Source: Candidatus Gastranaerophilales bacterium (GTDB taxonomy: Bacteria > Cyanobacteriota > Vampirovibrionia > Gastranaerophilales > Gastranaerophilaceae). Taken from it: a stretch of DNA of 64,000 nt. Position 1 is the stretch's first letter; every line of letters begins with the position of its first letter. The notes below the pieces were generated by a model. The model saw only the letters and a program-made list of their open reading frames with translations, was not told the origin of the DNA and ran no database searches. The stretch is taken from the NCBI GenBank assembly GCA_944323045.1, contig CALUQX010000012.1, positions 1 through 64,000 of the forward strand, in the 5' to 3' direction. Both the position numbers and the translations under genes were made by a program. Shown one piece after another: positions 1 through 64,000 of the stretch.

Positions 1-198
1 CACTTCACCCTACCGAAAATCCTCTTGCCACGTCGACATAGTTTTTATTTAATTTTCACGGACATCTGTTCGTCCATGTTTTATCATAGCACATCAATTT
101 TTTTTTGCAAATATTCTGTTTTATCCCGTTTTATTCAGTATTTTCGCGGCTATACAACTTCTATTTGAAATTACTTTTTTACATGTCATAATTATAGT
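1..198. other. Upstream region of uvrA
   Basis: No gene is seen here. Positions 58-79 form an imperfect hairpin around GGAC...GTCC, and its 11-mer GACGAACAGAT (minus strand) recurs at 21172-21182 in the repeat island before secA. The octamer GTAGGGTG (minus strand here, near position 10) also recurs at about 21158. The last 35 bases hold the uvrA promoter, listed separately. Confidence 0.4.
165..198 (+). promoter_or_regulatory. uvrA promoter, probably leaderless
   Basis: TTGAAA (165-170), a 16-base spacer and CATAAT (187-192) preceded by TGT give an extended -10 promoter. The -10 box ends six bases before the ATG at 199, so transcription would begin at or next to the start codon. No Shine-Dalgarno sequence precedes the ATG. 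Confidence 0.5.
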
Positions 199-3036
199 AT
201 GTTAGACAAAATTACAATAAAAAGCGCTAAAGAACACAATTTAAAAGATGTTTCGCTGGAAATTCCGAAAAATGAACTTATTGTTTTTACTGGCGTCTCC
301 GGATCAGGTAAAAGTTCACTTGCTTTTGACACGATTTTTGCTGAAGGGCAGCGCCGTTATATAGAAAGCCTCTCCACTTATGCACGTCAATTCTTAGGGC
401 AAATGGACAAGCCTGATGTTGAATACATCGACGGGCTTTCACCTGCTATTTCTATAGACCAGAAATCCACAAGCAACAACCCGCGTTCAACTGTCGGTAC
501 TGTCACTGAAATCTACGACTATCTGCGTCTTCTATACGCCCGCGCCGGAACACCGTACTGTCCGCAATGCGGCGCAGAAATTAAACCGCAAACAATTGAC
601 GAAATTGTCAACAATATCCTCAAGCTCGGTGAAGGTACTAAAATTCAAATCCTCGCGCCAATTGTCCGCGGTAAAAAAGGTGAATTTCAATCAACTTTTG
701 AAGAACTCCGTCAAGAAGGTTTTGTCCGCGTAAAAGTAGACGACGAAATCTACAATCTTGACGACGATGAGATAGAATTGAGCAAAACTAAAAAACATAC
801 TATTCACGTTGTTGTTGACAGAATTGTTGTTAAAGAAACCGCGCGTTCTCGTATCGCTGACAGTGCACAAATTGCCCTGCAAAAAGCCGATGGGGTTATG
901 ATTGTCGATGTAATCGGCGAAAAAGAAATAATCTTTAGTGAAAAGCTGGCATGTCCAAAATGTAATTTGAGTTTTGAAGAACTTGCCCCGCGTATATTTT
1001 CATTCAATGCGCCATACGGTGCCTGCGAAAGATGCAGCGGGTTAGGCGCTGATTTTGTTATTGATCCTAATTTAATCGTGCCGGATAGAACAAAATCTCT
1101 TGCTGACGGTGCAATCTATCCGTGGTCAAAAACAACTACAAATTACTACGAAGATGTTCTTAAATCTGTTTGCGAACACTTTGGTATAAATATGAAAACG
1201 CCTTTTCAAGATTTATCAGAGCAAGAGCAAAAAATCATTCTCTACGGCAGCAATGACCTCGTAAAGTTCAGGGTTATGCGTTTTGGCACTCATCGTTATG
1301 AAACAAAATATCATCGCTACGAAGGTGTTATTCCCTATCTAGAAAAACGCTATAATGAGTCTAACGGTGAATACTGGCGTGAAGAAATTGAAAAATATAT
1401 GATTACTAAACCGTGTCCGGCATGCGGCGGAGCGCGTCTAAAACCTTTCCCGCTTGCAGTCAAAATTAACGGTAAAAATATTTACGAATTTACTCTTATG
1501 CCGGTTAATGAGGCACTTGAATTTGTGTCAGATTTGTATTTAGTTCTTGGAGAGCATAAATTGCAAATCGCCAAACAAATTCTTGATGAAATTCGTGCAC
1601 GGCTTAAATTTCTAAATGATGTCGGCTTGGGATACTTAAATCTTGCCCGCCGCGCAGGGACACTCTCCGGCGGAGAAGCGCAGCGCATACGACTCGCTAC
1701 CCAAATCGGAAGCGGACTGTCAGGTGTTTTGTATGTTCTTGATGAACCTTCAATCGGTCTTCATCAGCGCGACAACGACAGGTTAATTAAAACGCTTATC
1801 AAACTCCGCAATCTGGGCAACACTCTTATTGTTGTCGAACACGACGAAGACACAATCAGAAATGCTGATTATATAGTCGATATTGGACCAAAAGCAGGAA
1901 TTAACGGCGGTGAAATTATTGCGCAGGGACAGGTTGAAGACATAATAAAAGCAAAACGTTCAATTACCGGTAAATATTTGAGCGGAGAAAAATATATTCC
2001 TATACCTGATAAAACCCGCGAAGGCAACGGGCACTTTTTACATGTAAAAAATGCTCATATTAACAACTTGAAAAATATAGATGTAGATATTCCACTCGGT
2101 AAAATAGTTGTATTAACAGGTGTTTCAGGTTCCGGTAAATCTTCTTTAATGCAGGATTTAATCTATGAATATGCTGTACATAAACTCCGCGGCAACAAAC
2201 CCAAACCGCAAGGAGTTGATGAAATTACGGGATTTGAACACATTGACAAAATTATTGATATAGATCAGTCCCCGATTGGCAGAACTCCGCGTTCTAATCC
2301 GGCTACTTATACGGATGTATTCACACACATCCGCGAATTGTATTCAAAAACAAATGAGGCAAAAATGCGCGGCTACAAACCTGGGCGTTTCAGTTTCAAT
2401 GTAAAAGGCGGACGCTGTGAGGCTTGTAAAGGTGATGGACTTTTGAAAATCGAAATGAACTTTTTATCTGATGTCTATGTAAAATGTGATGTGTGCAAAG
2501 GCAAACGTTACAACCGTGAGACATTAGAGGTTAAATATAAAGGAAAAACTATTGCCGATGTGCTTGATATGAGTGTAAAAGAAGCACTGGAGTTTTTTGA
2601 AAATATTCCTGCAATTAAAAATAAATTACAGACACTGAACGATGTTGGACTTGATTATATTAAACTCGGGCAGAGTGCGACGACACTATCCGGCGGTGAA
2701 GCGCAGCGTATAAAACTGGCTTCAGAACTCAACAAACGTGCAACCGGCAAGACTTTATATCTTCTGGATGAACCTTCTGTAGGGCTGCACTGGTATGATT
2801 TGGACAAGCTGATTAAAATCATTCAGCAGCTTGCAGATCAAGGCAATACTATCTTAATAATTGAACACAATCTTGACTTGATTAAGGTTGCCGATTATAT
2901 TATAGATTTAGGACCCGAAGGCGGCGCAGGCGGCGGCACTGTTGTTGCAACAGGCACTCCGAGAGAAGTGGCAAAGGTTAAGAAATCATATACCGGTCAA
3001 TATTTGAAAGGTATTTTTGACAACGTTATAAATTAG
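199..3036 (+). CDS. uvrA: Excinuclease ABC subunit A (UvrA)
   Basis: UvrA is the DNA-damage recognition ATPase of nucleotide excision repair; it loads UvrB at lesions in the cytoplasm. The 945-residue protein has the usual family length. Both ABC modules are complete: Walker A motifs GVSGSGKSS near residues 32-40 and again near 640, and two LSGGEAQRI signatures followed by [16 protein letters not shown]. Zinc-binding Cys pairs are visible (CPQC near 121, CPKC/CERC near 251-279, CPAC near 405, CEAC/CDVC near 740-765). The ATG at 199 matches the usual UvrA N terminus and sits directly behind a -10 box. A secreted-protein gene follows after 13 bases and is probably co-transcribed. Confidence 0.98.
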
Positions 3037-3049
3037 GAGAAACAATATT

Positions 3050-3688
3050 ATGAAAAAGATTTTATTTGCATTACTTACATTAACACTTGCAATACAACCG
3101 GTTATGGCAAAAAATGTTAAGGTAGAAGCCATGTCAGATTTTACCACTGCCAATCCTTCAAAAACGTGGCAGTTAAAGGTTGTTGAACCGGTTGATGCAG
3201 ACGGTTTTGTATTGGAAGCCGGCAGTATTATAGAAGGTAACATAGAAGATGTCGTTTCTCCTAAAAGATTAAAACGTGATGCATCTTTTGTCTTTGTACC
3301 TGTGATGTATCAGGATGCCAAAACTGGTCAGACTTATCAAATAAAAAGACATTTGACCGGAAAATATAGTTTCTTAAGTGATATAAGTGCGGGTTCACTA
3401 GCAAAGCAGGGGGCTGTGTATGCGGGAAACAAATTGTTAGACGGATTTTTCGGTCCGGGCATTGCTGTTGTTGAAGGTGCAGTAAAAAATGAACACGGTA
3501 ACCGTGCAAAATCCGCTGCAATTTCATTATATGAAAGCACACCGCTTTCTTACGCAAATAAGGGTGAAGATATAAGTATTCCTAAAGGCAGTGTTTTTAT
3601 TATGAGTTTTAAAACAGCAAAAGAAGCGCGGGAAGAGAAGGCAAAAGCGCCTAATTATAACTACACTATGCCTGATGAGGAAAAATAA
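3050..3688 (+). CDS. Secreted protein of unknown function, 212 aa
   Basis: The function is not known. The first about 20 residues are a signal peptide (MKK, a hydrophobic core, then a cleavage site after VMA), so the mature protein is exported to the periplasm or outer membrane. The mature part is probably beta-rich and has a glycine/alanine-rich middle (about residues 105-145). It resembles a type of small secreted protein I associate with Gastranaerophilales genomes, but I cannot name a Pfam domain. A good ribosome site (TAGGAGAAAC) precedes the ATG, 13 bases after uvrA, so it likely shares the uvrA transcript. A role in repair is not implied. Confidence 0.8.
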   Translation: MKKILFALLTLTLAIQPVMAKNVKVEAMSDFTTANPSKTWQLKVVEPVDADGFVLEAGSIIEGNIEDVVSPKRLKRDASFVFVPVMYQDAKTGQTYQIKRHLTGKYSFLSDISAGSLAKQGAVYAGNKLLDGFFGPGIAVVEGAVKNEHGNRAKSAAISLYESTPLSYANKGEDISIPKGSVFIMSFKTAKEAREEKAKAPNYNYTMPDEEK

Positions 3689-3730
3689 AAAACATAAGAC
3701 CTGCTATTACGGAAATTCAATAATTAACTT

Positions 3731-4579
3731 TTATAAATCTTTATTCTTAATCTGTTTAGGCTTTTTGCCGGCAGGGAGAAAGTTGTTATCAGTTACAACT
3801 TTTGCTCCTGTTCTATGTTCAAAGTCTTCTTTTGCACGTTTTGCGATATTGCCTCCAACTTTAGCAGCTTTTTTGTTCTCTGCCATGCCTGTAGCATTTT
3901 CACTTTCTGCGACCTGTCTTGTTGAAAGTTCTGCCAGCGCTGTAAAAATCAATTCTGCTTCTGACATATGGTCTCTGAGATTCTGTGATTTTAAGCCTTT
4001 AAGATTTTTATGTTCTTTAACAGATAAGCCCGACCACTCTTGATGAATAATATTTGTTAAAATTGCATATTCTTCACCTTCTTTTATATCGTGGTCTTTC
4101 CAGTAGTCAGTCAATTTATTTCTTGTTTCCTGCCCTGTCATACGTTGTTGAATCCATTTATCAGAACGCCCGAGTTTTTTATAAGTCTCTCTCGCTCTGT
4201 CAATAGCAGTGGAAGGGTCTGCCATTTCTTGTACTCTTTCTTGACCTACTGTCGCAAGCCACTGTTTAATAGGTTCAGCTTTTTTTGAAGGCACTGATTG
4301 TATTATACGGAAAATTGTTTTTATATCTGCAACATCAGTTTTGCGCATTTTGCCGTCATCAGCTTGCAATTTCAACTGGTGACAATTTGTCACCGTTTGC
4401 TCTGCCCCCTCATCACGCAAGCGTTGTGCCAATTTATTCCAGTATTTTCTTGCGCTCTGGTAATCCTTTTCAATCAAAATTGCTATTATATCCACGACTG
4501 AAAAGTAGTAAGTTTCTTTTTCTTCATCATAAATGTGTCTAATTCTGGTGCCTTCAAACAAACTTAAATCATCTGCCAT
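3731..4579 (-). CDS. dinD: DNA damage-inducible protein D-like (BRO-N domain)
   Basis: The 282-residue protein matches the DinD family. Its N-terminal about 110 residues form a BRO-N domain (LFEGTRIRHIYDEE, then YYFSVVDIIAIL and YWNKLAQRL), and the remainder has the DinD pattern DKWIQQRM and TNIIHQEWSG. In E. coli DinD is a LexA-regulated protein that inhibits RecA activities; the role here is inferred. The ribosome site AGGGAGGATG lies seven bases before the ATG. The promoter carries an inverted repeat over its -10 region (separate entry) that is not a classical LexA box. BRO-N proteins also occur in phages and mobile elements, so lateral acquisition is possible. Confidence 0.85.
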   Translation of the reverse strand: MADDLSLFEGTRIRHIYDEEKETYYFSVVDIIAILIEKDYQSARKYWNKLAQRLRDEGAEQTVTNCHQLKLQADDGKMRKTDVADIKTIFRIIQSVPSKKAEPIKQWLATVGQERVQEMADPSTAIDRARETYKKLGRSDKWIQQRMTGQETRNKLTDYWKDHDIKEGEEYAILTNIIHQEWSGLSVKEHKNLKGLKSQNLRDHMSEAELIFTALAELSTRQVAESENATGMAENKKAAKVGGNIAKRAKEDFEHRTGAKVVTDNNFLPAGKKPKQIKNKDL

Positions 4580-4598
4580 TTTTCATCCTCCCTGTAGT

Positions 4599-4628
4599 TA
4601 TGCTACATAATCCAGCATATCTTGTCAA
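4599..4628 (-). promoter_or_regulatory. dinD promoter with overlapping inverted repeat
   Basis: On the minus strand TTGACA (4628-4623), a 17-base spacer and TAGCAT (4605-4600) form the promoter. A perfect inverted repeat TATGCT-N9-AGCATA (4599-4619) covers the spacer and -10 box, the position expected of a repressor operator. The binding protein is unknown. Confidence 0.5.
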
Positions 4629-4654
4629 TTTTTTAAATATTCCTATATAATTTA

Positions 4655-4693
4655 CCCCCTAAAACTATTTATTCATTATCTAGTTTCAGGGGG
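4655..4693 (-). terminator. Hairpin after the prepilin-like gene
   Basis: Arms at 4655-4667 and 4681-4693 pair over 13 bases with a 13-base loop. One position is A-C on the plus strand but a G-U pair in minus-strand RNA, so the structure fits minus-strand transcription. The downstream tract is AT-rich rather than a clean T run. It lies between the prepilin-like gene stop and dinD. Confidence 0.5.
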
Positions 4694-4737
4694 CAGTTTT
4701 ATAAAACAGTTAATACTTCATTTTGTGGTCTGTTACA

Positions 4738-5508
4738 CTAAAATTTTACAGGGTAATCATCTTTTATCTGCCAGCCGTCATACATAATTAATGCAGAACA
4801 CATATATGCCCCTGACTGTGAGCACCCATACACCGGTCTATTCATAAATACATCTCTGATATCTTTATATTCAATCTCATCTTTATCAATATAATCAAGC
4901 TGATGATAGCCGTATGGTAAAAATCTATTTTTCTCCGTATCAAAATAAAATGAAAAAATATCACGTCCGGCAACCCCTTTTCTGCTGGAAACTTCATTCT
5001 TGTTATCAGTATCTAATGTTGCCACACCAGCTTTTGTTGAATCTGTATAATAATGCCAGTCACGCGCAACACCATTTTCGCTATTATTAGAATTCGTTAT
5101 AAATAACATACTGCCATCAGGCAGATAAACACGGAGCCCTACATATAGAATTTCGCCATTTGAGTCAACAGCAGAATCAGCGACTTTAAGTTCATTATAT
5201 TTTAAATACTTCCCAAAATATTTTTGAAACCATACTTTTATATCTTCTCCTGTTTCTGATTTAGCACTCCAGTTAGATACTTCTCCGTTATCAACAATAG
5301 ACATCGTAACCGCTTGATTTAGCAGTGAATACGTTTTTTGCAGTCTAGTCACAACCACCCGCTTTTTATAGTTTTGCATCAATGCAGGCACAGTGAGTAC
5401 TGCAACTATACCTATTATGGCAAGTGTAATCAGCACTTCTGCAAGTGTAAAGCCCTTTAATCCTTTTTTCGGTGCAGTAGGTGCTGTGGCGTCTATTGTG
5501 TTTTTCAT
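4738..5508 (-). CDS. Type IV prepilin-like protein (pseudopilin)
   Basis: A short basic leader ends at G19, followed by the N-methylation motif FTLAEVLITLAIIGIVAVL: F20 would be the first mature residue and E24 the conserved Glu+5. The hydrophobic helix continues to about residue 45. Such proteins are processed by a prepilin peptidase and assembled by type IV pilus or type II secretion machinery. The C-terminal globular domain (about 60-256) carries C-terminal cysteines (YGCSQSGAYMCSAL) that may form a disulfide. The ribosome site AAGGAGAATTTTT precedes the ATG. It is divergent from a small XRE regulator with a shared palindrome between them, suggesting direct regulation. No pilus assembly genes adjoin it. 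Confidence 0.9.
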   Translation of the reverse strand: MKNTIDATAPTAPKKGLKGFTLAEVLITLAIIGIVAVLTVPALMQNYKKRVVVTRLQKTYSLLNQAVTMSIVDNGEVSNWSAKSETGEDIKVWFQKYFGKYLKYNELKVADSAVDSNGEILYVGLRVYLPDGSMLFITNSNNSENGVARDWHYYTDSTKAGVATLDTDNKNEVSSRKGVAGRDIFSFYFDTEKNRFLPYGYHQLDYIDKDEIEYKDIRDVFMNRPVYGCSQSGAYMCSALIMYDGWQIKDDYPVKF

Positions 5509-5541
5509 AAAAATTCTCCTTCATCATTTATCAGCATGTCT

Positions 5542-5590
5542 ATTGAGAAATCTCAATGATTTTATTTGTATTGTATTGCATAATCTCAAT
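5542..5590. promoter_or_regulatory. Palindromic operator between prepilin-like gene and XRE regulator
   Basis: A perfect inverted repeat ATTGAGA-AA-TCTCAAT lies at 5542-5557, and the half-site TCTCAAT recurs at 5584-5590 at the edge of the regulator -10 box (CATAAT, 5579-5584). This arrangement suits autoregulation by the adjacent XRE protein and control of the divergent pilin gene. Confidence 0.55.
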
Positions 5591-5592
5591 AA

Positions 5593-5808
5593 ATGCAATA
5601 CGATGAATTAGGAAAATTTATAAAACTTAAAAGAATAAACTCTGGACTTTCGCTAAACAAATTTGCGCAGGAAGCTGATATTGATTGTGCAATACTGTGC
5701 AGAATAGAGAATTTGAAACAGGGTATAAAAATTAATATACTGGAAAAAATTGCAGCGCAATTCGGGCAGACACCGTCAGAATTTTTAAAAGAGTTTGAAG
5801 AACAATAA
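5593..5808 (+). CDS. Small XRE/Cro-C1-type HTH regulator, 71 aa
   Basis: The protein is essentially one helix-turn-helix domain: GKFIKLKRINSGLSLNKFA, then CRIENLKQG and LEKIAAQFGQTPSEF, the pattern of the HTH_3 family. Almost nothing lies outside it, so it should act as a DNA-binding dimer without a sensory domain. The -10-like CATAAT ends nine bases before the ATG and no Shine-Dalgarno is visible, so the mRNA may be leaderless. The adjacent palindrome is the obvious binding site. A strong bidirectional terminator closes the gene. Confidence 0.85.
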   Translation: MQYDELGKFIKLKRINSGLSLNKFAQEADIDCAILCRIENLKQGIKINILEKIAAQFGQTPSEFLKEFEEQ

Positions 5809-5855
5809 GGAACATCAAATCAAAATTCTTCATGCAAAATTATTTAGAAAATTCA

Positions 5856-5879
5856 AAAGCGCCTCAATTGAGGCGCTTT
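5856..5879. terminator. Bidirectional terminator
   Basis: A perfect 24-base palindrome (arms AAAGCGCCTCAA and its complement) with A-rich and T-rich ends lies between the convergent XRE gene and the membrane-protein gene, and serves both. Confidence 0.85.
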
Positions 5880-5883
5880 GTTA

Positions 5884-6483
5884 TTAGTCATCGTCTTCTT
5901 CTTTTTCTGACTCTTTTTTAGGTTTAACTTCTTCTTGCGGTTTCACATCATCTTTTGGAGTTTCAACCTTTTTATCGTCAGGTTTTGCCTTTGTTTCCGG
6001 CGCTTTCTTATCTTCAGTTTTATTCATTTTGTCATCGGCTTTTTCTGTTTTTTCGTTTTTAGCCTCAAAATTTAATTTTTTATCTTTTGCCGGCTGTTCT
6101 TCTTTTAGATAAAACATCGGGCTTGCGTTGTGCTTTTCAAACAACTTATTCATTCTTTTTGCATTATTCATGCCGAATCCTACAACAGAAGCCACTGCAC
6201 CTGCAGCACCGAAAAGTGCTACTGATAAGCCTTTTAACAATACATTGGCTTTTTTGGATGCAAGACCGCCGATTACCATAGACGCTGCGGTAATAGCACC
6301 TGCAAGAATACCTTTTTGTGTACGAGCCTTATGTTCTTTTTTGTAATCTGCAATAAATTCATCGGCTTTTTCTTTTGGAACTGAATAATATGTCACCATA
6401 TCTTTGCCAAAGATTTTATTCTTTGCATCCACCTGAACTCTGCCTTGCTCCAGTGGTTTTGTTACTTCTACTGATAATGCCAT
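5884..6483 (-). CDS. Membrane protein with charged C-terminal tail, 199 aa (paralogue of next gene)
   Basis: Function unknown. An N-terminal region of about 55 residues ends in YYSVPKEKADEFIADYKKEH, two hydrophobic segments follow (about 60-75 and 85-105, separated by a short basic turn), and the last 70 residues are a Lys/Glu/Pro-rich low-complexity tail ending in acidic residues. The neighbouring gene has the same N-terminal pattern (LSVEV, YY..P.E.ADEFI) and the same pair of membrane helices, so the two are tandem paralogues. The tail is likely disordered and cytoplasmic, which could bind a partner. The ATG has a ribosome site (GGAGG) nine bases upstream. Confidence 0.75.
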   Translation of the reverse strand: MALSVEVTKPLEQGRVQVDAKNKIFGKDMVTYYSVPKEKADEFIADYKKEHKARTQKGILAGAITAASMVIGGLASKKANVLLKGLSVALFGAAGAVASVVGFGMNNAKRMNKLFEKHNASPMFYLKEEQPAKDKKLNFEAKNEKTEKADDKMNKTEDKKAPETKAKPDDKKVETPKDDVKPQEEVKPKKESEKEEDDD

Positions 6484-6506
6484 TTTACTTGACCTCCATT
6501 CATTTT

Positions 6507-6902
6507 TTATTTAATATCCTCAGGCTTTTGACCTGTTACTTCTTCTACATTATTATTTTTCATAATATTTTTTTGCAATCTGTTATCCAGCATTTTATCA
6601 ACTTTGAGGCTGCTAAACAATGCCAGCAGACCAACACCTGTACCGGATAATACTTTGCCTAATGTGCCGAATTTTAGTACAGTACCGACAAGCAAGCCGA
6701 TGCCGGCACTCATAAAATATGTCATTGTACGTTGAAATCTGTTGTTTACAGCAGCGTTTCTGCGTCGTTTTATAAATTCATCGGCATTTTCCTGCGGTGC
6801 AATGTAATAACGCTCAACAGGCTTTTTTTCTGTTCCAGATTTTTCCTGAATCAGAACTTTATTATTGCCTAAATTTCTTACTACTTCAACACTTAAAGAC
6901 AT
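6507..6902 (-). CDS. Membrane protein, 131 aa (paralogue of adjacent gene)
   Basis: Function unknown. The N terminus (MSLSVEV..., YYIAPQENADEFI) and the central hydrophobic pair (about residues 58-95) mirror the downstream gene, but the long charged tail is missing. The 23-base gap suggests one transcript. The duplication is evident at protein level only; the DNA sequences are diverged, so it is not recent. Confidence 0.75.
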   Translation of the reverse strand: MSLSVEVVRNLGNNKVLIQEKSGTEKKPVERYYIAPQENADEFIKRRRNAAVNNRFQRTMTYFMSAGIGLLVGTVLKFGTLGKVLSGTGVGLLALFSSLKVDKMLDNRLQKNIMKNNNVEEVTGQKPEDIK

Positions 6903-6986
6903 ACTACACCTTACATCTTTATAAAAACAGGTACAACAAAAAATTTGTCAGTTACAATACATTTTTCATCCAAAATGTAACATAAC

Positions 6987-7247
6987 TTAATTCAAATATT
7001 CATTAAGTTTTCCGCTTTTATAAAGTGCTTCTAAATCAGTATAGCCTCCGACGTATTTGTCGTTAATTATAATCTGCGGAACAGTAGATATAGAGCGGTT
7101 GAATTTCTCTGCAAGTTCCGCACACATTCCGTCAAAAGACTCTGATACATTGTGTTCTGTATAATCAAGTTTAAGCATCTGTAACAACCTTTTTGCTTTG
7201 ATACAAAAAGGGCAGGTTTGCGTTGTGTAAATTTCAATTTTGTTCAT
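6987..7247 (-). CDS. Glutaredoxin
   Basis: An 86-residue thioredoxin-fold protein with the redox motif CPFC at residues 12-15, the cis-proline segment STVPQIIIND and the glutathione-binding GGYTDLEAL. Glutaredoxins reduce disulfides and glutathione mixed disulfides in the cytoplasm. The usual motif is CPYC; Phe at the third position is a conservative change. It starts three bases after the stop of the Ycf45-like gene, so the two are one operon. Confidence 0.93.
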   Translation of the reverse strand: MNKIEIYTTQTCPFCIKAKRLLQMLKLDYTEHNVSESFDGMCAELAEKFNRSISTVPQIIINDKYVGGYTDLEALYKSGKLNEYLN

Positions 7248-7250
7248 TTT

Positions 7251-8885
7251 TCACCCTGTCTTCTTCTGATTAAAGTCTTTACCGCCAACGATTTTTAAGT
7301 GCCGTTGTGCACCTTCACCTACTGATTTTGAGATTAGATTGTGTTGTTCTACCAGTTCGTGCTGTAATTTTCTAATCTGCTGGTTTTGCGGCTGCAATTC
7401 AATATGGTCTGCACCTGCAAGTATTTTATTTATTGCGGCTTTAGCCTCATCGAGTGCGCGTTCAGCCTCGTCATAATATCCTTGAAGAGTTTCAACTTCT
7501 GTTATATCAAGTGCCTCTTTCAAAACTTTTTGAATCTGTGCCATTGAATTTGTTTTTATATAGAAAATTCTTAATCTATAATCGTTTGCAGTACTCAAGA
7601 TTTTTGCACCGCCTTTTGCAAAATTTTTGTGCGCGATTACAATGTCTGCTTCGTCAATATTTCTTGTAATTTCAGCGTTCAAATCCAGGCGTTCTATAAT
7701 TTTTTCGACAATACTTCTTGAGACAGCATAAAGATAAATCTTTTTAAAATTTTTAACTTCATCCACATATTTTTGACGGGAGAAAGAGAATTTTAAACTG
7801 TCCTCTGGTTTAATTTTTTCTTCAAGTCTATGAATTTCTTCCGTAATTGTCGGGTGACTTTTTTCTTCCGGCGCAGCAGATTCTGCCGGTTTTACGTCAG
7901 CATCATAAGTTTTATCGACTTTTCGTATTTCCGGTCTTATTGGCCAGCCGCGGAGTATGTAATCCACAGCTTCTGCTGTATTTTTGTATACAGCGAGCGT
8001 ATTTCTGTCCAGAATTTCTATTACAATATCAAATGTCGGCTGTTTTTCACGTTCCAGAACTGTTTTTTGAGATGCGCGGCGTTTTGCTTCATCATCACCC
8101 AGTGTTACTGACTGAACCCCGCCGACAAGATCTGATAAAGTCGGGTTTTTAATTAAGTTTTCAAGACTGTTACCGTGGGCTGTTGCAATCAACATAACAC
8201 CGCGTTCTGCAATTGTTCTTGCTGCCTGCGCTTCTGCTTCTGTTCCTATTTCATCTACAACAATAACTTCCGGAGTATGGTTTTCTACGGCTTCAATCAT
8301 GATATCTTTTTGGAATTCCGGCTGTCTAACCTGCATGCGGCGGGCATGTCCTATTGCCGGATGCGGAGTATCACCGTCTCCCGCTATTTCATTTGATGTA
8401 TCAACAACCACAACACGTTTGCCGAGTTCATCTGCCACAAGTCTTGATATTTCTCTTAATTTTGTGGTTTTACCAACACCAGGGCGTCCGAGAAACAGGA
8501 TACTTTTGCCCATCATGCAAATATCCTTTATACAAGCAATTGTCCCCGTAACAACTCTACCGATTCTGCAAGTAAGACCAATAATTTTTCCTTGTCTGTT
8601 CCTAATTGCACTGATTCTGTGGAGTGTTCCGGGGATCCCTGAACGATTATCCGATGTAAATTCCTGAACATGACTTGTTATGAATGAAATATCCTCATCA
8701 GTAACAGTATCATCTCCTAAATACTCTATCTTCCCGCCCGAGTGTCTTATCTCAGGCGTGCGACCAATATCCAGAACTATCTCTATTACATCCTCCATTT
8801 TTTCATAGCTCAAATATTTTTTGACCCGTTCAGGCAGGATGTCTATTAACTTATCAAGGTCATTCTGAAATTCAAGGTTGCTCAT
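7251..8885 (-). CDS. ycf45: Ycf45-like R3H domain AAA ATPase (SpoIIIAA-related)
   Basis: The 544-residue protein combines an N-terminal domain, a RecA/AAA core with Walker A GRPGVGKT (133-140) and Walker B VIVVDEIGTE (about 208-217), and a C-terminal R3H nucleic-acid-binding motif (RKLQH..., SKSVGEGAQRHLKI near 505-540). This architecture is the cyanobacterial/plastid Ycf45 family, whose ATPase is related to SpoIIIAA and to secretion ATPases. The exact role is unknown; single-stranded nucleic acid binding is expected from R3H. An extended -10 promoter lies about 90 bases upstream. It is co-transcribed with glutaredoxin. Confidence 0.9.
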   Translation of the reverse strand: MSNLEFQNDLDKLIDILPERVKKYLSYEKMEDVIEIVLDIGRTPEIRHSGGKIEYLGDDTVTDEDISFITSHVQEFTSDNRSGIPGTLHRISAIRNRQGKIIGLTCRIGRVVTGTIACIKDICMMGKSILFLGRPGVGKTTKLREISRLVADELGKRVVVVDTSNEIAGDGDTPHPAIGHARRMQVRQPEFQKDIMIEAVENHTPEVIVVDEIGTEAEAQAARTIAERGVMLIATAHGNSLENLIKNPTLSDLVGGVQSVTLGDDEAKRRASQKTVLEREKQPTFDIVIEILDRNTLAVYKNTAEAVDYILRGWPIRPEIRKVDKTYDADVKPAESAAPEEKSHPTITEEIHRLEEKIKPEDSLKFSFSRQKYVDEVKNFKKIYLYAVSRSIVEKIIERLDLNAEITRNIDEADIVIAHKNFAKGGAKILSTANDYRLRIFYIKTNSMAQIQKVLKEALDITEVETLQGYYDEAERALDEAKAAINKILAGADHIELQPQNQQIRKLQHELVEQHNLISKSVGEGAQRHLKIVGGKDFNQKKTG

Positions 8886-8972
8886 ACTTTTTCATCGCCT
8901 TTCTTATTTTGATATTCAATTGTCTATATTCAAAATCAAGATTATTGGCTAAATTATTTTCTCTCTAATATT

Positions 8973-8981
8973 ATTATACCA
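8973..8981 (-). promoter_or_regulatory. Extended -10 promoter for the Ycf45-like gene
   Basis: On the minus strand TGGTATAAT (8981-8973) is a perfect extended -10 element, with no good -35. It gives a leader of about 80 bases. Confidence 0.5.
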
Positions 8982-9049
8982 CTTTTTATTAAAATTTCAT
9001 CGTTCTAAAGAACTACATCTGTAGCAATTTTACAAAACTTAACAGCCGT

Positions 9050-9775
9050 TTAATAAGCTTTATTTATTAGAGAATCGTGGGTCTGCAGTTCTAATTCATC
9101 ATCCAGTTTTTCGAGTTTAATTTTTTCACCGTATCTTTTTTCAAGCGCCAATTCTATCAAATAATCTGCAAAATGCGGATTCTTAGGCAAAAGTGAGCCG
9201 TGCAGATATGTACCGAAAACATTTTTATATCTTGCGCCTTCTGTTTGGTCCGTGCCATTATTGCCGTTACCTGTCAATACCATTGCAAGCGGTTTTGTAT
9301 CGCCCTGTAAATATGTGAGACCACTGTGATTTTCAAATCCGACAAGTGTTTCCGGAGTCAAAAAATCTGTTTTTGCTGTTACATTTCCGATAAATCTTTT
9401 CTTGCCAGCCACAGTATAAGCATCCAGAAGGCTTATACCATTTAATCTATCACCTTCAAATGGCTGGTAATAATGTCCGAGCAACTGATATCCGCCGCAA
9501 ATTCCTAAAAATACAGCGCCGGCATCTCTTTGTTCTGTCAAATTACATTTCTGTTTAAAAAGTTCTGCCGCAACATCAATCTGTTGTTTGTCCTGTCCGC
9601 CGCCAATAAAATATAAATCATGCCCGCAAATTGAATCACCAGTATTAATCTCTTTAAATTCGGTTTCAATTCCACGCCATTCACAGCGTTTTAAAAGTGT
9701 TATAATATTCCCTCTATCCCCATAAAGGTTCAGTAATCGCGGATATAAATGCGCTATTGAAATTTTTAAGTTCAT
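9050..9775 (-). CDS. gatD: Lipid II isoglutaminyl synthase glutamine amidotransferase subunit (GatD-like)
   Basis: The protein has the class I glutaminase pattern of GatD/CobQ amidotransferases: the nucleophile C93 in GICGGYQLLG and the catalytic H192 in GTYLHGSLLPKNP, plus the N-terminal LYPRLLNLYGDRGN typical of GatD. GatD supplies ammonia to MurT, which amidates D-Glu of lipid II. No murT gene adjoins it here, which is unusual. I chose the ATG at 9775 (241 aa), because GGAGAG lies seven bases before it; the ATG at 9778 is almost as good, while 9805 would read through the promoter. A CobQ-like cobyric acid role is less likely given the short length. Confidence 0.85.
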   Translation of the reverse strand: MNLKISIAHLYPRLLNLYGDRGNIITLLKRCEWRGIETEFKEINTGDSICGHDLYFIGGGQDKQQIDVAAELFKQKCNLTEQRDAGAVFLGICGGYQLLGHYYQPFEGDRLNGISLLDAYTVAGKKRFIGNVTAKTDFLTPETLVGFENHSGLTYLQGDTKPLAMVLTGNGNNGTDQTEGARYKNVFGTYLHGSLLPKNPHFADYLIELALEKRYGEKIKLEKLDDELELQTHDSLINKAY

Positions 9776-9793
9776 CATCTCTCTCCACAACGG

Positions 9794-9824
9794 ATTATAG
9801 CACAAATTTTGTGCGTGGTATAAT
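9794..9824. promoter_or_regulatory. Divergent gatD/tatD promoters flanking a palindrome
   Basis: The 15-base palindrome GCACAAATTTTGTGC (9800-9814) is bordered by a minus-strand -10 TATAAT (9799-9794, with TGC before it) and a plus-strand -10 TATAAT (9819-9824, with TGG before it). Both are extended -10 promoters without clear -35 boxes. A protein on the palindrome would touch both promoters. Confidence 0.6.
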
Positions 9825-9830
9825 TTTTTT

Positions 9831-10610
9831 ATGAACGAAGATAATTTAAACTTAATAGATACTCATTCTCATATAGATATGATTCAAAATATCAGTCTTG
9901 AAGAGGTAATAGCAAATGCAAAAGAAAACGGTGTGAGCAAAATAATTCTCCCCTGCGCATATCCGGGTGACATTGATAAAATTGTTGATATTACAAACAA
10001 ATTCGACAATATTTATGCCTATCTTGGCGTTCATCCCTCAGAAGTCAAGGATTGGGATGACAGTCTTTTAGACAAAATTGAAAAAATTGCGGCAAATAAC
10101 AAAAAAATTGCCGGCATTGGAGAAATTGGTTTAGACTATTACTGGGACAAGAGTTTTATTGATTTACAAAAAGAAGTTTTTATAAAACAAATACGGCTGG
10201 CTAACAAACTCAATCTTCCGATAAATATTCATGACCGTGAAGCGCATAAAGATTCTTTTGATATTATTGAAGAGAATAATGAAGGTTCAACAGTAATTAT
10301 GCACTGTTTTTCCGGCAGCGTTGAGTTTGCACGTGAATGCATAAAGGCAGGATATTATATAGCCCTCGGCGGTGTTGTAACTTTTAAAAATGCAATAAAA
10401 ATGAAAGAAGTTGCAAAAGATATTCCGCTTGAAAGACTTTTACTGGAAACCGACGCGCCGTATCTAACTCCCGTACCATTCAGAGGAAAAGAAAATCAGC
10501 CGGCTTATGTAAGATTTGTAGCAGAAGAAATAGCATTTTTGAGAGGAATTTCTCTGAAAGAACTGGCTGATGCAACAACACAGAATGCAGAAAGGATATT
10601 CAAATTTTAA
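9831..10610 (+). CDS. tatD: TatD family metal-dependent DNase
   Basis: A 259-residue TIM-barrel hydrolase with the TatD signature: DTHSHID at residues 10-16 (metal ligands H12 and H14), GEIGLDYYW, the NIHDREA histidine, MHCFSGS, and LLETDAPYLTP. The family cuts DNA 3'-5' and also includes D-aminoacyl-tRNA deacylases, so the substrate is not fixed by sequence. The ATG lies six bases after a perfect -10 box and has no Shine-Dalgarno, so it is a leaderless candidate. tlyA follows after three bases. Confidence 0.95.
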   Translation: MNEDNLNLIDTHSHIDMIQNISLEEVIANAKENGVSKIILPCAYPGDIDKIVDITNKFDNIYAYLGVHPSEVKDWDDSLLDKIEKIAANNKKIAGIGEIGLDYYWDKSFIDLQKEVFIKQIRLANKLNLPINIHDREAHKDSFDIIEENNEGSTVIMHCFSGSVEFARECIKAGYYIALGGVVTFKNAIKMKEVAKDIPLERLLLETDAPYLTPVPFRGKENQPAYVRFVAEEIAFLRGISLKELADATTQNAERIFKF

Positions 10611-10613
10611 AAA

Positions 10614-11423
10614 ATGTCAAAGGAACGTTTGGACAAATACCTCGTTGATTCAGGTTATTTTGAAACGAAAAGCAAAGCTGCTGCGGCTATTCTTGCAGGG
10701 CATGTCAAAATCAACGACGAATATATTACCAAAGCCGGATTTCAAATTAATCCTGCAAAAGAATATGATATTCAGGTAAAATCAATGCCTTTTGTTTCCC
10801 GCGGCGGTTTTAAACTAAAAAAAGCGCTTGACACTTTTCCTGTACAGGTAAAAGATAGAATTTGTTTTGATGCTGGCGCTTCAACCGGCGGGTTTACTGA
10901 TTGTCTTTTACAAAACGGAGCGAAATTTGTCTATGCGGTTGATGTCGGGTACGGGCAGTTAGATTGGAAAATTCGTTCTGACAATCGCGTAAAAACAATT
11001 GAGCGGACAAATCTAAAAATTTGTCAATTTAGTGACATATACGCTGAAAATGAACCGGTTGCCGATTTACTGGTGAGCGATTTATCGTTCATCTCATTAA
11101 CAAGAGTAATAAAAAATTTAAAAACTCTTCTAAAGTCTGACTTTCACGAAATGATTTGTCTCATAAAGCCGCAATTTGAAGCAGGAAAAGAAAATGTTGA
11201 AAAAGGCGGAGTTGTAAAAGACAAAAAAGTACACTGTGAAGTCATCCAAAATGTTCTGAATTTTGCGCTGACTTGTGGCTATAGTATAAAAGGATTGACT
11301 TATTCTTCTATTAAAGGACCTTCCGGCAACATTGAATACCTTGTCTGGCTTTCATTAGGCGGAGAAAATATTGAATACAACATACAAGAGATAGTTGAAA
11401 CTGCATTTAAAACGCTCAACTAA
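10614..11423 (+). CDS. tlyA: TlyA family rRNA 2'-O-methyltransferase
   Basis: The protein begins with an S4 RNA-binding domain (about residues 4-60), followed by an FtsJ-type Rossmann methyltransferase with the SAM motif FDAGASTGGFTD (about 85-96) and VADLLVSDLSFISL. TlyA enzymes methylate ribosomal RNA (C1409 of 16S and C1920 of 23S in mycobacteria); many are annotated as hemolysin A. The 269-residue length is standard. It is co-transcribed with tatD and converges on the next gene with a 4-base overlap of the two stops. Confidence 0.95.
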   Translation: MSKERLDKYLVDSGYFETKSKAAAAILAGHVKINDEYITKAGFQINPAKEYDIQVKSMPFVSRGGFKLKKALDTFPVQVKDRICFDAGASTGGFTDCLLQNGAKFVYAVDVGYGQLDWKIRSDNRVKTIERTNLKICQFSDIYAENEPVADLLVSDLSFISLTRVIKNLKTLLKSDFHEMICLIKPQFEAGKENVEKGGVVKDKKVHCEVIQNVLNFALTCGYSIKGLTYSSIKGPSGNIEYLVWLSLGGENIEYNIQEIVETAFKTLN

Positions 11424-11845
11424 GCACGTGCAGGAATTTTCACCAGCGGCTCAAGCGAATTAACATCGATATATTTAAACAAATTTAACACAATTCCCGG
11501 TTGAAAATAATAAATATTATCTGCAGGGGTAATCTTCAACATAGAACGGTTATTATCTATTTTTATAACACTTGCAAGAAACTGTTTTCCTACAGCGGTA
11601 AACAGGATATACCCTGTTTTAGACTGCAATTCGTCAACGCTGAATCTATTTGCATTAATACCGGCAATTGTCATATAAAACAATTTATCAGCCGGCATTC
11701 GGTACAGTCTGTTGCAGTCTTCCAGATTCATATTTTGAGGTGTTACAAGTGTACTCATGCTCATAACTTCTTCGGCATTTACCGTCGGGAAAAAGCAAAA
11801 AGCCGGTAATATTAAAACAGATAATACAAATATTATTCTTTCCAT
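11420..11845 (-). CDS. Small secreted protein of unknown function, 141 aa
   Basis: A signal peptide spans about residues 1-25 (hydrophobic core FVLSVLILPAFCFF, likely cleavage after VNA). The mature part of about 115 residues has no motif I recognise. The start overlaps the 3' end of polA by 13 bases on the same strand, so translation is probably coupled, although a functional link to DNA polymerase is not suggested. The stop overlaps that of the convergent tlyA. Confidence 0.7.
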   Translation of the reverse strand: MERIIFVLSVLILPAFCFFPTVNAEEVMSMSTLVTPQNMNLEDCNRLYRMPADKLFYMTIAGINANRFSVDELQSKTGYILFTAVGKQFLASVIKIDNNRSMLKITPADNIYYFQPGIVLNLFKYIDVNSLEPLVKIPARA

Positions 11846-14667
11846 GTTTCACCCACTGCTATATCAACAACAAGAGGAACTTTAAATGGCTGTCCCAACT
11901 CCATTGCTTCGCGTACAATTTTGCTTGCCGCATCAAGTTCATCTTTATAAGTCTCAATAACTATTTCATCATGAACTTGAATTATCATTTTAGATTTTAA
12001 ATTCTGTTCCTGCAATTTCTTATGACATTCTATCATTGCCTTTTTAATCAAATCAGCGCCGGCACTTTGTATCGGAAAATTTATTGCCGCGCGTCTTGCA
12101 AATTCTCTGACTGCAGCGATATTACTTTCCAGTTCTTTTGCAAAATATCTTTTACGCCCGAACATTGTTTCCAGATATCCTTCTTTTTCAACAAGCGCAA
12201 CTATGTCTTTCATATATTTTTTTACCCCAGGAAATGTTCTGAAATACCGGTCAATAAAATTCTGCGCGTTCTGATTTGATATATCTAATGCTTTTGCAAG
12301 TCCGTACTTGCTCTGCCCGTAAATAATTCCAAAATTAACAGCCTTTGCTTTGTAACGCATTTCTTTAGTTACTTTTTCCAGCGGAACATCAAAAACTTTT
12401 GACGCAGTCGCAGTATGGATATCTATTCCGTTATTAAAGGCGTCTATAAGGTTTTTATCACCGGAAATATGTGCAAGCAGACGCAATTCTATCTGAGAAT
12501 AATCTGCTGATAGTATCAGACCGTTCTCTTTATCTTCAGGAACTAATGCCTGTCGTATCTTGCTGCCTTCTTCTGTTCTTACCGGCAGGTTCTGTAAATT
12601 AGGAGTTGATGATGATAGACGTCCGGTTGTTGTCGTTGTCATATTAAATGTTGTATGAATACGATTGTCTTTAGGATCTATCAAATTCGGAAAACTATCT
12701 ATATAAACTGTTTTTAGTTTATAATATTTTCTATACTCTAAAATTAAGCGGCATATCTCATTGTCTTTAGCAAGAGTTTCAAGAACATCCGCGCCGGTTG
12801 AACGTTTTTTGCGTTTGCTTATTTTCAATTTGTCATATATAATCTCTGCAATTTGTTTTGGCGAATTCAGGTTGAATGTATCGCCCGCTATTTCATAAAT
12901 TTTACGCTCAATTTTGTATATAACTTTATTGATAACACGTGCATAATCATCAAGCAGTTTTCTATCTATTGAAATACCGGTAAACTCCATATCTGCCAGC
13001 ACCAGCGCAATCGGCAAATCAATACCGTTCAATAATTCTTTTTCTTTATCTGTTAATGTACAGCTCCAGTGTTTTGTTAAATTTAATATTGTATTTACGT
13101 AATCTGAAACATAACTTTTTACCTTCGCGGCTGCCAGTTCCGAAAATCGAATTTTATCCTTTTTACCTTCCGGTATGTCATAATCATTAAGTGAATGTTC
13201 CAAATACTCTATAGACTGTACTGCCAGTTCATGATTTTTGGAAGGATTACTAATATAGCTTGCGAGCATTGTGTCAAAGACAAACCCTTTTGTATAAATT
13301 CCGTTGTCGCGCAAAACTCCGTATTGTATTTTTATATTATGCGCGGTCTTTTTAATATCAGGATTTTCAAAAACATCTTTTAAATATGGTAAAGCTTCCT
13401 TTATTTTAAAGCTAATATTTATATTTGCATGCTCAAAAGGTATATAATAAATTTTTGCAGCGGTATCAGTTTCTGCGGCATTAATTTTGTTTTCCTGATA
13501 TGTAACATCCGGATTGTAAGCTATACTAATTCCATATAAATGCGAATTAACAATATCTTTAATGTCTGCATGACAATTAAACGCTATCAATGTCTGCTTT
13601 TTAATATTCTCAACTGCATCTTTCAACTGTTCTATACTCTGTATCAATTCTAAGTTGACATTTTCATCAGTTTTTTCAGACGTAATGCTGTTCAAAAGGC
13701 TTAACTGCATCTGTTCTGCCGCAGTTTCACTATGAACAATAATATCTTCTTTTGTGCACGGGGTTCCATTATTGAATGTCATCATAATAGAATTCATATT
13801 CTTAATAAATGAGTAAAACTGCATCTTTCTGAAGAACTCATTTACTTTAACAACATCCGGAAGTTCAATACAGGCTTTTGAAAAATCAAAATCAATATCT
13901 ACATCAGTAACTATTGTTGCCAGAAATTTACTCAATTTAGCAGACTCAACGCCATTTAACAATTTATTTTTTATTGCACATTCCTGCATTTCATGAGATT
14001 GCGCCAGAACATTTTCAAGTGTACCGTAATCCGCAAGGAGTTTAGTAGCTGTTTTTTCTCCAATACCGAAAACCCCCGGTATATTATCCGATGTATCCCC
14101 GCGAAGTGCTTTATAATCTATTATCTGATTAGGATATACTCCCATTTTTTCTCGTACTCTATCCCAATCATAGGTTGAAAGTTCACCTCTATAAGGAATT
14201 ATAACTTTTATGCATCCTTCTTTGTCCACGAGTTGAAAGGCATCCTGATCTCCGGTCAAAATCAAAACATTATGCCCGAGTTCGCACGCCCTTTTTGCAA
14301 TAGTGCCGATAACATCATCCGCCTCATAGCCTTCTTTGGTGTAAATAGGTATATTCAGGGCATTTAACCCTTCCATTATAAATCCCATTTGAATACGCAT
14401 AGGATCAGGCATCTCAACACGGTTAGCCTTGTATTCACTGTATTTATCAACACGGAAAGTATGATGGCTTACATCGAACGCAACAGCAATAGCATCTGTT
14501 TTAAATTTTTTATTCTTCAGCAAGTCAAATATTGCCTTGAAAAAACCGTAAACTCCCCACGTAGGAGTTCCGTCAGAAGTACTCATATTTGTGCGCTCTA
14601 ATGCGTAATACTGACGAAAAGCAAGTGCATGCCCGTCTATAAGAATAAGAGTCTTCTTTTTTTTCAT
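11833..14667 (-). CDS. polA: DNA polymerase I
   Basis: A 944-residue family A polymerase: an N-terminal 5'-3' exonuclease (LILIDGHALAFR..., GDQDAFQLV, about 1-300), a central 3'-5' exonuclease-like domain, and a polymerase with motif A SADYSQIELRLLAH, motif B KAVNFGIIYG and motif C IQVHDEI. It fills gaps and removes primers in replication and repair. The proofreading domain looks inactive: the usual first DTE near residue 362 reads NCH and the second Asp (KYD pattern) is replaced by Gln. Ribosome site AGGGG precedes the ATG. It follows clpX by 28 bases and likely lies on the tig-clpP-clpX transcript. Confidence 0.97.
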   Translation of the reverse strand: MKKKKTLILIDGHALAFRQYYALERTNMSTSDGTPTWGVYGFFKAIFDLLKNKKFKTDAIAVAFDVSHHTFRVDKYSEYKANRVEMPDPMRIQMGFIMEGLNALNIPIYTKEGYEADDVIGTIAKRACELGHNVLILTGDQDAFQLVDKEGCIKVIIPYRGELSTYDWDRVREKMGVYPNQIIDYKALRGDTSDNIPGVFGIGEKTATKLLADYGTLENVLAQSHEMQECAIKNKLLNGVESAKLSKFLATIVTDVDIDFDFSKACIELPDVVKVNEFFRKMQFYSFIKNMNSIMMTFNNGTPCTKEDIIVHSETAAEQMQLSLLNSITSEKTDENVNLELIQSIEQLKDAVENIKKQTLIAFNCHADIKDIVNSHLYGISIAYNPDVTYQENKINAAETDTAAKIYYIPFEHANINISFKIKEALPYLKDVFENPDIKKTAHNIKIQYGVLRDNGIYTKGFVFDTMLASYISNPSKNHELAVQSIEYLEHSLNDYDIPEGKKDKIRFSELAAAKVKSYVSDYVNTILNLTKHWSCTLTDKEKELLNGIDLPIALVLADMEFTGISIDRKLLDDYARVINKVIYKIERKIYEIAGDTFNLNSPKQIAEIIYDKLKISKRKKRSTGADVLETLAKDNEICRLILEYRKYYKLKTVYIDSFPNLIDPKDNRIHTTFNMTTTTTGRLSSSTPNLQNLPVRTEEGSKIRQALVPEDKENGLILSADYSQIELRLLAHISGDKNLIDAFNNGIDIHTATASKVFDVPLEKVTKEMRYKAKAVNFGIIYGQSKYGLAKALDISNQNAQNFIDRYFRTFPGVKKYMKDIVALVEKEGYLETMFGRKRYFAKELESNIAAVREFARRAAINFPIQSAGADLIKKAMIECHKKLQEQNLKSKMIIQVHDEIVIETYKDELDAASKIVREAMELGQPFKVPLVVDIAVGETWKE

Positions 14668-14695
14668 ACTATAACCCCTGTAACTTTATCAGAAT

Positions 14696-16000
14696 CTAAG
14701 CAATACTTTCATTTGTCGCTGAATTATTATTGGTCGGAAGTTTTATCAACTCAGCCTTATTTCTGTTTTTAACCATGTCTTCGGTAACAACAAATTTAGT
14801 GATATCACCTTTGGTCGGAACATCATACATAACATCCAGCATAATTTCTTCAACAATTGAACGAAGTGCACGTGCACCAGTTTTTCTTTTCATTGCTTCC
14901 TGAGCTATCAAATCAACAGCAGCAGGTTCAAATTCCAGATCAACGCCATCCATTTCCAATAAACATTTATACTGTTTTAATACAGCGTTCTTTGGTTCAG
15001 TCAGAATCATTTTCAAAGTTTTTTCATTCAACTGGTCAAGAACTGCATAAATCGGAACACGCCCGATGAATTCTGGAATAAGACCGAATTTTAACAAATC
15101 TTCTGGCTGCAATTTTTTGAGCATACGAACAGCATTTGCTTCTTTTTCAGCCTGCGTCAGAGGAGCCTTTGCGCCAAATCCGACAGTTGTGCCTTCTCCG
15201 GCTCTGCGTTCAACGATTTTTTCCAATCCTACAAATGCACCGCCAACTATAAACAGAATATTGCTGGTATCTATTTCAATAAATTCCTGATGCGGATGTT
15301 TACGCCCGCCCTGAGGAGGAACATGTGCAACTGTACCTTCTATCATCTTTAACAGTGCCTGCTGAACGCCTTCACCGGATACGTCACGGGTTATTGATGT
15401 GTTTTCTGATTTTCTTGATATTTTATCAATTTCATCAATATAAATAATACCGCGTTCGGCTTTTGCTGAATCAAATTCAGCATTTTGATAAAGTCTCAAA
15501 AGAATATTTTCAACATCATCACCGACATAACCCGCTTCGGTTAAGGTTGTAGCATCTGCAACTGCAAACGGAACATCTAACATTTTCGCAAGCGTTTGTG
15601 CAAGCAGTGTCTTACCTGACCCTGTAGGTCCCACAAGCAAAATGTTAGATTTCTGTATTTCAACGCCTTCTTTATCATTTGACTTGTTGTGTTTCAAACG
15701 TTTGTAATGATTGTAGACAGCAACTGACAGAACTTTTTTAGCATCATCCTGACCAACAATATATTGATCTAAGTATGCTTTAATCTCATGAGGTTTTGGA
15801 ATAGGTTTTTCTTCGGGTTCTGCACTTGCAGCTTCTTCTTTGTCTTTAGATTCAAAGAATTCCTCATCAAGAATTTCGTTACAAAGTTCTACACATTCAT
15901 CGCAAATATATACTTCAGGACCTGCAATAAGTTTTTTTACCTGATCCTGTGTTTTTCCACAAAATGAACATTTTAGTCTGCTGTCATCATGTTTTGGCAT
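14696..16000 (-). CDS. clpX: ATP-dependent Clp protease ATP-binding subunit ClpX
   Basis: ClpX is the AAA+ unfoldase that feeds substrates into ClpP. The 434-residue protein has the N-terminal zinc domain (C11, C14, C33, C36), Walker A GPTGSGKT (124-131), Walker [12 protein letters not shown], and the substrate-translocating pore-loop region GYVGDDVE. The ClpP-docking IGF-type loop appears as [10 protein letters not shown] nearby. It sits 13 bases after clpP with ribosome site GGGAG, so the two are coexpressed. Confidence 0.98.
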
Positions 16001-16013
16001 TTAAAATCTCCCG

Positions 16014-16604
16014 TTATTTAATTTCGTCACGAGTAATTACTTTGTCTATCATACCATATTCCAAAGCTTCTTCCGGAGTCATGATATAATCTCTGTCTGT
16101 ATCTTTTTCGATTTTTTTCAAAGACTGACCGGTGTTAGATGCTAATATTTCATTCAAAGCTTTTTTAATACGTACGATTTCAGCCGCTTGAATTTCAATA
16201 TCTGTAGCCTGTCCCTGCGCACCGCCTAAAGGCTGGTGGATAAGAACTCTTGAATGCGGCAGTGCCAGACGTTTTCCTTTTGCACCTGAAGACAACAAAA
16301 ATGCGCCCATTGATGCTGCCTGTCCCAGACAAATTGTTGAAACATCTGCACGTATATGCTGCATAGTATCATATATAGCAAACCCTGCTGTAACACTTCC
16401 GCCCGGGCTGTTTATGTATAACATGATATCTTTTTCAGGATTTTCACTATCCAGTAACAACAATTGTGCAACTACAAGATTGGCAACCATATCATCTATC
16501 GGAGTTCCCAGAAAAATAATTCTTTCTCTAAGTAATCTTGAAAAGATGTCAAAAGAACGTTCGCCGCGGCTTGATTGTTCAATTACTACAGGTACAAAGC
16601 TCAT
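16014..16604 (-). CDS. clpP: ATP-dependent Clp protease proteolytic subunit ClpP
   Basis: A 196-residue serine protease with the catalytic triad S98 ([11 protein letters not shown]), H123 ([10 protein letters not shown]) and D172 ([11 protein letters not shown]). It assembles as a tetradecameric barrel and degrades proteins delivered by ClpX. Length and motifs are standard. Ribosome site AAAGGAA precedes the ATG. It lies between tig and clpX, the common bacterial order. Confidence 0.98.
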
Positions 16605-16642
16605 AATTAAAATTCCTTTCTATAAATCATTATAAAACTACT

Positions 16643-17959
16643 TTATTTTTTGTCCACTACTTTCGGTTCAACAAATTCCACTTTGTTATTTGCTGCCAGA
16701 AAATCTCTGATTTTATCATTCAAAGCCTGTTGAGACAAAGACGCAATGAAATCAGGATTCTTTCCAAAATGTTTTATTACATCCTGAGCAGACATTCCAT
16801 AGGCACTGCCTAATTCTGTGAATTTCTTTTCGATATCAGCCGGATCAAGTTTAATATTTTCTTCTTTGGCAATTTTGTCTATAACCAGAGAATTTTTAAT
16901 TCTTACAAGGGCGTCGTCGTTGATATTTTTCAACAATTCATCTTCACCCTGAGATTTTACAAGCGCATCCCATTTGATACCTTGAGCAGCAAGTCTTTCT
17001 TTGTAATCTTCTGTCAAAGAGGCAGCTTCTCTATCTACCATACTTTGCGGAATATCTACTTTTGCCGCATCTACAACGGTTTTAAACAATTCATTTTCAG
17101 AATTAATTTTGTTTGTGCGTTCTCTTTGCGAATCCAGATATTTTTGAATATCTGCTTTTAATTCTTCAACTGTATTAAATTTACCTGTTTTTTGTGCAAA
17201 TTCATCGTTTAATTCAGGCATAATTCTTTCTTTAATCTCGTGGATTTTAATTTTGAAAACAGCATCCTGACCTTTCAATTTTTCGTCATGATAGTCTTCA
17301 GGGAATTTAACATTAATATCAAATTCTTCATCCAGTTTATGACCGACGATTTGTTCGGCAAATCCAGGAATGAAGTTTGAATGTCCCAAATCAAGCGGAT
17401 ATTTTTTACCTTCGCCGCCCTGAATTTTTTCACCGTTAACATAGCCGTCAAAATCAATAACAACAGTATCAGTATCTTTAGCCGGACGATCGACTACAAG
17501 TTCAAGAACTGAATGTTGTCTTAATAAAGCTTCAATGGATTTGTCCAATGCATCTTCAGGCACTACAGCGTCTTCAACTTTTACTGTCAAATCTTTATAT
17601 TGTCCGAGAGTAACTTCCGGTCTCAATTCAGCTTTTGCAACAACTTTTACATCTTCGCCAACATTAAAATCATAAGATGTGATGTATGGCTGTGTAATTA
17701 CATCGAGTTTATTTTCTACAATAGCATCGTTAATAGCTTTAGGCATCAAACGTTCCATAGCTTCCTGTTTAATGCGTTCAACGCCGACATGTCTTTCAAC
17801 AACAGCACGCGGAGCTTTTCCTTTTCTGAATCCGTCAATATTAACATATTGAGAGATAGTTCTAACAGCCTGATTGTATGCATCTACAGCATCTTTAGCC
17901 GGTATTGTAATATCTAATTTTACTAAATTTTCTTGTTCTTTTTCCAGTGTAACTTTCAT
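16643..17959 (-). CDS. tig: Trigger factor
   Basis: The ribosome-associated chaperone and peptidyl-prolyl isomerase. The 438-residue protein has the N-terminal ribosome-binding signature GFRKGKAPR (about 43-51), a central FKBP-like domain (about 155-245) and an alpha-helical C-terminal domain. It begins the tig-clpP-clpX-polA string; ribosome site AAGGA lies seven bases upstream and a good promoter is visible. Confidence 0.97.
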   Translation of the reverse strand: MKVTLEKEQENLVKLDITIPAKDAVDAYNQAVRTISQYVNIDGFRKGKAPRAVVERHVGVERIKQEAMERLMPKAINDAIVENKLDVITQPYITSYDFNVGEDVKVVAKAELRPEVTLGQYKDLTVKVEDAVVPEDALDKSIEALLRQHSVLELVVDRPAKDTDTVVIDFDGYVNGEKIQGGEGKKYPLDLGHSNFIPGFAEQIVGHKLDEEFDINVKFPEDYHDEKLKGQDAVFKIKIHEIKERIMPELNDEFAQKTGKFNTVEELKADIQKYLDSQRERTNKINSENELFKTVVDAAKVDIPQSMVDREAASLTEDYKERLAAQGIKWDALVKSQGEDELLKNINDDALVRIKNSLVIDKIAKEENIKLDPADIEKKFTELGSAYGMSAQDVIKHFGKNPDFIASLSQQALNDKIRDFLAANNKVEFVEPKVVDKK

Positions 17960-17993
17960 TTCATAATCCTTATATTAATATGTATCTTTATAA

Positions 17994-18021
17994 ATCATAG
18001 CGCAAAAAAGAATTTGTGCAA
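17994..18021 (-). promoter_or_regulatory. tig promoter
   Basis: On the minus strand TTGCAC (18021-18016), a 16-base spacer and TATGAT (17999-17994). It drives tig and probably the following clp genes. Confidence 0.55.
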
Positions 18022-18068
18022 GTTGTAGAAAAATTATAAGTTAATTTTTAATATTATTTTTTTGTTTG

Positions 18069-18077
18069 TGCTACAAT
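18069..18077 (+). promoter_or_regulatory. Extended -10 promoter of the MATE gene
   Basis: TGCTACAAT (18069-18077) ends nine bases before the ATG at 18087, leaving a leader of at most about three bases and no Shine-Dalgarno. Confidence 0.45.
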
Positions 18078-18086
18078 AAAATCATT

Positions 18087-19406
18087 ATGAATGAACAGAC
18101 CAGACATTATGTAAAAGAGTTATTAAACATTGCCCTGCCCATTATTATGGGGAATTTAGGATTTATATTAATTGGTGCGGGAGATGTGCTCATTGCAGGA
18201 CGGCATTCGACGGATACACTTGCGGCGATTAGTATTGCTACTGCTATTTCGAATTGTATTTTGACTTTCGGTATCGGGCTTATTGCGAGCGTATCACCTT
18301 TGTTATCGAACATTCGTGGAGAGAATAAATCTGCAAAAAAATATTTTTTCCCGACAATAAGATTTTCCATGATTCTTGCGGTAATAACAGCCATTGCAGT
18401 ACTTGCATTTGTTCCGGCAATTGACTATCTCGGGTTTGAAGAAAAACTTGTTCCTGATATAAAAAATTACATGATTGTGACAGCATTCAGCACCTTCGGG
18501 GCTTATTTGCATGCCTGCCTTAAAGAATTTCTGCAGGCGTTTGAAATAGTTTTGTTTCCAAATTTAGTCACAGTATTTTGCGTATTTTTAAATATTATAT
18601 TAAACATAATTTTTGTATTCGGCTGGGGACCTATACCTTCTATGGGGGTTATAGGACTTGCTATTGCAAGTTTTACCGTCAGATATGTAATGGGGTTTGC
18701 TTTACTCATATATTGCCTAAAAATGATGAGTTTCCGCAACTACCATGACAAAAATTACTACAAAAACTTGTTGAAAATCGGATTTCCGATTTCTATGGCA
18801 ATACTTATTGAATTTGTTGCATTTAACAGTATTGCAATATTTATGGGACGTGCATCAGGAGTTTATGCTGCAGCGCAGAACCTGATTTGTACCTTAACAA
18901 CTGTTTCATTCATGGTACCTTTAGCAATATCAAACGCAATTGCAGTTAAGGTGGGATTTGCTAACGGCGCTAAAGAATTTATTGACCTAAAAAGATATTC
19001 CGTAATAGGAATTTTGATGTCAGTAGGCTTTATGATTTGTAGTGCTGTCGTATTTTGTTCTTTCCCCCAGATACTTGTCGGATTATTCACAAAAGACGCA
19101 GTACTTGTAAAAATAAGTGTACCTGTTTTGTATATTGTATCAATATTCCAGATATTTGACGGTTTGCAGGTTGCACTGGCAGGTATTTATAAAGGGATTA
19201 AAAAAACAAAAATCGTATTAATAGCAAATTTCTTAGGCTACTGGCTGATATCAATTCCGCTGGGATACTGGCTTGCATTCCAACAGAAAATGAAACTGTT
19301 AGGATTCTGGTATGGACTGTTATCTGCTGCAATTGCGCTGTGTATATTTATGCTGTTAATGCTTTCACGATATTTTACAAAATTAAAACTGGAATTTACA
19401 AAATAA
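18087..19406 (+). CDS. MATE family efflux transporter
   Basis: A 439-residue inner-membrane protein with about twelve hydrophobic segments in two homologous halves, typical of the multidrug and toxic compound extrusion family (N-terminal LLNIALPIIMGNLGFILIGA, and a second half starting LKIGFPISMAILIEF). Such proteins export cationic compounds in exchange for Na+ or H+. The substrate is unknown. I chose the ATG at 18087, since an upstream start at 18066 would overlap the -10 box. Confidence 0.9.
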   Translation: MNEQTRHYVKELLNIALPIIMGNLGFILIGAGDVLIAGRHSTDTLAAISIATAISNCILTFGIGLIASVSPLLSNIRGENKSAKKYFFPTIRFSMILAVITAIAVLAFVPAIDYLGFEEKLVPDIKNYMIVTAFSTFGAYLHACLKEFLQAFEIVLFPNLVTVFCVFLNIILNIIFVFGWGPIPSMGVIGLAIASFTVRYVMGFALLIYCLKMMSFRNYHDKNYYKNLLKIGFPISMAILIEFVAFNSIAIFMGRASGVYAAAQNLICTLTTVSFMVPLAISNAIAVKVGFANGAKEFIDLKRYSVIGILMSVGFMICSAVVFCSFPQILVGLFTKDAVLVKISVPVLYIVSIFQIFDGLQVALAGIYKGIKKTKIVLIANFLGYWLISIPLGYWLAFQQKMKLLGFWYGLLSAAIALCIFMLLMLSRYFTKLKLEFTK

Positions 19407-19470
19407 TGATAAAATGATTGTATTTTTTCATTGTTTTATGCTAAGATTGACTAGTATGGAGGAAAATAAC

Positions 19471-21067
<1,597 letters not shown>

Positions 21068-21580
21068 TAACAGTAAAAAATATGGGGAACAATTCTGTGA
21101 ACAGGCGGACTAGTCCGCTTTTATATATTAGATTTATTTGTAGAGCGCAGAAAAGTAGGGTGCCGTCGTTCCGACGAACAGATACTCTGTGAATTGTGAA
21201 CGGTGACCAGTGAACGGTTGTTACAAAAGTGATTAAGTGACTGGGTGATTAAGTGATTAAGCGGGTTACATGAATTCAGCCAACGCTGAATTTTCCTCGC
21301 CCCTTGAGGGGCGGACAAGTCCGCTTTTACACTTTGGGCTCAGTGACCTGTGAACGGTAACCAGTGAACGGTTGTTTTTGAAAAAGACGATAAGACGTTA
21401 AGACGCTAGGATGTTAAGTTCGTTAATAAAAATCAGGCAATGTGGAATGCAGCATTGCTTGTGTTTTTTATGTCCTCCCCTGGAGGGAGGACATTGAAAT
21501 ATTACATGTAATACAGTATTCCTTCAGCGTTGCCCGCTCAATGTAACAACAGTTCACCGTTCACTGTTTACAATAAAACT
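21068..21580. repeat. Intergenic island of 7- and 8-base repeats and hairpins
   Basis: This 513-base stretch holds no convincing gene. It contains three tracts of a degenerate heptamer close to AACGGTG (21189-21224, 21341-21379, and inverted at 21545-21568), two octamer tracts (about attaagtg, 21232-21263; about aagacgtt, 21384-21423), two copies of GCGGACWAGTCCGCTTTTA (21105-21123, 21311-21329), and hairpins at 21273-21292, 21298-21313, 21437-21458 and 21470-21494 (the last a perfect 10-base stem). The 21298 and 21311 hairpins share bases and exclude each other. The pattern is reminiscent of heptameric STRR repeats of filamentous cyanobacteria. Confidence 0.7.
21105..21124 (+). terminator. 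Probable tgt terminator
   Basis: The palindrome GCGGACTAGTCCGC (21105-21118) followed by TTTTAT lies 38 bases after the tgt stop. The same unit recurs at 21311, so it may be a dispersed repeat as well as a terminator. Confidence 0.45.
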
Positions 21581-24208
21581 TTAAGCCACGTCTGGACCGA
21601 TGACCTGTATGCCGAATTTTGTTCGGAACAAGTGTTTCACTGTATCTTCTTGAATTTCAAACATCATTTTATTGAACAAATCATATGCTTCGCGTTTGTA
21701 TTCAATCAGCGGGTCTTTTTGACCGTAAGCGCGTAAGCCAATACCGTCACGCAGCATATCAATATTATGAAGATGGTCTATCCATTTGCTGTCTACAACC
21801 CGCAAAAGTATATCTTTTTCCATATTTCTTATAATATTGTTCGGCGTGAATGGATGTTGTAATTCAGGATTATCATTATATTTAGTCAAAACTTCATTAT
21901 AGAATTTAATAACTTCTTCTTCGTGATCCCGATAAGCTTTTATCGCAAAGTCTTTCAGTTTTTCATAAACAGCCTCATATCTTAAAGACTGTACATCCGC
22001 AACTGTAATCGCTGCCAATTGCGGCACTACAGAGTGGAGTTCTTTAATCATAGTCGTCAAATCTTCAGGGACATATTCCTCAGGGTTTTGCCCCGGTGCT
22101 ATATAACTTTTTATGATTCTATCAATCTCACGTTCTATCATATAGTAAATATCTTCGCTCAAATCGTCCCCACGGAGAACTCTGCGGCGTTGTGCATAGA
22201 ATTTTTCACGTTGAATATTCATAACATCGTCGTATTCAAGTACGCTTTTACGTATGTCAAAGTGATAAGTTTCAACCTTCTTCTGTGCAGATTGAATCTG
22301 ACGGGTGATAAGCGGAGATTCAATAGCCATATTTTCATCTACATTTAGTGCATTCATTAATGTTGTAATTTTGTCACCGCCAAATATTCTCATCAAATTA
22401 TCTTCCAGAGATAAGAAGAATCTTGTAGACCCCGGGTCGCCCTGTCTTGCGGCACGACCTCTTAACTGGTTATCGATACGACGGGATTCGTGGCGTTCTG
22501 TACCGATTACGTGAAGACCGCCTGCTTCAACAACCTGTTTGTGTTCTTTTTCAGTTAAGGCACGGGCTTTTGAGAGCAATTCATTTTTCTTGGTTTCGTA
22601 TTCCGGTGAATTTTCATCCAGATTCAAGCTGTCTAGTGCTTCTTTGGCGAGATATTCAGCATTACCGCCTAAGAGAATATCTGTACCGCGACCTGCCATA
22701 TTTGTCGCAATAGTAACGGCTCCCACACGTCCTGCCTGTGCTATAATGTAGGCTTCTTTCATATGGTGTTTAGCATTCAAAACATTGTGCCTTATGCCGC
22801 GTTTTTTCAGCAATGCAGATACGTATTCTGATTTTTCAATACTAATAGTACCGACAAGCACCGGTCTGCCTTTTTTGTGTTGTTCTATAATGTCTTCCAC
22901 TACAGCATTGAATTTTGCACGTTCATTCTTATAGATAACGTCAGGATAATTAATTCTGATATCAGGTTTATTAGTCGGAATAGATGTTACTTCAAGGTTA
23001 TAAATCTTGCCGAATTCAGCTTCTTCAGTCATAGCTGTACCTGTCATGCCTGACAATTTCGGGTACAATCTAAAAAGGTTCTGGAATGTAATACTTGCAA
23101 GAGTTTGTGTTTCGTCTTGTATTTTAACACCTTCTTTTGCCTCAATAGCCTGATGAAGACCGTCTGACCAGCGTCTGCCTTCCATTAGACGTCCGGTAAA
23201 TTCGTCAACAATCATAACTTCATTGTTTTTGATTACATAATCCGTGTCTTTGACAAATAGTTCTTTTGCCTTAAGTGCTTGCAGAAGGTGGTGTGCGTAC
23301 TGAGTAGAAATATCAAATAAATCTGTTACGCCGAGAAGTTCCTGCGCACGGTCAATACCTTCTTCTGTAAGTATGATATTTTTATTTTTTTCATCTACTT
23401 CGTAATCTTTTACTTTTTCAAGCTGCGGTGCGATTTTTGCCATAAGTTGATAAGTTTCTGCAGATTTTTCAACGCGACCGCTTATAATTAACGGGGTACG
23501 TGCTTCATCTATCAGAATACTATCGACTTCATCTATGATAGCGTAATTGTATGGACGCTGTACAAGCATATCCATACTTGCTGCCATATTATCTCTTAAG
23601 TAGTCAAACCCGAATTCGTTATTTGTACCGTAAGTAATATCACAGGCATAAGCTGCTTTTTTAGCGGCGAAATCTTCTGCCGTGTGACCGCCGGAGAGAA
23701 TCACACCTACAGTAAGTCCTAAGAATTTATAGATTTTTCCCATCCATTCGCTGTCACGTTTGGCAAGATAATCGTTAACTGTAATTACGTGGACGCCTTT
23801 ACCGGTAAGTGCATTAAGATAGGCTGGCAAAGTCGCAACAAGTGTTTTACCTTCACCGGTTCTCATTTCTGCAATATGTCCGTTATGCAAGAAATAGCCG
23901 CCGATAAGCTGAACATCAAAATGGCGCATATTTAAAACTCTTTTGCCGGCTTCACGTACTGTTGCAAAAGCTTCCGGCAGAATTTTATCCAGTGCTTCTT
24001 TTTCAAGTTTTCTGTCAGTTTTAAAGTCACTTGATGTTGGGCGTGCGGCAAGTATTTCTTTAAATTCTTTTGTTTTTGCCTTTAATTCATCGTCACTCAT
24101 TGCCGCGAACTGTGGTTCCAAAGCGTTTATATGGTCAATAATCCCCATCATATTTTTGATTTTGCGTTCATTGGGATCACCTAACAATTTTAGTAATAAA
24201 CTTATCAT
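21581..24208 (-). CDS. secA: Preprotein translocase ATPase SecA
   Basis: SecA is the motor that drives unfolded preproteins through SecYEG. The 875-residue protein has all helicase motifs: MRTGEGKT, the [19 protein letters not shown] Walker B region, [24 protein letters not shown] and [12 protein letters not shown]. The C terminus stops shortly after the helical scaffold, without the Cys-rich SecB/lipid-binding zinc motif. Absence of that tail is known from several lineages. Ribosome site GGAGAGG precedes the ATG. Confidence 0.98.
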
Positions 24209-24303
24209 TATTTTCCTCTCCGATAGTCTTTGATGTAATTATCCTAACACAGATAAAGGAAAATATATAGTTCTTAAGGAAAAATTTATTTTTTATTAGA
24301 AAT

Positions 24304-24333
24304 AATCCTGATTTTTTGTAAATCAGGATTTTT
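24304..24333. terminator. Hairpin terminator between the MGLAASQ protein and secA
   Basis: An 11-base stem (24304-24314 with 24320-24330) and 5-base loop lie directly after the stop of the leftward gene. The T run is cleaner on the plus strand. Confidence 0.55.
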
Positions 24334-25951
24334 ATGAATTGAACATTGTAAATATTTTTTCGACGTTTTTGCTTATCATACTCTTGACTGTATCATATTC
24401 AGTTGTTAGTGCAGAAATTTCAAGGTCTAAGTTTTTCATTTCTATATCAAGAGTTTCTTCGCGGTAGTTCAGCTTACTTTTTGCGGCTGTATATTCTGCT
24501 TCTGCTTTTGTAATAGCATCTTCATCGGTTACTTCGCCGATGCAACCGTTTTTCGTGTAGTGATCCTGATAGTAGTAATTATTGCTGTTCAGTGATGATA
24601 CAAAGTACCTGCCGTTTTTCAAACTATTTTGCAGATAGTCATTATCTGTTACATTTGCATCGGTAGTCCAGCCGTATGTACAGATATTGTTATACAATAC
24701 GTTGATATAGTCTGCTATCATCAATTCTTTTTCATCGTATACAGAATCAGGGTTATTCAATACATATGTATAGTTGAAATCGTTGGTTACGAAATTAGAA
24801 TCAGCAGTTGTCGGTGTAATATAATAACCGCTGTCATAACCGTCTAATGCAATTGCATAGTTTGTCAGGAACATTTCTGCCATATTTGACAGGCTGACTG
24901 TCATTTTGGTACGTTGATTGTAAACACCGCCGTTTGTATTGTTTGCTTCATTTAATACAGAGTTAGTGTCAGTAAATGCTTTTCCGTAAGACTTAGTATT
25001 ATCAGCTAATTGTTGAATAGTCTGGTTCAGGGCAAATACAAAGGCTTGAGTATCCTGAGTTTGTGTATCATCAACAAATAATGTTTCAAATAATTTTGCG
25101 ATGCTTGACAGGGCTTTCATAGCCTGGTTAGTTCCGGCAATGCCGTCAGGCTGTGCATCCATTGCTTTAGACAAGTCTTTCAACTGGTTTTGAAAATCGG
25201 TTTCTGATATATCAAATTTGATAGTAACATTAGATGTCAACAAATCAACTATTGTAAAGTCTTCACTAGTTTTTGCATTATTAATGTAAACATCACCCAT
25301 ACTACCGTCATTTGTAAATGTCATTGCAGTTGCCAGGTCTTGATATTTTGTATATTGCGGAGAACTTGGATCAAGTTGAGCCATAAATTCCGGATCTAAT
25401 ATGTTTTCCATGTAATTTACAAGTGTACCTATTGTCATTGTGTTTGCAATACTCTTATCAATAGGATTGCCGCCAAATCCGGCTTTTTCACTCCATTCAA
25501 CTGTTCCGTTACCTGTTGCACCGGTGATAATATCGGCAACATTACCTGAAATAAATCCGACATCAGCCAGAGCCTGTGTAAAGGCGTTTCTGCCTGCAAG
25601 GCTGCCTGTTCCTGATATTTCACTAATACCTGCTGCTTTTGCTGCTTTTGCCAACTGTTCACTCAATACAATCTGACCTGTTCTATTTGTTACAAGATAT
25701 GGTGAATATCCGTTGAATTCGGATGGTTCCATCATTATATCGTAACTTAAATCATAGATTGTATTATCTTCTGTTTCACCGTCCCAAACTAATTTTGTAG
25801 CATCCAGAGAGTTTTGATACTGGTCTGTTGCATTTTGAAGTTCACGGGTAATCGAAAGCTTTTCTTGTGCAATTTCCATGGAACGAAATTCACAATCTGC
25901 TTTTCTGGATGTTATGGCTAAAAATCTTGCTTGTGAAGCTGCCAATCCCAT
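24332..25951 (-). CDS. Large lineage-specific protein with MGLAASQ N terminus, 539 aa
   Basis: Not assigned to a named family. It starts MGLAASQARFLAITSRKAD, followed by an amphipathic helical region to about residue 50, a long polar, Asn/Thr-rich central region, and a C-terminal coiled coil (about 465-539, with NLDLEISALTTEYDTVKSMI). No signal peptide or membrane segment is visible. Helical ends around a variable middle is also the plan of flagellin, hook-associated and some type III-secreted proteins, so a filament or secreted structural role is possible but unproven. I recall similar N termini in other Gastranaerophilales proteins. Ribosome site AAAGGA precedes the ATG. It lies downstream of the phage genes in the same direction; whether it belongs to them is unclear. 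Confidence 0.7.
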   Translation of the reverse strand: MGLAASQARFLAITSRKADCEFRSMEIAQEKLSITRELQNATDQYQNSLDATKLVWDGETEDNTIYDLSYDIMMEPSEFNGYSPYLVTNRTGQIVLSEQLAKAAKAAGISEISGTGSLAGRNAFTQALADVGFISGNVADIITGATGNGTVEWSEKAGFGGNPIDKSIANTMTIGTLVNYMENILDPEFMAQLDPSSPQYTKYQDLATAMTFTNDGSMGDVYINNAKTSEDFTIVDLLTSNVTIKFDISETDFQNQLKDLSKAMDAQPDGIAGTNQAMKALSSIAKLFETLFVDDTQTQDTQAFVFALNQTIQQLADNTKSYGKAFTDTNSVLNEANNTNGGVYNQRTKMTVSLSNMAEMFLTNYAIALDGYDSGYYITPTTADSNFVTNDFNYTYVLNNPDSVYDEKELMIADYINVLYNNICTYGWTTDANVTDNDYLQNSLKNGRYFVSSLNSNNYYYQDHYTKNGCIGEVTDEDAITKAEAEYTAAKSKLNYREETLDIEMKNLDLEISALTTEYDTVKSMISKNVEKIFTMFNS

Positions 25952-26074
25952 ATTTACTCGATCCTTTCTTGAGACTTAGTAACAAATTATGATTATACTT
26001 ATCCATGTATACGGCGTTTTTAGTAGAAAACTTTAAATCATGACGACAGGTCGTAATGAAAAATTTACAATTGT

Positions 26075-27364
26075 TTACAATGTAATAGGCCAGTAAAAAT
26101 CCACCAGATATGATGCCGCATCCATCGGATGAGAAAGAAATTTTAATTCTTTTGATAGTTTAATCTGTTGAAATGTAGGGATGTCAATCTGAGAAGATCC
26201 TTCCTTATATCTTAAATTGTAGATATTATAAAGAAGTTTTTCACATTTGGGGTCTACAAACAAACATATTTCGCCGTCTGCTGAGCGGACTTTTGCATTG
26301 AATGCCATAATTCTGTTTTTTATCGGCGGATTGTAAGGTTTTATTTTTATATCAACATCATAGCCGTGTTGTAAAAGCATTTTTTTAATTATTACATAAT
26401 TTGTATACTCACTTGTGCAGCTCCTATTATCGCCTGAGGCATCACCGTTAACTATAATTCTGCCTTTATGGTTCGGGTATCTGCGGCAAAATTCTTCACA
26501 AGTTTTGGAAGTCGTTGTGTTCTCTAAAACAATTTCATCAAAGTAGAAAACTTTATCTTCAGTTTTGTGAGCAAGAACCCATGCCATCGGGTCGACATTG
26601 AAGTCACAGCTTATATGCAAATCCATTTCCGGCTGGTATGAAATTTCTTTTATATTTTCATCAGTAAAATCCTTTACAACAAGCCCTTTGTGATATTCAC
26701 CTGTTTGTGCCAGTACAAAAATATTATAATACTGTTCATCATATAGTTTTTTCAACTCTTCACAATAACCTTCAGGCAGATAGATGTTTTGTGTTGTCGG
26801 GGCTGTGATAAGTCTGTAGTTTGGCGGAGGATTAACCATAAATGTCTTATAAATCCAACCGCGGCACATTTCAGGGTTTGTGTGTCCGAAAATCCTGTAT
26901 TTAAAGTTTTTCCAACTCTTTTTGATTTTCTGGCGCATACGGCTTAAGAGTATAAGAAAAGTGTCGTATGGAATATCTGACATCTCTTCAATCTCAACAA
27001 ACCCTAAATTCAATGATTTTAACTTATTAGGTTCATCAAAATGTTTGAAAGAAATTTCTGAGCCGTTTCGAAACGTGAGTTTCTGTAAAGATGATGACCA
27101 TTCGTAATCAATATCTTCAACAAATCCCATATTATCTAAATGTTCGAAATATGTTTGTAAAGTTGTATCGCGGACAAGAGTATACGTTTGTGCACCGACA
27201 AGCCCTCTGATACCGGGGAATTTCTGGCTCAAAAGAATACCTAAAAGTGCACCGGAAAAAGTTTTGCCTGACCCGTAACCCCCTTGATATACTGCTACAT
27301 CCAGATTGTAATCGTGTGGTATTTCTAAAAATTCACGCTGTGCTTTTAATAATTTGTATTCCAT
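26075..27364 (-). CDS. Phage terminase large subunit
   Basis: The 429-residue protein is a DNA-packaging motor: Walker A QGGYGSGKT (27-35), Walker B LGFVEIEEMSDI (about 124-135), and a C-terminal RNase H-fold nuclease with HISCDFNVDPMAW (first Asp) and GDASGD (second Asp). It fits the PBSX/Terminase_6 type. Both catalytic halves look intact. It is the last gene of the head cluster in transcription order and is separated from the portal gene by a terminator-like hairpin. Confidence 0.92.
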   Translation of the reverse strand: MEYKLLKAQREFLEIPHDYNLDVAVYQGGYGSGKTFSGALLGILLSQKFPGIRGLVGAQTYTLVRDTTLQTYFEHLDNMGFVEDIDYEWSSSLQKLTFRNGSEISFKHFDEPNKLKSLNLGFVEIEEMSDIPYDTFLILLSRMRQKIKKSWKNFKYRIFGHTNPEMCRGWIYKTFMVNPPPNYRLITAPTTQNIYLPEGYCEELKKLYDEQYYNIFVLAQTGEYHKGLVVKDFTDENIKEISYQPEMDLHISCDFNVDPMAWVLAHKTEDKVFYFDEIVLENTTTSKTCEEFCRRYPNHKGRIIVNGDASGDNRSCTSEYTNYVIIKKMLLQHGYDVDIKIKPYNPPIKNRIMAFNAKVRSADGEICLFVDPKCEKLLYNIYNLRYKEGSSQIDIPTFQQIKLSKELKFLSHPMDAASYLVDFYWPITL

Positions 27365-27394
27365 GATTTTTTATGCAATCCTTTTTTAAAAAAA

Positions 27395-27457
27395 GTGCCG
27401 CCGAATAGACAAGAAAAATAAGGAGTAAATGTATATATAAAGAAAGGACGGCGGCAC
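27395..27457 (-). terminator. Terminator-like hairpin between portal and large terminase genes
   Basis: Perfect 9-base arms (27395-27403 and 27449-27457; GTGCCGCCG and complement) enclose a 45-base AT-rich loop. In minus-strand RNA the second arm runs straight into seven U residues. This would stop or attenuate transcription before the terminase gene, or end a small processed RNA. Confidence 0.5.
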
Positions 27458-27487
27458 AGAGAATGTCCAACAATGCAATGAGAAGAG

Positions 27488-29191
27488 CTAATTGTTGTTT
27501 TGGTTCACAAGTTTTTCTGAATTGTTCCGGTTATTTTTATCATCATTCTTTTCACTGAGGAAATTGTTTGCATTTTCAATCCCGTATTGTTCAAGAGCAA
27601 ATTTAAAACATTCTATCCAGTTTACCCTGTCAGCAACATCGGGAAAGTCTGCAAGTGATTTTATGACTTCAAACAATTCCTTAATTCTGTTTTTACGTTC
27701 AAAAGAGGCTTTTCTGTCCCCATAGCGGTAAACATAATTGGCATTTCTGATTTGGTCATTAATTTCTATAAAATCAGTTTTACCATGTTCATTAATGCTG
27801 ATAAGTTCTTTACCAAGTTTAAAATTGGCAATTATATCTGCTGTTTTTTCAACCATAGGAACAATAATTTTCCGGCTGATAGAATCAATAAGCATGTTCA
27901 ATCTGGCTTCCTGCCCTGTCGCAGAATAGTTTAATTCTGTTGCAGTTCTGTTTACCTGCTGAAGATTTCCTGCCATATTTTTGAAAATACCTGTCGCACT
28001 TTCTATAGTGCTTTTAAAGTAATTTAGAAAGTCCCAGCCGACCATAGCCTTGTCAAATTCCAACGGTGTCGGCGGCTGCGGCATTAACGCGGCATCGTAT
28101 TCAATAATTTTACCCGGACTTACATCCTGCTGCCCTTTAAAACAGCCTTTCGGCGCGAGATACGGCGGATTCATCATCAATGCCAGCGCATCCAGTTGTT
28201 TGTTTAATATGGTAGAAGAAATATTGTTCAAAACAAGTGCGACTCTCAAAGGTGAAATTCCGCGTCCGGTGTGCGGATCTTCTATAACATTGGCATATAT
28301 AAACGGATTTATTACAAAAGGATTTGTCTCAAACCTGATAATTTCGCGTCTTCCGGCAACTACAACCAGACAATTTTTTAATATTTGTCCGTCGTCGAGT
28401 TCGATATCGCCCCAGTATTCTAAAATTTCAAGTTTGTTGTCTTCTACCGCACGGTTATCTTCCGTGCGTCTTTTCTTTGCCACCACTCCTTTCAGTATTT
28501 CTTTTTTAAATTCTGTTAATAAGTTGTTTGATTTGTCTGAGGTTATATCGTCCATACTGCGGTAAGTCCGGTATATTTTTGCACAGCTATCCCAGTTGTC
28601 TCTGTTGTATTTGTCGAATACAAAATCTTCGGGATTTATGTGTTTTACTTTTGCATTATCGTAGACGACTTTTTCTTCCACTACAAAGCCTGAGTCACTG
28701 CCTGTTTCTAAAATTTCTTCTAAAGACATGGCGCGGCGAATCTGTTTGATTCTTGTTTCCCAGCCGATGAAGAGTGTACACTCACCTGTTTCTACAATTC
28801 CGTCAATGACTTTATCAATTTCGTTTTCAATATTCATTTGTTCAAAAGTATTTACAAGCATTGCCTTCTGACTGTTTGCAAAAGCCTGTGTCTGCGGATT
28901 TGTGCCGCTTACATCGAACATTGCATCAGGATGTGTGTACAAATTCTGGCTCAAGTGTGATTTTAAAGTCTGTGCCAGTTCATAGATATCAGGCAGAGAC
29001 ATTTTTGTCTCCCATGCGTTGTAATGCGGCATGTTCAAGTCATATATCGCATTTTTTACGATTTTGATATCATGCAGTTGAGAATTTCTGCGTCTTTCAA
29101 ACTCATCATATTTTGAACAGATAGTCTGAACCAGCCGTACCTGTTCGCCTTCATTTAATTTTTTTGTAAGGTCTTCTTGTATTATTTCCAT
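27488..29191 (-). CDS. Phage portal protein
   Basis: A 567-residue protein with portal features: a long, mostly alpha-beta N-terminal part, LEILEYWGDIELDDG, NPFIYANVIEDPHTGRGISPLRVALVLNNISS, and a helical C-terminal stretch (TELNYSATGQEARLNMLID, then ISRKIIVPMVEKTAD) as in podovirus-type portals. The portal is the dodecameric ring through which DNA enters the head. Its place between the terminase subunits supports the call. The C terminus is Asn/Lys-rich and disordered. Ribosome site AGAGGA is present. Confidence 0.82.
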   Translation of the reverse strand: MEIIQEDLTKKLNEGEQVRLVQTICSKYDEFERRRNSQLHDIKIVKNAIYDLNMPHYNAWETKMSLPDIYELAQTLKSHLSQNLYTHPDAMFDVSGTNPQTQAFANSQKAMLVNTFEQMNIENEIDKVIDGIVETGECTLFIGWETRIKQIRRAMSLEEILETGSDSGFVVEEKVVYDNAKVKHINPEDFVFDKYNRDNWDSCAKIYRTYRSMDDITSDKSNNLLTEFKKEILKGVVAKKRRTEDNRAVEDNKLEILEYWGDIELDDGQILKNCLVVVAGRREIIRFETNPFVINPFIYANVIEDPHTGRGISPLRVALVLNNISSTILNKQLDALALMMNPPYLAPKGCFKGQQDVSPGKIIEYDAALMPQPPTPLEFDKAMVGWDFLNYFKSTIESATGIFKNMAGNLQQVNRTATELNYSATGQEARLNMLIDSISRKIIVPMVEKTADIIANFKLGKELISINEHGKTDFIEINDQIRNANYVYRYGDRKASFERKNRIKELFEVIKSLADFPDVADRVNWIECFKFALEQYGIENANNFLSEKNDDKNNRNNSEKLVNQNNN

Positions 29192-29206
29192 AAATATTCC
29201 TCTGTT

Positions 29207-29575
29207 TTATTCATAAAATTCCACGTATTCAAATTTGATATAGGCATCTTTTGTCACAAAAGTACTTATTTCACCGTTTTGCAGTTTGTCATGAATACTA
29301 TTTTGTGTGCCGGTCAGGGCTTCTGCCTGAACACCGTTGATATAAGTTTCACTTTTGTTAATCCGATTGAACACCTTAAATACTGATTGGCGTGAAAATA
29401 TCAAATTTTTAGGAGCCTTTGTAATATCTGTAATGTGTTTTTTCTCTTTCGGGCGTTTTGCCTGTTCTAGCTCTGTTACGAACTCCCGTTCAATCTTCTT
29501 TTTAATTAGTTCGTCCAGAGAAGTATTGCTCAAGAGCATTTCTTCAATATCGTTGTTATTATCTTTATTTTTCAT
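29207..29575 (-). CDS. Phage-cluster protein of unknown function, 122 aa
   Basis: I do not recognise a family. The first 55 residues are highly charged and helical (DELIKKKIEREFVTELEQAKRPKEKK), and the rest resembles a small globular domain (FSRQSVFKVFNRINKSETYINGVQAEALTG, FEYVEFYE). Its place between the small terminase and portal genes, with ribosome site AAGGAG, suggests a head-assembly or packaging role. Confidence 0.65.
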   Translation of the reverse strand: MKNKDNNNDIEEMLLSNTSLDELIKKKIEREFVTELEQAKRPKEKKHITDITKAPKNLIFSRQSVFKVFNRINKSETYINGVQAEALTGTQNSIHDKLQNGEISTFVTKDAYIKFEYVEFYE

Positions 29576-29606
29576 AAAAATCTCCTTGTTTTTTTAAATA
29601 AAAATT

Positions 29607-30038
29607 TTATATTTTGTCCTGATCTAAATTAGAAATAGTAATTATTTTCGCCGGTTTGTAATTTTCATCATCCTGATTGTTCAAACCAAGATATTTACAA
29701 AGGTTTTCTAAAGCTTTTAAGCCGGCGGATGTATCGCGGAGTTTCTTTTTGCCGGTAGGAGTACCTTCCTTATCCAGAATATCTTCTTCTGTTAGCGAAA
29801 ACTCTGCTATTTGTAGTAGTTTTTGTACAACATATCCTTTATTTACACATAGAGAAGATACCTCATTTTTAATTTGAAGTTTTATTTCATTTATTACAGA
29901 ATTGTTAGAAAGTAATCTTTCTGCGACTTCTTTTAAATTTTTGGATTTATATCCGGCTAACCCGGCGGAAAGCTCACCATTCAAAGATTTTATGTACTCC
30001 GATACAAATTTTTTTTGCTGATTAGTTAATTTTTTCAT
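29607..30038 (-). CDS. Phage terminase small subunit
   Basis: The 143-residue protein begins LTNQQKKFVSEYIKSLNGELSAGLAGYKSKNLKEVAERLLSN-like, the helix-turn-helix pattern of Terminase_2 small subunits, which recognise the packaging site. The second half is helical with EEDILDKEGTPTGKKKLRD and LKALENLCKYLGL, also typical. No clear ribosome site precedes the ATG. Directly upstream lies a candidate small RNA on the opposite strand. Confidence 0.85.
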   Translation of the reverse strand: MKKLTNQQKKFVSEYIKSLNGELSAGLAGYKSKNLKEVAERLLSNNSVINEIKLQIKNEVSSLCVNKGYVVQKLLQIAEFSLTEEDILDKEGTPTGKKKLRDTSAGLKALENLCKYLGLNNQDDENYKPAKIITISNLDQDKI

Positions 30039-30068
30039 CTTTTAATCGTTTACATTTCTCAATATAAT

Positions 30069-30168
30069 TTGTGTTTTTTCAAAAAAAAATGTATAATATA
30101 AATGCTATTTATATTTCGGCTAGTGTAAATCTTAACAGGGGGCAATGAAATTACTTCCTGTTTTTTTT
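30069..30168 (+). ncRNA. Candidate small RNA antisense to the phage transcript
   Basis: On the plus strand TTGTGT (30069-30074), a 17-base spacer and consensus TATAAT (30092-30097) are followed by an intrinsic terminator: arms 30135-30142 and 30154-30161 with two G-U pairs, an 11-base loop and eight T residues to 30168. The predicted transcript, about 30104-30168, is some 65 bases. No plus-strand gene lies here. The predicted RNA is complementary to the leader between the adaptor-like and small terminase genes. An 8-codon reading frame from 30103 has no ribosome site. Confidence 0.45.
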
Positions 30169-30187
30169 ATGGAAACAGCCTGATATG

Positions 30188-30826
30188 CTATTTTCTAAAG
30201 AGTTTCAGCGCCGGAGAATAGTTGGCATCCACTGTAATTTCTGATCGCATGGCTGCGATTGCAGAATTGTACATGCTTTGCCAGAAATTGTATTTTATAT
30301 ATTGCGGATCTCCTTTTATGCGCATGCTTGTTCCGTATACAAGAATCGGTTCTATATACTGCTGTGGAATTATAGAGATATCAGTGGCTTCTTCCAATTT
30401 GCTTTTTTCTTTATTATCAGAAGATAACGCCCAATTACGTGTATAGTATATGATTTTTACGGTCTGTTCTTTTTCAAATTCAGGAAACAGCAGTTTGTCA
30501 TTAAATATACTAAACACTTTCGCCTTTTCTTTTTTCAGTAAAAGTCTTTTAAAGTCTTCACAGAATTTATACTCTGCATTTTCTATGTATACAGCTATAA
30601 TTTTGCCGTTAATTGTATTTGTAATTTCAGAACACTGAGCAGGCAGGGTAAGAGATTCTTCTTTGAGTAAAAAATTCCAGTTTTCAGAACTGCAAACCTC
30701 CTGTGCAATAATATTTATGTAATTTTTTATTCTTTGATGTTCAGGTTTTACCAGTTCCGAAAAATCTGATACCTGTTTAAAACTCAATTCTGATAAACAT
30801 TTGTTAATTATTTCTAAATAATTCAT
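30188..30826 (-). CDS. Phage head-tail adaptor-like protein (tail tubular A/gp11-like)
   Basis: The 212-residue protein resembles podoviral adaptor/tail tubular A proteins in layout: an N-terminal helical bundle (YLEIINKCLSELSF..., IINIIAQEV), an ENWNFL segment, an Ile/Val-rich middle with NDKLLFPEFEKEQTVKIIYYTR, and IPQQYIEPILVYGTSMRI before a final helix. The assignment rests on this pattern and on position after the coat and scaffold-like genes, so it is tentative. I chose the ATG at 30826, with AAGGAG eight bases upstream, rather than 30889. Confidence 0.55.
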   Translation of the reverse strand: MNYLEIINKCLSELSFKQVSDFSELVKPEHQRIKNYINIIAQEVCSSENWNFLLKEESLTLPAQCSEITNTINGKIIAVYIENAEYKFCEDFKRLLLKKEKAKVFSIFNDKLLFPEFEKEQTVKIIYYTRNWALSSDNKEKSKLEEATDISIIPQQYIEPILVYGTSMRIKGDPQYIKYNFWQSMYNSAIAAMRSEITVDANYSPALKLFRK

Positions 30827-30893
30827 TATAAGTACTCCTTGTTTGATAAACTGACAGGGAGCCAAAATGCCCCTTGTCAGTTGTATCATGTTA

Positions 30894-31508
30894 TTAATTA
30901 ATCATGTTGTGGCGTAACTGATACATTATTGCCTCTTCATTCTGTAAAAATTCTTTAGTGCTCATTTTGCCAATTTCTTCACGCGTAAATCTTTTCTTCT
31001 GATCGCTGTCATAAGCACTATTCTGGGCATTAGCAGTAAGACGGCTTTTGTCATTAGAATTTTTGCTTGTCAATTTCTGTTCATGCTCATATTGCTGCAT
31101 TTTCTGGTTGATTGCATTTTCAGTGATTGAATCAAGAATTTGAGACAATTTGTCATAATCGCCCTGATTTAGTGAAGAATTTGTGCCTTTTAAGTAGTTA
31201 AAAACTTCACTATATTTGCTGCCGGTGTTATTAGATTCAGCAGGAGGTTGAGTTTGAGCAGGTTGAGCCGCATTATTTTCTGACAGCCCCAAAGAATGTT
31301 TGAGGTATTCCAGGGCAATATTCTGTATTTGTTCTGCAGGTAACATACCGCTTTTCATCAGGGAATTTAAATTATTTAAATTTCCCATAAAGCCTGTATC
31401 ATTTGCCGGAACATTTTGTTCTTCCGGTTCTTCCTGTTTATTCTTGGTTGTATATGTTTCAACCAGATTTTGTAATATTTTTGCTAATTGATTAGTTGTG
31501 TCTGTCAT
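30894..31508 (-). CDS. Phage scaffold-like protein, 204 aa
   Basis: A highly polar protein without a globular core: Gln/Asn/Pro-rich linkers, a helical centre (YDKLSQILDSITENAINQKMQQYEHEQ) and a basic helical C terminus (RFTREEIGKMSTKEFLQNEEAIMYQL). Phage scaffolds commonly end in such a coat-binding helical segment, and the gene follows directly after the coat gene. No protease motif is visible. Strong ribosome site AAAGGAG, spaced seven bases. Confidence 0.6.
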   Translation of the reverse strand: MTDTTNQLAKILQNLVETYTTKNKQEEPEEQNVPANDTGFMGNLNNLNSLMKSGMLPAEQIQNIALEYLKHSLGLSENNAAQPAQTQPPAESNNTGSKYSEVFNYLKGTNSSLNQGDYDKLSQILDSITENAINQKMQQYEHEQKLTSKNSNDKSRLTANAQNSAYDSDQKKRFTREEIGKMSTKEFLQNEEAIMYQLRHNMIN

Positions 31509-31595
31509 AATTTCTCCTTTATAATTTATTTTTTATTATTTGCTTTGTCCGAGGGAAAGAAGCGGGTGAAACACCCGCTTCGATGAACGATTCAT

Positions 31596-32492
31596 TTATG
31601 AGACAGAGCTTTTAACGATTAATTTTGCAAGTGCTTTTGGTTGCACTGTTTTAGCGCCGTATAAATAAAGTCCTCTGACTAAATCAGAAAAACTGTCTTT
31701 ATCTCTCAGGCGTTCAATTCTGGCAAGTTGTGAGGCAAATGTAATAGCGTCATTTGTGCCAGCAAGAATATAATATTTACCTGCAGTATCTACTAAATTT
31801 GTGCTGACAAGAACATCCATACCTGCAATTCTTCCTATAGCACCTTCTCTGAGAGTTTCATCAGCCACCTTATGTGCGTTAATGAACTCTGTACTTTGCA
31901 GCAAATATGACTCAATTGTCGGGTTAATAACAACCCATGGTTTTTGACCGTTTGTCAGAGCGTCAGAATTTTTCAAGCACAATGCAAGTTTTACAAATTG
32001 TTCATATATTGTAGTTTTGCTCAGAGTAATTGGTGATTCATCAGTTCCGACAATATTGTTTGAATCTACATTTGCATGCATAGACAAAAGATATGAGTCC
32101 TGCACTTCTTCAATTGCTTTTTGAGCATTTGCAAGGTGTGCAACCATAATATCTGTGTTTGCTTGCACCTGAGCAATGTCATTAATCTTGAAGGCAAAGA
32201 ATTTTTTCTGATCAATTACAAGTTCCTGAGACTCAGGCTCAAGTTCATCATATGTGATGCTTGATGTTCCCAGTGTAGATACAGTAACTTTTCCTGGAGT
32301 GATAATTTTTACGGTATCACCTTGATTTGCAATTTCGCCTTCGTAATTTCTGTTAACACATTGCAGCATTACGCAGTTTTTTTCCAGCATTGCATTAAGT
32401 TTCTGGCTCCACACTTGAGGAATAAAAGGATCATAATTGTTGCCTTTTTCTGTTGTTGTTGCCGGTGATGTTGATTGATTTTCTTCTGTCAT
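31596..32492 (-). CDS. Phage major capsid protein
   Basis: The 298-residue protein has the pattern of HK97-fold coat proteins of the P22-like group: FIPQVWSQKLNAMLEKNCVMLQCVNRNYEGEI-type N-terminal segment, GDTVKIITPG, a helical spine (IDQKKFFAFKINDIAQVQANTDI), PWVVINPTIESYLL, and a C-terminal domain with GRIAGMDVLVSTNL and TFASQLARIERLRD. I chose the ATG at 32492 because AAAGGG lies eight bases before it. The gene starts the structural part of the cluster. No frameshift or internal stop is seen. Confidence 0.82.
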   Translation of the reverse strand: MTEENQSTSPATTTEKGNNYDPFIPQVWSQKLNAMLEKNCVMLQCVNRNYEGEIANQGDTVKIITPGKVTVSTLGTSSITYDELEPESQELVIDQKKFFAFKINDIAQVQANTDIMVAHLANAQKAIEEVQDSYLLSMHANVDSNNIVGTDESPITLSKTTIYEQFVKLALCLKNSDALTNGQKPWVVINPTIESYLLQSTEFINAHKVADETLREGAIGRIAGMDVLVSTNLVDTAGKYYILAGTNDAITFASQLARIERLRDKDSFSDLVRGLYLYGAKTVQPKALAKLIVKSSVS

Positions 32493-32583
32493 TTTGTTTT
32501 TCCCTTTCATTTATTTGAGTATCATCACTAACCGGAATAACAAATAGGAATGCCGGGTTGTTTCCTGTTGTTAATCCGATTTT

Positions 32584-33081
32584 TTAATTTTTATTTAACT
32601 GATTAAAGTACCACTTTATTTTTGAACGAATAAATGCACCCACATCTGCCTGCGCAACCCACGGATAGGGCGGAAGATAGATTATATCTATTTTTCCTGC
32701 ACTTGATGTACGAGGATGTTTGAGTCCAAATTCGTAATGTGTCATAACTGTATTCGGGGTAATTTCTATATCATATTTGTCAGCTAAATCTGCACAGAAT
32801 TTCATTGCGGCTTCAAATTGTTCGGGGCAAATCGGATATTTACCTGTATTGTTCTTGTTTTGAAATCCTGCCATAGCGCAAATTGCTACTCCTATAGAAC
32901 CGGTATTTCCGCCGCCTGTATGCGCTGCGTATTGACCGGGTTTACATATTTCGTTGTTTTCGGGTTTGAATCTGCCGTTGTGAATGCAGCCATCTTTATC
33001 TATCAAAAAATGATAGCATTCCAATTCATGCGCATTCGGATAATATCCGCCGGCGGTCCAATGAATGATTATTCTTTTCAT
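32584..33081 (-). CDS. N-acetylmuramoyl-L-alanine amidase (phage endolysin type)
   Basis: The 165-residue protein is an Amidase_2/T7 lysozyme-like enzyme that cuts the amide between MurNAc and L-Ala. Zinc ligands are likely H7 (IIIHWTAGG), H122 (GLKHPRTSS) and D132 (GKIDII), where many relatives have Cys; Y23/H24 also fits (CYHFLID). Family pattern GSIGVAICAMAGF is present. There is no signal peptide, so a holin or other exit route is required; none is visible. I chose the ATG at 33081 (AAAGGAAAC upstream); a longer frame to 33225 overlaps the LuxR-type gene. Confidence 0.85.
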   Translation of the reverse strand: MKRIIIHWTAGGYYPNAHELECYHFLIDKDGCIHNGRFKPENNEICKPGQYAAHTGGGNTGSIGVAICAMAGFQNKNNTGKYPICPEQFEAAMKFCADLADKYDIEITPNTVMTHYEFGLKHPRTSSAGKIDIIYLPPYPWVAQADVGAFIRSKIKWYFNQLNKN

Positions 33082-33124
33082 ACTGTTTCCTTTTTTCGTT
33101 GTTATAAATTTAGTTTTTCTACTG

Positions 33125-33334
33125 TTAGCTAAAGCTTGCCAGCCATTCCGGACAAAGGAGTATATATGCAAGGACTGCATGTCCTCTGTTTCTTGCATGG
33201 AGTTTAAGAACAATTCTATCGACATGTGTCCTTACTGTTCCGTATTTAATATGTAATTTTTTACATATTTCTTTATCCGAATAGCCTAATGCGACCAAAG
33301 CCAACACTTCTAGCTCCTTTGGTGATAGTTCCAT
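33125..33334 (-). CDS. LuxR/GerE-type HTH regulator, 69 aa
   Basis: The protein is one LuxR-type DNA-binding domain: LSPKELEVLALVALGYSDKEICKKL, then IKYGTVRTHVDRIVLKLHARNR. There is no receiver or ligand-binding domain. The ribosome site AAGGA lies upstream. It is the first gene after a terminator and lies 44 bases before the amidase, so it heads the head-gene operon and probably controls it. Stand-alone LuxR domains controlling phage late genes are unusual; host signals could be involved. Confidence 0.85.
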   Translation of the reverse strand: MELSPKELEVLALVALGYSDKEICKKLHIKYGTVRTHVDRIVLKLHARNRGHAVLAYILLCPEWLASFS

Positions 33335-33436
33335 CCTTAATTCCTTCGTTGTTTAATGGAGTTGTTTATATTTTCTCGGCTTACTCTATAAGCTTACATA
33401 AAACATTCACAAAAATTCTTAATAATATTTCCTCTG

Positions 33437-33464
33437 AAAAAAATAAGGGAGGAATTATCCTCCC
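33437..33464 (-). terminator. Intrinsic terminator after the zinc-ribbon gene
   Basis: GGGAGG (33447-33452), loop AATTAT and CCTCCC (33459-33464); in minus-strand RNA this is followed by UUAUUUUUUU. It separates the zinc-ribbon gene from the LuxR/head operon. Confidence 0.75.
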
Positions 33465-33507
33465 GAAGGGTAAGATAATTTAATTGGATACTCCAGAGTG
33501 ATATTCA

Positions 33508-33903
33508 TTAAGTTAAGTCAAACTTATTTTGAAAGGATGGTTGTGTATCAATGTTTTCTTTGAGCCCAAGCTTTAAATTGCTTAAATTGGAATAACATCT
33601 TTTTATCACTCCATATTCATTGTAATTAAGATAAAATTTTCCTGAATTATCATATTTTAACGGTTTAATTTCATAAAGAATCTCCTTTTTTAATTTTTTA
33701 AATAATTTTTCAGCCTTACTATTAGTTCTACGAATAGTTGAGAGTTTTCCGTCCGACTTAATTCTGGTAAGCTGGACAACTTTGTGCCCGCATACCGGAC
33801 ATCTGGTCAAAACATCCACTTCACTGATTAAAATATCTTTTGGCGGCACAAGTTTAAATGTTCTGGTTTTACGCAGAGCACCGCAGCAATGTATATATCC
33901 CAT
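33508..33903 (-). CDS. Small zinc-ribbon protein, phage-cluster edge, 131 aa
   Basis: Function unknown. The N-terminal half has the Cys pairs HCC (near residue 6) and CPVCG (near 34-38), which could form a small zinc site. The rest is basic and rich in Lys, Asn and Tyr, as in small phage or accessory proteins. I chose the ATG at 33903, with GGGAG seven bases before it; the frame extends to 33981 without a better site. It has its own terminator, so it is expressed apart from the head genes. Confidence 0.6.
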   Translation of the reverse strand: MGYIHCCGALRKTRTFKLVPPKDILISEVDVLTRCPVCGHKVVQLTRIKSDGKLSTIRRTNSKAEKLFKKLKKEILYEIKPLKYDNSGKFYLNYNEYGVIKRCYSNLSNLKLGLKENIDTQPSFQNKFDLT

Positions 33904-33981
33904 ACAACCTCTCCCGATAGCAAAAACTAAAAATACACTATCACATCGAGTGCGGTAAGCAAACAACTTTACCATCGACAA

Positions 33982-34199
33982 GGCGGGTTTTTATTCCCGC
34001 GGGCTTGAGTCTTAACTTACATAATCAGTATAACGTATTGTGAAAAAAATAAAAGTCGGTGTTTCTGTTTAGACGAAAACATGTCCACGAAAACATGTCC
34101 ATGAAAACATGGATAGGCACGTCTGAAATACGCGTCAATAAAGGGATAGGGGCTTGCAGAAAAAATTCTGCAAGCCCCCTATTTTAACTCAAAATCACA
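33982..34199. repeat. Right edge of phage region: tandem 14-mers
   Basis: No gene is seen. ACGAAAACATGTCC occurs twice in tandem (34073-34086, 34087-34100), followed by a third diverged copy (34101-34114). The stretch ends in the miaB terminator hairpin. The tandem repeat could be a remnant attachment or regulator site. Confidence 0.5.
34149..34178 (-). terminator. miaB terminator hairpin
   Basis: A perfect 13-base stem (34149-34161 with 34166-34178) and AAAA loop lie 22 bases after the miaB stop. The following T tract is weak on both strands. Confidence 0.6.
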
Positions 34200-35531
34200 C
34201 TAAAATGATATCAATTCGCCGGTTACATACCATGTCTTAGCGCCGGTAATTTTTACATTTACAAACTCACCTGTTAAATCTTTATCATAAGGTATGTGTA
34301 CAATTTTGTTATTTCTTGTACGTCCGGTTATTACATTTTGTCCTTTGTGATTCTCAAATCCTTCTATCAGAACTTCCATTTCGCGCCCCACAAATTTTTT
34401 GTTAGATTTAAGACAGTTAATCCTTACCTGTTCATTCAGCCGTGCAAGCCGTTCTGTTTTAACCTCTTCCGGTATATATTTGTCAACCCATCTGGCTGCA
34501 ACTGTTTTTTCTCTCGGAGAATACGCTGCAGTATTTGAATAATCAAGTTCAAATTCATCAATTGCAGTAAGTGTTTCTACAAACTGTTCTTCTGTTTCCC
34601 CCGGGAATCCGGCAATAAAATCACTTGTTATTGTAACATCCTTAACTTTATTTCTTACTTTTTGAACAATCTGTGCATAAGTTTCACGGTCATATCTTCT
34701 GTTCATTGCTTTTAAAACAACACTTGAACCGGACTGCATAGGGATATGAAAATATTCACATACCTTATCAAGTTCAACAACCGTATCAATTAGTTCATCA
34801 GTAATATCAGTAGGATAAGATGTTACAAACCGAATTCTGAATTTACCCTCAAGTTTGTTCAAATCTCTCAATAGCTGTGCAAGACGATAAGTTCTATCCT
34901 TAAAATCTTTACCGTAACTGTCTACATTTTGTCCTAGAAGTGTAATTTCTTTAAAGCCTTGATTTAGTGCATCCTGTGCTTCTTTAATAATTATTTCAGG
35001 TTTTCTTGAACGCTCTCTGCCGCGTGTATATGGCACTATACAATATGTACAAAAGTTGTTGCAGCCCTCGGTTATCGGAATCCAGGCATTTACACTTTTT
35101 ACTCGTTTTATCTCATAATCTTTTTCCTTATCTTCTTCTGTTTTATGAGTTTCTTCGCATTCGCAGACTCGTTCGCCTTTTTCAATCCTTTTTATTATAT
35201 CCGGAAGTTTATAAATAGTATGAGTCCCCAGTACAAAATCAACATACGGGCAGCGTTTAAGAATCCCTTCTGCTTTTTGCTGGGCAACACATCCGCAAAA
35301 ACCTATTTTTAAATCAGGTCTGTTCTTTTTCCATTTGCCCCACAAACCAATTGCACTAAATGCCTTATCCTCGCTCAACTGCCTTATTGAACATGTATTT
35401 ATCATAAGTAAATCCGCCTCTTCCGGCTGAAGTGTCTCGCTATAGCCAAAATGTGAAAGCATGCCAAGCATTCTTTCTGTATCGGATTTGTTCATCTGGC
35501 AGCCCATTGTATCTATATAAACTTGTTTCAT
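34200..35531 (-). CDS. miaB: tRNA-2-methylthio-N6-dimethylallyladenosine synthase (MiaB)
   Basis: MiaB adds a methylthio group to i6A37 of tRNA. The protein has the N-terminal UPF0004 cluster domain (C11 in YIDTMGCQMNKSDTERM, later FCGCVAQQKA), the radical SAM motif CNNFCTYC near residues 155-162, and a C-terminal TRAM domain (about 380-443). I chose the ATG at 35531 (443 aa), which matches the family N terminus and has AGGA upstream; a start at 35579 would add 16 non-homologous residues. Confidence 0.96.
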   Translation of the reverse strand: MKQVYIDTMGCQMNKSDTERMLGMLSHFGYSETLQPEEADLLMINTCSIRQLSEDKAFSAIGLWGKWKKNRPDLKIGFCGCVAQQKAEGILKRCPYVDFVLGTHTIYKLPDIIKRIEKGERVCECEETHKTEEDKEKDYEIKRVKSVNAWIPITEGCNNFCTYCIVPYTRGRERSRKPEIIIKEAQDALNQGFKEITLLGQNVDSYGKDFKDRTYRLAQLLRDLNKLEGKFRIRFVTSYPTDITDELIDTVVELDKVCEYFHIPMQSGSSVVLKAMNRRYDRETYAQIVQKVRNKVKDVTITSDFIAGFPGETEEQFVETLTAIDEFELDYSNTAAYSPREKTVAARWVDKYIPEEVKTERLARLNEQVRINCLKSNKKFVGREMEVLIEGFENHKGQNVITGRTRNNKIVHIPYDKDLTGEFVNVKITGAKTWYVTGELISF

Positions 35532-35655
35532 CTTCAATCCTGTTTCATTTTTCTTACCACTATTCCTATTATAATACAAATATCTTCATATCTTGACTTT
35601 TAAGCATATAAATTATATTCTGATATTATGTTATAGCGTATTTTAGGAGTATGAC

Positions 35656-37329
35656 ATGGGATTGAGAAAATACAATGCATTAACGTTACTTGAAGACAGA
35701 ACAAACAATTATTCTGACAGGGTTGCACTGGGAATAAAAAATCAACTCGGCTGGAGAGAATTCACATATAAAGGCTTAAGTCTTTTGTCTAAAAAAGTTG
35801 CCTGCTACCTCATGGATTCTGTAAAAGTTCAAAAAGGCGACAGGCTGGCAATACTTTCAGAATCCAAACCGGAATTCGGAGTTGCTGTATTTGCGTCTAT
35901 TATATCAGGGCTTACAACTGTTCCGCTAGATGTCAAACTTACTAAATACGAATTAAAAAATATACTTTCAGACTGCGAACCAACAGTAATGCTCGTTTCT
36001 ATGGCTAATGTGCCAAAAGCCGTTGAACTGCAAAAAGAAATTCCTTCTATCAGAGAAATTCTCGTTATGGATGAACCTCCTTGTACAAACGGTTTAAAAA
36101 GTATTTATGAACTGCCAAACGAGTATGAACACAAATGGGTAATGCGCAGCTCCAAAGCAACCGCATTCATCATTTACACATCCGGCACTACCGGCATGCC
36201 AAAAGGAGTTGAAATAACCTTTAGAAATATGTTTGCGCAATTGGATGATTTAACAGAAGCTCTGGAAAAAATCTTACCGAAAAGACCTATAAATATTCTG
36301 TCAATTCTTCCTATGAATCATCTTTTTGAAATGACAGTAGGATTCTCAACATTTATGAATTCGGGATTTTCAATTTATTATACCCAGAGTCTTAAACCAC
36401 GTGATATACTGAGTATTATGCGCGAAAAACGTATTGAATTTATGATTGTCGTTCCGGCATTTTTAAAATTATTGAAAACAGCTATTGAAAGTGATATTTC
36501 AAGCAAACCTAAGGCAATTCAAACAGCATTTAAAACAATGCTCGCTATTGCAAAGTACATACCGTTTTCATCTGTTAAAAAACTGATGTTTAAACGAATA
36601 CACGCGAAATTTGGCGGTTGTTTCCTTGGCTGTTTGTCAGGCGGCGCCCCTCTTGATGTTGCTGTAGGTGAGTTTTTTGAACGACTCGGTATAAAAGTAT
36701 ATCAAGGTTACGGACTGTCTGAAGTAAGCCCTGTTGCATCAGTTAATACTGACAGAATCAGAGATCTGGCATCTGTCGGACCGCTTTTAAAAAGCTTTGA
36801 AGCAAAAATTGACGAAAATACAGGTGAATTACTCTTAAAAGGTCCTGCTGTAATGAAAGGCTACCATAATCAGCCTGAGCTTACCGCGGCTGCATTTACC
36901 GAAGACGGCTGGCTGCACACAGGCGATATTGCAGAAATACGCAAAAACGGTCATCTTTACATAACCGGCAGAATAAAAAATATGATAGTATTATCCGGTG
37001 GTAAAAAGGTATTTCCAGAAGAAGTTGAAGCTGTACTTGAAAAAAGTCCGTACTTTAGTGAAGTTTGTGTTATCGGAGTATCAAGAACTTTCGGGGCGAA
37101 AGACGGTACAGAAGAAATTGCGGCGGTTGTTGTTCCGTCAGAAGAAATTGTTCAAAAATATGATCGTGATACAATTGACAAACTCATACGTGATGAAGTC
37201 AAGAGACGCTCACTCCAATTAACCCAGTACAAGCGTCCAGTTAACATTGTCGTATCTCATGAACCTTTGCCAAGAACAGCAACAAGAAAAGTTAAACGCA
37301 AAGAAGTTAAGGAACTCGTGCGCGCTTAG
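35656..37329 (+). CDS. AMP-binding acyl-CoA synthetase
   Basis: A 557-residue member of the ANL superfamily that activates a carboxylic acid (probably long-chain fatty acid) with ATP and CoA. Motifs: IIYTSGTTGMPKGVE (P-loop), GYGLSEVSPVAS, DGWLHTGDI, GRIKNMIVLSGGKKVFPEE, and a C-terminal lysine in RTATRKVKRK. It could instead serve as an acyl-ACP synthetase, common in cyanobacterial relatives; sequence alone does not decide. Ribosome site TAGGAG lies seven bases before the ATG. Confidence 0.9.
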   Translation: MGLRKYNALTLLEDRTNNYSDRVALGIKNQLGWREFTYKGLSLLSKKVACYLMDSVKVQKGDRLAILSESKPEFGVAVFASIISGLTTVPLDVKLTKYELKNILSDCEPTVMLVSMANVPKAVELQKEIPSIREILVMDEPPCTNGLKSIYELPNEYEHKWVMRSSKATAFIIYTSGTTGMPKGVEITFRNMFAQLDDLTEALEKILPKRPINILSILPMNHLFEMTVGFSTFMNSGFSIYYTQSLKPRDILSIMREKRIEFMIVVPAFLKLLKTAIESDISSKPKAIQTAFKTMLAIAKYIPFSSVKKLMFKRIHAKFGGCFLGCLSGGAPLDVAVGEFFERLGIKVYQGYGLSEVSPVASVNTDRIRDLASVGPLLKSFEAKIDENTGELLLKGPAVMKGYHNQPELTAAAFTEDGWLHTGDIAEIRKNGHLYITGRIKNMIVLSGGKKVFPEEVEAVLEKSPYFSEVCVIGVSRTFGAKDGTEEIAAVVVPSEEIVQKYDRDTIDKLIRDEVKRRSLQLTQYKRPVNIVVSHEPLPRTATRKVKRKEVKELVRA

Positions 37330-37353
37330 ATTTATCAAATATTCAATTAATAC

Positions 37354-37388
37354 AAAAAGTCCAGAAAATTAATTTTCTGGACTTTTTT
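37354..37388. terminator. Bidirectional terminator
   Basis: A perfect 34-base palindrome (arms AAAAAGTCCAGAAAATT and complement) lies between the convergent acyl-CoA synthetase and rubrerythrin genes, with A and T runs at both ends. Confidence 0.9.
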
Positions 37389-37412
37389 AACAATATCAGT
37401 ATGACTTAAGAG

Positions 37413-37949
37413 TTATGAAAAATATCTTTTCAGCAAGCCGTCAAATCCTTTACCGTGACGTGCTTCATCTTTAGCCATTTCGTGAACAGTGTCATGAATT
37501 GCATCATAACCCAATTCTTTAGCACGTTTTGCAATAGCCAGTTTGCCTTCGCAAGCACCGTGTTCAGCTTCAGCACGCAATTCAAGATTTTTCTTAGTAG
37601 AGTCAGTTACAACTTCACCAAGTAATTCTGCGAATTTAGCAGCGTGTTCAGCTTCTTCAAAAGCATATCTTTTATAAGCTTCAGCAACTTCAGGATATCC
37701 TTCTCTTTCAGCAACTCTTGCCATAGCAAGATACATACCAACTTCAGTACATTCACCTGTAAAGTGTGCTCTTAATCCTTCCATTACTTCTTTATCTTCA
37801 ACTTTTCCGTCGCCAACATTGTGTTCACAAGCGTAAACTTTTTCGCCGCCGCCGATTTCTTTAAAAGTTGTTGCGCCGCAAAGAGGGCATCTTTCTGGAG
37901 CTTTATCAGCTTCTGTTGACCAACCGCAAACTGTACATACGTATTTCAT
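37413..37949 (-). CDS. Reverse rubrerythrin
   Basis: The 178-residue protein has an N-terminal rubredoxin-like iron site (C5, C8, C21, C24) followed by a ferritin-like di-iron domain (about 45-178) with E/H ligands such as [22 protein letters not shown] and KDEARHG. This inverted order defines reverse rubrerythrins, which reduce peroxide and oxygen in anaerobes such as Clostridium. It is presumably an oxidative-stress enzyme in the cytoplasm. Ribosome site AAAGGTGG. Confidence 0.93.
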
Positions 37950-38074
37950 ATCTAACCACCTTTCTTATTTAACATGATTATATTATCGCAAAATATTTAA
38001 TTTGTAAAGTGAGAATAATTATTAATTTTAACATTTCTTAATTTTTTACTGATTATACGGGGTCTGCTGAAAGT

Positions 38075-38106
38075 AAAAACAGCGGGGAAATAATTCGCCC
38101 GCTGTT
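38075..38106 (-). terminator. tsf terminator
   Basis: AACAGCGGG and CCCGCTGTT (38078-38086, 38098-38106) form a 9-base stem with an 11-base loop, followed in minus-strand RNA by a U run. Confidence 0.85.
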
Positions 38107-38131
38107 CTCATAATTTTTAATTCACCAGTTA

Positions 38132-38995
38132 TTAGCCTTTAACCTGACTCATAACTTCTTCTGCAAAGTTGTCCTGACGTTTTTCAAGACCTTCACCGAG
38201 TACGTATCTGGTGAATTTTTCGACTGTCAATTTGCCTTCAATCAATTGTCCAACAGTTATATCAGGATTTTTGATGAATGGTTGTTCAAGAAGAACACGA
38301 CCTGCCATAAGTTTATTTACACGACCTTCAACAATTTTTGCTCTGATGTTTTCCGGCTTTTTCAACAGGTCTTCTTTACCCATTTCTATTTCTGTTTCGT
38401 GATCGATTACTGATTGCGGAATTTCATTTCTTGAAATGAATTCAGGAGCAGAAGATGCAATGTGAAGACAGATATCATTCATCAATTCAGCATCTTTTTT
38501 ATCAGTTTGAATCAAAACGCCGATTTTACCGTTGTGAATGTATGTTGCGGTGTTGCCTTCATAACGTACGAATCTTCTGAATGTGATTTTTTCGCCGATT
38601 GATGCGATTTTTTCTTTAATAACTTCTGAAATAACTTTTCCGCATTTAGGGCAAGTTGAAGATAATAAAGCATCTACATCAGCCGGATTTGATTCTGCAA
38701 CCATTTCAGCTAAACCGCTTGTTAATTCTTTAAATTCTTCATTTTTTGCAACGAAATCAGTTTCGCAGTTAACTTCAACCATAGCGCCGGCATTGTCAAG
38801 AATAGCTGATGCTACAAGACCTTCTGCAGCAATTCTGCCCATTTTTTTGTCAGCAGATGCCATGCCTTTTTGGCGGAGAACTTCCATGGCTTTTTCCATA
38901 TCGCCATCAGTTTCTACTAATGCTTTTTTAGCATCCATCATGCCTGCACCGGTTTTGTCACGTAATTCTTTTACCATTTGTGCTGTAATATTCAT
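38132..38995 (-). CDS. tsf: Elongation factor Ts
   Basis: EF-Ts recycles EF-Tu-GDP. The 287-residue protein has the N-terminal UBA-like domain (VKELRDKTGAGMMDAKKAL) and the signature TDFVAKNEEF (80-89). An unusual Cys pair CPKC (115-118) sits in the segment between the two core subdomains, where other EF-Ts proteins usually lack cysteines. Ribosome site AAAGGAGAG. It follows rpsB, the standard order. Confidence 0.97.
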   Translation of the reverse strand: MNITAQMVKELRDKTGAGMMDAKKALVETDGDMEKAMEVLRQKGMASADKKMGRIAAEGLVASAILDNAGAMVEVNCETDFVAKNEEFKELTSGLAEMVAESNPADVDALLSSTCPKCGKVISEVIKEKIASIGEKITFRRFVRYEGNTATYIHNGKIGVLIQTDKKDAELMNDICLHIASSAPEFISRNEIPQSVIDHETEIEMGKEDLLKKPENIRAKIVEGRVNKLMAGRVLLEQPFIKNPDITVGQLIEGKLTVEKFTRYVLGEGLEKRQDNFAEEVMSQVKG

Positions 38996-39115
38996 TAATT
39001 TCTCTCCTTTATTTAAGGGGTATAAGGGATAAGGAAAAAGGGAGATAAAATTTTTAAATTTTTAAATTCTTCCCTTTTTTCCTTTACCAATTACTCCTTA
39101 TTTTAATTTTAACTG
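38996..39115 (-). promoter_or_regulatory. rpsB-tsf intergenic hairpin
   Basis: In minus-strand RNA AAGGAAAAAAGGGA (near 39068-39081) can pair with TCCCTTTTTCCTT (near 39035-39047), across an AT-rich loop of about 20 bases. There is no T run, so it could limit but not end read-through into tsf, or protect mRNA. Confidence 0.35.
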
Positions 39116-39907
39116 TTATTCAGCAGTAACTTCTGTCTGTTCTGCAACTACTTCTTCCTGTTTAACGCCGGCATCTTCAGCTTTTATTTCTTCAATTTTA
39201 GCTGTTTTGTTAGCGTTGTTTTCTTTTAATTGTTTGCCTTCAAGAACTGCATCAGCGAGTTTTGAAGTAATCAATTTAATAGAACGGATAGCGTCATCAT
39301 TACCAGGAATGATGTAGTTGATGCCATCCGGATCTGCATTTGTATCAGCAAGACAGATTACAGGAATTTCTAATTTGTTTGCTTCTTTAATAGCAATTAA
39401 TTCTTTTTTCTGGTCGATAATGAAGATTAAATCAGGGAGACCGCGCATATCTTTAATACCGCCTAAAGTTTTGCTCAATTTACCTAATTCACGGTTCAAT
39501 CTAGCAATTTCTTTTTTAGGAAGTTTTTCAGCGTGACCTGAGTTCATAAAATCTTCCAATTCTCTTAATTTGCTTACGCGGCTGCGAATAGTTTCAAAGT
39601 TTGTGAGCATACCACCGAGCCATCTTCTGTTAATGTAATAAGCACCGGCTCTTTTAGCTTCTTCTGCAACTACGTCGGCAGCTTGTTTTTTTGTACCTAC
39701 GAATAAGATATTTTTATTGCGTGCGGCAAATTCTCTGACTACTGCATATGCTTCGTCTAACAAGTCAGTAGTTTTGCGCAAATCAATTACATAAATACCG
39801 TTTCTTGCGCCGTAAATATACGGTTTCATTTTAGGGTTCCATCTTTGTGTCTGGTGTCCGAAATGTACACCTGCTTCTAAAAGTTCAATCATAGATGCTG
39901 TTGGCAT
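39116..39907 (-). CDS. rpsB: 30S ribosomal protein S2
   Basis: A 263-residue S2 with the family patterns [25 protein letters not shown] and [11 protein letters not shown], and [14 protein letters not shown] Glu/Ala-rich tail of about 35 residues follows the core. Ribosome site AAGGAG lies seven bases upstream. The mRNA leader is about 120 bases, long enough for the S2 autoregulation known in other bacteria. Confidence 0.98.
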
Positions 39908-40062
39908 CGTTTTTCTCCTTATGTTAAATGTAATGTACTACGGGCTAAACAGTCCCATCTGTTATATTAGCTATTTAAAATAAAACTATTGCCTTATTTT
40001 TAACGCCGCAGACTAGGGCAAAACCTATCGGACTAGTATAACCAATATAATAATAGTACAAA
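39908..40062 (-). promoter_or_regulatory. rpsB promoter and leader
   Basis: TTTGTA (40062-40057), 16 bases and TATACT (40040-40035) form a promoter on the minus strand. The leader contains short pairings such as GGGACTGTTTAGCCC (39945-39959 region). An S2-binding element is possible but not shown. Confidence 0.4.
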
Positions 40063-40169
40063 AAAATATTTCTGCAAAGTGTTTGTTTAATTATGTTACG
40101 CAGAATTATACAATATTCCTTGTTCTATACTTGCTTGATTTTGCTTATTTTTTGCATAAACTTAAGTGT

Positions 40170-41354
40170 ATGAGCAAATATTCTGACGCTAAAAAAGTAT
40201 TGACTTCACAGGGGAAATTCTATATTAATCTCGGGCTGGAGCGAATCTCTGCTATACTGGATTTGCTTGGCAATCCGCAGGACAAATTAAACTGTATTCA
40301 TGTTGCCGGCACAAACGGCAAAGGGTCTGTCTGTGCAATTATAGAGAATATTTTGCGCAAATCCAGTAGAAAAACAGGTCTTTACACAAGTCCTCATATC
40401 TTTGAATATACAGAAAGGATTAAAGTTTCTGGAGCAGATATACCGGAAGAAAAATTTGCCAATCTGGTGTTTGAAATTTGTTCTCTTGCGGATAAACATA
40501 ATATTCATCTAACAGAATTTGAAATATTAACGGCAATGGCATTCAAATACTTTGCAGAACAAAACTGTGATGTTGTTGTTCTTGAAACAGGGCTTGGCGG
40601 ACGGTTTGATGCAACAAATGTAATTAAAAAGAATCTGTGTTCAATCATTACACACATTGACCTTGACCATACAGAAAGACTCGGTAATACAAAAGACAAA
40701 ATAGCTTTTGAGAAAGCCGGTATTATAAAATCAGGCTGCCCTGTTTTTACCTCGGAAGGTTATGAGGCAATACGTGATATGGCAGATGAAAAAGATTCAC
40801 TTCTTGTTATGGTTGCCCCGTTTGAGGATATTTCAGAACTTGCACTCAAAGGAACCTGTCAGCAGGAAAATCTATCGCTTGCGCTGGCTGCAATACGTTA
40901 TCTTTTCCCTGATATAACGCAAGAGACAATCATTGAGGGGCTGAGGACAGTTAAGCATCCATGCCGCTTTCAGGTAATTGAAGATAAAAAACTAATCATT
41001 GACGCTTGTCACAACCCGAATGGCGCGCTTGCGCTCCGTGACAGTCTTGAATTATATTATCCGAATACCAGACGCCGTTTTGTCTTCGGCTGTCTTAAAA
41101 ACAAGGATTACAAAAAAATGATACAGATTCTGTTCTCTCAAGGAGATGAAATATATTTTTATCATTTTGACAACAAAAATTCTTGCTCTATCAAGGAATT
41201 GGAAGACGCCTGTGATTTGCCTTCCAAAAAATTTGTTTCTTTAGACGAATTATACAAAAATAATCCGCAAAATGATGTCTGGACTATCATCTGCGGATCA
41301 TTTTATATGTTAAACGAAATTATTCCTCATAGTTTTCTGACATCTCTGCCATAA
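40170..41354 (+). CDS. folC: Folylpolyglutamate synthase / dihydrofolate synthase
   Basis: A Mur-ligase-fold enzyme that adds glutamate to (dihydro)folate or dihydropteroate. Motifs: HVAGTNGKGSVCAI (ATP loop), GLYTSPH, LETGLGGRFDATNV, and a C-terminal HNPNGALAL. I chose the ATG at 40170 (394 aa), matching the family start; the frame upstream to 40083 is hydrophobic and non-homologous. No Shine-Dalgarno is visible and a CATAAA box ends ten bases before the ATG, so it may be leaderless. The 3' end overlaps the convergent glycosyltransferase by 35 bases. Confidence 0.93.
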   Translation: MSKYSDAKKVLTSQGKFYINLGLERISAILDLLGNPQDKLNCIHVAGTNGKGSVCAIIENILRKSSRKTGLYTSPHIFEYTERIKVSGADIPEEKFANLVFEICSLADKHNIHLTEFEILTAMAFKYFAEQNCDVVVLETGLGGRFDATNVIKKNLCSIITHIDLDHTERLGNTKDKIAFEKAGIIKSGCPVFTSEGYEAIRDMADEKDSLLVMVAPFEDISELALKGTCQQENLSLALAAIRYLFPDITQETIIEGLRTVKHPCRFQVIEDKKLIIDACHNPNGALALRDSLELYYPNTRRRFVFGCLKNKDYKKMIQILFSQGDEIYFYHFDNKNSCSIKELEDACDLPSKKFVSLDELYKNNPQNDVWTIICGSFYMLNEIIPHSFLTSLP

Positions 41355-42882
41355 AATTTTCTACCTTGCCCGGTTTAAACTCAGAACATGTGTTCCAGAT
41401 AAGAGTTTCTTTTGTTTCATTCAATGCAGGGCTTGGAAAATCACAACTGCAGGTGCCTTTTAACATGTTTCTTGACCCGTCAGGACAGGATTTGAAATGC
41501 TCACAGCAGCTGCAAATCTTTAGTACAAAATTATATTCATTCAGTTTTAATTTCAATTCCTGAAGTGCGTCTATCATTCTTAAATGACTTCTTGTGACGT
41601 ATTTCTTTTTCTTATAAATGAATTTAATCTTAGCCAGTCCGCTTTCTGAAATAAATTCCAGCCGGCAAGGAATATGAGTTTGATTTTTACCAGCAAGAAC
41701 CATAACATCTATTGCCAATTTTTCAACGCCAGCAGGCAATTCTTCGCGTTTTGCGATTTTATTTCTTATTGCACGAATCGGCGGGAAGTGTTTTATTATG
41801 TGGCAGATTGAATAAATCGGATACAAACATAATCTTATGGTTTCCATAAATGTCAATTTTGCATTAATAAGACTTATTCCAAATGCGACCATTAATATTA
41901 TAAATGTGAATAAAACTATTTTGAAATCCACAAAGAAATAGTACTGATATGAATGTTTCAGCACCCATGCATATACAAACAAAATCAGCCAGAAATTAGG
42001 GTAAAGCAGAGAAAATGTGTGTTCTGCAAAAACCAAATTTTTCGGTTTTATCTGCCGCAGGCAGTTTTTAAACAAATCCATTCTTACAGAAAGCCGTGGC
42101 TGTTTAAATTCGTAATTCAAAGTATCTACATAGGTTTGAATATTAGGGTTATAAGTGCAAGGAAATCCAATTTTAGACAGTAACAAGCTGTATTTAAGTT
42201 CAGTATTAATGTCTTTGAAATCGACCTCGCCAATTCTGTCAACAATATCTTTTCTTATAATAAAAACACCTGAATCTGCACGTGCCGCAAGTCCAAACAA
42301 GGAACGTGCCTGACGCAGAAAGTTCATATGATATTTCTGATAAGCGGCTTTAATCTTATCAACAGGACCCAAATTTTCAGTAAGCATAAGAGTTTCGCCG
42401 CAAAGAACACTGTGTTTTTCCAGAGCAGAATTTACTGTGGATAAAAAGTCAGTCGGAATACTCCTATCTGCATCTATAAATACATAAGAATCAATAGTCT
42501 GGTCATTTGTCAGGCGTTCTATAAACATTGATACAGCCTGATCTTTTCCTATTGTGCCGACATTCTGGATGTTTATTACTTTTATAAACGGTTCGCGTTC
42601 AAAAAGTTCTTCTGACCCGTCACAGCAATTATCCAGCAGCACAAAAATTTTAAAATTATCTATAGGATAATCTTGCAATTTTAACTGATTAATCAACTGT
42701 GCCAGAGTAGACTTGTTGTTATGCGCGTAAATCACAACAGCAAGATTCTCTTTTTCCCCATATTTTTGATATCTTTTCTCTATTCGAAACGGTTTATCAT
42801 TAAGGTTTCTAAGCGCCAGAACAAGAAAATATATTGTATAAAGCGCAATGTACACATATAAAATATCTAAAACTATTTCCAT
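41320..42882 (-). CDS. Membrane glycosyltransferase family 2 with Cys-rich C terminus
   Basis: The 520-residue protein has one N-terminal membrane helix (VLDILYVYIALYTIYFLVLAL), a GT2 catalytic domain (AVVIYAHNNKSTLAQLI, VLLDNCCDGSE, SYVFIDADRSIPTDFL), membrane helices near 290-360, and a cytoplasmic tail. The tail has a Cys cluster (CSCCEHFKSC, GTCSCDF, WNTCSEF) that may bind metal. The GT2-plus-helices plan is that of synthases of polysaccharide or glycolipid; the product is unknown. I chose the ATG at 42882, with AAAGG eight bases before it. Confidence 0.85.
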   Translation of the reverse strand: MEIVLDILYVYIALYTIYFLVLALRNLNDKPFRIEKRYQKYGEKENLAVVIYAHNNKSTLAQLINQLKLQDYPIDNFKIFVLLDNCCDGSEELFEREPFIKVINIQNVGTIGKDQAVSMFIERLTNDQTIDSYVFIDADRSIPTDFLSTVNSALEKHSVLCGETLMLTENLGPVDKIKAAYQKYHMNFLRQARSLFGLAARADSGVFIIRKDIVDRIGEVDFKDINTELKYSLLLSKIGFPCTYNPNIQTYVDTLNYEFKQPRLSVRMDLFKNCLRQIKPKNLVFAEHTFSLLYPNFWLILFVYAWVLKHSYQYYFFVDFKIVLFTFIILMVAFGISLINAKLTFMETIRLCLYPIYSICHIIKHFPPIRAIRNKIAKREELPAGVEKLAIDVMVLAGKNQTHIPCRLEFISESGLAKIKFIYKKKKYVTRSHLRMIDALQELKLKLNEYNFVLKICSCCEHFKSCPDGSRNMLKGTCSCDFPSPALNETKETLIWNTCSEFKPGKVENFMAEMSENYEE

Positions 42883-42989
42883 AACTTTACCTTTCAATAT
42901 CATGATTCTAGTTAAAATCAAAAAAAATATCCATTACATGTTAATATTTGTGTAGAAAGGTTTAATCAAAGACAAACTATATTAATTAA

Positions 42990-43022
42990 AGAGTCGGCGC
43001 GAGCAAAGCTCGCGCCGACTCT
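42990..43022 (-). terminator. Terminator of the Ycf23-like gene
   Basis: A perfect 15-base stem (arms AGAGTCGGCGCGAGC and complement) with an AAA loop, followed in minus-strand RNA by a T-rich tract. It is the most stable hairpin of the window. Confidence 0.88.
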
Positions 43023-43043
43023 AAAACTTTTCAAATCAATGAA

Positions 43044-43802
43044 TTAAACAAGTTCTAAAACATGCTGAGTGTTTTTAGCGGCAATTTCAACCAATTGTTT
43101 AGCTGTAGCCATCATTGATAATTCAGAATCCATTTTGTTAATGCAAGATCCGCATCCGATAGCGCTTGCGCCTGCAGCGAATGCAAATGATGCAGTTGTA
43201 GGGTTGATACCTGTAGCTGTCATAATCGGAAGATCAATGTTTCTTGCAAGTTCTACAGTGTTAGAAAGAGTCAATTCCGCTCTTTCCATCAAGCCGCGAA
43301 CACCTGCTGCAGGAGTTTCTTTTGAGAAGTGACCTTCTGTCTGGATTAAATCAATACCCATTGTTTCCAATTTTCTAGCCAATTCAATCTGTTCTGCAAC
43401 TTCAATTTCTCCCGGAATTGTTACTGAGAAAAATACTCTTGTATCACCTAACAATTCAAGTGTTCTGTTTACTAAAGTCAAAACATCTTGAGCAGAGAAT
43501 GAAGTACCTTTTTTGTAAAGTACATCAAAGTTGCCGAGTTCAATAGCATCAGCGCCTAGTTCAACGGCTCTAACAAGTTCTTCCGGAACAATTGATGAAA
43601 CAAATAAAGGCATGTCTGTCATTTCTCTAACTTCAGAAATAATTTTTTCATCTGCACAAATATCAATTGCGCTTGCATTAGCATATTCAGCAGCTCTTAC
43701 AACTTTTTTAACGTTTTCAATATCAAAATTGTCGATACCTGCAATAATTTTTACTGCTCTTTTTTCCATTAAGTGTTGTTTGAATGATTCAATTCTTGTC
43801 AT
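43044..43802 (-). CDS. ycf23: Ycf23/DUF561 family protein
   Basis: A 252-residue TIM-barrel-like protein of the cyanobacterial and plastid DUF561 (Ycf23) family: KIIAGIDNFDIENVKKVVRAAE, CADEKIISEVREMTDMPLFVSSIVPEEL, GADAIELGNFD, and near the end SAIGCGSCINKM. Its activity is unknown; related barrels bind phosphate or thiazole-like substrates. The gene is one of the best signs of cyanobacterial ancestry. Ribosome site AAGGAG. Confidence 0.92.
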   Translation of the reverse strand: MTRIESFKQHLMEKRAVKIIAGIDNFDIENVKKVVRAAEYANASAIDICADEKIISEVREMTDMPLFVSSIVPEELVRAVELGADAIELGNFDVLYKKGTSFSAQDVLTLVNRTLELLGDTRVFFSVTIPGEIEVAEQIELARKLETMGIDLIQTEGHFSKETPAAGVRGLMERAELTLSNTVELARNIDLPIMTATGINPTTASFAFAAGASAIGCGSCINKMDSELSMMATAKQLVEIAAKNTQHVLELV

Positions 43803-43958
43803 ATATATTCTCCTTTTTTAAAATAATATATCTCAACTTTTTACTGAATTATACATTAAAATTATAATAATTTCAACAACTAATCTTAATTTAGATTAAC
43901 AGGGGTTAAAAAAACAGCTTGAATGAGGCTGATAATAATGTATATAAGGAGTATTAAG

Positions 43959-44657
43959 TTGAATAGAGTAATATTAATTTTGTTGTTGTTAATCACCTCA
44001 GTTCCAGCATACAGTTACAATTTTGCACCGGATGAAAAAGTTACAATAAACATTTATGAAAAAATAAACCCGTCCATTGTATCAATAGATGCACAGGTAT
44101 CTGACGGCTTTTCCGCCGGAACAGGCTGTATTGTGCGGGAAGACGGGGTTATATTAACCGGCTCGCATGTTATAGACGGCGCCCAAAGCATTGAAGTAAA
44201 AACATCCGACGGAAAAACATATATGGCAAAAGTTATGGCGCAAATGGGGAAAAATAAGGATCTGGCACTGCTAAAAATAAATTCAAAAGAAAAATTTCCG
44301 GTTATAGAATTTGGAGATTCTGATGAAGTTAAAGTAGGACAAAAAGTCCTTGCTATAGGTAACCCCTTCGGCTTTGCAGGAACTTTGACTCAGGGGATTG
44401 TATCCAGAATTGATTACAAAAAAGGCAGGATTCAAACAGATGCATCAATAAATCCGGGGTGTTCAGGCGGTCCTTTGCTTAATGCATCAGGTGAAGTTAT
44501 CGGCATAAGCCAGTCGATTTACAACCCCGACAACAATATATCAAATATCGGCATAGGATTTGCAATTCCTGTTAATGAGGCGAAAAAATTCTTAGCCGCT
44601 GCTAATATAAACGAAAAAACAATTAACAGCAAAAAACGTTTTGCAAATAAAGAGTAA
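43959..44657 (+). CDS. Secreted HtrA/DegP-like serine protease without PDZ domain
   Basis: A 232-residue exported trypsin-fold protease. After a signal peptide (NRVILILLLLITSVPAYS) it shows the triad H70 (LTGSHVIDGA), D101 (KNKDLALLKI) and S169 (NPGCSGGPLL). The conserved GNSGG is GCSGG here. PDZ domains, present in DegP, are absent. I chose the TTG start at 43959, because AAGGAG lies seven bases before it and it gives a clean signal peptide; ATG codons at 43923 and 43938 lack ribosome sites. It probably acts in periplasmic protein quality control. Confidence 0.85.
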   Translation: MNRVILILLLLITSVPAYSYNFAPDEKVTINIYEKINPSIVSIDAQVSDGFSAGTGCIVREDGVILTGSHVIDGAQSIEVKTSDGKTYMAKVMAQMGKNKDLALLKINSKEKFPVIEFGDSDEVKVGQKVLAIGNPFGFAGTLTQGIVSRIDYKKGRIQTDASINPGCSGGPLLNASGEVIGISQSIYNPDNNISNIGIGFAIPVNEAKKFLAAANINEKTINSKKRFANKE

Positions 44658-44734
44658 ATCATTCATAATTCTTAAAATACAAACTCAGTTTTTATCTTTT
44701 TATGTTATATTTATATAGTTAATAAGGAGGGATA

Positions 44735-45646
44735 ATGACTGAGTATTATTTTATGAACGGAGAATATGTAGAAGCATCTAAAGCAATGATTCCGGTTCGT
44801 ACACACGCATTTTTATACGGTACCGCAGTTTTTGAAGGTATCAGAGGCTACTGGAATGAAGAAGAAAAACAATTGTATGTTTTTCGCGCTCCAGAACACT
44901 ATCAAAGACTTATTCACAGCGGCAAAATTATGCATATGGAAAGCCCTTATACAGTTGAAGAGTATTGCGAAATTACTCGTAATTTGTTAAAGAAAAACGG
45001 CTATAAAGAAAACTGCTATATGCGCCCTAATCTTTACAAATCAGCACAAAAAGTAGGTCCGGGTCTATATGACAATCCTGATGCATTTATGATTATACCT
45101 AATAAAATGGGGGATTATATAGATACATCAAAAGGTCTTAGAGTATGCGTTTCAAGCTGGAGAAGAAACAGCGACAATGCTATTCCTCCGCGCGCTAAAG
45201 TTGCCGGCGGTTATGCAAATGCCGCTTTAATCAAAACAGATGCTCATAACGCAGGCTTTGACGACGCTATTGTACTTGATGAAGCAGGTAAAGTTACAGA
45301 AGGTTCTGCAATGAATCTGTTTATAATCCAGAACGGAAAACTCATTACAACAAAGAAAACAGATGATATTCTTGTCGGAGTAACAAGAAATACAATCATT
45401 GAACTGGCTAAAGACTTAGGCATTCCGGTTGAAGAACGAGCAATTGACAGAACTGAATTGTACATCTCTGATGAAGCATTCTACTGTGGAACTGGCGCTC
45501 AAATCAGCCCTATAGTTGAAATAGACGGAAGAAAACTCGGCGACGGCAAAGTCGGTCCTATCGCAACAGATTTACAAAAACTGTATTTCGATGTTGTTTG
45601 CGGAAAAGTTCCAAAATACAAAAAATGGTGCATGCCGGTTTATTAA
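44735..45646 (+). CDS. ilvE: Branched-chain amino acid aminotransferase
   Basis: A 303-residue class IV PLP enzyme that interconverts Leu, Ile and Val with their 2-oxo acids. Patterns: YGTAVFEGIRGYW, RAKVAGGYANAALIKTDA (with the PLP lysine region), VTEGSAMNLFII and GVTRNTIIELA. Excellent ribosome site AAGGAGGG. mlaE follows after four bases. Its 2-oxo acid products are potential substrates of the Vor-type complex at the end of the window. Confidence 0.95.
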   Translation: MTEYYFMNGEYVEASKAMIPVRTHAFLYGTAVFEGIRGYWNEEEKQLYVFRAPEHYQRLIHSGKIMHMESPYTVEEYCEITRNLLKKNGYKENCYMRPNLYKSAQKVGPGLYDNPDAFMIIPNKMGDYIDTSKGLRVCVSSWRRNSDNAIPPRAKVAGGYANAALIKTDAHNAGFDDAIVLDEAGKVTEGSAMNLFIIQNGKLITTKKTDDILVGVTRNTIIELAKDLGIPVEERAIDRTELYISDEAFYCGTGAQISPIVEIDGRKLGDGKVGPIATDLQKLYFDVVCGKVPKYKKWCMPVY

Positions 45647-45650
45647 TTCT

Positions 45651-46388
45651 ATGATTGATTTTTTAGGACTATGTGTTCAAAATTTAATAAAATGTATTAA
45701 ATACATATTTGCAAGACAGGTGAGATTTTCGGCAATCATTTCACAGGCTGCGGCAGTAAGTTATGATTCGTTGTCAATCTCACTTATCATTGCATTTATT
45801 GCGGCGGCAGTTATTGCAATACAGGTTTCAAAACAGTTTTTAATGTCCGGAGCCGATACCTATATCGGCGGCACAATTGCTATTGTTATGATACGAGAAA
45901 TAGCCCCTGGTTTTGTCGCGCTTGCCATTGGTGCACGTGCCGGCACTGCAATATCTGCAGAAATTGCCAATATGCAGGTAACCTCTCAGGTAGATGCAAT
46001 AAAAACGCTTAAAGTAGACCCTGTAGGATATTATTTTACACCACGGATTATCGGTGCAACAATAACTGTACCAATGGTTGTTCTAATAGCAGAAGTCGTC
46101 GGGGTGCTCGGCGGCATGCTCGTTTCTAATGCGACAATAGATTTGCATCCGGCAAGATATATGAATTCTGTCTGGTTGTGGCTCAGCACACGTGATATTT
46201 ACATAAGTCTTTTAAAAGCCGCAATATTCGGCGGGCTAATTGCACTTGTCTGTGCAACTCAGGGCTATGAAACTAAAGGCGGAGCTAAAGAAGTCGGGAA
46301 TTCCACTACTCAAGCTGCAATTCTTTCGACTATATATTTATTAGTTGCAGATTTTGTAATAAACTTAATATTCTATATAGCAAAGTAG
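45651..46388 (+). CDS. mlaE: MlaE family lipid ABC transporter permease
   Basis: A 245-residue membrane protein with about five helices and the MlaE/YrbE patterns GTIAIVMIREIAPGFVALAIGARAG-like segment, AEIANMQVTSQVDAIKTLKVDP and a C-terminal permease helix. MlaE proteins form the permease of phospholipid transport between inner and outer membrane (and the TGD1 system of plastids). The ATPase and MlaD substrate-binding genes are not adjacent. I chose the ATG at 45651 since the upstream frame lies inside ilvE. Confidence 0.9.
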   Translation: MIDFLGLCVQNLIKCIKYIFARQVRFSAIISQAAAVSYDSLSISLIIAFIAAAVIAIQVSKQFLMSGADTYIGGTIAIVMIREIAPGFVALAIGARAGTAISAEIANMQVTSQVDAIKTLKVDPVGYYFTPRIIGATITVPMVVLIAEVVGVLGGMLVSNATIDLHPARYMNSVWLWLSTRDIYISLLKAAIFGGLIALVCATQGYETKGGAKEVGNSTTQAAILSTIYLLVADFVINLIFYIAK

Positions 46389-46420
46389 CAAAAAAAAATT
46401 TTACGGATTTTCTTTCCAAT

Positions 46421-46906
46421 ATGATTAAACCAATTACACAATATATGCGCAATAATACTGCCTATTGTATTAAGGGACCGGTCGGACGCGTAATGGATAC
46501 TAACATTAAACTCCGTCTGTTTTTCGATAAAAATGATAATGTTATCGCCAAATCAACAACTTTTTCTGCAGCTAGAGGCGGAAATAAGCTTATAAAAACA
46601 ATTCTACAAACAGCAGAAGGATTGGTTAAAATTACCGAGCACAATCTGGATGTCATAAAATTAAACAAATACAAAGGCAAAAAAAATTTCAAATATCCTT
46701 ATAGCATGTCCTCTTCAGTAGTTTATAATGACAGCACCACTGCAGAAAGAAAACTGTTTTTCATAAAATCAGGTATTAAATTTCTACGCACTGATGATGA
46801 CGGATATCTTATTTACAAAAAACAGCCGATTTTTAAAACGCAAAAATTAACACTACATTCTTCTGTCAACAAAGATGATTTTATATTTGACAGTTCAAAA
46901 ATTTAG
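46421..46906 (+). CDS. Hypothetical protein, 161 aa
   Basis: No recognised family. The protein is basic and rich in Lys and Asn, without a signal peptide or membrane helix. Predominantly beta segments are likely (TNIKLRLFFDKNDNVIAKST, KLFFIKSGIKFL). It lies 32 bases after mlaE with no ribosome site at the ATG, and probably shares its transcript. A role in the Mla system is not indicated by sequence. Confidence 0.6.
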   Translation: MIKPITQYMRNNTAYCIKGPVGRVMDTNIKLRLFFDKNDNVIAKSTTFSAARGGNKLIKTILQTAEGLVKITEHNLDVIKLNKYKGKKNFKYPYSMSSSVVYNDSTTAERKLFFIKSGIKFLRTDDDGYLIYKKQPIFKTQKLTLHSSVNKDDFIFDSSKI

Positions 46907-47101
46907 GTAATGGGGTTATTATCAATCGCGCTTTTGAAAAATCAAATCATAACCCATTGCATCTGCAAGTTTTTTTTGTTTCATACATTTTTGTTACATA
47001 TATGGACATTCTTGCGCTGCATGGGTAATTCAAAATGAAAACATGGATTACCTGCATTGTGATGACCTATCCTGGGCAGGAAAACACAAATGTTCTGATG
47101 A
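46907..47101. other. Structured intergenic region
   Basis: A bulged hairpin (46911-46921 with 46944-46955 region) followed by TTGC-ATCT-GCAA and eight T residues (about 46952-46977) probably ends the plus-strand transcript. A second hairpin, TGCATGGGTAAT with ATTACCTGCA (about 47018-47056), and CCTGGGCAGG (about 47072) precede the stop of the convergent GspE-like gene. A 42-codon frame at 46910-47038 spans these structures and is probably not a gene. Confidence 0.45.
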
Positions 47102-48490
47102 TTAAGCCAGATATTTTTGAACGGTTGTTTTGTCAAAGACTTCAACGCTGTCTTTTGAATGTATAAATATCATACAACTTATAAGTTCTTTCAGGCTCTC
47201 AAAATCAGAAAATGACATTTTATTACGTAAATCTTCCATGTTATTTGCAAGAAATTCCATGATAATAATTTTGTTATCATATACAAGACTTGAATAGTAA
47301 TCAAATGTTTCCTTAGTCTTAATACCTTCAAGATAAATCACATCAGGTGATTGGAATTCTATAAAACGTGAAGCTTTATCCATGTTAAACCCTACATTCT
47401 CATTAAGTTCACACTGATGAACATTTTCCAGATGATATTTTGCGATACTTTCCAGAGTCATTATGTTTTTATCTTTATGTTTTGAGGCTATTTCTGTAAG
47501 CAGCGAATATATAATATGCGTTTTCCCGCTGAGTGGAGATCCGCAGACAAGTATTATCCCCGGAATATCCAGAGATTTTTTTATTATTGCCAGACTTTTT
47601 TCATCTTTTATAATTTGCGACAATTTTTTGGGCGGCTTGTAAATTTTCAAGAAAATTCTTTCACCCATAATTGTCGGGAACGTAGAGATACTTGCAATAA
47701 GTGCTATATCATCAACTTTAAAATTCAATTTTCCAAGCTGCGGGACTTCGCTCACTGAAGGGTCAAGTTCTGCAAGATTTTTGAGCTTGCCGGCAAAGGA
47801 TGATGATAAAACTGACGGAATAGTACCTCTGTTCAATAATTCACCCTGCTTTTTAAAGTTAACGACCAATCCTTCGTCTTCGCGCTGAAAAGTAACTTCA
47901 TGTACATCTTCAAGAATTGCCTGTTTTAATATTGCGCGAATAATTTTTTGCATGTGATTGTCACTCAAATCTTCACTGTGAAGTTCATCACGCCAGTCAT
48001 AACCGGTATTTTGATTTTGAGTAAATATTTCTCCAACAGTAATATCTGTACGGTAATATTCATCTATCTTTTTATTTATACTTGTCTCGGATGAAATAAC
48101 CGGTTCAATAGAACATTCCGCGGTTTCAAGGATTTTATCTATAGCAAACAAATCCAGCGGATCAGCCATTGCAACAGTCAGAGTGTCTTCTATTTTAAAA
48201 AGTGGAATTATGCGATATTTTTTTGCATCAGAAAAATTTATATACTTAAGACAATTTTTATCAAGTGTGTAATCATCAAGATTAACATAAGGAATATGCA
48301 GTTTTGCCTCCAAGAATTTTAGTATGGCATCTTCTGTCAAAACCCCTGAATTAATCAAAACTTGCCCGATATTAATATTTTGAGCGCTTGCTATTTCTTC
48401 AGCCTGTTCAATTGTTTCATACTGGACAAGTCCGGCACGTACGAGGTCATATTTCAATTTTTCAAGAGTTTTATTTGTAACTGCTTCCAT
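47102..48490 (-). CDS. Degenerate GspE/PilB-type ATPase with MshEN domain
   Basis: The 462-residue protein has an N-terminal MshEN-like domain (about 1-150; NINIGQVLINSGVLTEDAILKFLEAKLHIPYV), then a secretion-ATPase core. Walker A is intact (GSPLSGKT near 316-323). Other motifs are eroded: the Walker B region reads PDVIYLEGIKTKET instead of a VGEIRDxET form, the His box STLHTN is replaced by MEFLANN, and the Cys4 zinc site and C-terminal domain are missing. It probably binds nucleotide or cyclic dinucleotide but hydrolyses poorly. It starts nine bases after a response regulator, with AAGGA upstream, suggesting a regulatory rather than pilus-motor role. Confidence 0.8.
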   Translation of the reverse strand: MEAVTNKTLEKLKYDLVRAGLVQYETIEQAEEIASAQNINIGQVLINSGVLTEDAILKFLEAKLHIPYVNLDDYTLDKNCLKYINFSDAKKYRIIPLFKIEDTLTVAMADPLDLFAIDKILETAECSIEPVISSETSINKKIDEYYRTDITVGEIFTQNQNTGYDWRDELHSEDLSDNHMQKIIRAILKQAILEDVHEVTFQREDEGLVVNFKKQGELLNRGTIPSVLSSSFAGKLKNLAELDPSVSEVPQLGKLNFKVDDIALIASISTFPTIMGERIFLKIYKPPKKLSQIIKDEKSLAIIKKSLDIPGIILVCGSPLSGKTHIIYSLLTEIASKHKDKNIMTLESIAKYHLENVHQCELNENVGFNMDKASRFIEFQSPDVIYLEGIKTKETFDYYSSLVYDNKIIIMEFLANNMEDLRNKMSFSDFESLKELISCMIFIHSKDSVEVFDKTTVQKYLA

Positions 48491-48499
48491 TATAAATCC

Positions 48500-48862
48500 T
48501 TATTTCAAATATTCATCAACTTTTTTCAAAACATAATCCAAATCAAACGGTTTGGTTATGTATTCATCAGCCCCTGTTTCTTCACCGATAAGTTTATCTT
48601 CTTCCTGCGAACGCGCTGTGAGCATTAATATCGGAATATTTTTATACTTGTTGTCAAATTTTAACAGACGGCTTATCTTGAATCCGTTGATTTTCGGCAT
48701 CATAACATCAAGTATAATCAAATCCGGCTGAATCTCTTTAGCCAATCTAAGCCCCTCTTCGCCGTCATATGCACAATAACAAGTGTAATCTGATGTTTCT
48801 AATACAAATTTTAAACTTTCTACAATATCCTGTTCATCATCAACAATAAGAATCTTTTTCAT
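48500..48862 (-). CDS. Single-domain response regulator (CheY-like)
   Basis: A 120-residue receiver domain with all key residues: acidic pair D8/D9, phosphoacceptor D52 (LDVMMP), the Thr of LTA and the Lys of TKPF near 104. There is no output domain, so it acts by protein contact. The kinase upstream is the likely partner, 82 bases away, and the GspE-like ATPase nine bases downstream is a candidate target. Confidence 0.92.
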   Translation of the reverse strand: MKKILIVDDEQDIVESLKFVLETSDYTCYCAYDGEEGLRLAKEIQPDLIILDVMMPKINGFKISRLLKFDNKYKNIPILMLTARSQEEDKLIGEETGADEYITKPFDLDYVLKKVDEYLK

Positions 48863-48944
48863 AATTTCCCTCTGTTCTGAGATATAATCCGCTATAATTA
48901 TATTATAACATACTTTTAAATGGATTTTATTTTATTAAATTTTC

Positions 48945-50618
48945 TTAATTTTCACTCACCGGCAGAACAAAGTTGAAAGCCGAGCCTTTATCAGGTTTAC
49001 TTTCACACCATATAGCGCCTTTATGAGTCTCAATAAGCTGTTTTGCAATAGGCAGCCCGAGTCCTGTACCGCCGACCTTTCGGGATAGAGAATTTTCAAT
49101 TTGGGCGAATTTGTCGAATGCACGGGTAAGATTTTCTTCTGCAATGCCAATACCTTCATCCACAACGCTTACCATAATATAATTTCCATTCAGTTTTTTC
49201 AAATCCTCTTTAAAACAGTTATCTCTATCAATATTTTCTGCATTAATTAGTTTTGATTTTATGGTGATATTTTTACCTGCAGGGGTGAATTTTATTGCGT
49301 TTGAAACAAGATTAGTAAGCACCTGTTCAAGCCGCTGCGGGTCTGCAATAATTGAAGGCAGTTCCGGAGTTTCTTCGGCAGTCAGATTAAGCCCTTTTTC
49401 TTTTGCCACATTTAAAAATGTTGATTTTACATAATCTATAACCGCATGGATATCTGTTTTTGTAAAATGGAAATCCATTTTGCCGGCTTCAATTTTAGAT
49501 AAATCAAGAAGGTCATTAATTATTCCTGACAACCGTTGTACATTTCTGCCAGCCATCGTCAAAAACTTGTCTGCAGCAGCAGGAACCTCACCGCAGCGAC
49601 CGCTGTGCAATATGTCCAGCGAATTTTTTATTGAGGTCAGAGGTGTACGCAATTCATGTGACACTATTGAAATAAATTCAGATTTTAAACGTTCCAACTT
49701 TTCCAGTTTGTGATTAGTTTCTTTTATTTCCTGATAAAGTGAGGCGCTTTTTAATGGCAGGGTTACCTGTTGAGCCAGAGTTTGAAAACATTTTGCGTCT
49801 TCTGATGAAAATGGGGTATCTTTAAATATTTCTATACAGCCAAAAAAATTGTCCCCCAGTGCAATTGGTGCAAATAGATTGTCATATTGAAACAGTGTAA
49901 ATGTAAATCGGCTTGCAGGATATTTTACTGTTTTTACTACCTTCAGATTTTCCGCATCTACTTCATATGGCAGTTTTTTATTATTAAACAAAGATTTGTA
50001 ATTCAAGACCGTACGGAGTTTTATGGCACTCAAAAGTTCATCAGATATCTCATAAAGCGAATTCAAAAGCAGAACCGGAGTTTCTTCTGTACAAAAAGAT
50101 AAAGTACAGGTCAGAGAAAAACTCAAAGATTTGTCCATTCCTTCAATCATATAATTGATAAGTTCAGATTTATCAAGCGTGCCTGCAAACTGAGAACTGG
50201 TCGCATACAAAGTGTTAAGCATATAAAGACTGTCCGCAAGGTCTTTATTAGAATTAGAAAGCTGTTCAAGTGAGTGTTTTGCCCGCAAATTAACATTTAT
50301 GGTGGCGTCTATCAGTTCTTTAGACATACTATCTGTTATTAATGCATTTGTGTATTTTATCAAATCTTTTTCTACTTTATCCTCAATAATTAGAATAAAA
50401 ACCGGATTTTCCAGATGAGATTTCATCTTCTTTATCAGAGATTTGGCATTGAAAGATTTAGAAAGTGTATCAACAATTATAATATCAGGTGCAGCAATAT
50501 TCAGACAGTCAAAAGCCGTTGTTTCATCTGATGCGGCAGTAAAATTTACAGAATTTTTGTTGAAAATTCCACTAATTAAATCTATTTTTTCCAGCCTGTC
50601 CGAAACTAATAAAACCAT
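48945..50618 (-). CDS. Sensor histidine kinase with N-terminal receiver-like and GAF-like domains
   Basis: The 557-residue protein lacks membrane helices. Residues 1-120 resemble a receiver (LLVSDRLEKIDLI, DIIIVDTLSKS) with eroded active-site residues. A GAF-like domain follows (about 145-295). The kinase core is complete: H near 320 in FISIVSHELRTPLTS, N box NLVSNAIKF, G1 VVDEGIGIA and G2 GGTGLGLPIAKQL. It should phosphorylate the response regulator just downstream. The signal is intracellular. No ribosome site precedes the ATG, which lies close behind a TATATT box. Confidence 0.9.
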   Translation of the reverse strand: MVLLVSDRLEKIDLISGIFNKNSVNFTAASDETTAFDCLNIAAPDIIIVDTLSKSFNAKSLIKKMKSHLENPVFILIIEDKVEKDLIKYTNALITDSMSKELIDATINVNLRAKHSLEQLSNSNKDLADSLYMLNTLYATSSQFAGTLDKSELINYMIEGMDKSLSFSLTCTLSFCTEETPVLLLNSLYEISDELLSAIKLRTVLNYKSLFNNKKLPYEVDAENLKVVKTVKYPASRFTFTLFQYDNLFAPIALGDNFFGCIEIFKDTPFSSEDAKCFQTLAQQVTLPLKSASLYQEIKETNHKLEKLERLKSEFISIVSHELRTPLTSIKNSLDILHSGRCGEVPAAADKFLTMAGRNVQRLSGIINDLLDLSKIEAGKMDFHFTKTDIHAVIDYVKSTFLNVAKEKGLNLTAEETPELPSIIADPQRLEQVLTNLVSNAIKFTPAGKNITIKSKLINAENIDRDNCFKEDLKKLNGNYIMVSVVDEGIGIAEENLTRAFDKFAQIENSLSRKVGGTGLGLPIAKQLIETHKGAIWCESKPDKGSAFNFVLPVSEN

Positions 50619-50750
50619 AGCAATAATATAGTAGCAGGGAATTTTTATAATGCAAAACTGTTAAGATTCTAAAACAAAAACCGGTCTTCTGCATTAAAAA
50701 TTTTCGCATTCCTGCCGGCAGAATATTTCTTACTTAATTTTTTTTAATAG

Positions 50751-50781
50751 ATACTCGACAGAAGAGTATGTTTGGTATAAG
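50751..50781 (+). promoter_or_regulatory. rplI promoter with inverted repeat
   Basis: TGGTATAAG (50773-50781) is an extended -10 box. The inverted repeat ATACTC-N7-GAGTAT (50751-50769) covers the -35 region and spacer. A near-perfect palindrome centred on CTGCCGGCAG (50712-50721) lies upstream. Confidence 0.4.
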
Positions 50782-50825
50782 ATAAAATTACACGCTGATT
50801 TATAATTAGTAAAGGAGAATTTATT

Positions 50826-51326
50826 ATGCAAGTTATACTAAAAAAAGATGTCCAAAATTTAGGTGAAGCAGGTGACATCGTTAATGTAAAAGACGGCTAT
50901 GCCAGAAATTATTTACTTCCGCAGGCTGTCGCTGAAGTAGCTACTGAAGGTGCTCTTCAAAACCGCGAACACAATCTTGCCAGAATTAAAGCTAAACAAG
51001 AAAAATTACACAAAGAAGCTCTTGCTACCGCTGAAAAAATCGAACAATTCGGCAAGCTTGAACTCTCTGCTAAAGCCGGTGAATCAGGTAAACTTTTCGG
51101 TACTATCACCACTAAAAAATTAACAGAAGAACTTCTGGCAAAATCAGGTATTGAAGTTGATAGAAAAAATGTTACGCTTAACGCTCCTATCAACAAAGTC
51201 GGTGAATACACTATGCTTATCAAATTGACATCCAAAGTCAAATGCGAACTGGCTGTTGTTGTTACTGCCTCTGAAATTCTTAAAGAATCTGTTGAAGAAG
51301 AAGTCGAAACAACCGAAGAAGCATAA
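50826..51326 (+). CDS. rplI: 50S ribosomal protein L9
   Basis: A 166-residue L9: N-terminal QVILKKDVQNLGEAGDIVNVKDGYARNYLLPQ-type domain, a connecting helix, and the C-terminal domain (about 80-150) with GKLFGTITTKKLTEEL. A Glu-rich tail of about ten residues ends it. Ribosome site AAAGGAG, spaced eight bases. The UroD/MetE-like gene follows after 19 bases. Confidence 0.97.
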   Translation: MQVILKKDVQNLGEAGDIVNVKDGYARNYLLPQAVAEVATEGALQNREHNLARIKAKQEKLHKEALATAEKIEQFGKLELSAKAGESGKLFGTITTKKLTEELLAKSGIEVDRKNVTLNAPINKVGEYTMLIKLTSKVKCELAVVVTASEILKESVEEEVETTEEA

Positions 51327-51345
51327 GTTTATCAAAAGGCGCCGG

Positions 51346-52437
51346 ATGAAAAATTTAAGTTTAACATTAGAATGTATGGCAATAGGCTCACTTCCTCACA
51401 AAGATTTGAATCAAGCTATGCAGTTAATAAAACAAAACTTTAAAAAAATTCCTTTCTGGGCGCAATTAACTAAATTGAACAAAAACGAAGATATGATTTT
51501 TCAGTTTCTGGAAAACATGCCTTCGTTTTTTGTTGACGAAACAACAGGAAAATGCTTTCTGGAAACTGAAAGTGATAAATTCTTTGAAGATATTGAACAG
51601 TTTTTTATAGATTATGAAGAGATACTTGCAGATATAAATTCTGAGACAATAGAAAAATACGCGATTACCCCGAATAATTCAAAAACATTTCCTGAATTCA
51701 TAAAACTTCTCAAAGAAACTCACCCAGCATATGCCAAAGGACAGATTGTCGGACCATTTACTCTTGCGACAACACTTGTCGACAAAAATGGCAGATGCGC
51801 GTTTTATGATGAAACACTCAGAGAAATTATCGTAAAAACATTAACAATAAAAGCCCTGTGGCAGATAAAACAGATAAAAGATGCAAGTCCTGATACTACA
51901 CCGATTATTTTTATAGATGAACCTTCTATTTCTCAGCTTGGAACATCCGCATATCTTACAATATCCCAACAGGAAGTTCTTGATATGCTTGAAGAAATAT
52001 CACAGGCTATTCAGGCTAACGGAGGTTTAAGCGCTGTACACTGCTGCGGCAAATGCGACTGGGCAGTACCTTTGAATGCGCACGTCAATATAATCAACCT
52101 TGATGCATATGCCTATTCACAAAATTTAAGTGTGTTTGACAAAGATGTAAAACACTTTCTTGAAAATGGCGGAATACTTGCCTGGGGCGTTGTTCCGACA
52201 CTGGATAAAGAAGCACTTGCAAAAACAAATTTGCCTGAACTAATTAAAATCTTTGAACAAGCTGTTAATTATTTGACTAAAAAAGGAATAGATGAGAAAC
52301 TTATTATAACACATTCCATGATTACGCCATCCTGTGGTGCTGGTGGACTTGATGAATGTATGGCTGAAAAAGCTATGACTTTAACCGGAGAATTATCAGA
52401 TAAATTAAAGGAGAAGTATTCCATTGACAACAACTAA
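51346..52437 (+). CDS. MetE/UroD-like methyltransferase (core-MetE type)
   Basis: The 363-residue TIM-barrel protein resembles the catalytic half of cobalamin-independent methionine synthase and UroD/MtaA methyltransferases: IGSLPHKD near the N terminus, KGQIVGPFTLATTL, IIFIDEPSISQL, zinc-type VHCCGKCDW, GVVPTLDKEAL and the C-terminal SCGAGGLDECMAEKAM. The N-terminal MetE domain is missing. Short MetE proteins can use a methyl-corrinoid donor in some anaerobes; donor and acceptor here are inferred. The next gene, a CooC-like ATPase, overlaps by 14 bases, which suggests joint function. I chose the ATG at 51346; upstream frame lies in rplI. Confidence 0.75.
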   Translation: MKNLSLTLECMAIGSLPHKDLNQAMQLIKQNFKKIPFWAQLTKLNKNEDMIFQFLENMPSFFVDETTGKCFLETESDKFFEDIEQFFIDYEEILADINSETIEKYAITPNNSKTFPEFIKLLKETHPAYAKGQIVGPFTLATTLVDKNGRCAFYDETLREIIVKTLTIKALWQIKQIKDASPDTTPIIFIDEPSISQLGTSAYLTISQQEVLDMLEEISQAIQANGGLSAVHCCGKCDWAVPLNAHVNIINLDAYAYSQNLSVFDKDVKHFLENGGILAWGVVPTLDKEALAKTNLPELIKIFEQAVNYLTKKGIDEKLIITHSMITPSCGAGGLDECMAEKAMTLTGELSDKLKEKYSIDNN

Positions 52438-53170
52438 ATTAGCGATTACAGGGAAAAGCGGAAGCGGCAAAACAACTATAACTAAAGCATTTTTATCAAT
52501 ATTTAAAGAACTTTTCCCGGATAAATCAATTCTTTTATTTGATAATGATTTAACCGCTGAACTCTCACACAGTTTCGGGCTTGACATAAGAAATACTATT
52601 TACGGTATCAGAAGCGGTAAACACGAATACAAAACAGGTATCCCTGAAGGGATGTCCAAACAAGAATTTGTGGAATGGGCAATGGAAGACATTGTTGTCT
52701 CTCTGGATGACAATGTTGATATTATAGTTTCGTGGTTTGTAGGCTCAAAAGACTGTCGCTGCCCGATTACGGGACAAATTAACGATGCTGTTCTTAAACT
52801 GATAGAACGATACGATATAGTAATTTTCGACTGCGAATTTGATTTGAAATATTTAAACCAACTTGTAGACACAGATATTGATACCACAATAATTGTAGCC
52901 AATCCGACTGATGAAAGCGCGCATCTGGCAAAACGCATTGAAGAATTCAGTGCGAAATATGCTGCCGGCGGACAGCTTGGTGTTGTTCTAAATAAAGTAG
53001 AAAGCCTTGATTTGACTTCTGTTTACGACCTGTTAAAAAAATATGAACTTGATGTTCTGGGGATTATTCCTTTTGACAAAGATTTAAAAAATTCTATGGA
53101 GCGGAATTCTGCAGTTGTTCGTGATGCGATTAAGCAGTTCTATTTTAGACTTAATCTGCCTCAGGAATAA
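52424..53170 (+). CDS. CooC-like P-loop ATPase
   Basis: A 248-residue SIMIBI/MinD-class ATPase: deviant Walker A GKSGSGKTT (10-18) with the signature lysine, IVIFDCEFDLKYLNQLVDTD Walker B region, and a C111-R-C113 motif like the metal-binding CXC of CooC. CooC matures nickel sites of carbon monoxide dehydrogenase, and relatives act on corrinoid proteins. No CODH gene is in the window. TTG at 52424 is the only sensible start, with AAGGAG ten bases upstream. It overlaps the methyltransferase gene, so they are coexpressed. Confidence 0.8.
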   Translation: MTTTKLAITGKSGSGKTTITKAFLSIFKELFPDKSILLFDNDLTAELSHSFGLDIRNTIYGIRSGKHEYKTGIPEGMSKQEFVEWAMEDIVVSLDDNVDIIVSWFVGSKDCRCPITGQINDAVLKLIERYDIVIFDCEFDLKYLNQLVDTDIDTTIIVANPTDESAHLAKRIEEFSAKYAAGGQLGVVLNKVESLDLTSVYDLLKKYELDVLGIIPFDKDLKNSMERNSAVVRDAIKQFYFRLNLPQE

Positions 53171-53218
53171 TTTGGCACTATGCTACTATGACAGTGCAAT
53201 ATTGATTATAATGAAAAT

Positions 53219-54604
53219 TTAAAAAATCTTATAAGGGTTAAGTATATTATTCGGGTCAAAAACTTTTTTGATTGTCCGCATATAATTCAAAGCCTCTGCA
53301 TTAACAACTTTTGAAATATGTTCACGTTTTAAAGACCCGATACCGTGTTCGCCTGACAGAATCCCGTCCAGCCGTGCTGTTAATTCATAAATCTCATTTT
53401 TAGCCAGCTTAAATCTTCTGTATTCATCTTTATCATTATAATCAATAGGGATTTGCGGGTGAACACTGCCGTCACCGACATGTCCGACCATACATACATC
53501 CAAATTATATTTCCGGCAAATTTCGCGGATGCCCAAAACAAGCGCCTCAAGATTTTTACGCGGAACAATAACATCGTCGGTTGTAACATTTGGTTTTAAC
53601 TTTGCGCACGCTCCCATAGAGGAACGTCTTGCCGTCCATATTTTGTTATATTCCTCTTCATTATGTGAATACTGAATTTTTGCAGCACCACTGTTTTCCA
53701 GAATATTAACAATCATTTTTTGCTGTAATTCAACAGCGTTTTCAAATCCGTCAACCTCTATAACAAGTGCAGACTCTTTATCGCAGAGCAATCCTGCAGG
53801 ATAAAATCGTTCTACAGTTTGTATTGCGTTTTTGTCCATAAAATCAATTGTTGCAGGGAAAATTTTCTGTTCAATAATTGTATTTACAGCCTCAACAGCC
53901 CCGCGGACAGTATCAAAATAAGCCATTATAACCCGTCTTGTTTCAGGTTTTGGTATTAATTTCATTGTGGCTTCAACCACAATGCCGAGAGTTCCTTCAG
54001 ACCCCACAAAAAGTGTATTCAAATTGTAACCGGTGGCATTTTTAATTGTACTTGCTCCTGTGCGCAACAGTTCACCGTTTGCAGTAACAACCAGCAAATC
54101 AATTACATAATCCTTTGTCGAGCCATATTTAAAAGTTCTTGCCCCGCCGGATGCCTGTGCAATACTGCCGCCTATTGTTGAAACAGCGAGATTTGACGGA
54201 TCCGGCGGATAGTATAGCCCCAATTCTTCCACTCGTTTTTGAAGTTCGCCAACAACAACTCCTGGTTGAACTCTTGCTGTCATATTTTCTGCTGAAATAT
54301 CAAGAATTCTGTTCATCTTTGAAAAATTCAAAACAATACCGCCGTGTTCTGTAGAACATGCACCCACAACATTGGTACCGGCCCCGCGGCAGATTACAGG
54401 TGTTTTATATTTATTTGCCAGTTTCACCACATCCTGAACTTGTTTAATATTTTCAACAAAGACAACCGCATCCGGCAGATTTTTTATGCAGGGCGTATTG
54501 GATGCATCCTGTGCGTATGCATATCGTTCTTCAACTTCGGTCAACACGTTTTTCAAGGGCAAAGTTTTTTTTAGTTCTGTAATTATTTTATTCTTCGTCA
54601 ACAT
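53219..54604 (-). CDS. glcD: FAD-binding oxidase, GlcD/D-lactate dehydrogenase type
   Basis: The 461-residue protein has an N-terminal FAD_binding_4 domain (PVICRGAGTNVVGACSTEHGGIVLNFSKMNRI-type region, STIGGSIAQASGGARTFKYGSTKDYV) and a C-terminal FAD-oxidase domain (about 230-460; CMVGHVGDGSVHPQIP, SGEHGIGSLKREHI, KKVFDPNNILNPYKIF). Such enzymes oxidise glycolate, D-lactate or other 2-hydroxy acids; the substrate is unknown and partner subunits GlcE/GlcF are not adjacent. Its start overlaps the end of the giant coiled-coil gene by 17 bases, with no own ribosome site, so translation is coupled. Confidence 0.88.
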   Translation of the reverse strand: MLTKNKIITELKKTLPLKNVLTEVEERYAYAQDASNTPCIKNLPDAVVFVENIKQVQDVVKLANKYKTPVICRGAGTNVVGACSTEHGGIVLNFSKMNRILDISAENMTARVQPGVVVGELQKRVEELGLYYPPDPSNLAVSTIGGSIAQASGGARTFKYGSTKDYVIDLLVVTANGELLRTGASTIKNATGYNLNTLFVGSEGTLGIVVEATMKLIPKPETRRVIMAYFDTVRGAVEAVNTIIEQKIFPATIDFMDKNAIQTVERFYPAGLLCDKESALVIEVDGFENAVELQQKMIVNILENSGAAKIQYSHNEEEYNKIWTARRSSMGACAKLKPNVTTDDVIVPRKNLEALVLGIREICRKYNLDVCMVGHVGDGSVHPQIPIDYNDKDEYRRFKLAKNEIYELTARLDGILSGEHGIGSLKREHISKVVNAEALNYMRTIKKVFDPNNILNPYKIF

Positions 54605-57600
54605 AAGAAGCCAGTTTTTCTACATTCATATTTAATTTATTGATTAATTTTTCTATTTTGTCAACTTTTTTGTTTAGTTTTGTTTCATCTGTTTCTTCTA
54701 ATGCTCCGAGAACCCGTTCCAATTTCATCTCAAGACGGTCAATACGTTCCTGCTGCTCTTCAAATTTATCTTCCAGAGTTTTAATTAAATCAGCTTTTTC
54801 CGGAACATAATTTTTAAGGTCACTTATAGTATTTTTAACCTGAGATATTTCATCATTTACATTATCAATTTCGTTAACTTTGTCAGTGAGCGAATTCATA
54901 TTAACAGTAGCGTTATCAACCCATTCACCGAGATACATCAAGACTTCTCTGATAACTTTGTTAGAATTTGCAGAGGCAGCCATAGCATTGTTAATTGCTG
55001 AAATCTTTCTTTCAATACGTTTCTGAATTTCAGTATTATCCAGATAATTAACCTTTTCATTCAGGTTATTAACCATACCGCGGAACGCATCAAGCCCTTC
55101 ACTCAAGGATTTGTATGAATTGTCGGAATTCAACAGCAGGGTATTAGTTCTTGTGCTGATGCTTACAATGTCTTCATTAATTTTATCAAAATCTTTTTTG
55201 AATCTTGCAAACTCTTCCTGAGTCAGAGTTGTCTGCAAATCTTTTACTGTATTTTCGATTTTAGAAACATTATCCGCAAGCTGGTTAAGTTCGTCATTAG
55301 GGGCAGCATCTGATATGTCGTTCAGAATCATCCTCAATTTTGCAATATCAGTTTCTACATCCTGAAGTGAATATGAATAACTATCATCGCCTGTATTGCT
55401 TGCAATTTGTCTTAACTGGTGCTGAACTACTTTAATATTATTAGAAATTTCATCAGTTTTTTCTTCGACAAATCCTTTAATTTCTTCAGTTTCTTCGATA
55501 AATGAGATTTGTTCAAAAACACTTGCGATAGCAGCCATTAATGATTCTTTGATATCATTTGCATTGCTGTCAACTTTATTGATATCACCTGCAATAACAT
55601 CTATTTTCTTTTGCAAATCCTGCAGGCAATCATCCATAGCAATTGTTCTGTCGCTTATTTCTGTGTCTTCAAGATATTGTCTCTGCGCAGAAATAAGTGA
55701 TTTAATATTTTTAATTTCACCTTCAACATCAAATCCGTCGAACACATCTTTCTCAGATAAGGCAACGACTTTGTCTTGCAATACCTGCAAAGTATTTTCT
55801 ATCTGGTCGCCTGTTACTGCTAAATCGTCAACTTTACTGTTAACATCCTGAAGGTTACTGATAATATGGTCATTATTAGTTTCCAGTTTAACCACATCAA
55901 TTTTATCTGTTAATTCAACTAGCGTATCGTGAATTCTGTCATCTGCTTCAGCAAAGGTATCAATTTTAGCAGAAACAACATCAACAGATTCAGCTATATC
56001 AGCCAGATTATTTTTCAAATCATCAGCAGATGATTTGACGCTGCTGTCTATTTTAGAAGATATATCAGCAAAGCCAGCTTGAAGATTGTCAGTAATAGAT
56101 TCAGCACGGCTGTCGATTTTTGAGGAAACATTATCTAATGTATCTGAAAAATCAGAAATATCATTTTTAATGTTATCTGTTACAGATGCAACACTGTTAT
56201 CTACACGTGATGCAATATTTTCAACAGAATCTGCGAGTTTCACATCTGCATTATAACAATCTCCGACCTTTTCGTGCAGCGAATCAAGACTTGATACAAT
56301 GTGTTCATTGTTTGTGTTGAATTTGAATACATCTATCTTGTCTGATAAAACTTCCATTGTTTTGACAATAGCACCGTCATTAAACGCAAAATCGTCAAAT
56401 TTCTGTCCGAATTCAGCAAGAGTTTGTTTAACATCTTTGTCATTACTTTCAATTTTTTCGGTTACCTGCCCGAGTGATGTTGCAATATTTTTGGTAAATC
56501 CTGCTACTCTGTCGACTGTTTCATTTACATCATTAATTTTTCCTGCGTTTTCAGCAATGTTATTCAAAACGCCTGTCATCTGATCGGCTACTGCAGAAAT
56601 GTTGTCAGCCTTTTCTGAGATTTCCGTAGATTTTCTCAACAACTGATCGTCAACAATTGAGAAGGTATCCATTTTTACAGACAACCCTTCCATTGCTTCC
56701 GCCAGTTTTGTATCGTAATCATGCGCCGCATCAGCTTTGTCATTCAACATATCAAGTGAAGTTGCAACATGTTCTTTTGTTGTGTCTACTTTCAAAATAT
56801 CAACTTTATCAGATATTTCTTTTATTGCATCGACAATTTTTTCATCGTTAGCAGTAAAGACATCTACTTTTTCTGATAAAGTTTCGACATTGCCATTGAG
56901 TTTTGAAACATCATTTGCAACTTTATCTGTCAGGACATTTACACTTCTTGAGAGAATTTCATTTGATGTAACTGTTTTATCAGAAACTTCATTCACGCTG
57001 TTCATCACAAGTTTGGCAGCAGAAGTGACTTTTTCTGAGACTTCTTTTATGTTTTCAACAATAGCCTGTTTATTTTCAGACATTTTGTCAGTAACAGAAA
57101 GCACGGTATCTTTTAAAACAGTTTTTTGTTCTTCAAAATTATTATTAATATCGGTTATATTATCAAGAATTTCCTGTTTATTTTCTGATGCTTTATCTGC
57201 AAGAACTTCCATACCGCTTATGATTGATTTTGTATTATCATCAAATTTGACGGCAACAGAATCCATAGATTGAGCAACAACTTCACCAACAGAAGATACA
57301 TTTTCCTGCAGTGCCCCGAATGTATTTGCAATACGTTCGTCATTACCGGCTATTGCATCAAGTTTAAGGTTCACATCCTCAAGCACCTGTGCATTTTTAT
57401 CTTCCTGCACAGATAAAATATCTGTTCTTGAAAGAATATCTTCCAGTACCTGTCCTGTTTTTTCACTATTTACAGACAGAGTATCTGTTTTAACCTGAAT
57501 ATCTTCCAAAGCCTGTCCGATTTTTTCACTATTTGCAGACAGAGAATCCGTTTTAGATTGAATTTCATCCAATGTCTGCCCGGTCTTGTCATTTTGAGCA

Positions 57601-60600
57601 GACAAAATATCTGTTCTGGAGAGAACTTCCTCCAATATTTGACCGCTTTTTTCACTTTGTAAAGACAATTCATCTGCTCTGGCAGCAATATTATCTATAG
57701 AAAGGCTTAATGCACTTTCCGGAGAAGAAAAACTGTCAACCTTGTGGGATAAAATATCAAGTTTATCACTAATTTTATCGCCGGCATCGCCAACCATTTC
57801 TATTTTGTCATTTATTGAATCCAGAACTTCTTTTGAGCGTTCATGCTGTTCGCCGGAAGCTTCAACTTTCTGTGCAAGTGAATCAACTGCCTCGACTACG
57901 CGTTCATCATTTGTACCGAATGTTTCAAGTTTGCTTGACAACATGTCAATACTATCAGTAACTCGTTCTGAATCAGCGCCAATATTATCAACTTTTCTAT
58001 TCAACTCATCAACACATTCAAATACTTTTACTGATTCTTCACCTAATGCCTCAACCTTATTTGAAAGTTCGCTGACATTTTCAACAACCTTATCAGAATT
58101 TGTGCCGAGTATTTCAACTTTGTCAGAAAGAGTATTCAATGACTGGCTTATTTCGTCATCAGAAACAGAGAAAGTATCAATCTTGTCGAGCATCACATCC
58201 ATTGTTCTTGTGATTCGTTCATCTGTTTCATTCATCGAATCCATTTTTTCGTTGAGGAACTGCATTCCCTGAGTAAGCTGCTCATTAGTTTCGTTACTGT
58301 CAAGTTTATTAGAAATCAAATCAAGTGACTGTGTAACCTGATCACTAACATTTGCAAAAGAATCCAGTTTATCAGAAATTGCAGCCGCTGACTGAACAAG
58401 TTCATCTGTTTTGCGGTCTATATTATCAGTTTTTTCAGTAATTTCAGAAACAGCATTTGACATTGAATCTGTGCGGATATTCATTGTCTCAACAGTTTCA
58501 TTAACTCCTGACACTTCGTTAGTCAGTTGTTCTGTTGTCTGTCTGAGTCCGCTGAATTTTTCTGCTATATTAACAAGCGAATTTACAATTCCGTCATCAT
58601 TGCTGCCTAACGCATCAACTTTTTCATAAATAGCCCCGAGTGCCTGTGAATTTTTTTCATTTGTTTCTGAAACATTATCAATTTTGCCGCTTAAAGATAT
58701 TAAAACATCTGTTGTCTCAGTATCATTAGCAGACGGCAGATTATCAAGTTTAGTAATAATTTCATCAGCTTTGGCATCTAGCTCCGCAACCCTGGTATGC
58801 AGCTCTTCATCCTGTTCTTTTGAAAGCAGTGCATCAATTTTTTCATGCATTGCATCCATTGACTCTGCAGAAGATTTTGCAACTTCTTTCATTGCAATAA
58901 GAATAATGTTTTTCAGATCTTTTAAACCTGACATTATTTGCATTTTGTTATTGCCGAGAATTTCATTAAATTCATCATTTGAATAGTGAACACCAAGTTC
59001 TTCAACCTTAACGCCCAACTGGTTCAGAATAAGTAAAATTTCTTCTTTTGTATCATTATCATCTTCTTTGGAAGATTGTTTATTTTCCAATTCCGTGAAT
59101 TTTGCGGCAAGTTCAGTTTTCAAACTGTCAACTGTCCACATCAAATCATTCGCACTTACCGGTACACCAATATATCCTTTTAAATCCTCAAGAACTGATT
59201 CTAATTTAACATTCAATGCATTAGTAACATCTACAGCCATATTAGAAAACATATTAGAATAATTTGAAGTCAATTCACTTATTTTTTCATCAATACCTGT
59301 TAAAAGTGATTTCCATTCATTAATAACCTGAGAATTATTTTCCATACTGCCGGCTATTCCGCGGCTGATGTCTTCTACAGCAGATTTGAGCATTTCCAGA
59401 TTATTCTGAGTCTGTGAATTCATAGTTTCGCTGACTTCATTTATCTTAGAAACTGTGTCTGCATAAATCTTTTCCAGACCTTCTGCTAAAGTCTGATTCT
59501 GTCCGAGACTCATCTGTATTTGCGTATTTACATTTGTATAAATTTGTCCGAGTTGTTCTTTTAACTCGGTAAGATTTGAAGAAACATCACTGTCAATAAT
59601 GCTTTGCAAGCTCGTTTTAACAGGTTCTAATGCTTCAACAATATCATCTGTTTTACCGTTCAGTATATCAGCAAATTCATGGTTAAAATCATCACTGCTT
59701 TTCTTAAGTTCAGACAATTTTTCATAGTAATTATTTATATTTTCAGCAAAACTGTTTTGCAATGCAGACAGACGTTCTGAAATTTTATCGTCTAAAACAG
59801 CCCCTTCATTTCTATAAGCATCACTTATATCGTTAATAAATTTTCTGATGCTTTCATTCATTTCTTTTATTTCATTGAAATTAGAAGGAACATCCTGTGA
59901 GAGATAGTTGTTTACAAAATCAAGCTTGGTGCTGACAATATTAATTGCAGAAGTCAAGGTTTCGACATTTTCACCGGCTTTCTGATGAAAATCAAATGAA
60001 ATATCATCAAGTTTTGCAGACATCTCATTCATACTTGTTGTTATTGCATTTTCATTTGTGGCACTTATTGAATTAACATTTTCAGCAATGTCATTCAATT
60101 TGTCCATAAAATCCATTGACTGCAATGATTTTAAAATCTGTTCTATTTTTTCTTTATTTTCTACAAGGTCGTTATTCAAAAAGTTTGAATTATCAACGAT
60201 TTTTTGAATAAAATCAGTTAAATCACCGCGAAATGCATTAAAATCTTCTTCAGTTATTATGGCAGAGAATTTTCTGTCTAAATCGTCAAGTTTTGCATTA
60301 ACTTTTTCATTTTCGCCGACTTCCTGAACAAGATTTTTTACATTGTCAATAACATAAGCCAGCGCGTCAATTTTGTTGTTAACAGTATCAAAATCCAGTG
60401 ACAGTCCTATTTCATTTACATGTGCGTCAAGGTCATTAACCCTGTCAATAACATCTTCTATTTTTTGCTGTGCAACATCAAAGTTTTCACGTGTTAAAAG
60501 CTGTGATACAGCACGCGCAAGTTCATCATTCTTCTGGTCAAAAATCTGCAATGAGGACAGAATTCCATTTGTTGCAAGATAAATATTTTCCAGTTCTTTT

Positions 60601-61367
60601 TTAATGATGTCATTTTGAACAGTCGGATCCATAGACATAATGTTTTGTATAATAGATTGCAGACTGTTATTTACATCTATAATATTTGCTTCAAATCCAT
60701 GATTTAAATTTTCCAACACATTGAGTTTTTCTACAAGTTTGTTTTCGGAAGACATCTGTGCAGAGGCAAGCGCCGCACCGCTTGAGTTAATGTAATCTTT
60801 TATATCAGAAGTTTTTAATTCCATCAATTCGCGGTAATTTGTTGATTGTAATACAAGATTTTCACCGAGTGCACGAATATCATCGGCAAGACTTGAGATA
60901 CCTTGAGACTGTTTCTCATCAGCATTCTGGCGTTCATTTTGCATTACTGCATGCTGTCTTGCTATTTCCTGATTTATACTATTAATTAAATCACGGGTTG
61001 TATCAAAGTTTAGAGAAATTTGACCTGAAATTTCATCGTTTACTTTAGAGAGATTTTCGTCAACTTTTTGGATTAAAGAATCAATATCAGAGGTTTTTGC
61101 TGCAGTTTCCTGATTAGAACTTATATATCTGAATGCCTGTGCAAATTCATCATATTTTGATTGGTCAGCATTATAACGCTCTTCCAATTTGGAGCGAATT
61201 TCTGTTAAATAATCTTTAACAATCTTATTTGTTTCATAATCATTCTTAATTTCATCTAATTTTTCCCCAATCAAAGCCAGAGATTTGCCTGTTTCATCAG
61301 CGCTAATATCTGTATCGAGTTTCAAAGTTCTAAGTATTTCAGCAATTTCTTCAATTGTTTGTGCCAT
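54588..61367 (-). CDS. Giant soluble coiled-coil repeat protein, 2259 aa
   Basis: No family is recognised. From the ATG at 61367 (matching MAQTIEEIAEILRTLK; upstream codons lack a ribosome site) the protein is almost wholly heptad-type helix, rich in Asp, Glu, Lys, Ser and Asn, without signal peptide or membrane segment. Residues 990-1345 form 17 tandem units of 21 residues (one of 20), i.e. three heptads, of the type VTDSIDMLSSKLETFGTNDER. Residues after that hold a longer repeat with the block KIDV-K-N-T-N-HI--SLD-L in three copies. It should form a very long intracellular rod, about one to three hundred nanometres if fully helical. A scaffold, cytoskeletal or polarity role is plausible but unproven. 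It is cotranslated with glcD. Confidence 0.85.
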   Translation of the reverse strand: MAQTIEEIAEILRTLKLDTDISADETGKSLALIGEKLDEIKNDYETNKIVKDYLTEIRSKLEERYNADQSKYDEFAQAFRYISSNQETAAKTSDIDSLIQKVDENLSKVNDEISGQISLNFDTTRDLINSINQEIARQHAVMQNERQNADEKQSQGISSLADDIRALGENLVLQSTNYRELMELKTSDIKDYINSSGAALASAQMSSENKLVEKLNVLENLNHGFEANIIDVNNSLQSIIQNIMSMDPTVQNDIIKKELENIYLATNGILSSLQIFDQKNDELARAVSQLLTRENFDVAQQKIEDVIDRVNDLDAHVNEIGLSLDFDTVNNKIDALAYVIDNVKNLVQEVGENEKVNAKLDDLDRKFSAIITEEDFNAFRGDLTDFIQKIVDNSNFLNNDLVENKEKIEQILKSLQSMDFMDKLNDIAENVNSISATNENAITTSMNEMSAKLDDISFDFHQKAGENVETLTSAINIVSTKLDFVNNYLSQDVPSNFNEIKEMNESIRKFINDISDAYRNEGAVLDDKISERLSALQNSFAENINNYYEKLSELKKSSDDFNHEFADILNGKTDDIVEALEPVKTSLQSIIDSDVSSNLTELKEQLGQIYTNVNTQIQMSLGQNQTLAEGLEKIYADTVSKINEVSETMNSQTQNNLEMLKSAVEDISRGIAGSMENNSQVINEWKSLLTGIDEKISELTSNYSNMFSNMAVDVTNALNVKLESVLEDLKGYIGVPVSANDLMWTVDSLKTELAAKFTELENKQSSKEDDNDTKEEILLILNQLGVKVEELGVHYSNDEFNEILGNNKMQIMSGLKDLKNIILIAMKEVAKSSAESMDAMHEKIDALLSKEQDEELHTRVAELDAKADEIITKLDNLPSANDTETTDVLISLSGKIDNVSETNEKNSQALGAIYEKVDALGSNDDGIVNSLVNIAEKFSGLRQTTEQLTNEVSGVNETVETMNIRTDSMSNAVSEITEKTDNIDRKTDELVQSAAAISDKLDSFANVSDQVTQSLDLISNKLDSNETNEQLTQGMQFLNEKMDSMNETDERITRTMDVMLDKIDTFSVSDDEISQSLNTLSDKVEILGTNSDKVVENVSELSNKVEALGEESVKVFECVDELNRKVDNIGADSERVTDSIDMLSSKLETFGTNDERVVEAVDSLAQKVEASGEQHERSKEVLDSINDKIEMVGDAGDKISDKLDILSHKVDSFSSPESALSLSIDNIAARADELSLQSEKSGQILEEVLSRTDILSAQNDKTGQTLDEIQSKTDSLSANSEKIGQALEDIQVKTDTLSVNSEKTGQVLEDILSRTDILSVQEDKNAQVLEDVNLKLDAIAGNDERIANTFGALQENVSSVGEVVAQSMDSVAVKFDDNTKSIISGMEVLADKASENKQEILDNITDINNNFEEQKTVLKDTVLSVTDKMSENKQAIVENIKEVSEKVTSAAKLVMNSVNEVSDKTVTSNEILSRSVNVLTDKVANDVSKLNGNVETLSEKVDVFTANDEKIVDAIKEISDKVDILKVDTTKEHVATSLDMLNDKADAAHDYDTKLAEAMEGLSVKMDTFSIVDDQLLRKSTEISEKADNISAVADQMTGVLNNIAENAGKINDVNETVDRVAGFTKNIATSLGQVTEKIESNDKDVKQTLAEFGQKFDDFAFNDGAIVKTMEVLSDKIDVFKFNTNNEHIVSSLDSLHEKVGDCYNADVKLADSVENIASRVDNSVASVTDNIKNDISDFSDTLDNVSSKIDSRAESITDNLQAGFADISSKIDSSVKSSADDLKNNLADIAESVDVVSAKIDTFAEADDRIHDTLVELTDKIDVVKLETNNDHIISNLQDVNSKVDDLAVTGDQIENTLQVLQDKVVALSEKDVFDGFDVEGEIKNIKSLISAQRQYLEDTEISDRTIAMDDCLQDLQKKIDVIAGDINKVDSNANDIKESLMAAIASVFEQISFIEETEEIKGFVEEKTDEISNNIKVVQHQLRQIASNTGDDSYSYSLQDVETDIAKLRMILNDISDAAPNDELNQLADNVSKIENTVKDLQTTLTQEEFARFKKDFDKINEDIVSISTRTNTLLLNSDNSYKSLSEGLDAFRGMVNNLNEKVNYLDNTEIQKRIERKISAINNAMAASANSNKVIREVLMYLGEWVDNATVNMNSLTDKVNEIDNVNDEISQVKNTISDLKNYVPEKADLIKTLEDKFEEQQERIDRLEMKLERVLGALEETDETKLNKKVDKIEKLINKLNMNVEKLASYVDEE
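57333..58400 (-). repeat. 21-residue (63-base) tandem repeat array in the giant gene
   Basis: Seventeen units in frame, 16 of 21 residues and one of 20. Position 6 is mostly Asp, position 11 mostly Lys and position 13 mostly Asp; units end in D/E-R/K. The last five or so units (about 57333-57680) are the most alike, with ..LE-I-SKTD-LS-N-EK.., suggesting the most recent duplication there. Confidence 0.88.
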
Positions 61368-61500
61368 TTCTCTTCTCTTTCCTATAAAGTTAGTATAATC
61401 TCCCTTATATATTATATTAACAGAATAACACAAAATAACGCAAAAATGTTAACGAATTTTACTAAAATTGTAAAGAAAAAGTTTTTATTTTCAATTTTAG

Positions 61501-61509
61501 TGTTATGAT
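61501..61509 (+). promoter_or_regulatory. Extended -10 promoter of the oxidoreductase operon
   Basis: TGTTATGAT (61501-61509) places a start site near 61516, giving a leader of about 29 bases with ribosome site GAGGAAAG before the ATG at 61545. Confidence 0.4.
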
Positions 61510-61544
61510 AAATATCAGACATGGAAATTTTGGGTGAGGAAAGT

Positions 61545-61757
61545 ATGAATTACATAACAATTGATAAAGAAAAATGCAAAGCCTGTTATTTATGTATAAA
61601 TGAATGCCCTAAAAAGCTTTTAAAAGTAAGTTCTCAGACAAACAATCTGGGAGATCATGTTGTGGAATTTGACGATCCGGAGCATCAATGTCTGGCATGT
61701 GCAATGTGCGCGCAAAGATGTCCTGATATGGCAATTACAGGAGTTTTTAAAGGATAA
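61545..61757 (+). CDS. vorD: 2-oxoacid:ferredoxin oxidoreductase delta subunit (2[4Fe-4S] ferredoxin)
   Basis: A 70-residue dicluster ferredoxin with CKACYLCINECP and CLACAMCAQRCP motifs. It carries electrons out of the oxidoreductase to free ferredoxin. I chose the ATG at 61545, with GAGGA nearby; the ATG at 61521 adds eight residues. The alpha subunit follows after five bases. KorD/VorD naming depends on the substrate. Confidence 0.9.
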   Translation: MNYITIDKEKCKACYLCINECPKKLLKVSSQTNNLGDHVVEFDDPEHQCLACAMCAQRCPDMAITGVFKG

Positions 61758-61762
61758 ATATT

Positions 61763-62839
61763 ATGACAGAATGTTTAATCAAAGAAAATAAAAAAGTTTT
61801 AATAAAAGGCAATTACGCAATTGCGCAGGCGGCAATAAAAGCCGGATGTGAATGTTATTTTGGCTACCCGATTACCCCGCAAAGCGAGATTGGCGAATAT
61901 ATGAGCGGCAAAATGCAGGAACTTCACAGAGCATATGTCTCTGCCGAAAGCGAACTTGCAGCAATTAATATGGTTGTCGGGGCATGCTCAACCGGTGCAA
62001 AAGCCATGACCTCTTCTTCTTCCTGTGCTGTTGCATTGATGCAGGAAGCATTATCTTATGCAACATCAGATGAGTTACCGGTTGTTTTAGTCAGTGTAAT
62101 GAGAGCAGGTCCGGGGCTGGGTAACATTTATCCATCTCAAGGTGACTACAATCAGGCTGTCAATGGCGGCGGAGACGGAGACTACAAATTAATTGTTCTC
62201 TCTCCTTCTACTGTTCAGGAATGTATTGATTTAACCTATAAAACATTCTATCTGGCACACAAATACAGAAATCCGGCTGTCTTACTTGCTGACGGGCTTT
62301 TGGGGCAGATGATGGAACCTGTAGAATTTACAGATTATCCTTACCCTGCAATAGACAATTCTGACTGGGCATTGACCGGTGCAAAAGGGCGTTCTGGACG
62401 CGTAATCCGTTCTTATGCGCCATTAGAAGAGCCTCAATGCGAGCACATCAAAAAAATGTTTAACAAATACAAACTTCTGGAAGAAAATGAGGTTATGTAT
62501 GAAGAAGCTGATATTGAAGATGCCGATATCGTTGTAACATGTTTTGGCAGTCTTGCACGAAATGTTAAATCTGCAATTAAGGCATGCCGTCAAAAAGGTT
62601 TAAAAGTCGGGTTCTTTAGACCTATAACTTTATTCCCGTTCCCTAACAGACGTCTGAATGAAATTGCTGATTCTGTTAAAAAAATTCTCGTTACAGAGGT
62701 CAATATGGGGCAGATGCTCAAAGATGTCAAACTGGCAGTAAACGGAAAAATCCCTGTCAGTTTCTACGGCAAACCTGTAGGTGCATGGCCTAATGTAGAC
62801 GATATCGCAGAGGCTATTGAAAAAGAAATTAAAGGATAA
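61763..62839 (+). CDS. vorB: 2-oxoacid:ferredoxin oxidoreductase alpha subunit (VorB/KorA type)
   Basis: A 358-residue subunit with GNYAIAQAAIKAGCECYFGYPITPQSEI, AESELAAINMVVGACSTGAKAMTSSSS and LLADGLLGQMMEPVEF, followed by DWALTGAKGR. This pattern fits the 2-ketoisovalerate (Vor) branch; 2-oxoglutarate cannot be excluded. The reaction is oxidative decarboxylation of a 2-oxo acid to acyl-CoA, CO2 and reduced ferredoxin. Subunits D, B, A and C are in order in one operon. Confidence 0.9.
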   Translation: MTECLIKENKKVLIKGNYAIAQAAIKAGCECYFGYPITPQSEIGEYMSGKMQELHRAYVSAESELAAINMVVGACSTGAKAMTSSSSCAVALMQEALSYATSDELPVVLVSVMRAGPGLGNIYPSQGDYNQAVNGGGDGDYKLIVLSPSTVQECIDLTYKTFYLAHKYRNPAVLLADGLLGQMMEPVEFTDYPYPAIDNSDWALTGAKGRSGRVIRSYAPLEEPQCEHIKKMFNKYKLLEENEVMYEEADIEDADIVVTCFGSLARNVKSAIKACRQKGLKVGFFRPITLFPFPNRRLNEIADSVKKILVTEVNMGQMLKDVKLAVNGKIPVSFYGKPVGAWPNVDDIAEAIEKEIKG

Positions 62840-62844
62840 CAATA

Positions 62845-63597
62845 ATGGCAACACAAGTTTTTGAAATACCAAAATCATTTAAAAAAGATATGAAATACAC
62901 ATTCTGTCCGGGATGTGACCACGGGGTTGCAATACGTTTGGTTGCGGAATTGCTTGACGAACTCAACCTCAGAGAAAAGACCATTTTAGCCGCATCTATC
63001 GGCTGTTCAGTGACAATTTACGATTTTCTTGATGTTGATTCTATTGAAGCGCCTCATGGCAGAGCGTTAGCAGAAGCAACCGGAGTAAAGCGCGCACGCC
63101 CTGACAAATTTGTATTTACCTATCAAGGTGATGGTGATTTTGCCTCTATTGGTCTGGCTGAAAGTATGCATGCTGCCTTAAGAGGTGAAAACTTAACCGC
63201 AATATGTATAAACAACACAACTTACGGTATGACAGGCGGACAACTCGGACCGACAACACTTCTGGGGCAGGTAACCACAACTTCGCCTACCGGACGCAAT
63301 ATTGAATATTACGGTTATCCAATCAAAATTGCAGAGCACATTGCATTATGTGATGGCACAGCATTTAGTGCACGTGTATCACTTGATTCAATCGCTAATA
63401 TTAGAAAAGCCAAGCAGGCGCTTAAAAAAGCTTTTGAAGTTCAATTGCAGGGGTTAGGATTCGGATTTGTTGAAATACTTTCAACCTGTCCTACCAACTG
63501 GAAAATGACGCCGCAGCAGGCTCATGAAAGAGTTAGAAACGAAATGATGCCTGTGTTTAAACCGGGTATTTATAAGGATGTTACAGCACAAAACTAG
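62845..63597 (+). CDS. vorA: 2-oxoacid:ferredoxin oxidoreductase beta (TPP-binding) subunit
   Basis: A 250-residue subunit with FCPGCDHGVAIRL, SIGCSVTIYDFLDVD, and the thiamine diphosphate motif YQGDGDFASIGLAE...NN (about 95-125), then TYGMTGGQLGPTTL. It binds TPP and holds the decarboxylation site. Start five bases after the alpha subunit. Confidence 0.93.
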   Translation: MATQVFEIPKSFKKDMKYTFCPGCDHGVAIRLVAELLDELNLREKTILAASIGCSVTIYDFLDVDSIEAPHGRALAEATGVKRARPDKFVFTYQGDGDFASIGLAESMHAALRGENLTAICINNTTYGMTGGQLGPTTLLGQVTTTSPTGRNIEYYGYPIKIAEHIALCDGTAFSARVSLDSIANIRKAKQALKKAFEVQLQGLGFGFVEILSTCPTNWKMTPQQAHERVRNEMMPVFKPGIYKDVTAQN

Positions 63598-63618
63598 TTA
63601 TTAAAGGAATTATGAGTG

Positions 63619-64000
63619 ATGAATGAAAAGAATTTTATAATCGCCGGATTTGGCGGACAAGGTGTATTACTGGCTGGAGAAGTTTTAGCAAACGCATTTA
63701 TGCTTGCAGGCAAAAATGTTACCTGGTATCCATGTTACGGGGCTGAAATGCGCGGAGGTACAGTTAACTGTGAAATAGTCATGAATGACGAACCTGTCAG
63801 CGCTGTAAACAAAAAAGAAGCTGATTTTGTCATTGCACTAAATCAAGCATCTTTCAACAAATTCGTGTCTAAAATTAAAAAAGGCGGGTTGATGATTGTA
63901 AATTCTTCTCTTGCAAAAGAAATAAAAACACGCACTGATATCAACTATTTATTTGCACCAATAACCAAATTGGCAGAGAATTTAGGCAACATAAAAATGA
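63619..64000 (+). CDS. vorC: 2-oxoacid:ferredoxin oxidoreductase gamma subunit, partial
   Basis: The gene runs off the window after about 127 codons. It begins NEKNFIIAGFGGQGVLLAGEVL and has WYPCYGAEMRGGTVNCEIV, the pattern of gamma subunits, which help bind CoA and assemble the complex. AAAGG at 63603-63607 is the likely ribosome site. GTG at 63616 is an alternative start. About 50-60 residues are missing at the 3' end. Confidence 0.9.
   Translation, partial: MNEKNFIIAGFGGQGVLLAGEVLANAFMLAGKNVTWYPCYGAEMRGGTVNCEIVMNDEPVSAVNKKEADFVIALNQASFNKFVSKIKKGGLMIVNSSLAKEIKTRTDINYLFAPITKLAENLGNIKM

Follow-up and report, generated by a model that had tools for sequence, protein, structure and literature searches.

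A vertically inherited phage head module of Gastranaerophilaceae and the dispersed proteins that share its scaffold end

Introduction

Phage machinery has been domesticated as a weapon in tailocins and extracellular contractile injection systems, and encapsulins combine a shell of the HK97 fold with cargo peptides. Gene transfer agents (GTAs) such as RcGTA, BaGTA and BhGTA are viriforms, derived from caudoviricetes, endogenised, inherited vertically and conserved by selection (PMC9662315). FpGTA of Faecalibacterium prausnitzii packages 8.4-8.9 kb of host DNA, and its tail, fibre and lysis proteins come from a second locus (PMC12946183). The MuF polymorphic toxins of temperate phages (PMC5576092) and the phage polyvalent proteins (PMC5512222) contain PBECR, LPD, lysozyme-like and MuF effector domains that have been proposed to ride in phage heads. 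In P22 nanoreactors, cargo fused to the scaffolding protein enters the capsid, and the C-terminal helix-turn-helix of that protein (residues 268-303) is essential for assembly (PMC9962691).

Here, we describe a locus in a window of 64,000 nucleotides, the whole stretch of DNA that was analysed, from Candidatus Gastranaerophilales bacterium (GCA_944323045.1, contig CALUQX010000012.1). It would represent a domesticated phage particle, passed on vertically, in non-photosynthetic Cyanobacteria of the animal gut; our literature searches on Gastranaerophilales and Melainabacteria found no report of such a particle.

Results

The original prediction had placed nine head and packaging genes with intact frames on one strand. 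All nine are present and open on the minus strand (26075-33334), seven with profile matches, and are genes for the head, packaging and lysis of a short-tailed phage. The locus also takes in a conserved zinc-ribbon gene at 33508-33903:

33508..33903, minus strand: zinc-ribbon protein, 131 aa, function not assigned; ORF157, first in the locus and conserved
33125..33334, minus strand: stand-alone GerE/LuxR-type DNA-binding regulator, 69 aa (PF00196, 2e-14)
32584..33081, minus strand: N-acetylmuramoyl-L-alanine amidase (endolysin), 165 aa (PF01510 Amidase_2, 3e-14; phrog_5867 endolysin, 4e-34)
31596..32510, minus strand: major coat protein (phrog_267, 2e-51; PDB 8e16 gp6, 6e-23)
30894..31508, minus strand: scaffolding-like protein, 204 aa, by its position between coat and adaptor
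30897..31031, minus strand: C-terminal tag of the scaffold (FTREEIGKMSTKEFLQNEEAIMYQL...), putative coat-binding end, common to dispersed proteins (profile A7, 1.1e-21)
30188..30826, minus strand: head-to-tail adaptor, 212 aa, start 30826 (PF24175 SU10_adaptor, 4e-6; phrog_6013, 9e-10)
29607..30038, minus strand: terminase small subunit, TerS (PF03592 Terminase_2, 7e-17)
29207..29575, minus strand: gene X, orphan, 122 aa (alignment A2, 39 sequences)
27488..29191, minus strand: portal protein (PF23899 SU10_portal, 3e-21; PDB 9k09 portal, 1.5e-24 by profile)
26075..27364, minus strand: terminase large subunit, TerL (PF04466 Terminase_3, 8e-18)

The CC and CxxC cysteines of the zinc-ribbon protein are invariant (alignment A3, 33 sequences), and its gene also accompanies distant forms of this cluster (L151, L153, L186-L190); its AlphaFold model has a confident core (pLDDT 78) and found no match in a PDB search. 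The GerE/LuxR gene is the first of the collinear cluster in relatives. We place the amidase start at 33081, as relatives are about 165 aa long; a longer ORF from 33225 overlaps the HTH gene and is an unlikely start. Searches of profile libraries gave no useful match for the scaffold-like gene or gene X, and the C-terminal end of the former is conserved in phage relatives, for example L155 (iE 2e-10). Gene X directly follows the coat gene in the related contigs L152-L155; its model (pLDDT 82, confident core) has no fold match below E 0.03 in the PDB or among viral models.

The portal gene is single-copy in relatives. Across 69-70 relatives, TerL shows no variation in its Walker A (GxGSGKT) and Walker B (EIEE) motifs or in the nuclease aspartates D254, D308 and D415. 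A genome-wide search found this TerL to be the sole Terminase_3 copy in the window's genome; a search of the same genome with PF03237 returned nothing, because the terminase of the locus belongs to PF04466. Integrase, replication and repressor genes are missing from the locus, and PADLOC gave no match. The neighbouring MGLAASQ gene was considered as a part of the element and is unsupported as such: it belongs to a multi-copy family with 18 matching stretches in the window's genome.

The genomes compared are mostly MAGs, and of the 124 sampled from the family, 70 have the locus in one copy with collinear genes. Across the order it occurs as a single, mostly intact copy in 90 of 146 genomes, with 64-90% identity in the core clade, and a class-wide profile search was positive in 135 of 289, almost always with one match. 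A 13-gene order is identical in 40 loci and permuted in none. Sister genera have this order together with a tail nozzle, a conserved acetyltransferase and two holin-like genes, and the window has the clade's fixed gene order without these four. The order had been thought rearranged; it is found in sister genera and is therefore ancestral, not a change particular to this locus. None of the relatives read at this site holds a complete prophage, and the closest phages are distant (43% at best for the coat, 27-29% for TerL). Losses are nested in the host tree (g5 and part of g6), and a diverged second capsid type occurs in genomes of g14 and g15.

The portal tree follows the tree of host SecA. All nine multi-member genera are monophyletic, 37 of 73 splits are common to both trees (200 label shuffles reached at most two), and patristic distances in the core clade correlate with r 0.92. 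Purifying selection on the head genes is strong, with dN/dS of 0.014-0.067 for the portal (about 0.03), 0.003-0.06 for TerL and 0.013-0.076 for the coat; relaxed selection was not seen. This holds in the window's genus too, where the comparison with L031/G079 gave 0.057 for the coat and 0.017 for TerL. The locus is thus supported as a host-inherited, domesticated phage head module, not a decaying prophage, because it is single-copy, fixed in order, co-diversified with its hosts, under purifying selection, without an integrase and far from the nearest phages; the suggestion of a domesticated element gains much support.

The whole genus of the window has lost the nozzle and the acetyltransferase, and every member except the basal G121 has also lost the holin-like pair; in G121 both of these genes remain in the cluster. 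The nozzle profile, positive in 84 of 146 genomes of the order, matched 0 of 6 in this genus, and relocated nozzle or holin-like genes were sought elsewhere in these genomes and not found. The original view that the locus has no tail genes is right for the nozzle and everything distal to it, but the head-to-tail adaptor has been kept. With no recognisable nozzle, the genus appears, from its gene content, to be without a delivery route.

The C-terminal 30-40 residues of the scaffold recur on chromosomal proteins scattered away from the locus. The tagged proteins have muramidase, lipase, nuclease, peptidase and polyvalent LPD3 domains, with matches to GH108 (1e-28), PBECR1 (4e-13), M15 (7e-8), Lipase_3 (6e-5) and Phage_Mu_F (7e-7). 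In the window's genome (G000) there is one extra tagged protein:

G000 contig C22, 16677-16946: two tag copies in one ORF (profile A7, 1.4e-13 and 1.2e-11), that of the double-tagged LPD3 protein (LPD3, 2.5e-10)

Between G000 and G079, this tagged protein, at the same locus in both, is 72% identical in its N-terminus and 87% in its tags, versus 36% in its middle part. Several tagged proteins adjoin immunity-like genes, such as an LprI lysozyme-inhibitor gene beside a GH108 muramidase protein, a putative toxin/immunity pair; no immunity gene was recognised alongside the LPD3 protein of the window's genome. Conserved tags on varied domains, with divergent middles and such neighbours, make up the sequence pattern of polymorphic toxins.

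The tag profile was positive in all 70 core-element genomes of the family. Extra dispersed tags were found in 59 of these 70 versus 8 of the 54 other family genomes (Fisher p 2e-15), a co-occurrence that is partly phylogenetic. Within genus g6, the two element-bearing genomes have seven and five tag matches and the element-free genomes have none. The tag profile likewise found nothing in genomes with the second capsid type (g14, g15). A few element-free genomes (g13, G097, G056) have weak tagged ORFs, and certain tagged ORFs (L354, L356) are fragments. In many loci, accessory tagged ORFs lie inside the cluster, between portal and TerL.

Discussion

We consider it probable that the locus encodes a vertically inherited viriform, GTA-like in its genetics, whose capsid would be loaded with tagged effectors. 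The ancestor shared by a large Gastranaerophilaceae clade may have captured this head module from an ancient short-tailed phage, and its descendants then inherited the module as a host cluster. The module should still build a capsid complete with portal, adaptor and packaging motor; the LuxR-type regulator would control particle production and the amidase would lyse the producer. The likely use of the particle is to carry protein. From its position and by analogy with P22, we infer that the tag is the coat-binding end of the scaffold. Toxin-like proteins with one or two copies of it would co-assemble with the coat, replace some of the scaffold and so come to lie inside the shell, and genes adjoining the effectors would make the producer immune. 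In sister genera, the nozzle would be the exit for cargo. For the window's genus, which still has its head genes and a polymorphic tagged effector, one has to assume either nozzle-free release after lysis or a replacement tail that escaped recognition. Delivery of the load and killing by it are likewise inferred. The locus may be an interbacterial delivery system, a possibility that we rate at a little under even: a host-inherited capsid armed from chromosome-wide polymorphic effector-immunity pairs, addressed by a copy of the scaffold end, with a payload that evolves independently of the particle.

The nearest alternative is a classical GTA, which would package random host DNA by the headful and deliver it to kin; the tagged proteins would then not be weapons but wall hydrolases and nucleases with a minor part in ejection or entry. 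Short-tailed phages usually package wall hydrolases, which counts for this reading. So do the vertical inheritance and the strong selection on TerS, TerL, portal and adaptor, by which DNA packaging has probably been kept. Three of the six features of Kogay et al. (2022; PMC9662315), which we used to judge GTAs, are seen here: particle proteins of caudoviricete origin (Pfam and PHROG matches of coat, portal, adaptor, TerS and TerL), full endogenisation (a single chromosomal cluster amid host genes, no integrase in the locus, dispersed tagged proteins) and mostly vertical inheritance, with portal and SecA co-diversifying. There is also a podovirus-like precedent in FpGTA. FpGTA likewise belongs to a gut anaerobe, is genus-wide, consists of an operon of ~10 kb (terminases, portal, scaffold, coat) and has no tails seen (PMC12946183). 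FpGTA differs in its Firmicutes host and in that packaging of host DNA has been demonstrated there, whereas for our locus it would be a prediction; the section consulted on FpGTA describes no scaffold-tagged effectors of the kind proposed in Gastranaerophilaceae. From RcGTA, BaGTA and BhGTA the locus differs in its short-tailed, SU10-like portal and adaptor, its dispersed tagged effectors and its non-photosynthetic cyanobacterial host; DNA transfer by it would be hypothetical. With the nozzle lost, delivery of encapsidated DNA by the particle of the window's genus is doubtful, and the tagged proteins, swapped polymorphically and adjoined by immunity-like genes, are better suited to conflict than to housekeeping ejection. 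We regard the classical GTA as unlikely. In another reading, which we hold improbable, the tagged proteins were left behind or carried in by other, ordinary phages whose scaffolds are related, and the GTA-like capsid makes no use of them. The tag does end the scaffolds of phage-like relatives such as L155, and element-free genomes with tagged ORFs do exist, but the window's genome has no other Terminase_3, tags are missing without the element within g6 and missing with the second capsid type, and accessory tagged ORFs sit within the cluster itself.

Loss of the nozzle, the acetyltransferase and (except in G121) the holin-like pair, with coat, scaffold and tagged protein retained, could mean that the capsid of the window's genus now serves as an encapsulin-like protein compartment, kept in the cell or released, without delivery. 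This is very improbable, since a pure compartment would not need the strongly selected terminase and portal, and the amidase has been kept. Encapsulins are shells without portal or terminase, both conserved here, and tailocins and contractile injection systems use tails; the locus keeps the whole head with its packaging motor and has no sheath, tube or baseplate genes. A decaying prophage or recent deletion, suggested by a window without integrase, nozzle or holin, is barely tenable. It is contradicted by the order-wide single-copy, not sporadic, distribution, by the genus-wide common loss of nozzle and acetyltransferase, by the same cluster in many genera, and by synteny and low dN/dS, which agree with the earlier argument from intact frames. 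Least credible of all is a satellite island that borrows a capsid and relies on a helper phage to move. Head genes in the absence of any for replication or integration would suit it, but the locus itself encodes coat, portal, TerS and TerL, has no integrase, and shows trees congruent with vertical descent.

MuF toxins and polyvalent proteins share with the tagged proteins a toxin-immunity logic and the same kinds of effector domain; the difference is that here a copied scaffold C-terminus would do the trafficking, the capsid is host-inherited and the effectors are scattered over the chromosome. One small tagged protein (L394) matches Phage_Mu_F, and the toxin-like proteins have scaffold tags instead. 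P22 scaffold-fusion nanoreactors are engineered, whereas the fusions in Gastranaerophilaceae are natural, numerous and polymorphic (PMC9962691). Were the tag to work as we suppose, nature would have evolved scaffold-fusion cargo loading like that of the built P22 systems, with effectors scattered through the genome and swapped as polymorphic toxins, and a captured virus shell, loaded with protein, may serve the bacterium as a tool or weapon. The locus makes this conversion of a virus head into host equipment testable and offers a natural loss series, from head and nozzle to head only. The tag profile could be a simple marker by which to find, across hundreds of gut genomes, effectors that have no assigned function.

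Results

The cluster is encoded on the minus strand of the window and is organized as follows:

33903-33508, minus strand: zinc-ribbon gene, first of the cluster
from there to 26075, minus strand, in order: LuxR/GerE-type HTH regulator, amidase, coat, scaffold-like protein, SU10-type adaptor, TerS, orphan gene X, SU10-type portal, Terminase_3 large subunit (TerL)

As the original prediction had stated, every frame is open, and family assignment is unambiguous for most genes. TerL retains all catalytic motifs, invariant across about 70 relatives, and the host genome (1.98 Mb, 97% complete) contains no second Terminase_3. Elsewhere in the window, a minus-strand ORF of 2281 aa lies at 54588-61433.

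The portal gene was found in 90 of 146 genomes of the order by single-sequence search and in 135 of 289 genomes of the class by profile, and it is single-copy in nearly every positive genome. Gene order was compared across 80 loci from named public genomes and 20 further loci. The 40 loci spanning the whole cluster have the same order (HTH-amidase-nozzle-coat-holin-like-scaffold-adaptor-TerS-X-acetyltransferase-portal-TerL-holin-like); the remaining loci are cut off by a contig end or miss individual genes, without any permutation. The earlier suggestion that the usual order had been rearranged was therefore not borne out, as relatives share a single order. A prophage remnant is contradicted by the single-copy portal in nearly all positives together with this fixed order. 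The flanks vary by genus: a few have miaB, many have a ZIP transporter and a radical-SAM gene, and many have secA downstream. Now and then, therefore, the cluster moved or its neighbourhood was reshuffled, but it has remained a unit. In four loci (L098, L102, L108 and L110), the cluster contains, near the acetyltransferase gene, an opposite-strand gene for a small membrane protein (about 150 aa).

Descent of the cluster follows that of its hosts. A portal tree built from 76 genomes recovers each of the nine genera with at least two members as monophyletic. The portal and SecA trees have 37 of 73 splits in common (no more than 2 in any of 200 label shuffles), and their patristic distances correlate at 0.92 in a 61-genome core. 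Element-free genera (g5 and part of g6) nest within the positive clade of the SecA tree, which indicates losses. Between relatives, Nei-Gojobori dN/dS is 0.014-0.067 for portal, 0.003-0.06 for TerL, 0.013-0.076 for coat and about 0.11-0.25 in most pairs for scaffold, compared with 0.012-0.033 for SecA. The original prediction had named dN/dS of coat, portal and terminase as a check, and the values are as low in the window's genus as in other genera; synonymous sites in this genus are close to saturated, so the values count against relaxation but do not give exact rates.

Sister genera encode four further proteins: a nozzle of about 510 aa between amidase and coat (phrog_3287 family; alignment A1), a Holin_LLH-like protein (about 83 aa) following coat (phrog_6918 holin, 4e-7; Phage_holin_6_1 at 6e-4, which misses the Pfam cut-off), a GNAT acetyltransferase (about 174 aa) upstream of portal in cluster order, and, after TerL, a 76-aa protein that appears to have a single membrane segment. 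None of the six genomes of the window's genus has the nozzle, no acetyltransferase was seen in the cluster of any member read, and the two small (holin-like) genes are kept only in the basal member, G121. The window thus represents the reduced end of a series.

In other genera, the cluster contains inserted accessory genes, most of them located between portal and TerL, that again carry the scaffold C-terminal motif, or tag, roughly [FY]T[RA]E.[IV]G.M....[FY]....E..I..Q. By eye, one ORF in that position (L079:2743-3477) is ADP-ribosyltransferase-like, with no Pfam hit. A profile of the scaffold C-terminal end (A7) was searched against 146 whole genomes. The tag occurs in all 70 family genomes with the core element, and extra copies in 59 of the 70 (up to 13 hits) versus 8 of 54 family genomes without it, counts that are not phylogenetically independent. 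Within genus g6, element-bearing G033 and G054 have seven and five hits, and genomes without the element have none. Eight genomes (G076, G100, G101, G108, G129 and G139, all of genus g13, plus G097 and G056) lack the core capsid but contain weak tagged ORFs, one or two each, which could reflect orphan effectors or a different scaffold.

In the window's own genome, A7 matched the scaffold (1e-21) and, adjacent to leuS on contig C22, one further ORF that carries the tag twice (1.4e-13, 1.2e-11). In its N-terminal part, the 470-aa product of this ORF has a glycine-rich hydrophobic stretch; it also carries an LPD3 domain (2.5e-10, passing Pfam's cut-off), the two tags and a VYVRAYTRDDGTEVKGYYRS motif at the C-terminus. 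Compared with its leuS-adjacent counterpart in G079, identity is 72% over the N-terminal 150 residues, 87% over tags and C-terminus and 36% between, the pattern expected of a polymorphic toxin. Directly downstream, a 104-aa fragment (L350:7070-7384) copies the middle of the protein and looks like a displaced effector cassette.

Across 47 loci, we read 54 tagged ORFs. In some, an effector domain precedes one or two tags; in others, the tag comes first and a C-terminal domain follows. The domains are GH108 muramidase, M15 peptidase, Lipase_3, PBECR1 nuclease, LPD3, DUF6973 and Phage_Mu_F. Judged by sequence, their same-strand neighbours look like immunity genes. An LprI lysozyme inhibitor gene adjoins a tagged muramidase (L393, 1.5e-9) and also a tag remnant in the window's genus (L356, 3e-9), small multi-membrane proteins follow N-tagged toxin-like proteins, and secreted proteins precede transglycosylase-like ones. 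The MGLAASQ family, with no significant Pfam match, has many paralogues (window 24332-25951 and contigs C1, C4, C6, C7, C11, C13, C17 and C21 of the same genome), conserved at both termini and variable in the middle.

Discussion

We infer that the system most likely works as follows, from operon switch-on to lysis. The regulator would turn the operon on in some cells, and coat would assemble on scaffold and tagged proteins; the shell would close on the portal with its cargo enclosed, the terminase would pack DNA into it, and the amidase would lyse the producing cell. The nozzle may be the exit in sister genera, as in a short-tailed phage, a step that does not extend to the nozzle-free genus of the window. 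In phage P22, assembly requires the C-terminal helix-turn-helix of the scaffold, and fusions to the scaffold bring cargo into shells (PMC9962691), an analogy that supports tag-mediated loading. MuF toxins (PMC5576092) and polyvalent proteins (PMC5512222) are precedents for effectors inside phage heads. Three of six features of gene transfer agents (PMC9662315) are found here, and the Faecalibacterium agent (PMC12946183) is the nearest functional precedent. Our literature search found no description of a host-inherited capsid combined with a dispersed scaffold-tagged arsenal.

A comparison with 50,697 phage records gave Microcystis phage MaAM05 as the best match for coat (43%) and Vibrio phages as the best for TerL (27-29%). 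A diverged second capsid type (L190-L203; portal identity 33-38%) occurs in genera g14, g15 and g21, mostly in single copy. Relative to the core type, it is out of step with the host tree; it may derive from a separate capture, possibly a second, independent domestication. Portal and nozzle are on separate contigs in several g14 genomes (G143 C6/C4, G124 C5/C8, G084 C26/C21), as if virion genes had dispersed; no genome with this capsid type has scaffold tags. A more phage-like relative, L198 (G092:C1:161001-181000; portal identity 31%), has its own nozzle, amidase and internal virion-like proteins and adjoins an MGLAASQ paralogue in a genome that also has the core element; it is probably a true prophage.

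IMG/VR holds closer, partly phage-like contigs: the 40-kb L155 (coat 51%), plausibly a true phage, and L151 (coat 55%), a rearranged version of the cluster. Matches at 70-80% identity appear to be pieces of host chromosome, and at least four loci filed as viral (L118, L129, L140 and L144) have the cluster beside host-flank genes (secA or an MGLAASQ paralogue). Virus catalogues may contain many such host loci. Beside the rearranged cluster of L151, an ORF at 16582-17052 resembles, by eye, the membrane protein of about 150 aa seen inside the cluster in L098, L102, L108 and L110.
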